Source: Bacteroidota bacterium
GTDB lineage: Bacteria; Bacteroidota; Bacteroidia; Bacteroidales; Prolixibacteraceae
Assembly (NCBI GenBank): GCA_030691295.1
Contig: JAUYEQ010000463.1
Location: forward strand, 1 to 26,104
Direction: 5' to 3'
Length of the DNA: 26,104 nt
Shown here: positions 1-26,104 of the stretch, piece by piece
How the letters are laid out: each line of letters starts with the position of its first letter
Position numbering within the stretch: the first letter of the stretch is position 1
Made by a program: the position numbers and the translations under genes
Notes under the pieces: generated by a model
Database searches by the model: none
Seen by the model: the letters and a program-made list of their open reading frames with translations, nothing else
Told to the model about the DNA's origin: nothing

Positions 1-8
1 CCAATCTT

Positions 9-551
9 TTAATCTACCTGTTCCAGCAGTGCATCCCGTTCTTTCAGGAATTCCGACAATTTCTCGATAGAACTTCGGGTAATTGCTACTCTTCCTGAAC
101 GATTGAACTGGGTTACACCAAATTCATTCAGTTCATCAAAAAGCTGCTGTGTTTCGTGCGTATGCCCGGTTTTTTCGATCACCACATATTCCCGTGTTAT
201 TTCCAGAATACGCGCACCCGAATTGCGAACAATTTGTTCAACCTTATCCGATTCGAAAAGCTCTTCGATGGGTACTTTGTACAAAGCAATTTCCTGACAA
301 ATCATCTCTTCGTTGGTATTGAAATAAGCTTTCATTACATCCACTACCTTTTCGAGCTGACCAACCACCTTTTGAACACGGTCGGGTGTTTCCCTGATTA
401 CAATTGTAAACTTGAAGATTCCGGGAATCGCCGAGGCCGAAACGGTTAAGCTGTCGATATTGATCTTGCGGCGTGTAAATACGATGGTGATCCTACTGAG
501 TAAACCAATGTGGTCTTCAGAAAAAACGGTGATAATATATTCTTGTTTCAT
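9..551 (-). CDS. ilvN: Acetolactate synthase small (regulatory) subunit
   Basis: Regulatory subunit of acetohydroxyacid synthase; it binds valine and tunes the large subunit in the first common step of Ile/Val/Leu synthesis. The 180-aa protein opens with an ACT domain (about residues 3-75), with the family pattern EDHIGLLSRI followed by INIDSLTVSAS. The C-terminal half (about 85-165) matches the ALS small-subunit C-terminal domain (motif SGARILEITREYVVIEKTG). Its length is normal for the IlvH/IlvN type. The ATG at 551 lies only 10 nt after the ilvB stop, so the two subunits are co-transcribed and probably translationally coupled. The gene ends 8 nt from the window edge; ilvC or leu genes often follow in this group, but that cannot be seen here. 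The identification is secure; whether this isozyme is valine sensitive cannot be read from sequence. Confidence 0.96.
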   Translation of the reverse strand: MKQEYIITVFSEDHIGLLSRITIVFTRRKINIDSLTVSASAIPGIFKFTIVIRETPDRVQKVVGQLEKVVDVMKAYFNTNEEMICQEIALYKVPIEELFESDKVEQIVRNSGARILEITREYVVIEKTGHTHETQQLFDELNEFGVTQFNRSGRVAITRSSIEKLSEFLKERDALLEQVD

Positions 552-561
552 GTCGGTATGT

Positions 562-2259
562 TTAAGGTTCTAATAAAATATCAGATATGGATGCGCCGGT
601 TGGAATCATCGGGAAAACATTGTCTTCCTTTTCGACTACTACCTCGAGAACGAATGGGCCTTTGTGATCGAGCATTGCCTGAACGGCATCTTCCAACTGG
701 TCGCGCGAAGTGACTTTTTGCGACGCCAGTCCATAAGCTTTGGCTATTCCCACAAAATCAGGATTTTTCATTTCAGTAAAAGAATACCGTTTTTCGAAAA
801 ACAACTGCTGCCATTGGCGAACCATTCCGAGGAAATTATTATTCAGCACAATTATTTTTATATCGAGGTTATATTGGGCAATTGTTCCCAATTCCTGAAT
901 GGTCATCTGAAAACCGCCATCACCGGCAACTGCAAATACTACCCGGTCCGGCTTTCCGATTTTAGCGCCCATCGAAGCAGGAAGTGCATAACCCATGGTT
1001 CCCAGGCCTCCTGAAGTTACATTACTCCGGGAATGATTAAATTTAAAGTAGCGCGATGCGATCATCTGGTGCTGACCAACGTCTGTTACCAAAATCGCAT
1101 CGTTGTTTGTCTTTTCTGAAGCGATACGAATCACCTCACCCATGGTTAACCCATTCTTTTTAGGATGAATATCGTGCGAAATTACTTTTTCATATTCAAT
1201 CGTATCGCAATCGCGGAATTCCTGAACCCATGCTTCATGCGAGTTCTGGTTGACATTCCCAATCAGCATCCGAAGCGATTTTTTTGCATTTCCTAAAACC
1301 GGCACATCGGCTTTAATGATTTTATTTATTTCAGCAGGATCAATTTCAAGATGAATAATCTTGGCCTGACGGGCATAAGCAGCCACTTTTCCGGTTACGC
1401 GGTCGTCGAAACGCATTCCGATTGCAATCACCACATCGGCTTCGTTGGTTTTGATGTTCGGGCCATAATTTCCGTGCATTCCCAACATTCCTACATTAAG
1501 CGGATGGTCGGACGGAAGTGACGAAAGTCCAAGTAATGTCCATGCGGCTGGAATACCGGTTTTTTCAACAAATTCTTTCAGTTCTTCTTCAGCATGAGCT
1601 AAAATTACACCATGACCAAACAATACAATTGGCTTTTTAGCTTCGTTGATAATGTCGGCAGCAGCTTTTACCTGAAACGGATCGACCGGATATTCGGGCA
1701 GATAGCTTCTTATTTTGGTGCATTTATTATATTCAAAATCGAACAGTCCAAACTGTGCATCTTTTGAAATATCGAGCAATACAGGTCCCGGACGACCGGT
1801 GGTTGCAATGTGAAAAGCTTTTGCAATCGCTTCAGGAATCTCTTCGGCATTGGTTACCTGAAAATTCCATTTGGTAACAGGTAAAGTAATGCTTATCACA
1901 TCCGATTCCTGAAAAGCATCGGTTCCAAGCAGCGGAGAAGCCACCTGACCGGTAATGCACACCAAAGGAATCGAATCGATTTGAGCATCGGCCAAACCGG
2001 TAATCAGGTTGGTTGCGCCCGGACCGGAAGTTGCAAAACACACACCAGCTCTACCGGTAACATTTGCATAACCTTCGGCTGCGTGAATGGCGCCTTGTTC
2101 ATGCCGTGTGAGGTAATGGGTGACCTGTTGGTCAAAATCGTACAATGCATCGTAAATGGGCATAATTGCCCCACCCGGATACCCAAAAATGGTATCAACC
2201 CCTTCCTCCAGAAGAGATAAGATTACAGCTTGCGAGCCACTTACACGTTGTGTTGCCAT
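562..2259 (-). CDS. ilvB: Acetolactate synthase large (catalytic) subunit
   Basis: Thiamine-diphosphate enzyme that condenses pyruvate with pyruvate or 2-oxobutyrate to acetolactate or acetohydroxybutyrate in the cytosol. The 565-aa protein has the usual three domains. The N-terminal TPP-binding domain contains the catalytic glutamate in TRHEQGAIHAAEGYA (E54). The central domain contains the conserved IGMRFDDRVTG segment near 280-290. The C-terminal TPP-pyrophosphate domain carries the GDG(446-448)...NN(473-474) metal/TPP motif. The length is normal and no key residue is missing. It sits between ilvD (208-nt spacer) and ilvN (10-nt gap), so it is part of an ilvDBN operon. No clear promoter was found in the ilvD-ilvB spacer, so expression probably depends on the attenuated promoter upstream of ilvD. 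Confidence 0.97.
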   Translation of the reverse strand: MATQRVSGSQAVILSLLEEGVDTIFGYPGGAIMPIYDALYDFDQQVTHYLTRHEQGAIHAAEGYANVTGRAGVCFATSGPGATNLITGLADAQIDSIPLVCITGQVASPLLGTDAFQESDVISITLPVTKWNFQVTNAEEIPEAIAKAFHIATTGRPGPVLLDISKDAQFGLFDFEYNKCTKIRSYLPEYPVDPFQVKAAADIINEAKKPIVLFGHGVILAHAEEELKEFVEKTGIPAAWTLLGLSSLPSDHPLNVGMLGMHGNYGPNIKTNEADVVIAIGMRFDDRVTGKVAAYARQAKIIHLEIDPAEINKIIKADVPVLGNAKKSLRMLIGNVNQNSHEAWVQEFRDCDTIEYEKVISHDIHPKKNGLTMGEVIRIASEKTNNDAILVTDVGQHQMIASRYFKFNHSRSNVTSGGLGTMGYALPASMGAKIGKPDRVVFAVAGDGGFQMTIQELGTIAQYNLDIKIIVLNNNFLGMVRQWQQLFFEKRYSFTEMKNPDFVGIAKAYGLASQKVTSRDQLEDAVQAMLDHKGPFVLEVVVEKEDNVFPMIPTGASISDILLEP

Positions 2260-2276
2260 AGTATTTAGAGTTTAAT

Positions 2277-2312
2277 TTATTTTATTCCAACAACTTATTT
2301 TATTCCAACAAC
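2277..2312. repeat. Perfect tandem duplication of an 18-bp unit
   Basis: Positions 2277-2294 and 2295-2312 are identical 18-mers (TTATTTTATTCCAACAAC). They lie just upstream of the ilvB start on the minus strand, inside the ilvD-ilvB spacer. It could be a slippage product or a duplicated binding site; nothing in the sequence favours one reading. Confidence 0.8.
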
Positions 2313-2332
2313 TACATTTTTTGGGGCATATT

Positions 2333-2462
2333 ATAATTTACAATTTGACGATTTACTATTTACCATTCAGAAAACACGGCATTCGAATTAAATCGTAAAT
2401 GGTCAATGAACAAATAGTAAATAATTTTCAATGGTCAATGGTAAATAGATAAATAGTAAATA
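2333..2462. repeat. Degenerate inverted/direct A+T repeats in the ilvD-ilvB spacer
   Basis: This spacer is made of variants of one short theme. GATTTACTATTTACCATT (about 2350-2367) reappears inverted as AATGGTAAATAG...AAATAGTAAAT (about 2431-2461), and ATGGTCAATG occurs twice (about 2399 and 2430). A transcript could fold back over much of it. Such degenerate spacers are common between Bacteroidota genes. No promoter or strong terminator was recognised inside. Confidence 0.5.
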
Positions 2463-2467
2463 TTTCC

Positions 2468-4297
2468 TTAGTCAATCAACCTGATTGCGCCACGGTCGGC
2501 TGACGAAACCATGCTTGCATAAGCTTTCAGCGCTTTGCTCACCATCCGGTCGCGTGGTGCCGGCGTATATGCATCTTTTCCCCTGCTTAATTCCTGTTCT
2601 TTTCTGGCCGCTAATTCCTCATCGCTGAGCAGAACATTTATCTTGCGGGTTTTGATATCAATTTCAATCAGGTCACCATCCTGAATAAGTGCGATTTCGC
2701 CACCGGCAGCAGCTTCCGGAGAAACATGACCGATTGACAAACCGGAAGTTCCACCTGAAAAACGACCGTCGGTAATCAACGCACAGGCTTTGCCAAGGTT
2801 CATTGATTTGATGTAGGAAGTTGGGTACAACATTTCCTGCATTCCGGGTCCTCCTTTTGGTCCTTCGTAAATGATCACCACCACATCGCCGGCCTGCACT
2901 TTGTCGCCAAGAATTCCGTTGCAGGCGTCATCCTGCGATTGGAATACCCTGGCAGTTCCTTTAAAATGATAGACTGAAGGATCGACTCCCGCTGTTTTCA
3001 CGATACAGCCATTCCGGGCAATATTGCCGTAAAGAACAGCCAGACCGCCATCTTTGCTGTAAGCATGTTCGTAGTCGCGGATGCATCCATTCGCGCGGTC
3101 AGTATCCAATTCTTTAAAATAATTTTCCTGAGATCCCATCACCAAATTACGGCCTCCTCCCGGAGCCGATTTATATCTGCGGAAAGCATCTTCAATAACT
3201 GTCGGTGCTGTTATGTCGTATCTGGCAATCGCTTCTTCTAGTGTCAGACCATCAGCACGTGGAACCGATGTGTCGAGCATTCCGGCGCGCGCAAGTTCTG
3301 CTAAAATGCTAAGAATGCCTCCTGCACGGTTTACATCCTGAATGTGGTAAGCTCCGTTGGGGGCAACTTTGCAAAGATTTGGGGTAACCCGCGACAAATC
3401 ATCAATGTCTTTCAATGTGAAATCTACTACACCTTCCGAAGCAATGGCCAAAATATGCAGAACGGTATTGGTTGAACCACCCATCGCAATATCCAGTCTC
3501 ATTGCATTCTGGAAAGCAGCTTTGGTAGCAATATTCCTGGGCAATACATTTTCATTGCCGTTTTTATAATAATCGTAGGTCATTTCAACAATTCGTGCGG
3601 CCGCTTCTTCAAACAGGCGTTTGCGGTTGGCATGGGTTGCCAGAATTGTTCCGTTGCCCGGAAGCGCCAAACCAAGCGCTTCGGCCAGGCAGTTCATCGA
3701 GTTGGCAGTAAACATTCCGGAGCAGGAGCCACAGGTTGGGCAGGCATCGCGTTCAACTTTCGACATTGTTTCGTCGGAGACTGAATTGTCGGCAGCCATT
3801 ACCATCGCGTCAACCAAATCGTATTTTTTACCATCTATAACACCAGCCTCCATAGGGCCGCCCGACACGAAAATAACGGGAATATTCAGTCGCATGGCGG
3901 CCATCATCATTCCGGGGGTAATTTTATCGCAGTTCGAAATGCAAACCATCGCATCAGCACGGTGGGCATTCACCATATATTCAACACTATCGGCAATCAC
4001 ATCGCGCGAAGGAAGCGAATACAACATTCCATCGTGCCCCATCGCAATTCCGTCGTCAACAGCAATGGTATTGAACTCGGCAGCAAAACATCCTTTTTGT
4101 TCGATGATGCCTTTGATATACTGACCAACACCATGAAGATGTGCATGACCGGGCACAAATTGTGTAAATGAATTGACGATGGCAATTACTGGTCGTCCAA
4201 AATGTTCTTCTTTCATTCCGTTTGCCCTCCAAAGGCTTCGGGCACCTGCCATACGCCGTCCTTCGGTAGTTGTGGCTGATCTTAATCGCTTTTGCAT
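2468..4297 (-). CDS. ilvD: Dihydroxy-acid dehydratase
   Basis: Iron-sulfur dehydratase that converts 2,3-dihydroxy-3-methylbutanoate (or -pentanoate) to the 2-oxo acid, the third step of Val/Ile synthesis. The 609-aa protein matches the IlvD/Edd family over its full length. The cluster and active-site signatures are [12 protein letters not shown] (C123, K125) and [12 protein letters not shown] (C186, C189, C192). The C-terminal [24 protein letters not shown] block is also present. The ATG at 4297 lies 33 nt downstream (transcription sense) of the attenuator U-tract. It is the first structural gene of ilvDBN and directly follows the leader-peptide attenuator, so its transcription should rise when charged Ile/Val/Leu tRNAs are scarce. 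Confidence 0.97.
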
Positions 4298-4330
4298 ATC
4301 TTCTATTTGTCTGATAATTATTTTTTCTTT

Positions 4331-4366
4331 AAAAAAAAGCCTTTCTCAGTTGAATGAGAAAGGCTT
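4331..4366 (-). terminator. Attenuator terminator hairpin upstream of ilvD
   Basis: Read on the minus strand, a perfect 12-bp stem (AAGCCTTTCTCA pairing with TGAGAAAGGCTT, arms 4355-4366 and 4337-4348) closes a 6-nt loop. Eight U residues (4331-4338) follow. This is a strong intrinsic terminator placed after the leader peptide and before ilvD, so it should act as an attenuator rather than an operon end. Confidence 0.9.
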
Positions 4367-4396
4367 CTAAGTCTTATAGCTTACATTATACCAATC

Positions 4397-4462
4397 TCAT
4401 CGAGCACGAAGGAGGACCACCACGCTGACAATGACTAGAGATATAATGCTGATATTTTTCAT
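4397..4462 (-). CDS. ilv operon leader peptide
   Basis: A 21-codon ORF (ATG at 4462, TGA at 4397-4399). It contains the run ISIISLVIVSVVVLL and is rich in regulatory residues: 4 Ile, 5 Val and 3 Leu out of 21. Rare-type codons ATA and CTA are included. From memory, the E. coli ilvGMEDA leader peptide contains the similar run ISLVVISVVVIII. The ORF lies 22-30 nt downstream of a Bacteroidota -7 element and upstream of alternative hairpins and a terminator. Its position and composition together leave little doubt that its role is to report the charging of branched-chain tRNAs, not to act as a protein. Confidence 0.88.
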   Translation of the reverse strand: MKNISIISLVIVSVVVLLRAR

Positions 4463-4484
4463 TGATATTTGTTATTTATGCCGA

Positions 4485-4515
4485 CAAATGTAGAAATTAA
4501 TTTGAACTTCCAAAA
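4485..4515 (-). promoter_or_regulatory. Bacteroidota-type promoter for the ilv leader/ilvDBN
   Basis: On the minus strand a -7 box TACATTTG (4485-4492, consensus TAnnTTTG) is preceded by TTTG (4511-4514) with an 18-nt spacer. This fits the sigma-ABfr promoter pattern. Transcription would start roughly at 4475-4480, only 12-18 nt before the leader peptide ATG. Confidence 0.75.
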
Positions 4516-4580
4516 TTAATTTGAAAGTAAAATACTTGTTTGTATGAAAAACTAAAAGCAAACCATTCTTTTTTAAGCAA

Positions 4581-5282
4581 TTAAATCGTCAAATTGGTGT
4601 TATTTATTTCGATTTGCTTTGGAATACTAAACCAAAACGTTGATCCCTTTCCGACTTCGCTCTCCACTTTTAATTTACCATGGTGTGCTTCAATGATCTT
4701 TTTCACAATGGCCAAACCGAGTCCGGTAGATTTTTCGCTTGCAGTAGCCTTCACCGAGGTGGTTTGAAAAGGAGTGAATAATTTTTGAAGTTCTTCTGTC
4801 GGAATTCCCTGTCCCTGATCAATTATTTTGGTTAGAATTTCATCATCATTATCCGAAATATCAATCACAATTTTAGTGTTGGGAAACGAATATTTTATGG
4901 CATTGCTCAACAGATTAATTAACACCTGCTGGATTTTATTCCGATCGAAACTGGCCATAATGCTGCTTCCATCGGTTTTGATAATTATCTCCTGCGATTT
5001 ATTTCTCGCCAGTATTTCTTCGTGAACGATACTTTTTTTAACAAAAGAAAGGTATTCCAACTCACTCAGATTCAAATCGAATATACCTGCCTCAATTTTT
5101 GAAACATCGAGAAAATCGCGGATAAGGTTCAGTGAAAAGTCGCAACTGGCATTGATGTGTCCCAAATATTCAAGTTGTGTCTCTTTGGGTATCGTATCGA
5201 AATCGTCGATTAAAATATCTGAAAAAGAGCCTGCCACACCGATTGGATTTCTTAAATCGTGCGATGATTTTATACGTAATGC
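4581..5282 (-). pseudogene. Histidine kinase fragment, HisKA plus HATPase, no start codon
   Basis: The frame is open from 5282 (just after an in-frame TAA at 5283-5285) to 4581. It encodes an H-box SSHDLRNPIG (His codon 5259-5261), a complete HisKA helix pair, and a HATPase_c domain with N-box INLLSNAIKYS, G1 DQGQGI and G2 STGLGLAIVKKI. No ATG precedes the H-box; the first usable start (GTG at 5235-5237) lies after the phosphorylated His and would give a kinase without it. The preceding codons belong, in another frame, to a different kinase's ATPase domain (next entry). I read this as the 3' part of a kinase whose sensor end was lost by deletion. It could only work if a frameshift joined it to the upstream reading frame. 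Confidence 0.72.
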
Positions 5283-5622
5283 TTAAACCCAATCCTGTTC
5301 CGCTCCCAACCGGCTTAGTCGTATAAAACGGTTCGAATATACGGTCTTTTATTTCTTCCTGAATTCCGCATCCATCATCTTTTACTGAAATAGAAATATT
5401 TTTTTCAGCTTCGGTAACCGTAAGAGAAATGTGACCACCAATTTCAACGGCATAAACAGCATTGATTAAAACATTCAATATGGCCTGATTAAGCTGACCT
5501 GGATAGCAATCAATCAACAAATGATCAGGAAATGAAAGGTTTAGGGTTATGTTTTTTCTTGATATTTCTTTGGAATGTTGATCTGCATCCAGTTGTAATA
5601 AGGATAAATTTCCTGAAAACAT
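5170..5622 (-). pseudogene. Histidine kinase ATPase-domain fragment, both ends cut
   Basis: This frame carries a good HATPase_c core: CYPGQLNQAILNVLINAVYAV (N-box), KDDGCGI (G1), FEPFYTTKPVGSGTGLGL (F and G2 boxes), SITYKII. At its 5' side it overlaps the coding sequence for the 144-aa helical protein, and no HisKA domain precedes it. Recognisable sequence begins around SKEISRKN (about position 5565). At its 3' side the match stops after SITYKII (about 5265), where the next kinase's H-box begins in another frame; the last 30 residues are out-of-frame noise. It looks like the middle of a kinase left by two deletions. Confidence 0.7.
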
Positions 5623-5978
5623 TCAGGTAAAAGTTCCTTTTTATAGATTTCGATCCACCCATTTAGTTGGGCAGCCCAGTAGATAGAACTGAAATTCCGC
5701 GAGCGGTAGGCACGGAAAACCAAAAGTACGGTATCTACCAGAATTTCGGGCGAGTGCTGGTTGAAAATGGATTCGAGAAAACGTGCATGATTGGCATGAT
5801 TGTCCTTCATCATTTCCACATTTCCGGCTCCAACCATGTCGAGCAGATCGGGGCGAGCTTCCATTTTCGCATTCATCATGGCTACCAGACCATCTTTTTT
5901 TGAACCAAATTCGGCAGCGCTTTTTTCGGTTACCTGCTTTAGCTTTTCGGCGGTTGCAATTAAATAATTTCTATCCAT
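5547..5978 (-). CDS. Small helical protein of unknown function; possible N-terminal sensor domain of the broken kinase
   Basis: About 143 aa from the ATG at 5978, three nt after the B12-binding gene's stop (a GTG at 5981 is also possible). The protein is predicted mostly alpha-helical from its residue pattern, with a conserved-looking stretch FRAYRSRNFSSIYWAAQLNGWIEIYKK and a terminal aromatic patch YPYYNWMQINIP. I do not recognise the family by name. The last residues (KKYQEKT) look out of frame, because the kinase ATPase sequence starts here in the -1 frame. The intact ancestor was probably longer, with this domain as the N-terminal module of a histidine kinase. Its place at the end of the cobalamin cluster suggests a sensory role, but that is inference. 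Confidence 0.6.
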   Translation of the reverse strand: MDRNYLIATAEKLKQVTEKSAAEFGSKKDGLVAMMNAKMEARPDLLDMVGAGNVEMMKDNHANHARFLESIFNQHSPEILVDTVLLVFRAYRSRNFSSIYWAAQLNGWIEIYKKELLPECFQEIYPYYNWMQINIPKKYQEKT

Positions 5979-5981
5979 CAC

Positions 5982-6647
5982 TTAAGTTTTAAGGTTTGCA
6001 TTTATCGAGTCAATGTAATTTTCGAGCAGGTATAAATCTGATAAAAGCACCACATTTCCCAAACGCGACAAAGATTCTTCCGAAGCACGGCTGAATGCCT
6101 GCCCGCCAATAATGATCTGCAAAGCAGGAAATTCATTTCGCAGTTGTTCCAACATTTTCAGCAGATTGGCGAAATTAAAATAAACACTCAGCGAAATTGC
6201 AAGCATATCGGGTTTGGTTTCATGAATAAATTTTACCAGTTCTGAGGTGGGAATGCCCGTTCCGAGGAAAAAACTTTCCCAGCCTTTCATCTCGAAAACA
6301 TCGGCCACCATTTTAATACCCACCTGATGCTTTTCATTTTCGACACATGTTACCACCACCTTTTTGCTATACTTTTTCAGAGGAATCAACTGCTCGAAAA
6401 GTTCATTTAAAATTCCTTCGGTAACAGCAGTCGCCAGATGTTCTGTTGCCACAGTAATCTGATTGGTTTCCCACAAACGTCCCACTTCATACAACGATAC
6501 TTTAAAAACCTCTTCGTACAAGTCTTTAATGGAAGGATTTTCCTTCAGGTATTGCCGGGCAATGGATGAACAATTGGCGCGATTGCCTTTTAGAAGGTTT
6601 TGCAGATATTCCTGAACAAGAATCGGTTTGTTTTGGATGGTATCCAT
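5982..6647 (-). CDS. CarH/LitR-type B12-binding sensor domain protein without a DNA-binding domain
   Basis: A 221-aa cobalamin-binding protein. Residues about 5-90 form the helical cap domain with the signature W59-x9-E69-H70 of adenosylcobalamin photoreceptors (CarH/LitR). Residues about 95-220 are a Rossmann-like B12 domain with E105-K-H107-Q-V-G110, a DxHxxG-type motif in which H107 would be the lower cobalt ligand. SLS (152-154) and GG (181-182) complete the B12 fold pattern. No MerR-type HTH is present, so it is a stand-alone sensor, as in AerR-like antirepressors. The residue after W59 is Glu, whereas Thermus CarH has His132 there. I chose the ATG at 6647 because the longer ORF runs into the kinase gene; it begins 11 nt after that gene's stop. 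Light sensing is inferred only. Confidence 0.85.
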   Translation of the reverse strand: MDTIQNKPILVQEYLQNLLKGNRANCSSIARQYLKENPSIKDLYEEVFKVSLYEVGRLWETNQITVATEHLATAVTEGILNELFEQLIPLKKYSKKVVVTCVENEKHQVGIKMVADVFEMKGWESFFLGTGIPTSELVKFIHETKPDMLAISLSVYFNFANLLKMLEQLRNEFPALQIIIGGQAFSRASEESLSRLGNVVLLSDLYLLENYIDSINANLKT

Positions 6648-6658
6648 AATTTCAGATA

Positions 6659-8776
6659 TTAAACTGTTGCCGGTATCGTAAAATAAAACGTACTGCCCTT
6701 TTCCACTTCGCTTTCGGCCCAAATTTGGCCACCATGCTTTTCAACGAATTCTTTGCACAGAATCAAGCCTAAGCCTGCGCTGGGCTCGGAATCGGTTCCG
6801 GGACGGCTAACATTTTTATCAATTCTAAAAAGATTTTCAATTAATTCATGGCTCATGCCGATGCCGGTATCTTTTACCGAAAACCAAACTGTTCTATTTT
6901 CAGCTATATTGGCAGTGAGATCTATCCGACCACCGCGAGGTGTAAATTTTATGGCATTCATTATCAGGTTGCGCAAAATTGCTTTCAGCATGTTTGGATC
7001 GGCCATAACAACCAATCCTTCAGGGAAATAAACATTCAAGCCAACTGATTTGCTTTTTGCCATGATTTGGACCGATTCGTCGCAGTCGCCAATAAACGCT
7101 TTCAGATTAACCGGCTCAGGGTTAAACGGGATTAGACCCCGCTGCATCCGCGACCATTCCAGAAGGTTTTGCAGCAAATTAAAAGTTGACTCGGTGGTTT
7201 TGTGAATGGAACGTGTAAATTGTTGGAGATCTTCCTGCGAAAATTCACTGTAGTTATCGGCAATAAGTCCGGTAAGGCTAAGTATTGAAGCAAGCGAACC
7301 GCGCAGATCGTGCGAAATGATGGAGAAAAACTTGTCTTTCGTGGCATTCATTTCCCTTAAAAGCGCCTCACTGAGTCGAAGTTGTTCTTCGGCTTTTTTA
7401 CGTTCTGTTATGTCCTCGATCATACAAAGATGGAAGGGATTGGCTTTATTTTCAACCGTTATGGGCTCGATGGTCATGTTAATCCAGACAATGCTTCCAT
7501 CAGGTTTCAGATATCGTTTGTTCATTTGAAATCCCGCGATTTCTCCGGCATTCAATCGGGCCATGTTATCCAGGTCTTCCTGAATATCATCAGGATGAGT
7601 GATGCTCATCCAATCGATTATCCGTATTTCGTCACGGCTCCGGCCTGCAATTTCGGCAAACTTACTGTTCACGCTCTTGATTTTACCAGTTAATGAATCA
7701 ACCAGGGCTATCCCCAATGGAGCCTGTTCGAACATTGTACGAAAATGCTCTTCGCTTAATGACAAAGCCAAACGAGTGCGTTCGAGCTCTGAATATCTCC
7801 TGGCATTTGAAATGGCTAATCCACCAATTTGGCTGATAACCTGTTCCATCGGTTTATATCGAGGAATAAACTGTGGGAAGCGAACTTTGAGTACCTCGAA
7901 CAGTCCCAATGTTTCATTTTGGTGTGTGATCTCGATGGTAATGCTATCTTCAGGATTGAATGAAGTGTTTGGTAAAGTAGGTTCAGTTGTATTCGTTTCA
8001 ATTCCATTGACATACTGATGATAAACAAGCTTTTCAGGAACTAACAGCAGATGTAGCAAGCTGGTAATTTCCCTGATAATGATTTGCTCATCGGTATGGT
8101 CAATCAGATTTTTAAGATGGTTGAATATGAGGGAATAGTCGGCGCTTTCGCGGGCCAGCTTTTCAATCCTGCTGTTTTGCATTTTCCTTTCGGCTTCGTT
8201 TTTCCAATCCAGAATAATCGTATCGAGAAAGCTTTTCAGGTGGCTTGTTCCAATTGGTAAAATATCGTAAGGAACTCCCATGTATTCCGAAAGTGCGGTC
8301 AGATTGGTCTGGTAATCTCCCGGCAAGCCTGTTTCGAGGAGAAGGATTTTTCGGATTGATTCTCCAAAAAAGCTTTTAGCCGAAGCAGCATCAAATCCCC
8401 ATTCGCGTATTTTATGGTTATAATTGCGAAGCCATCCGTTTGAAACAAGGTAATTGCCCTGATTAATACAATGATAAATTGTTGGCAGTGGAAAAATTAT
8501 TTCAAAGCACTGTTCAAGGTGGATGATTTCCACGTTTTTCAGGTGGAGATTCAAAAGATTTTTTATACCCCTGCACGAACTTACAATGACAACAATTTTT
8601 GAATACTTATCGGGATTGTCGCCAATAATCTCAGTGATTCGCTGATCGGTAATTGTACAACCAACGCAAATAGCCGGAAAACTTTTCAACGTTACATCGT
8701 GATAGTCTCCGTTTTGCAAAATATGGCTGATCTCGGGCGCCAGCGAATTACAGATTATAATACAAAGTCGTTCCAT
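6659..8776 (-). CDS. Histidine kinase with Cys-rich DUF1638-like N-terminal domain, PAS and kinase core
   Basis: A 705-aa cytoplasmic kinase; I see no membrane segment. Residues 1-200 resemble the DUF1638 family by motif memory (VVIVSSCRGIKNLL, NQGNYLVSNGWLRNY, LLLETGLPGDY), with cysteines at 5, 9, 37, 40 (CVGC), 68, 90 and 103. Residues about 205-335 look GAF-like. A PAS domain spans about 340-460 (ending EDITERKKAEE). HisKA has H489 in FSIISHDLRGSL, and HATPase_c has N-box LRNLIMNAIKF, G1 KDTGIG (635-640) and G2 SAGLGL. It lies between two cobalamin-binding proteins and overlaps neither. Inference: the N-terminal domain senses a corrinoid protein or its redox/methyl state. No cognate response regulator is in the window. 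Confidence 0.85.
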   Translation of the reverse strand: MERLCIIICNSLAPEISHILQNGDYHDVTLKSFPAICVGCTITDQRITEIIGDNPDKYSKIVVIVSSCRGIKNLLNLHLKNVEIIHLEQCFEIIFPLPTIYHCINQGNYLVSNGWLRNYNHKIREWGFDAASAKSFFGESIRKILLLETGLPGDYQTNLTALSEYMGVPYDILPIGTSHLKSFLDTIILDWKNEAERKMQNSRIEKLARESADYSLIFNHLKNLIDHTDEQIIIREITSLLHLLLVPEKLVYHQYVNGIETNTTEPTLPNTSFNPEDSITIEITHQNETLGLFEVLKVRFPQFIPRYKPMEQVISQIGGLAISNARRYSELERTRLALSLSEEHFRTMFEQAPLGIALVDSLTGKIKSVNSKFAEIAGRSRDEIRIIDWMSITHPDDIQEDLDNMARLNAGEIAGFQMNKRYLKPDGSIVWINMTIEPITVENKANPFHLCMIEDITERKKAEEQLRLSEALLREMNATKDKFFSIISHDLRGSLASILSLTGLIADNYSEFSQEDLQQFTRSIHKTTESTFNLLQNLLEWSRMQRGLIPFNPEPVNLKAFIGDCDESVQIMAKSKSVGLNVYFPEGLVVMADPNMLKAILRNLIMNAIKFTPRGGRIDLTANIAENRTVWFSVKDTGIGMSHELIENLFRIDKNVSRPGTDSEPSAGLGLILCKEFVEKHGGQIWAESEVEKGSTFYFTIPATV

Positions 8777-8785
8777 TTAAATAAT

Positions 8786-8803
8786 TAACCGAATTTGCGG
8801 TTA
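8786..8803. repeat. Short perfect inverted repeat before the DUF1638-like kinase gene
   Basis: TAACCG (8786-8791) and CGGTTA (8798-8803) flank a 6-nt spacer, 10 nt upstream of the kinase ATG. It could be an operator half-site pair or a small hairpin near the start codon. No promoter motif was recognised beside it. Confidence 0.4.
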
Positions 8804-8816
8804 TTTTGTGTTCATT

Positions 8817-8896
8817 AATAAGGTAATAAGGTTATATTCTGTTTGTTATATACTTTCTACTGAGGTTATTTCCTTTAAAAATAAGGTTTTTTAAAA
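8817..8896 (+). repeat. Solo arm of the AATAAGG repeat family
   Basis: About 80 bp beginning AATAAGGTAATAAGGTT, with CTACTGAGGT at 8857-8866 and ending AATAAGGTTTTTTAAAA. It matches the arms at 9118-9196 and 22024-22101 closely in its second half. It has no facing partner at the usual distance on its left, where the kinase gene lies. Together with the unit at 8991-9196 it fills most of the gene-free stretch 8777-9212; the remaining A/T-rich 8897-8990 holds nothing recognisable. Confidence 0.85.
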
Positions 8897-8990
8897 GTTG
8901 TTCTATCTAAATAATTAAACTTAAACTGTCAATTTCTTTTACAACAAGTTTATTTTAAATTTTCTATATTCAAAAAACATGTGATCTCAT

Positions 8991-9196
8991 TTTCTTTAAA
9001 CCTTATTTGTTTATGGCTACCTCAGTAGGAAATCCGAGATCACAGCCAAAAACCTTATTACCTTATTTTGGCTTCATACTATTCAGATAATTCAGGTTGT
9101 TATTTTTAGCTTTTGCAAATAAGGTAATAAGATTTAATTCAGGCGGTTATATACTTTCTACTTAGGTTATATTCTTTAAAAATAAGGTTTTTTAAA
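8991..9196. repeat. 206-bp repeat unit 1: two facing arms of the AATAAGG family
   Basis: The left arm (8991-9067) is in reverse orientation and ends AACCTTATTACCTTATT. The right arm (9118-9196) is forward and begins AATAAGGTAATAAG. Both have the inner block CTACTGAGGT or a one-base variant, and an outer AATAAGGTTT block. The left arm also carries GGCTACC...AGCC. A 50-bp spacer separates them. The same arrangement and size occur at 21894-22101 with a different spacer. It sits 16 nt past the corrinoid gene's stop. It could be a MITE, a REP-like element or a structured RNA. No transposase and no convincing target duplication were seen. Confidence 0.85.
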
Positions 9197-9212
9197 GCCA
9201 ATGTATTTGGTT

Positions 9213-9851
9213 TTATCCGGCAGTCTTTTCATAAACCCCATATTCATGAATTGCTTCCGACGAATCTTTTCCAAAACCATCGGCGCCCACTTCTTTCCAA
9301 AGTTCTGCATCGAAGCGGAACGGGGCTCCGCCCACAATCAGTTTCACATTTGTATCACCAAGTCGCTGTTTCAAATCTTTAATGTGCAAAGCCGAGGGCA
9401 ACATCAGTACCGACAAGAGCATAATTTTTATCTTTTCTCTTTTAATCGTCTCAACCAGGCCATCAATGGTGAGTCCCCCGCCCAGATCGGTCAGTTCGAA
9501 TCCGGAAGCACGAAGCGAGGAAAAGACAATTCGCTTGCCCAACAAATGGTAATCCTCGAATACGCCAGGGGCCATTTTGGGCTGACTAATGCGAACCGGG
9601 TTGTTGGGTGGAAGGATTTTGTCTATCAACTCTTCGCAAATGACGCCACTCATATAAACCTGCGAAAGAGCCAGTGAACCTTCTTCCCAATCGTCGCCAA
9701 TTTTCTTCAAAGTTGGTGCGATTATCTGGTTGGCAATCTCAATTGCCGATCCTTGTTTTGATGCTTCGATCAGCACCTTTTCTGATGTATCTTTATCGAG
9801 CAGCAACAACGATCGTTCTAATTCATCACAGAAATGCTTTGTGTTTTTCAT
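9213..9851 (-). CDS. Corrinoid (B12-binding) protein, methyltransferase type
   Basis: A 212-aa protein. The N-terminal helical cap (about 5-85) has the pattern IGDDWEEGSLALSQVYMSG; the residues nine after W55 are V-Y rather than E-H, so it is the MtaC/MtbC/MetH cap type and not the CarH type. The B12 Rossmann domain (about 95-205) has D100-Y-H102-L-L-G105 (DxHxxG, with H102 the cobalt ligand), SVL (147-149) and VGGAPF (173-178). In related systems such proteins shuttle methyl groups between substrate methyltransferase and acceptor. No methyltransferase gene is present here, and the neighbours are histidine kinases, so a sensory role for bound cobalamin or its methyl state is a reasonable inference. 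Upstream lies the large PAS kinase (152-nt gap). Confidence 0.87.
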   Translation of the reverse strand: MKNTKHFCDELERSLLLLDKDTSEKVLIEASKQGSAIEIANQIIAPTLKKIGDDWEEGSLALSQVYMSGVICEELIDKILPPNNPVRISQPKMAPGVFEDYHLLGKRIVFSSLRASGFELTDLGGGLTIDGLVETIKREKIKIMLLSVLMLPSALHIKDLKQRLGDTNVKLIVGGAPFRFDAELWKEVGADGFGKDSSEAIHEYGVYEKTAG

Positions 9852-10003
9852 TCGAAAATATCAGTATTAATTAATTACTTATTAAGCGTTCTCATGGAAC
9901 TCACATGCCAATAGATTTCCACTTCGAACTATATTTTCATTGATTTTTGCGCCGCTACCTTTTAAATCATTTCTGCGGCATATTCGTTTCATTTTGCATA
10001 TTT

Positions 10004-13000
10004 TTACTGAAACAATGGCAACGTGAAATAAAACGTACTGCCATTGCCATGTTCCGATTCAACCCATATTTTACCCCCCATTAATTCCACGAGGTTTTTC
10101 GAGATGGCCAGCCCAAGCCCGTTTCCGCCAAACTTGCGGGTATAGGAAGCTTCCACCTGCCTGAAACGGTCGAAAACTTTGTGGTGATAATCAGCAGGAA
10201 TACCAATTCCCGTGTCTTTCACATGAAACTCAACCATCTCGCCGATTAGCCGGCATCCTATCTGTATATATCCTTCGGAAGTAAACTTGAGAGCATTGCT
10301 GATCATGTTATTAAAGATTTGCTGTAACCGTTCTTTATCTGCATTCACCAAAACAGCCTGATTTGATTCCGCATGCAGACAATCAAGATCGAGACGTAGG
10401 TTCTTTTGTTCCACTTTATAAATATGCATTGACCTGATTTCATCCAGAAATTGCATTACATCCACTTTCGATTTTCGGATCGTAATTTCACCTGATTCCA
10501 TCTTTGAAATATCCATTATATCGCTGATGATATTTAACAGGTTATTTCCATTGCTGATGATGTGATGGACAAATTCTTTCTTCTGATCGACTTCAAAATC
10601 AGCATCATCCAACAGCTCTGAAAATCCGATGATACTGTTGAGCGGCGTACGTATTTCGTGACTCATATTGGCCAGGAATGCAGATTTTAAGCGATCACTT
10701 TCTTCCGCTTTGTCTTTGGCGATAATAAGGTCAGCTTCCATTTGTTTACGAATACTGATGTCCTCTTTGATGGCAATGTAATTGGTAATGATTCCGTATT
10801 CGTCTTTAATCGAGGTCATTGTTGCCCATTCCCAATACATTTCACCGTTTTTTCTGCGGTTGTGAAATTCGCCGCGCCAAACTCCTCCCGATGAAATGAT
10901 GTCCCAGAGTTCCTTGTATTTTTCAGGTGACATTTCTCCAGATTTCAGCATGCGTGGATTTTGGCCAACTGCCTCTTCGTAAGAGTAACCAGTAATCTCA
11001 ATAAATTTAGGATTAACATATTCGATGTTGCCCAAAACATCGGTAATTACGATGGTAGAAGGGCTTTGTTCAATACTCTTTGAAAGCTTCTGTATCGTTT
11101 CGTTTGCTTTTTTTTGTTCCGTGATATCACGTCCAATGCCAACAAGTCCGGAAGTTTTTCCATTTGCATTGTAAATAGGAATCTTGGTGGTGAGCAACCA
11201 ACGTTTTTCACCATTTTTATCAACGAATATTTTTTCCCGATTAATAATCGGTTTTCCGTTTTCAATCACAATTAAATCATCTTCATAACCACGATAACCG
11301 GTTTCAGTATTAAATAGTTCCAAATCAGATTTACCCAAAACGTCACTTTCTTTCAAAACACCTATATTTTCAAGGTCGGCCCGGTTTGCAAGCATTTTGC
11401 GGCCCTGGTTGTCTTTCACATAGATCGGATCGGGCAAATGATCGATCAGTGTGCGCAGTAATTGCCGTTCATTCTGAATGGCTTCCATATCCATTTTGCG
11501 TTCAGTGATGTCCTGTATAGCTCCATGCATTCTGACGGGATTCCCATTATTATCAAATTCAAGTTTTCCTGTACTATAAACCCAGCGCTCAACGCCATCA
11601 CTGATACGGACTATTTTATATTCATGTTCGAACGGTATTCTTTCTTTTATAACATATTCATGATAAGCAACCATTTCTTCGCGGTAGTCAGGATGAATAA
11701 AGCCCGCCCAACCTTCTATTGTATGAGGATATGTTTTGTCTATTCCAAATATTTTATAAAATTCAGGCGAACATATCCATGAGCTTGCTCCTGGTTCATT
11801 TTCATTCAGATTTGTTGAATATGAACATGAATGTGCCACCGATTGCGAATTGCGCATCATCTCTTCGCTTTCAAATAACGCTTGTTCGGCATTTCTTCGT
11901 TCAGTTACATCGCGAAAATTGATAACTATCGCCTGAATATCGGGATCGGCGAGTAAATTATTTGCAATACCTTCAATCCAGAGCCACGAACCGTTCTTGT
12001 GCCGAACCCGCGTTGGCATTAGGGTGGCGATCCCCGGATTTTTGAGAATATCTGTAAACATACCTATCAGCGAATCTCTTTCATCCGGATGTATCAACTC
12101 CATCATGCTTTTCCCATTTCGTTCTTCAGCAGAATAACCCAGAATCTGCTGACACGAAGAGCTATGGTAAAATTCAAGACCACTGGCATCGACGAGCGAA
12201 ATAGCGTCGGAACTGTTTTCAATAAGTGCTCGGAATTTCTGTTCGTTCTTGCGCAAGCTTTCTTCTGCCTCTTTTCGTTTGGTTATATCGTTTATACTTG
12301 TAATAAAATAAAGCGGATTGTCATTACTGTCACGGTGCAAAGTTGTGCTGACATCGGTCCAGATGACGTCGCCGTTTTTATTCAAATACCGTTTTTCGAA
12401 ACGAAGGCGTTCAGCCTTCCCATCTAACAAGGTTTTTACCACATTCGCACTTTCCTGAATATCGTCGGGGTGTGTAATTTCCTGCCATCTTTTATTCCTG
12501 AATCCTTCCTCTGTATAACCCAGCATTTCATGTAAATGGCGGTTAATTAGCATGGTGCCATCGATATTGGTCATCGAAATACCAACAGTAGCATCTTCAA
12601 AAAGACTTCTGAATTTTTCTTCGCTTTCTTTTAATACATCATCCGTTCGTTTTCGTTTGGTAATGTCCTGAATGGTGCCAATCAGTGATAGAATATTCCC
12701 TTCTGCATCCAGATTTAACTGGCCCAAACCGTTTACCCACCTGATTTTCCCGTCTGATTTCCTGACGATCCGGTATTCCTTGTTAAACGGTTTTCGTTCA
12801 CCCAATACATCTTCACTCAGGTGCTTATCCATCATTTCAAGATCGTCTGTATGGATAAGATCCTTCCACCCCTCAACATCTCTTACATACTCTTTATCAA
12901 TTCCAAAAATACGATCGAGTACATCCGATGAATCCCAGAAACCGGTAGCAAGATCAAATTTATAGGATCCAAGGTAAGCTGCCCGTTGCGACTCCCTGAA

Positions 13001-13888
13001 AAAGAACTCACTTTCGAGTAGCCTTTTTTCAGCCTTGCGTTGCTCTGTCTGATCCTGAAATACCAAAACCACCCCAACAATTTCTCCGTTTTTGTTCCGG
13101 ATGGGTGAACCACTGTCGGCAATTGGCCTTTCAGTACCATCTTTGGCAATCAACAGCGTATGGTTGGCAAGTCCAACTATTACTCCTTCGCGAAGTACTT
13201 TCCTTACCGGAATTTCAACTTGCGCCCTTGTTTCTTCATTGATAATCGGAAAAACTTCTTCCAGTATTTTGCCGGCGGCATCTGTCTGCGACCATCCGGT
13301 TAGTTGTTCTGCAACCGGATTCATAAGCCTGACCTTCCTCTCAGCATCAGTAGTTATTACCCCATCGCCAATGCTGTATAAAGTAGTACGAAATCGATCT
13401 TCGCTTTCTGTTAAAACCAGTTCGATCTGTTGTCGCCTTCTGATTTCTTGTTCCAGTTTTTGGTTTTTGACATTCAAATCTACCTGAAGCTGAAACAAGC
13501 TAATGTGGGTTCTCACACGGGCAAGTATTTCTTCTTTTTGAAATGGTTTACTTATGAAATCGACCCCTCCAACCTGAAATCCTGCTAACATTGATTCCTT
13601 GTCGCCCGACCCACTGATGAAAATAACTGGTATGTTGCACGTGTTTTCATCGGCTTTCAATTGGCGGCACACGTCAAAACCATCCATCACAGGCATCAAA
13701 ATATCAAGCAGAACAAGCGATGGTTGATTTTCCTTTATGCTGCGCAAAGCAAATTCCCCGCTGTCAAACGAACGAACCAAATATCCTTCATTGGTAAGTA
13801 TATCAGACAAGAGCTCAAGGTGTTCAACCGTATCGTCAACAATTACAACCTGGAAATTTTCATCCTTGATTAATTCGTTCACCCTCAT
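10004..13888 (-). CDS. Receiver-multi-PAS sensor histidine kinase
   Basis: A 1294-aa soluble kinase. It opens with a receiver domain (about 12-125): acidic pair D18-D19, phospho-acceptor D62 in VLLDILMPVMDG, and K114 in ISKPF. A short coiled coil (about 130-160) follows. I count seven PAS/PAC repeats at roughly 160-280, 290-415, 420-540, 545-665, 670-800, 805-925 and 930-1050, several ending in DITERK/DITKRK. HisKA has H1077 in NMSHEIRTPLNSI, and HATPase_c has KDTGIGIP and GGNGLGLAISK. There is no transmembrane segment and no output domain. The N-terminal receiver suggests it takes phosphate from another kinase, perhaps one downstream. It is the first gene of the cluster, followed 152 nt later by the corrinoid protein. 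Confidence 0.93.
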   Translation of the reverse strand: MRVNELIKDENFQVVIVDDTVEHLELLSDILTNEGYLVRSFDSGEFALRSIKENQPSLVLLDILMPVMDGFDVCRQLKADENTCNIPVIFISGSGDKESMLAGFQVGGVDFISKPFQKEEILARVRTHISLFQLQVDLNVKNQKLEQEIRRRQQIELVLTESEDRFRTTLYSIGDGVITTDAERKVRLMNPVAEQLTGWSQTDAAGKILEEVFPIINEETRAQVEIPVRKVLREGVIVGLANHTLLIAKDGTERPIADSGSPIRNKNGEIVGVVLVFQDQTEQRKAEKRLLESEFFFRESQRAAYLGSYKFDLATGFWDSSDVLDRIFGIDKEYVRDVEGWKDLIHTDDLEMMDKHLSEDVLGERKPFNKEYRIVRKSDGKIRWVNGLGQLNLDAEGNILSLIGTIQDITKRKRTDDVLKESEEKFRSLFEDATVGISMTNIDGTMLINRHLHEMLGYTEEGFRNKRWQEITHPDDIQESANVVKTLLDGKAERLRFEKRYLNKNGDVIWTDVSTTLHRDSNDNPLYFITSINDITKRKEAEESLRKNEQKFRALIENSSDAISLVDASGLEFYHSSSCQQILGYSAEERNGKSMMELIHPDERDSLIGMFTDILKNPGIATLMPTRVRHKNGSWLWIEGIANNLLADPDIQAIVINFRDVTERRNAEQALFESEEMMRNSQSVAHSCSYSTNLNENEPGASSWICSPEFYKIFGIDKTYPHTIEGWAGFIHPDYREEMVAYHEYVIKERIPFEHEYKIVRISDGVERWVYSTGKLEFDNNGNPVRMHGAIQDITERKMDMEAIQNERQLLRTLIDHLPDPIYVKDNQGRKMLANRADLENIGVLKESDVLGKSDLELFNTETGYRGYEDDLIVIENGKPIINREKIFVDKNGEKRWLLTTKIPIYNANGKTSGLVGIGRDITEQKKANETIQKLSKSIEQSPSTIVITDVLGNIEYVNPKFIEITGYSYEEAVGQNPRMLKSGEMSPEKYKELWDIISSGGVWRGEFHNRRKNGEMYWEWATMTSIKDEYGIITNYIAIKEDISIRKQMEADLIIAKDKAEESDRLKSAFLANMSHEIRTPLNSIIGFSELLDDADFEVDQKKEFVHHIISNGNNLLNIISDIMDISKMESGEITIRKSKVDVMQFLDEIRSMHIYKVEQKNLRLDLDCLHAESNQAVLVNADKERLQQIFNNMISNALKFTSEGYIQIGCRLIGEMVEFHVKDTGIGIPADYHHKVFDRFRQVEASYTRKFGGNGLGLAISKNLVELMGGKIWVESEHGNGSTFYFTLPLFQ

Positions 13889-13960
13889 AGCAGTTTCTCT
13901 TAAATATTAAATTGTAGTTGCGCAGACTTAACAGGTTCGGTTTTTCCATTTTCGGAGGCT

Positions 13961-13990
13961 TAAATGTAGTAATACTTAGAGCATAAGCAA
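13961..13990 (-). promoter_or_regulatory. Candidate promoter for the receiver-PAS kinase
   Basis: On the minus strand TACATTTA (13961-13968) is one base off the Bacteroidota -7 consensus TAnnTTTG. A TTG (13988-13990) lies 19 nt upstream of it. The start codon follows about 72 nt later. The match is moderate. Confidence 0.4.
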
Positions 13991-14062
13991 GTTCTTTTTT
14001 TGTAGGATACAATTGATCTGGAATTTGGCTATATAAAGGCACACTTTTTAGAATTACCACAC

Positions 14063-14097
14063 AAAAAAGCCCGCAGGGGAAAAAGTTTTCTGCGGGC
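14063..14097 (-). terminator. Intrinsic terminator after the T9SS remnant
   Basis: On the minus strand GCCCGCAG (14090-14097) pairs with CTGCGGGC (14069-14076) across a 13-nt loop and is followed by six T residues (14063-14068). It ends the glycoside-hydrolase transcription unit and separates it from the kinase cluster. Confidence 0.88.
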
Positions 14098-14125
14098 AAT
14101 TATACTTTTAGGAACGGTCTCAACT

Positions 14126-14560
14126 TTATAGTTTCACAATTTTTTCGGTTGAAAGTCTTCCATCGGCCAACTTCAGGGTTATTAAATAACTTCCGACCGG
14201 AACCTGACTCAAATCAAGCGTGGCTTCCAGGTTATTTACCGAAACGGTTTTGACTGTTTGTCCCATCAAATTACGAACGATCACCAGATCAATTCTTTTT
14301 TCGGATCTGATTCGCAAGTGGTCTTTTACCGGATTTGGGTACAATCTGACATTTGTTTCCAGTTGCTGGCCGATACTGTTTGGTCCGCAATTGGAACCAA
14401 CTACTTACGTCATGTATTTTGTTACCGACATTCCTCCTGAAAAGGCGAATTTACAGGCATAGGCAATTGTTGCTCGGGCAGTTTGACCGCTAATTGTGGC
14501 AGTAAATTTCTTTCCGCCAATATTGGTCATTTGTGTTTCGGAGAAAGGAGATTCTTTCCA
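14126..14560 (-). pseudogene. Remnant of a T9SS-exported protein: beta-sandwich end plus type A sorting domain
   Basis: The last 72 codons (14126-14344) encode a typical type IX secretion C-terminal sorting domain (YPNPVKDHLRI ... GSYLITLKLADG ... EKIVKL). The same frame reads upstream through recognisable protein (WKESPFSETQMTNIGGKKF, then CKFAFSGGMSVTKYMT). An in-frame TAA at 14405-14407 then interrupts it, after which VVGSNCGPNSIG continues. Another in-frame stop lies near 14600, and no start or signal peptide is present. So only the C-terminal 145 or so codons of a secreted, probably carbohydrate-active protein survive, with one nonsense codon. It follows the GH95 gene directly. The N-terminal family cannot be named from what remains. 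Confidence 0.8.
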
Positions 14561-14679
14561 GAGATATGCGACCAGCAGGAAAAGAAATCTTTTTTCGAAT
14601 TAGAGCCAGAATCCTATCAAAGATTACCACAAGTATTGATTAGAAAATTCTGTATAAGATTCAATTGGATAATTTGGGA

Positions 14680-17127
14680 TCAAAGTTTTCCTATTTTAAA
14701 AACATCTCCTTTTTTCGTTGCCAAATCATATTCAAATATTTTTTTTAAGTCAGACGCAGTAGCCGGAGCATTTGAATGATTTAAAGGCGCTTGAATTTCA
14801 GCCACAGTGAAGAATGTGTTGGGGTTTTCTCCTTTGGCTTCTTTTAAGCCTTTGCCTTTGAGCGGAGAGTATGAACGTATGCGACAGTTTCCACCAATTG
14901 AAGATTTAATGGTTGCCTTGGTTCTTTCGCCATTCTTCCATTGCATATCGACCTCAAAACCGCCTCTGGCCTTTAGTCCGCTTACGCTTCCATCTTTCCA
15001 AACCGAAGGAAGGGCTGGCAGCAAATGTACAGCGCCATCCTGACTTTGCAGCAGCATTTCGGCGATACCTGCTGTGCACCCGAAGTTACCATCAATCTGG
15101 AATGGTGGGTGAGCATCAAAAAGGTTCGTATAGGTTCCTCCGGCCATTCTGCCACCCGGAAGGATAGGTTTCAATTGTTCCGTAATCAGTTTATAGGCAT
15201 GGTCGCCATCAAGCAAACGCGCCCAGAAATTCACTTTCCAGCCCATCGACCATCCGGTTGATGCATCGCCGCGCGCAATTAAGGTGGTCTTTGCTGCACT
15301 GAATAATTCAGGATTGCGGTAAGGCGAAATCTGGTTTGACGGGAAAAGACCATACAAATGAGATACGTGACGATGTTGATCGGTTGGATTGTCTAAATCT
15401 TCCATCCATTCCTGCAATTGTCCCCATTTCCCAATTTGCATAGGAGGCATTCTTTTTAAGGTTTCGCTAAGTGTCACAACCAATTCCTGATCGGTGTTCA
15501 GAATTTGAGCTGCTTCCATGGTTCTGGTGAAAATATCGAATACTAATTGGTTGTCCATGGTTACTCCGGCAGCCAAAGTCGATGGGCGACCTTGCGGGTT
15601 ATTCTCCGGAGAAGTAGACGGACAAACCACCAACCAATGATTTACAGGCTCTTCAACCAGGAAGTCGAGAAAAAACATGGCTGATTCTTTAATTACAGGA
15701 TAAACTGATTTCAGGAATTCTTTATCGCCACTGAAAGCATATTTCTCGAACAAGTGTTGCGAAAGCCACGCTCCACCCATTGGCCACATACCCCAGGTTG
15801 CCCCATCGATCGGCCCGTTAATGCGCCATATATCCGTGTTGTGGTGAAGTACCCATCCGCGCGCACCATACATATCTTGGGCAGTCTTTTTACCCGTTTC
15901 CGAAAGTTCGCGAATCATCTGGACTAGCGGTTCATTCATTTCCGTCATATTGGTAATTTCCGACGGCCAGTAATTCATTTCGGTATTGATGTTCACCGTA
16001 TATTTGCTATCCCATGCCGGAGCTAACTCATCGGCCCATATTCCCTGAAGATTTGCCGGTTGTCCGCCTGGGCGTGAAGAAGAAATCAATAAGTACCGAC
16101 CAAATTGGAAGTAAATACTCACAAACTGAGGATCGTTTCCTGTGGCAAACTCGGCCAAACGTATGTTGGTTGGTTTCTTTGCTGCATCGGTTACACCCAA
16201 ATCAAGTTTCACCCTGTTAAAGTAGTTCTGAAAATCAGCAACATGATCTTTTAAAGCCTGATCGTACTTCTTTTTCAAGGCTTTCTGAAGATAAGCATTC
16301 GCTCTTTCTGTGGCATTGGCGCTCACATCCTGGTAATTCACAAAACTGGTAGCCATTGAAATATAAAGCGTTACCAAATCAGCATTGGCAACATCCAATG
16401 AAGATTCTGAAGCGGTTACCTTACCTCCTTTAGCCACGATTTTGACCTTGGCCTCGAACTTTACACTTCCGGGCATCTTTTCAAATTCGCTGGTAATTCC
16501 TGACATGATGAGTTCGCCGTTCGCATTGGCGGTAACATTTACCACAGATGGTTTCGGCCTGTCCATTGCTGCCGAAAATGTGATTGAACCCGGCTTATCA
16601 GCTTTAATTTGCACAATGATGACCTGGTCGGGAAAAGAAGAAAACACACTGGTTTCGTATTTTACTCCGTTTGATTCGTAACGCGAAGATGCTATTGCTT
16701 TTTCCAAATCGAGTTCACGATAATAATTGGTATAATTCTCATGTCCGGGGAATGTTAACTTCAGGTTACCAACCGTTTGGTAGGGCATTCCATGTGAAGC
16801 TTTCGTTATAAAATTCTTGTTTACCAAATCCTGTGCTTCCTTGTACTTGCCGTCAAAAATCAGCTTCCTGACTTCTTCCAACGATCCTTTTGCATCGGGA
16901 TTGTCGTTCCGGTTGGGGCTGCCAGCCCATAAGGTTTCTTCATTCAGTTGAATCACTTCGTTTACGGGGTCGCCATAAATCATGGCTCCTAAGCGACCGT
17001 TTCCAATTGGCAAAGCTTCAACCCATTGTTTGGCGGGCTGTTCGTACCAAAGTTTCAAGGATTTGTTTTGTGAATTGGCTTCATAAACCAATGCAAGGAT
17101 TAGTATCCAGAAAAAAGTATGTTTCAT
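14680..17127 (-). CDS. GH95 family alpha-L-fucosidase/alpha-L-galactosidase
   Basis: An 815-aa exported inverting glycosidase that removes terminal alpha-1,2-fucose or, in some members, alpha-L-galactose from xyloglucan, xylan or mucin side chains. The signal peptide is [20 protein letters not shown]. The N-terminal GH95 domain begins [20 protein letters not shown], and the (alpha/alpha)6 catalytic domain follows. Active-site elements are [12 protein letters not shown] (N379, N381, the water-activating Asn pair), [10 protein letters not shown] (E508, the proposed general acid) and [15 protein letters not shown] (670-683). Length is normal for the family. It lies 155 nt after the GH10 gene; that gap holds nothing I recognise. 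Substrate choice between fucose and L-galactose cannot be decided here; the xylan context allows either. Confidence 0.93.
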
Positions 17128-17282
17128 AAAAACAGAATTTCAATTGTTTGTAAAATTTTCGATCCTCACTTAATATTGTCGTGTAACAGCTGCTAATGAT
17201 GCTTGAGGTTTGCTCCATGCCCCATGCTCACATTAGCCGAAACCCACTAAATTTTGTCCTGAACTTACCTTACGATACGATT

Positions 17283-18431
17283 TCACCTTTTGGGAACATT
17301 TAAAACCGCATCCATTGCTGGTTTAGGGGTTTTATCCCTATTATATAGCAACGGATAATTGGTCCGACCCGGCACCGGATAGTCATTTTTCCAAGACATA
17401 CCATCGTGAAGCCCCCATAAGGTAACCCGGTCAATCTTATCTCGTTTCTTGTAAAAAATATCAAATAGTTCGGCATAACGATCAGCCAGTTGTACTTCAA
17501 CATTGGCAGGAAGTCCTTTGGAATATGGATCCATAAAAGTTTTGAATTCTTCCAACTGCCATTGAGGATCGCTCATAATATTACCAATCAACTGACCTTC
17601 TTTGGTCACCGGAAGCACATCCACGTCCAGTTCGGTAATCATGACCTTTACGCCCAGGGCAGCAAAGGTGTCAATAGCCGCTTCGATGTATTCATTCTTT
17701 GGAAAATTTAAACCCCAGTGACCCTGAATACCAATACCGTCAATACGGATACCTTCTTTTTTAAGCATGCGTACCATCCGGGCAATTCCGTCACGTTTGG
17801 CAGGGCGCCAGGCGTTAAAATCATTGTAATACAATTCTGCGTCAGGAGCATACTGGTTGGCAAATTTGAAAGCCAATTTCACCAACTCGTCCCCATCGCC
17901 AATACCTTTTACCCAAGTGGTTGGCCTGTACGATCCATCGTTGTCAATCACCTCGTTCACTACATCCCACGCATGAATCCTGCCAGTATATCTTCCGGCT
18001 ACCTGCTCAATGTAGCTCCTCATTTGCTCCACCAACGCATCGTGTGATTTTGTAATCCCGTGTTCGTCCCTGAAAAACCAATCAGGTGTTTGGTTGTGCC
18101 AAATTAGTGTATGTCCAACAATAAACATGTTGTGTTCTTCCCCGAACTTGACAAATGCATCACCCGGCGCGAAATTCCACACATCAGGTTTCGGATGGAC
18201 GATTTCGGCCTTCAGAACATTTTCAGGAGTAATGGAATTGAATTGATTAACAACAAGCCTCCCTGAAACCGAATCGGAACCATTAACAATGTCATCATTG
18301 ACAGAACAACCAATTTTAAAAGCTTCTTTATAAACCTCTTTTAGTGTCTTGTTTTGTGAGACATCTACTTTGTGAGATGAACAATTCACAAGAAAAACAG
18401 CAATAACTATTATCAGCAATAATCTTTTCAT
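17283..18431 (-). CDS. GH10 endo-beta-1,4-xylanase lipoprotein
   Basis: A 382-aa retaining endoxylanase that cuts the xylan backbone. A lipoprotein signal peptide ends in LVNC (C17), so the enzyme is membrane anchored, probably at the outer membrane. A single GH10 barrel follows: NSITPENVLKAE, VGHTLIWHNQTPDWFF, HAWDVVNEVID (acid/base E160), GIGIQGHWG, VMITELDVDV (nucleophile E267) and the closing VTLWGLHDGMSW. No carbohydrate-binding insertion is present, so it is the short GH10 form. It follows the tannase-family gene by 59 nt and is likely co-transcribed with it, which fits removal of ester groups together with backbone cleavage. Confidence 0.96.
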   Translation of the reverse strand: MKRLLLIIVIAVFLVNCSSHKVDVSQNKTLKEVYKEAFKIGCSVNDDIVNGSDSVSGRLVVNQFNSITPENVLKAEIVHPKPDVWNFAPGDAFVKFGEEHNMFIVGHTLIWHNQTPDWFFRDEHGITKSHDALVEQMRSYIEQVAGRYTGRIHAWDVVNEVIDNDGSYRPTTWVKGIGDGDELVKLAFKFANQYAPDAELYYNDFNAWRPAKRDGIARMVRMLKKEGIRIDGIGIQGHWGLNFPKNEYIEAAIDTFAALGVKVMITELDVDVLPVTKEGQLIGNIMSDPQWQLEEFKTFMDPYSKGLPANVEVQLADRYAELFDIFYKKRDKIDRVTLWGLHDGMSWKNDYPVPGRTNYPLLYNRDKTPKPAMDAVLNVPKR

Positions 18432-18490
18432 ACATCTAATTTTTTATTTTTGAAACAAAGAGCATACTTGAATTTGTATTGAATTTAGTA

Positions 18491-20239
18491 TTATGGAGCC
18501 TCACTCACAAATGAAGATACCTGATCAGCCGGTCCTCCTTTATATTTGGAATAATTTGGATACGAACACAGCAAATATCCTGCTCCTTCCTGTTTATCTC
18601 CAATTTTGCCTTTTGGATCGATAACAAGTGTTTTGGACGGTGCCCGATTTTCTTCAACCCAAGCCATCATCAGATTCATATTATCGTTTCCATCAGGTCC
18701 GGGAATGTTTTTAACATCCACAGGTTTTCCTTCGCCGTTTACTTTATAACTTTTCCCCGATAAACCATGTCCAGCCTGAGGAACCACATATAAACGGGCA
18801 AACTGATCAATTGTATTTCGTCCCATTTTGTCGATAAGCGACTGGTAATAATCGAGCTGAGCGCCGCAGGAAGCAATGTTATCTATTGCACCAATGGTAA
18901 TGATCATCTTTCCGCCATTTTTATAAAAAGCTGAAAGATCAGGATTTGTAGAATCAATCCATTCTGACAGTTGCTCCCTACGTTTGTTCCATTTTCCTCC
19001 TTCAACGTAATCGAGCGGATTGGCTTTAATGTCCTGCATCAGAAACCCGGTAACGCCAATTGTGCCCAAAGAACCGTGAACAGGAGCGTTTTCTCCGGCG
19101 CCTTCCTGGCCTTTAAATCGTTGACCGGTAATCATTCCGAAACCATCGGGTTCGGTTGTAGGCAGCCACATACCAAACGAGGTTACCCCGTTGGCCAATG
19201 GGGTTGCAAATTGGTAAGAACTATATACAAATTCCATTGTTTTGATTTGTTCATCAGTTAGTTTAGCCGATTCCGACTTGTCATTCGGGTCAGGATCAAT
19301 GTTGTCAGGCGCACGCAATGCAGCCCATGGATCGGTTGGGCCAATTCCATCGTTCACATTAAAAATAGCCCGTGCAGCCATGTAGTTGCTAATTATCCCA
19401 TCGGCAAGTCCGTCAAGCTGATCGCCTTGTCTGAGAAATTCGACCCTGATGGCATTTACCTTGGCCGGTGTCACCCAGTTTTTCAACGATTTTTCCTGAA
19501 TTTTCATCAGTTCGGGAGCAAGCATTAAGCTCGAAAAGTTTACAATCGGAACATTGGCAATTATTCCGTTGTAATCTTTCGGGTATCGTTGAGCTACTGT
19601 GAGCGCTTCGCGTCCACCCTGCGAGTTTCCCACATAATAATTGAACACAGGCCGCTTCCCATATACCCGCTCAATGATTACCATTACGGCGTCATGGGTT
19701 TTCTTCATCTGCATGTAACCAAGATTCCGGATTGCTTCATCATTCAAAGCCCATTCGTCTCCCGGGGTCGGACCTGATGCCAATGGTTTGCTCTGTGCTC
19801 CTCCAAAACCCATGCCACCTGCCTGATGCCCGGAGTCGCTTCCATACAAAGCAAATCCTTTGTCAACCATCGAATTTTTGCCCTCTCTTACTGTAATTGT
19901 ACCGTTTATTCCACCTCCTCCGGCCTGAATGGAACGATGAGACCAACTGGCTGGCAACAATACCCTGAAATTAATGGGCCAGCCGTTTGGATCAACAGGA
20001 AATATGGAGCCTTCAACAACACCATAAGCAGGAGCAGCATCCGTGGCTTCAATCCACCGTGGCTCATAAAGTTTTACCGAACTTACAGGTTCGCCAATTT
20101 CCGGAGCAGGAACAAACTTCCCAGCTTTTGCGATATCGGCTTTGGAAATAGTAATATTTGCAGGAATTTTTGTCTGGCCAAAAGTTAGTGAAGCCGCCCA
20201 AAATGATACTGCAATAACAAAACAGGATATTTTTCTCAT
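18491..20239 (-). CDS. Tannase/feruloyl-esterase family hydrolase lacking the family cysteines
   Basis: A 582-aa exported alpha/beta hydrolase (signal peptide ending LTFGQ) of the tannase/feruloyl esterase family. Family features seen: an oxyanion-side AGGGGINGTI, GFALYGSDSGHQ, nucleophile elbow VGNSQGGRE (S206), a Ca-binding-like DQLDGLADGII (273-282), D453 in IGAIDNIASCG and H491 in PQAGHGLSG. In fungal and bacterial relatives the nucleophile and histidine are each next to a cysteine (the CS-D-HC motif). Here the neighbours are Asn and Gly, so the tethering disulfide is absent, and the Cys usual before the Asp-rich lid is also missing. With GH10 and GH67 beside it, a role in removing feruloyl or other phenolic esters from xylan is the likely one. 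Substrate is not proven. Confidence 0.85.
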   Translation of the reverse strand: MRKISCFVIAVSFWAASLTFGQTKIPANITISKADIAKAGKFVPAPEIGEPVSSVKLYEPRWIEATDAAPAYGVVEGSIFPVDPNGWPINFRVLLPASWSHRSIQAGGGGINGTITVREGKNSMVDKGFALYGSDSGHQAGGMGFGGAQSKPLASGPTPGDEWALNDEAIRNLGYMQMKKTHDAVMVIIERVYGKRPVFNYYVGNSQGGREALTVAQRYPKDYNGIIANVPIVNFSSLMLAPELMKIQEKSLKNWVTPAKVNAIRVEFLRQGDQLDGLADGIISNYMAARAIFNVNDGIGPTDPWAALRAPDNIDPDPNDKSESAKLTDEQIKTMEFVYSSYQFATPLANGVTSFGMWLPTTEPDGFGMITGQRFKGQEGAGENAPVHGSLGTIGVTGFLMQDIKANPLDYVEGGKWNKRREQLSEWIDSTNPDLSAFYKNGGKMIITIGAIDNIASCGAQLDYYQSLIDKMGRNTIDQFARLYVVPQAGHGLSGKSYKVNGEGKPVDVKNIPGPDGNDNMNLMMAWVEENRAPSKTLVIDPKGKIGDKQEGAGYLLCSYPNYSKYKGGPADQVSSFVSEAP

Positions 20240-20297
20240 ATTTTCTTTAATTTATGTATTTTGAGTCATTGTTGTCCGGTAAAATAATAAATTTATC

Positions 20298-20406
20298 CGC
20301 TACGCGGAAGTGCAAATTTTGGTTGTATTGATCTACAATACTTTATCCCTGCCTGAGGCCGGCAGGCGCTACGCGGAAATTTCTCCGTAGTAGATTTAGT
20401 ATTGTA
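20298..20406. repeat. Nested palindromes and a direct repeat, GC-rich island
   Basis: In the 261-nt gap between the GH43 and tannase genes, TACAATACT (20334-20342) and AGTATTGTA (20398-20406) form outer 9-bp inverted arms. Inside, CCTGCC (20348-20353) pairs with GGCAGG (20361-20366). The 12-mer CGCTACGCGGAA occurs twice (20298-20309 and 20367-20378) and its core CCGCTACGCGG can itself fold. The GC-rich island stands out from A/T-rich flanks and resembles a small dispersed palindromic repeat. No poly-T follows it, so it is a poor terminator. Confidence 0.7.
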
Positions 20407-20500
20407 TTAGTAAAAACAAGCCCCTAACAGCGTTTACCTCGCAGAGGTTAAACCAAACAAGTAACAATTAACGATTTGAAATTCATAAATAATTCCTCAT

Positions 20501-21850
20501 TTATTTGAACTGCAGCCAGTCAATTTCAGTTTTATTTTCATCTTTCATTACCAAAACCAGGTTGTGAATTCCAGATTGAAATTTTGATACTTTTGCTTCA
20601 ACTGTATTCCAGTTTTTACTTTTTGGAACATTTACTTCAGCAATTACAGGACCATCGGCTTTATCCAACCTGATTTGCAAAGTGCTTCCATTTTCTGACT
20701 GGGCCTTTACCTCAACCGTCTTCAATTTCTTCCTTCCAAAATCAACGGTATTGTATTGTACCCAGGCTTCGGGAGCTTCAAGAATTGTTTTCCAGCCGGA
20801 AAAAGTATTGACCGTATCAAGAAGTGCAATGGATGCACCGGTTTTGCTGAGCTTGTTGTACCGATCGGGTTGAATGTTTTCTTTGGCTGAAGTCACTCCT
20901 ACCCCACGCAATGTTGGGATTACTTTCCGAATTTTACCATCGGTATCAAAAAACAAACTATCGACCCTTATCGATCTGTTTTTGTCGAACTTCGGAGAAT
21001 AATCGTTGTGATGATAGAACAAATACCATTGATTGTTATACTGAACAATAGATTGATGATTGGTCCAGCAGTTTTCGGGCGATTCATCCATGATCACTCC
21101 CGTCATTTTGAAAGGTCCCATTGGATTGTTGCCAATAGCATATTCGAGTCGTTCAATTTTGTTTTCAACATGTGGAAAAGTAAGGTAATAAACGCCATTG
21201 CGTTCAAAAACAAAAGGACCTTCCTTCAATCCTTTCTGTGGAAGATTGGGAATTGCCAACGGTTCTGAATCCAATTCAAGCATATTCTCTTTTAACTTGG
21301 CCACAAATAGATTTCCCATCGACCAGTACAAATAAGCCTGTCCGTCTTTGTCGATGAGCACATTCGGATCGATCCCATTAACGCCTTTAATAGGTTCGGT
21401 TTGCGGAATATAAGGTCCTTCAGGTTTGTCGGCCACAGCGACTCCAATACCAAAACCTTTTCTTCCGTTTGGATCAGCGACGTTTTTGTTGGCCGGAAAA
21501 TAGAAGTAATACTTTCCGTTCCGTTCAATACAATCGGGAGCCCACATACTGTAAGTAGTTGAATCGACCCAAGCCACTTTGTTCTGGCTAACAATCATAC
21601 CGTGATCAGTCCAGTCGGTCAGGTTTTCAGAAGAAAAAACGTGATAGTCTGCCATACAAAACCAGTCTTTTCTCAAACCCTTTCCTTCCGGAGCAGGTAT
21701 ATCATGCGAAGGAAAAACATATACTTTGCCATTGAACACCCTTGCAGTTGGGTCGGCAGAAAACTGATTGCGAACAATGGGATTTTGAGCTGACAAGCTG
21801 CCAACTCCTAAAACTGCCAGACCAAATATGAATGATTTATAATTTTTCAT
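20501..21850 (-). CDS. GH43 beta-xylosidase/alpha-L-arabinofuranosidase-like enzyme with C-terminal CBM6-like domain
   Basis: A 449-aa exported inverting glycosidase (signal peptide ending SLSAQ). The five-bladed propeller carries the GH43 acid trio: D33 in FSADPTARVF (general base), D161 in VNGIDPNVLID (pKa modulator) and E210 in KGLKEGPFVFERNG (general acid). Residues about 325-449 form a jelly-roll CBM6/CBM35-like module (TVDFGRKKLKTVEV ... LQIRLDKADGPVIAEV ... LVMKDENKTEIDWLQF). Such enzymes release arabinose or xylose from arabinoxylan or arabinan. The exact subfamily is not decidable here. It is 261 nt upstream of the tannase-family gene, and its own upstream region holds repeat unit 2. 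Confidence 0.92.
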   Translation of the reverse strand: MKNYKSFIFGLAVLGVGSLSAQNPIVRNQFSADPTARVFNGKVYVFPSHDIPAPEGKGLRKDWFCMADYHVFSSENLTDWTDHGMIVSQNKVAWVDSTTYSMWAPDCIERNGKYYFYFPANKNVADPNGRKGFGIGVAVADKPEGPYIPQTEPIKGVNGIDPNVLIDKDGQAYLYWSMGNLFVAKLKENMLELDSEPLAIPNLPQKGLKEGPFVFERNGVYYLTFPHVENKIERLEYAIGNNPMGPFKMTGVIMDESPENCWTNHQSIVQYNNQWYLFYHHNDYSPKFDKNRSIRVDSLFFDTDGKIRKVIPTLRGVGVTSAKENIQPDRYNKLSKTGASIALLDTVNTFSGWKTILEAPEAWVQYNTVDFGRKKLKTVEVKAQSENGSTLQIRLDKADGPVIAEVNVPKSKNWNTVEAKVSKFQSGIHNLVLVMKDENKTEIDWLQFK

Positions 21851-21893
21851 TGATTTATTTTTAAATTGGTTTTATAAAAAACATTTATTGCCA

Positions 21894-22101
21894 TTTCTTT
21901 AAACCTTATTTCAATAGGCTACCTTAGTAGAAAATCCACGCTCATAGCCCACACCTTATTACCTTATTAAAATTTGCCCTGACAAAATTTAGTTTCAATA
22001 ATAAATGAATATCAACTTTCATAAATAAGGTAATAAGGTTTGTTTAAATTAGTTATTTACTTTCTACTGAGGTTGTTTCTTTAAAAAAATAAGGTTTTCA
22101 A
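21894..22101. repeat. 208-bp repeat unit 2: two facing arms of the AATAAGG family
   Basis: The left arm (21894-21968, reverse) shares TTTCTTTAAACCTTATTT, ACCTTAGTAG and the GGCTA...AGCC block with the left arm of unit 1. The right arm (22024-22101, forward) begins AATAAGGTAATAAGGTT and shares TACTTTCTACTGAGGTT with the other forward arms. The 55-bp spacer is unrelated to that of unit 1. The unit occupies most of the gene-free stretch 21851-22184 between the broken GH9 and GH43. The remaining 22102-22184 holds nothing recognisable. Confidence 0.85.
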
Positions 22102-22184
22102 GACATCGTATTATGGTTAATCCGATTTGATATTTATCTCGTCAATTTTCCCTTGTTCAATAAAAACACATTTTATACTATGTA

Positions 22185-22790
22185 CTATTTATTCTCTTTC
22201 TGTAGCTCGTTAACCGCATTTGCCAGGAAAACATACCATGCGCCACCGTCGATGATGCATTCGTTTTCGCCCCACAGGAAAGGCCAATCATCCTTATTTT
22301 CGAGGTAATCCGGTTTCAGCAATATCAATCCGGGAACAACACCACCGGCAACTGCAGTAAAGTCGCCTCTGTTAGCTCCATAAGCAACTTTTTTTGACTT
22401 GGTACCCACCGAACTTACAAAGGATAAATTTGAATACGGATGACAACCCAACACATAATTAAGTCTTTTGTAAATATATTCAGCACCAATTACATCAGGA
22501 TAAGCTTTGTGCACAAAATAATTGGTTATCGACCAATTTATTGCATGCGAAGTTCCGCCCCAACCACTGGTTATAACCGGCACTCCATACGGATTATCCT
22601 TAATGTTGTTGTCGATAGTTTCCTTGTATTTCAAAACATAGTTTTTTAATTTGTCTTTGTATGCTGCATCAAGATATAATTCGCCTCTGCCCCTATCGTC
22701 AAATGTGGTATGTTTAGCAAACTGGGTTATTTTTTTGCTGATGGGTTCAATCCGGGTATTTGAGGCGGGATACCTTGGAAAATTTCCGGG
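22185..22790 (-). pseudogene. C-terminal part of a GH9 (cellulase-family) enzyme
   Basis: This frame encodes the end of a GH9 catalytic domain: SGWGGTSHAINWSITNYFV, RLNYVLGCHPYSNLSFVSSVG, AYGANRGDF, VVPGLILLKPDYLE and GENECIIDGGAW, the last containing the position of the family's catalytic acid (Glu of NE). The first start codon in frame is a TTG at 22634. However, coding-like sequence continues upstream in the same frame to about 22785 (FPRYPASNTRIEPISKK, ITQFAKHTTFDDRGRGELYL), so the piece is the tail of a larger protein. It is in the -1 frame relative to the N-terminal fragment at 22727-23218. The central catalytic region with the Asp base is missing. Confidence 0.8.
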
Positions 22791-23218
22791 ATTGCCTTAT
22801 CCAGATAAACATTGATTTCCAAGCCATTGCCTTTTGCTGCAACATTTACCCTTGAATTAAAATCAAAATCCTCGTAACGTAAAACAACATCAATACTCTT
22901 GTCTTTATTCACTTTCCGTTCGACCATAATGGGAATCAAATCCCATTGTTCCGGAGTATTTTGCAACCTTACGGCACCTCCGGTAGAAGTTCGTACGCCA
23001 TGATGAATGATTTCGATTCCGGCAGTTTTTTCATCGAAAAACATTCCATTATACTGGTTACTGAATACAAGTACATTTAAACCCGGTTTTTCGAAATACT
23101 CCAAATCGTTGAGCCTGAGTTGTTGCCCAAAAGAACCATTGGCATACAAACAAAAAAGGGTAATAAGTGATACCATTGCCAATCGAAACCGATGGCCTGA
23201 AATCTTGCTTTTGTTCAT
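22727..23218 (-). pseudogene. N-terminal part of the same GH9 enzyme (signal peptide and beta-sandwich)
   Basis: The fragment begins with a signal peptide (cleavage near YANGSFGQ) and continues LNDLEYFEKPGLNVLVFSNQ, FFDEKTAGIEIIHHGVRT and VNVYLDKAIPE-like strands. This is the N-terminal beta-sandwich that precedes the barrel in Bacteroidota GH9 enzymes. After IPEIF (about 22785) the residues (QGIPPQIPGLNPSAKK) are out of frame, while the -1 frame carries genuine GH9 sequence. A typical relative is about 800 aa by memory; the two fragments total roughly 345, so around 450 central residues appear deleted. The fragment alone would be a secreted module without a catalytic domain. It lies 50 nt after the GH67 gene. 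Confidence 0.75.
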
Positions 23219-23268
23219 TGTAGTATTTTAGCTGGTTATTGGTTTATATTTCTTTTTTATGACTTGTA

Positions 23269-25344
23269 TCAATGTTGGTAGTCGCCTACTCTTTTTGTGT
23301 CCTTTTCAATTAAATAGTCCAGATTATACATTGGCCGTTCGAGGTTGTACGGGATAGGCTTTCTGCTAAACTTCTGGAAATGCAACAAACAGGCGTCTTT
23401 CCATTCGAGAGCATTGAGGCTTTGGTCGCGCAGTCTTCTCTGAACATCCACAAATCGTTCACGGTCAACAAATCGTTCTGCCTGATCCCAAACCTGTTGG
23501 AACCGGCGAACCTGCTGTACACCACCGTCATAATGATAGCACAACTCATCCCACAACGATCGGCCACTTTTCATTTTATAATCCCAAGGCAAGTGATGGA
23601 ACCACAAAAGGTAAGCCTCGGGACAAGTTGCCGGATTGCTATAAACAGAACGAAGCGGTTCCTGATATTGGCTGAGGTTGTTACTGCCGGTACTCGTCCG
23701 ATCGAATCCAATTCCCAGCGAATCAGCCTGATGATAGTACGGAGGAGTCCAGTCTTTTCGCATTCCTTTGGGCGCCCACCATGGGCCGGGACCGTAATGT
23801 CCATTTGCTGAAAAAATATGGTGCAATCCCAATGGCATCATGAAATCAACAATCGCTTCGCGACTCTCCAACATCATCTGTTTCACCGGCGACAGAAAAT
23901 TCAGGTTCCAGTCGATAGCGGAATCATCTTTATTATCAGTTGTTTTTCCAAAAGTTAGTTTGATCCATTCATCGGCAATCTGTTCACTTTTCATTGAGCT
24001 GTTCCAGGCCAAACGACCAAAGGCATACCAGTTCGACTGGCCAAAATGATGTCCGCACCAGTTGGCGTCCAGACCAATATTGGCGACTCCTGCAATTGCC
24101 GTCCCGAATATTCGGGACTGCGGAAAAATACTTCCGTCGGTACATCGGGCAACCGTGCTACCGGCACCTTCCTGGTAAGTATCGCTTTGCAAGAATTCTT
24201 CCCACATAGGCGCCAAAAAGGCCAGATGAACGGAATGCCCCAGATATTCCTGGGTGATTTGCAATTCGGGCATTACCGTTGTTTTTTTCATGGCGCCAAA
24301 AAGCGGGCTGAATGGTTCGCGCGGTTGAAAGTCAATCGGGCCATTTTTTACCTGAATAATCACATTGTCGCGAAACTGTCCGTCGAATGGCATAAATTCC
24401 AGGTACGCCTGTTTTGCCCGATCTTCGTCTGAAGCGCTGTAAACAAAAGCCCGCCACATCACGATTCCACCAAACGGATTGAGGGCATCGGCCAGCATAT
24501 TGGCTCCATCGGCATGGGTGCGTCCAAAATCCTGAGGTCCGGGTTGGCCTTCGCTATTGGCTTTCACCAGAAATCCGCCAAAATCAGGAATAAGGTTATA
24601 AATTTCTTTTGCTTTGTCTTTCCACCATTGGGCAACTTCAGGATTTAGCGGATCGGAAGTTTTTAAGCCACCAATCTGCGCAGGCGAAGAAAATATAACT
24701 GAAAGGTATGTTTTGATTCTGTATGGACGAAGAACTTCGGCAATAGCTTTTACCCGTTGCAGATAATCGCTGGTCAGCATCAGATGTGATGCATTTACGT
24801 TATTGAGTACCGATCCATTTATGCCAATTGAAGCATTGGCACGGGCATATTCAAGCCAAAGGGTTTTGTCGGTTTCGGTGACGGTAAACGCATCGCCCTT
24901 GCGCCAGAAAATAGAAAGACCGGCATAACCGCGCTCAATCGAGCCGTCAAGATTGTCCCAATGGTTTAGTATCCGGCGGTCGTAGGAAGGATTACAAATT
25001 TCCTCCTGAATGTCTTCTCCGGTTTGCTGACGGCGCAATAGCTCGTAAACACCATACAAAATCCCATTTTCGGTATTGGCCTGAATGGTGTTTTTACTGA
25101 TTCTGAACCCATCTCCGCGAATAGCTTTGTCGGCCTTGATTACAAGATTCACAGAGGTTCCCATCTCTCCCCTCCATCCGTTCTGAAGTTCCTGTTTGGC
25201 GATTGTCAAGGTTGGTGAGTTTTTGGCACAAACCACATTCACCGGTTTTGTACTTGAGTTACGAAGCCAAAGCTTATGCCCATCCTCTGCGTATAAGCAA
25301 AGGGTCAGAAAAATCAGGATAATAATGCCGTATATTTTTTTCAT
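23269..25344 (-). CDS. GH67 alpha-glucuronidase
   Basis: A 691-aa exported enzyme that removes (4-O-methyl-)glucuronic acid from the end of xylo-oligosaccharides. The start chosen is the ATG at 25344, because it gives a clean signal peptide (MKKIYGIIILIFLTLCLYA); the ATG at 25371 would add nine hydrophilic residues from a repeat-like spacer. A GH67 N-terminal domain is followed by the barrel (NHWDNLDGSIERGYAG) and a C-terminal helical domain. Catalytic residues by spacing to the Cellvibrio enzyme: E265 in VKANSEGQPGP (acid), D338 in VKNGPIDFQ and E366 in QITQEYLG. The 73- and 28-residue spacings are those of the family. It is 63 nt after the GH97-like gene. It acts on products of the GH10 enzyme. 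Confidence 0.95.
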   Translation of the reverse strand: MKKIYGIIILIFLTLCLYAEDGHKLWLRNSSTKPVNVVCAKNSPTLTIAKQELQNGWRGEMGTSVNLVIKADKAIRGDGFRISKNTIQANTENGILYGVYELLRRQQTGEDIQEEICNPSYDRRILNHWDNLDGSIERGYAGLSIFWRKGDAFTVTETDKTLWLEYARANASIGINGSVLNNVNASHLMLTSDYLQRVKAIAEVLRPYRIKTYLSVIFSSPAQIGGLKTSDPLNPEVAQWWKDKAKEIYNLIPDFGGFLVKANSEGQPGPQDFGRTHADGANMLADALNPFGGIVMWRAFVYSASDEDRAKQAYLEFMPFDGQFRDNVIIQVKNGPIDFQPREPFSPLFGAMKKTTVMPELQITQEYLGHSVHLAFLAPMWEEFLQSDTYQEGAGSTVARCTDGSIFPQSRIFGTAIAGVANIGLDANWCGHHFGQSNWYAFGRLAWNSSMKSEQIADEWIKLTFGKTTDNKDDSAIDWNLNFLSPVKQMMLESREAIVDFMMPLGLHHIFSANGHYGPGPWWAPKGMRKDWTPPYYHQADSLGIGFDRTSTGSNNLSQYQEPLRSVYSNPATCPEAYLLWFHHLPWDYKMKSGRSLWDELCYHYDGGVQQVRRFQQVWDQAERFVDRERFVDVQRRLRDQSLNALEWKDACLLHFQKFSRKPIPYNLERPMYNLDYLIEKDTKRVGDYQH

Positions 25345-25358
25345 AGGTTTATGATTTG

Positions 25359-25394
25359 AAGCCCCCTCCAAACCTCCCCCAAAAGGGGAGGCTT
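25359..25394. repeat. GC-rich palindromic spacer between GH97-like and GH67 genes
   Basis: CCTCCCC (25373-25379) and GGGGAGG (25385-25391) can pair, next to a further GCCCCCTCC block (25361-25369). This C/G-homopurine spacer type recurs between genes in many Bacteroidota genomes (from memory). It lacks a T-tract on the minus strand, so I do not call it a terminator. Confidence 0.5.
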
Positions 25395-25407
25395 AAGAAA
25401 AGCAAGT

Positions 25408-26104
25408 TCAGAATTGCGACGATATAAGTAAAACCCCGCCATTGACAGGAATCGTCAATTCGATTTCCTGTTTCTTATTCATTTTAGTCGTTGAAACTTT
25501 ACCGTTTAACAGGTCGCCGTCACTATACAACCGGAGTTCTGCTCCAGCCTGAAGCATTGGTAGTTTGACATTCAGTTTCAACGGTTCCTTTTGGGCATTG
25601 ATACCTGCAACGTACCATTTCACACCATGCCGACGGGCCAGCACTACATATTTTCCAGGATAACCGTCGATCAAGCGAACTTCGTCCCAGGTTGTAGGCA
25701 CTTCTTTCATAAAGCTGATGGCCCATTCGGGAGCGTCGGTCAGGTTATTGGGTGCCAAAGCGAAATGCTGAACACCACTTTGAAACAAAACAGCTGTTGC
25801 CAAAGCGTAAACATCGGAAGTGATTCGTTTGGAACCCCTGCCCTGAGTGTTATTGGCATTGTAGAACTTATTGAGGGCACTTCCGCCAAAGTCCATGCTG
25901 CCCACTGCGTTGCGTATAAACGGATGCAGGCAGCCATTGAACGCTTCGTTGTCGCAACTGCGCTGGCCAAAATGGAGGTTTTCGCTGGCCAAAACGGCTT
26001 CGCTTGCTGCAAAATTGGGATACATACGTTCCCATCCGCGCGGCAAGGTGCATCCATGGAAAATGACCATAATGCCGAAATCATTGGCATCGTACAAAAT
26101 ATCT
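25408..26104 (-). CDS. GH97-like alpha-glycosidase, C-terminal part (gene continues beyond the window)
   Basis: The visible 232 residues run off the right edge in frame, so the start, signal peptide and most of the barrel are not seen. Recognisable elements are VIFHGCTLPRGWERMYPN, HPFIRNAVGSMDFGG (the PFTRN..GPMDYTP-like block of GH97), a barrel end (VRLIDGYPGKYVVLARRHG) and a C-terminal beta-sandwich (LYSDGDL ... IPVNGGVLLISS). GH97 members are alpha-glucosidases or alpha-galactosidases, inverting or retaining depending on residues not in view. It is the most upstream gene visible in the hemicellulose locus, 63 nt before GH67. The family call rests on motif memory; the exact specificity is unknown. 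Confidence 0.75.
   Translation of the reverse strand, partial: DILYDANDFGIMVIFHGCTLPRGWERMYPNFAASEAVLASENLHFGQRSCDNEAFNGCLHPFIRNAVGSMDFGGSALNKFYNANNTQGRGSKRITSDVYALATAVLFQSGVQHFALAPNNLTDAPEWAISFMKEVPTTWDEVRLIDGYPGKYVVLARRHGVKWYVAGINAQKEPLKLNVKLPMLQAGAELRLYSDGDLLNGKVSTTKMNKKQEIELTIPVNGGVLLISSQF

Follow-up and report, generated by a model that had tools for sequence, protein, structure and literature searches.

The minus strand of a Bacteroidota contig encodes two different B12-binding proteins among histidine kinases, which raises the question whether these genes form a single signalling system and in what capacity cobalamin would serve in it. The DNA analysed, hereafter the window, comprises positions 1-26,104 of contig JAUYEQ010000463.1 from a Bacteroidota bacterium (Prolixibacteraceae; GCA_030691295.1), whose draft genome consists of 721 contigs. 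The original prediction had placed a cobalamin-centred cluster at 5547..13888, and Pfam searches confirmed its gene content. They identified a giant receiver-PAS kinase of 1294 aa (10004-13888; REC-multiPAS-HisKA-HATPase, an assignment to which gene order and tblastn matches to kinases of the relatives L048 and L049 also contributed), two B12-binding proteins with PF02607 and PF02310 in each (5982-6722 and 9213-9851), a DUF1638 kinase of 705 aa (6659-8776; DUF1638, an unassigned segment, PAS, HisKA and HATPase) and two HATPase pieces as kinase remnants (5170-5622 and 4581-5237). However, these remnants reach down to 4581, and according to the open reading frames and the Pfam and NCBIfam assignments the cluster spans 13888 to 4581, with all of these genes on the minus strand. 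It was also correctly predicted that no B12 transporter or B12 synthesis gene is present, as Pfam revealed no such domain in the 15 ORFs of the window. No cobalamin riboswitch was found in the window, where no Rfam family reached the threshold. The genes around the cluster are ordinary, with a polysaccharide-degradation locus on one flank and, on the other, genes taken for ilvD, ilvB and ilvN by reading the sequence rather than by a family search.

The original prediction had made itself dependent on a gene neighbourhood that is conserved in relatives. We scanned one genome per species, covering 84,980 species, with the alignment of the B12 protein at 5982-6722, which is of the CarH type. This yielded 136 relatives, the best 80 of which were fetched as named loci. 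Of these 80 loci, 63 from several phyla have a globin-family gene no more than 2 kb from the B12 gene and in the same orientation, whereas the module containing DUF1638 and the second, MtbC-type B12 protein is present in 2. The neighbourhood is thus conserved for the CarH/globin/kinase part, but not for the DUF1638/MtbC part. The MtbC-type corrinoid protein (9213..9851), assigned by Pfam and NCBIfam and by tblastn and blastn comparison of its junctions with the relatives L047 and L050, carries a DxHxxG motif as read from the sequence. It matches its relatives up to about position 9247, and the tail at 9260-9216, the last ~15 residues of the protein, is the C-terminus of an MtaA/CmuA-family methyltransferase. 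The intact enzyme (347 aa) is encoded behind the MtbC-type protein in L047 and L050. The earlier statement that there is no methyltransferase is therefore accurate for intact genes, but a tail of one remains. All NCBIfam matches of the corrinoid protein and the methyltransferase are below the curated cut-offs.

In both L047 and L050 the genes for the MtbC-type protein, the methyltransferase and the DUF1638 kinase precede the B12-globin core, with one extra kinase between the DUF1638 kinase and the core in L047. No DUF1638-kinase match was obtained in the genomes of L048 and L049, which are closely related. DUF1638 kinases form 63 clusters in the protein collection, including the window's own, and occur in 3 of 395 genomes of the phylum, namely the present one and two others with weak matches. 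They were also found in 4 of 50 genomes that carry the B12-globin-kinase cassette, in two of which the match is only 27-28% identical; this count, like those for heme oxygenase and HutW below, is based on 50 of the 63 globin-bearing named loci, the remaining 13 having been dropped. In an alignment of the window's DUF1638 region with 32 of the 62 other clusters (A4), C37 and C68 are invariant and C9 and C90 nearly so, which hints at a metal or thiol site. It is true that the genes lie side by side on a single strand in the window as well as in L047 and L050. Nonetheless, given the rarity of the DUF1638 domain and the methyltransferase that adjoins the second B12 protein in relatives, we consider it very unlikely that the two proteins are paired sensors of one signalling cluster, as had been proposed. 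The second B12 protein was accordingly rejected as a core component because it is rare in relatives, and we read the MtbC-type protein and the DUF1638 kinase, together with the lost methyltransferase, as a separate, inserted methyltransferase-linked sensor module outside the core. In relatives, where it includes the methyltransferase, this module looks enzymatic. The view that cobalamin is a sensory cofactor is upheld for the CarH-type protein by light-sensor residues, photocobilin matches and kinase linkage. An element of ~80 bp appears to be duplicated in the intergenic space of this part of the window (8811-8895 and 9118-9190); each copy has a counterpart in intergenic DNA of L050, and in L047 the two regions match a single place.

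The gene for the stand-alone CarH-type protein (5982..6647; 221 aa) probably starts at ATG 6647 rather than at TTG 6722, because 17 aligned homologues begin near residue 26. This alignment (A1) comprises the window sequence and 17 of the 120 listed among 1038 homologues found. The ATG is located 11 bases behind the DUF1638 kinase gene. As evidence to the contrary, two tblastn matches (L052 and L056) run to residue 1. Pfam assigns B12 domains only, with no MerR-type HTH, and the score with the NCBIfam CarH model is 60.5 bits, far below the cut-off of 400. The best PDB matches are photocobilins, such as SasPcob and AbDPcob, in which a CarH-type B12 domain is combined with a five-helix globin-fold partner (Zhang 2024, PMC10979010). 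CarH itself matches more weakly and is outranked by methionine synthase. The W-x9-EH and ExHxxG motifs of the light-sensing B12 domains are present in the protein, as judged from an alignment that includes SasPcob, and the respective residues (W, E, H and E, H, G) are retained in 88-89 of 89 loci, among which at least four contigs are represented twice.

The ORF directly following this gene (5547..5981) had no match in Pfam, NCBIfam or PDB sequence searches. Homologue searches showed that its 144-aa product belongs to a conserved protein family, and the predicted structure has a globin/phycobiliprotein fold (pLDDT 93.7) that in a fold search resembled smURFP-biliverdin and phycobiliproteins. 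The possibility that the ORF is a kinase fragment was ruled out, as its homologues are independent open frames of 144-187 aa. A heme-binding globin was also provisionally rejected, since no conserved His was seen in the region of helix 78-94 when every second row of the globin alignment was inspected (A3; 52 ORFs plus the window, with 11 of 63 non-identical globin ORFs left out). This protein is the key partner of the CarH-type protein, and the two form the conserved core of the locus. They are encoded by separate ORFs in the window, and fused globin-B12 proteins also exist. Judging from the modelled fold, the two together resemble a photocobilin-like photoreceptor divided into two chains.

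The globin gene is usually located directly behind the B12 gene, and in other loci before it or behind a kinase gene. Its hosts include Bacteroidota, Desulfobacteraceae and relatives, SAR324, Spirochaetota, Oligosphaera, Fibrobacteria, Balneolaceae and Halorhodospira. On the B12 tree, which holds about a quarter of 120 listed fused proteins, the globin-partner label needs 13 changes, indicating that the globin was lost or exchanged repeatedly. Among 198 genomes, 11 had a globin in the gene order of the window. B12 and globin distances are correlated (Mantel r 0.765 for 64 non-redundant of 69 pairs), but this is confounded by species relatedness and was therefore not taken as proof.

The B12-globin pair is usually accompanied by a kinase that carries a PAS-like input domain of its own. 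This N-terminal domain of ~115 aa, present in the kinase that adjoins the pair, was found in 54 ORFs of the fetched loci. According to profile comparison, a group of proteins encoded in these neighbourhoods also possesses it (probability 97, E 8.6e-11), and one member, from L112, was confirmed to be a diguanylate cyclase. In 17 of the 80 loci, the globin gene is followed by two kinase ORFs with gaps of less than 250 bases, the second being a receiver-kinase in L048, the locus scanned. A large kinase akin to that at 10004..13888 directly precedes the B12 gene in L048 and L049. In Desulfobacterota (L108, L109, L113, L117 and L123) the cassette is accompanied by receiver proteins with a Cys-containing C-terminal tail of the ICMHCKKIRDD type, and a similar tail ends a PAS-like protein of L090.

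Comparison with these relatives also revealed that the cluster in the window corresponds to a conserved B12-globin signalling operon that has suffered damage. At a first junction (9247..9260), about 1.03 kb of L047 is missing, which amounts to nearly the whole methyltransferase gene and leaves the corrinoid protein with the end of this enzyme attached. At a second junction (~5570), ~0.93 kb is missing relative to L049, including the end of the globin gene, which is cut off at about residue 137, and most of the gene for the first downstream kinase, HK1. The HK1 remnant (5254..5568, within the HATPase-containing stretch 5170-5622) corresponds to about residues 291-397 of ~420 and has lost the input domain and the phospho-acceptor. 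A third loss, of ~0.63 kb relative to L049 and with its junction at ~5254-5263, removed the end of HK1 and the receiver half of the second downstream kinase, REC-HK2. The remnant of the latter (4581..5264, Pfam stretch 4581-5237) starts at about residue 182 of ~408 and lacks the receiver domain. Both remnants were delimited by Pfam, tblastn and blastn. As a result, HK1 and REC-HK2 are present in the window as fragments only, without phospho-acceptor and ATPase domains in one frame, whereas HK1 is intact in L050 and REC-HK2 in L048. Because the methyltransferase was removed and the globin and both downstream kinases were truncated, the gene composition of the window is partly a product of deletions, and this copy probably does not form a working relay.

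The three deletions might be assembly errors in the draft genome bin, the organism itself having retained an intact operon. The fragmentation of the draft into 721 contigs, the location of the junctions at short imperfect repeats and the incomplete appearance, upon reading, of other genes in the window (22185-23218 and 14127-14460; see below) are in line with this idea. We nevertheless consider it unlikely, as a control region of 12 kb from this genome, the one stretch compared, is collinear with the L049 genome without any kilobase-scale loss. Moreover, the missing N-terminus of HK1 had no match elsewhere in the bin at E≤0.001 in a search run without a positive control, a search of the bin for the methyltransferase gave just a match of 22% identity, and the globin in the window additionally carries a Leu at a conserved Trp position (see below). 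The collinear control favours local decay over general misassembly, although a single control carries little weight and other genes of the window look incomplete as well.

For the intact operon, we regard it as probable that the core functions as a photocobilin-like sensor, split into a CarH-type B12 subunit and a globin-fold subunit, that controls HK1 and relays via REC-HK2 and the large PAS kinases. This view is supported by the conserved pair, its motifs, the predicted fold, the existence of fusions, the kinase linkage and the input domain shared with the diguanylate cyclase group, and from these sequence and model data we infer adenosylcobalamin binding, a light response, complex formation and kinase control. 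Our confidence is slightly reduced by the ranking of methionine synthase above CarH, the 13 label changes and the count of 11 of 198 genomes with a globin in this gene order. Most likely, adenosylcobalamin on the B12 subunit would be photolysed, or its adenosyl state read, and light or loss of the adenosyl group would cause a rearrangement of the B12/globin complex. The rearranged complex would then act on the PAS-like domain of HK1 by protein-protein contact, a mode of signalling that has been put forward for photocobilins in mixtures with a separate cyclase (PMC10979010). Phosphate would subsequently pass through kinases and receivers and reach an output whose gene is located elsewhere.

In the published proteins, the bilin is held by the CXQD motif of photoglobins (PMC10151467) and by Asp270 of SasPcob (PMC10979010). 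The position equivalent to Asp270 is Asn in 171 of 173 globin-family sequences, in a register that may be shifted by one residue, as it was derived from an ungapped HMM alignment, VIA aligned ranges and the D-to-W spacing, without coordinates or the SasPcob globin sequence. With the same reservation, D60 was rejected as the bilin Asp, since the ungapped HMM alignment, the VIA offset and the D-to-W spacing point to N61. The position of the Cys in CXQD is Met in 166 of 173 sequences, whereas four classical plasmid-borne photocobilins have Asp (4/4) and Cys (3/4) at these positions. On the other hand, the equivalent of SasPcob Trp296 (position 87) is Trp in 172 of 173 sequences, the Leu of the window being the exception. 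With regard to bilin supply, heme oxygenase (PF01126) was not found in the genome of the organism itself (0/1, 93% complete) and was found in 2 of the 50 cassette genomes tested, for which completeness is not stated (L127 and L128). The anaerobic HutW was at or above the cut-off in 2 of 50. A heme oxygenase gene adjoins the CarH-type B12 and kinase genes in L106 (5315-6634) and L120 (8636-9967), as detected with Pfam, and in L116 (11517-13061), as assigned to the same family by clustering. The heme oxygenases of all five loci carry a C-terminal extension, and in L106, L116 and L120 this extension gave a match to the profile of classical photoglobins (hhalign probability 94.7, E 6e-8) and retains the Asp (3/3). 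The contrast with these Asp-type extensions supports the idea that the bilin was abandoned or altered in the Asn-type clade, and biliverdin is probably not bound by the Asn-type globin in the manner that has been published. A full photocobilin, whose globin would bind biliverdin or another bilin from other organisms or from an unrecognised enzyme and so extend sensing to red light, thus appears improbable in view of the Asn and Met substitutions and the scarcity of heme oxygenase and HutW. This holds despite the resemblance of the modelled fold to smURFP-biliverdin and phycobiliproteins, the retained Trp, and AbPcob, which has a His at the Asp site and is still red-light responsive with low biliverdin occupancy (PMC10979010).

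In a different reading, with which the altered bilin motif is in line, the B12 subunit would sense cobalamin supply or the redox or oxygen state instead of light, and the globin would be a structural coupler. We find this rather unlikely. The sources of many relatives are of the sediment type, to judge by their names, and the chemistry of B12 can report redox, but the near-complete retention of the W-x9-EH and ExHxxG residues speaks against such a role, as does the fact that the best matches among solved structures are photoreceptors. Returning to the split light or adenosyl-state sensor, we tentatively propose, with less than even confidence, that a large clade of B12 photoreceptor-type proteins, from mostly anaerobic bacteria, has retained its globin partner and lost the bilin chromophore. 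The globin would then be a chromophore-free or differently liganded coupler that passes the adenosylcobalamin state to the PAS-like domain and thereby to interchangeable outputs, either a histidine kinase or a diguanylate cyclase.

The photoglobin family of Schneider 2022 (CSBJ 20:261) reportedly consists of a non-heme globin that occurs together with signalling proteins and a light-sensing B12-binding domain. The original prediction had pointed to no named system of this composition. This needs to be revised, since the core would work like the published photocobilins and photoglobins, sharing with SasPcob and AbDPcob the W-x9-EH and E/DxH motifs and the globin-fold partner (PMC10979010). Unlike SasPcob and AbDPcob, which according to the available text regulate a fused enzyme or an enzyme mixed in (PMC10979010), it consists of two separate proteins with kinase neighbours, has Asn in place of the bilin Asp and is accompanied by an identified heme oxygenase in only 2 of the 50 genomes tested. 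The BBAG-2 globins are likewise encoded separately from, and adjacent to, a B12-binding protein, but in Myxococcales they are linked with heme oxygenase and bilin reductases, and the available text describes no kinase cassette (Rockwell 2023, PMC10151467). B12 domains mined with SignatureFinder carry the light signature and are fused to many outputs, including bilin-binding domains; the term histidine kinase is absent from the main text (PMC11796333). With CarH, the B12 protein shares the light-sensor motifs, but it has no MerR DNA-binding domain, and its PDB match to CarH is weaker than those to photocobilins. The second B12 protein, together with the MtaA/CmuA-family enzyme of relatives, resembles MtaA/MtaC-MtbC systems, from which the module differs in its sub-threshold NCBIfam matches, the adjacent DUF1638 kinase and the deletion of the methyltransferase in the window.

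Photocobilins, photoglobins and adjacent globin/B12 gene pairs have thus already been published. What appears to be new, as far as the available parts of these publications go, is the split, Asn-type, kinase-coupled form without heme oxygenase, although the Schneider 2022 family may already include this clade. A literature search, judged by its listings, returned no paper recognisable as describing the B12-globin-kinase cassette. If our reading is correct, many uncultured bacteria would possess a B12-based sensor of light or of the adenosylcobalamin state with a two-component output. The Asn-type clade would moreover be a natural test of the role of the photoglobin subunit when the published bilin site is missing, and the three loci in which a related B12 gene instead adjoins one for a heme oxygenase fused to an Asp-type photoglobin-like domain would allow bilin-dependent and apparently bilin-independent versions to be compared directly.

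Lastly, positions 14680-26104 of the window constitute a polysaccharide-degradation locus with GH95, GH10, tannase/feruloyl esterase, GH43, GH67 and GH97 domains according to Pfam. By reading, the stretch at 14127-14460 is a remnant that resembles a C-terminal sorting domain with no recognisable gene upstream. Two ORFs at 22185-23218, for which Pfam was negative, likewise by reading resemble an N-terminal and a C-terminal part of a single family-9-like glycoside hydrolase of which the middle is absent.
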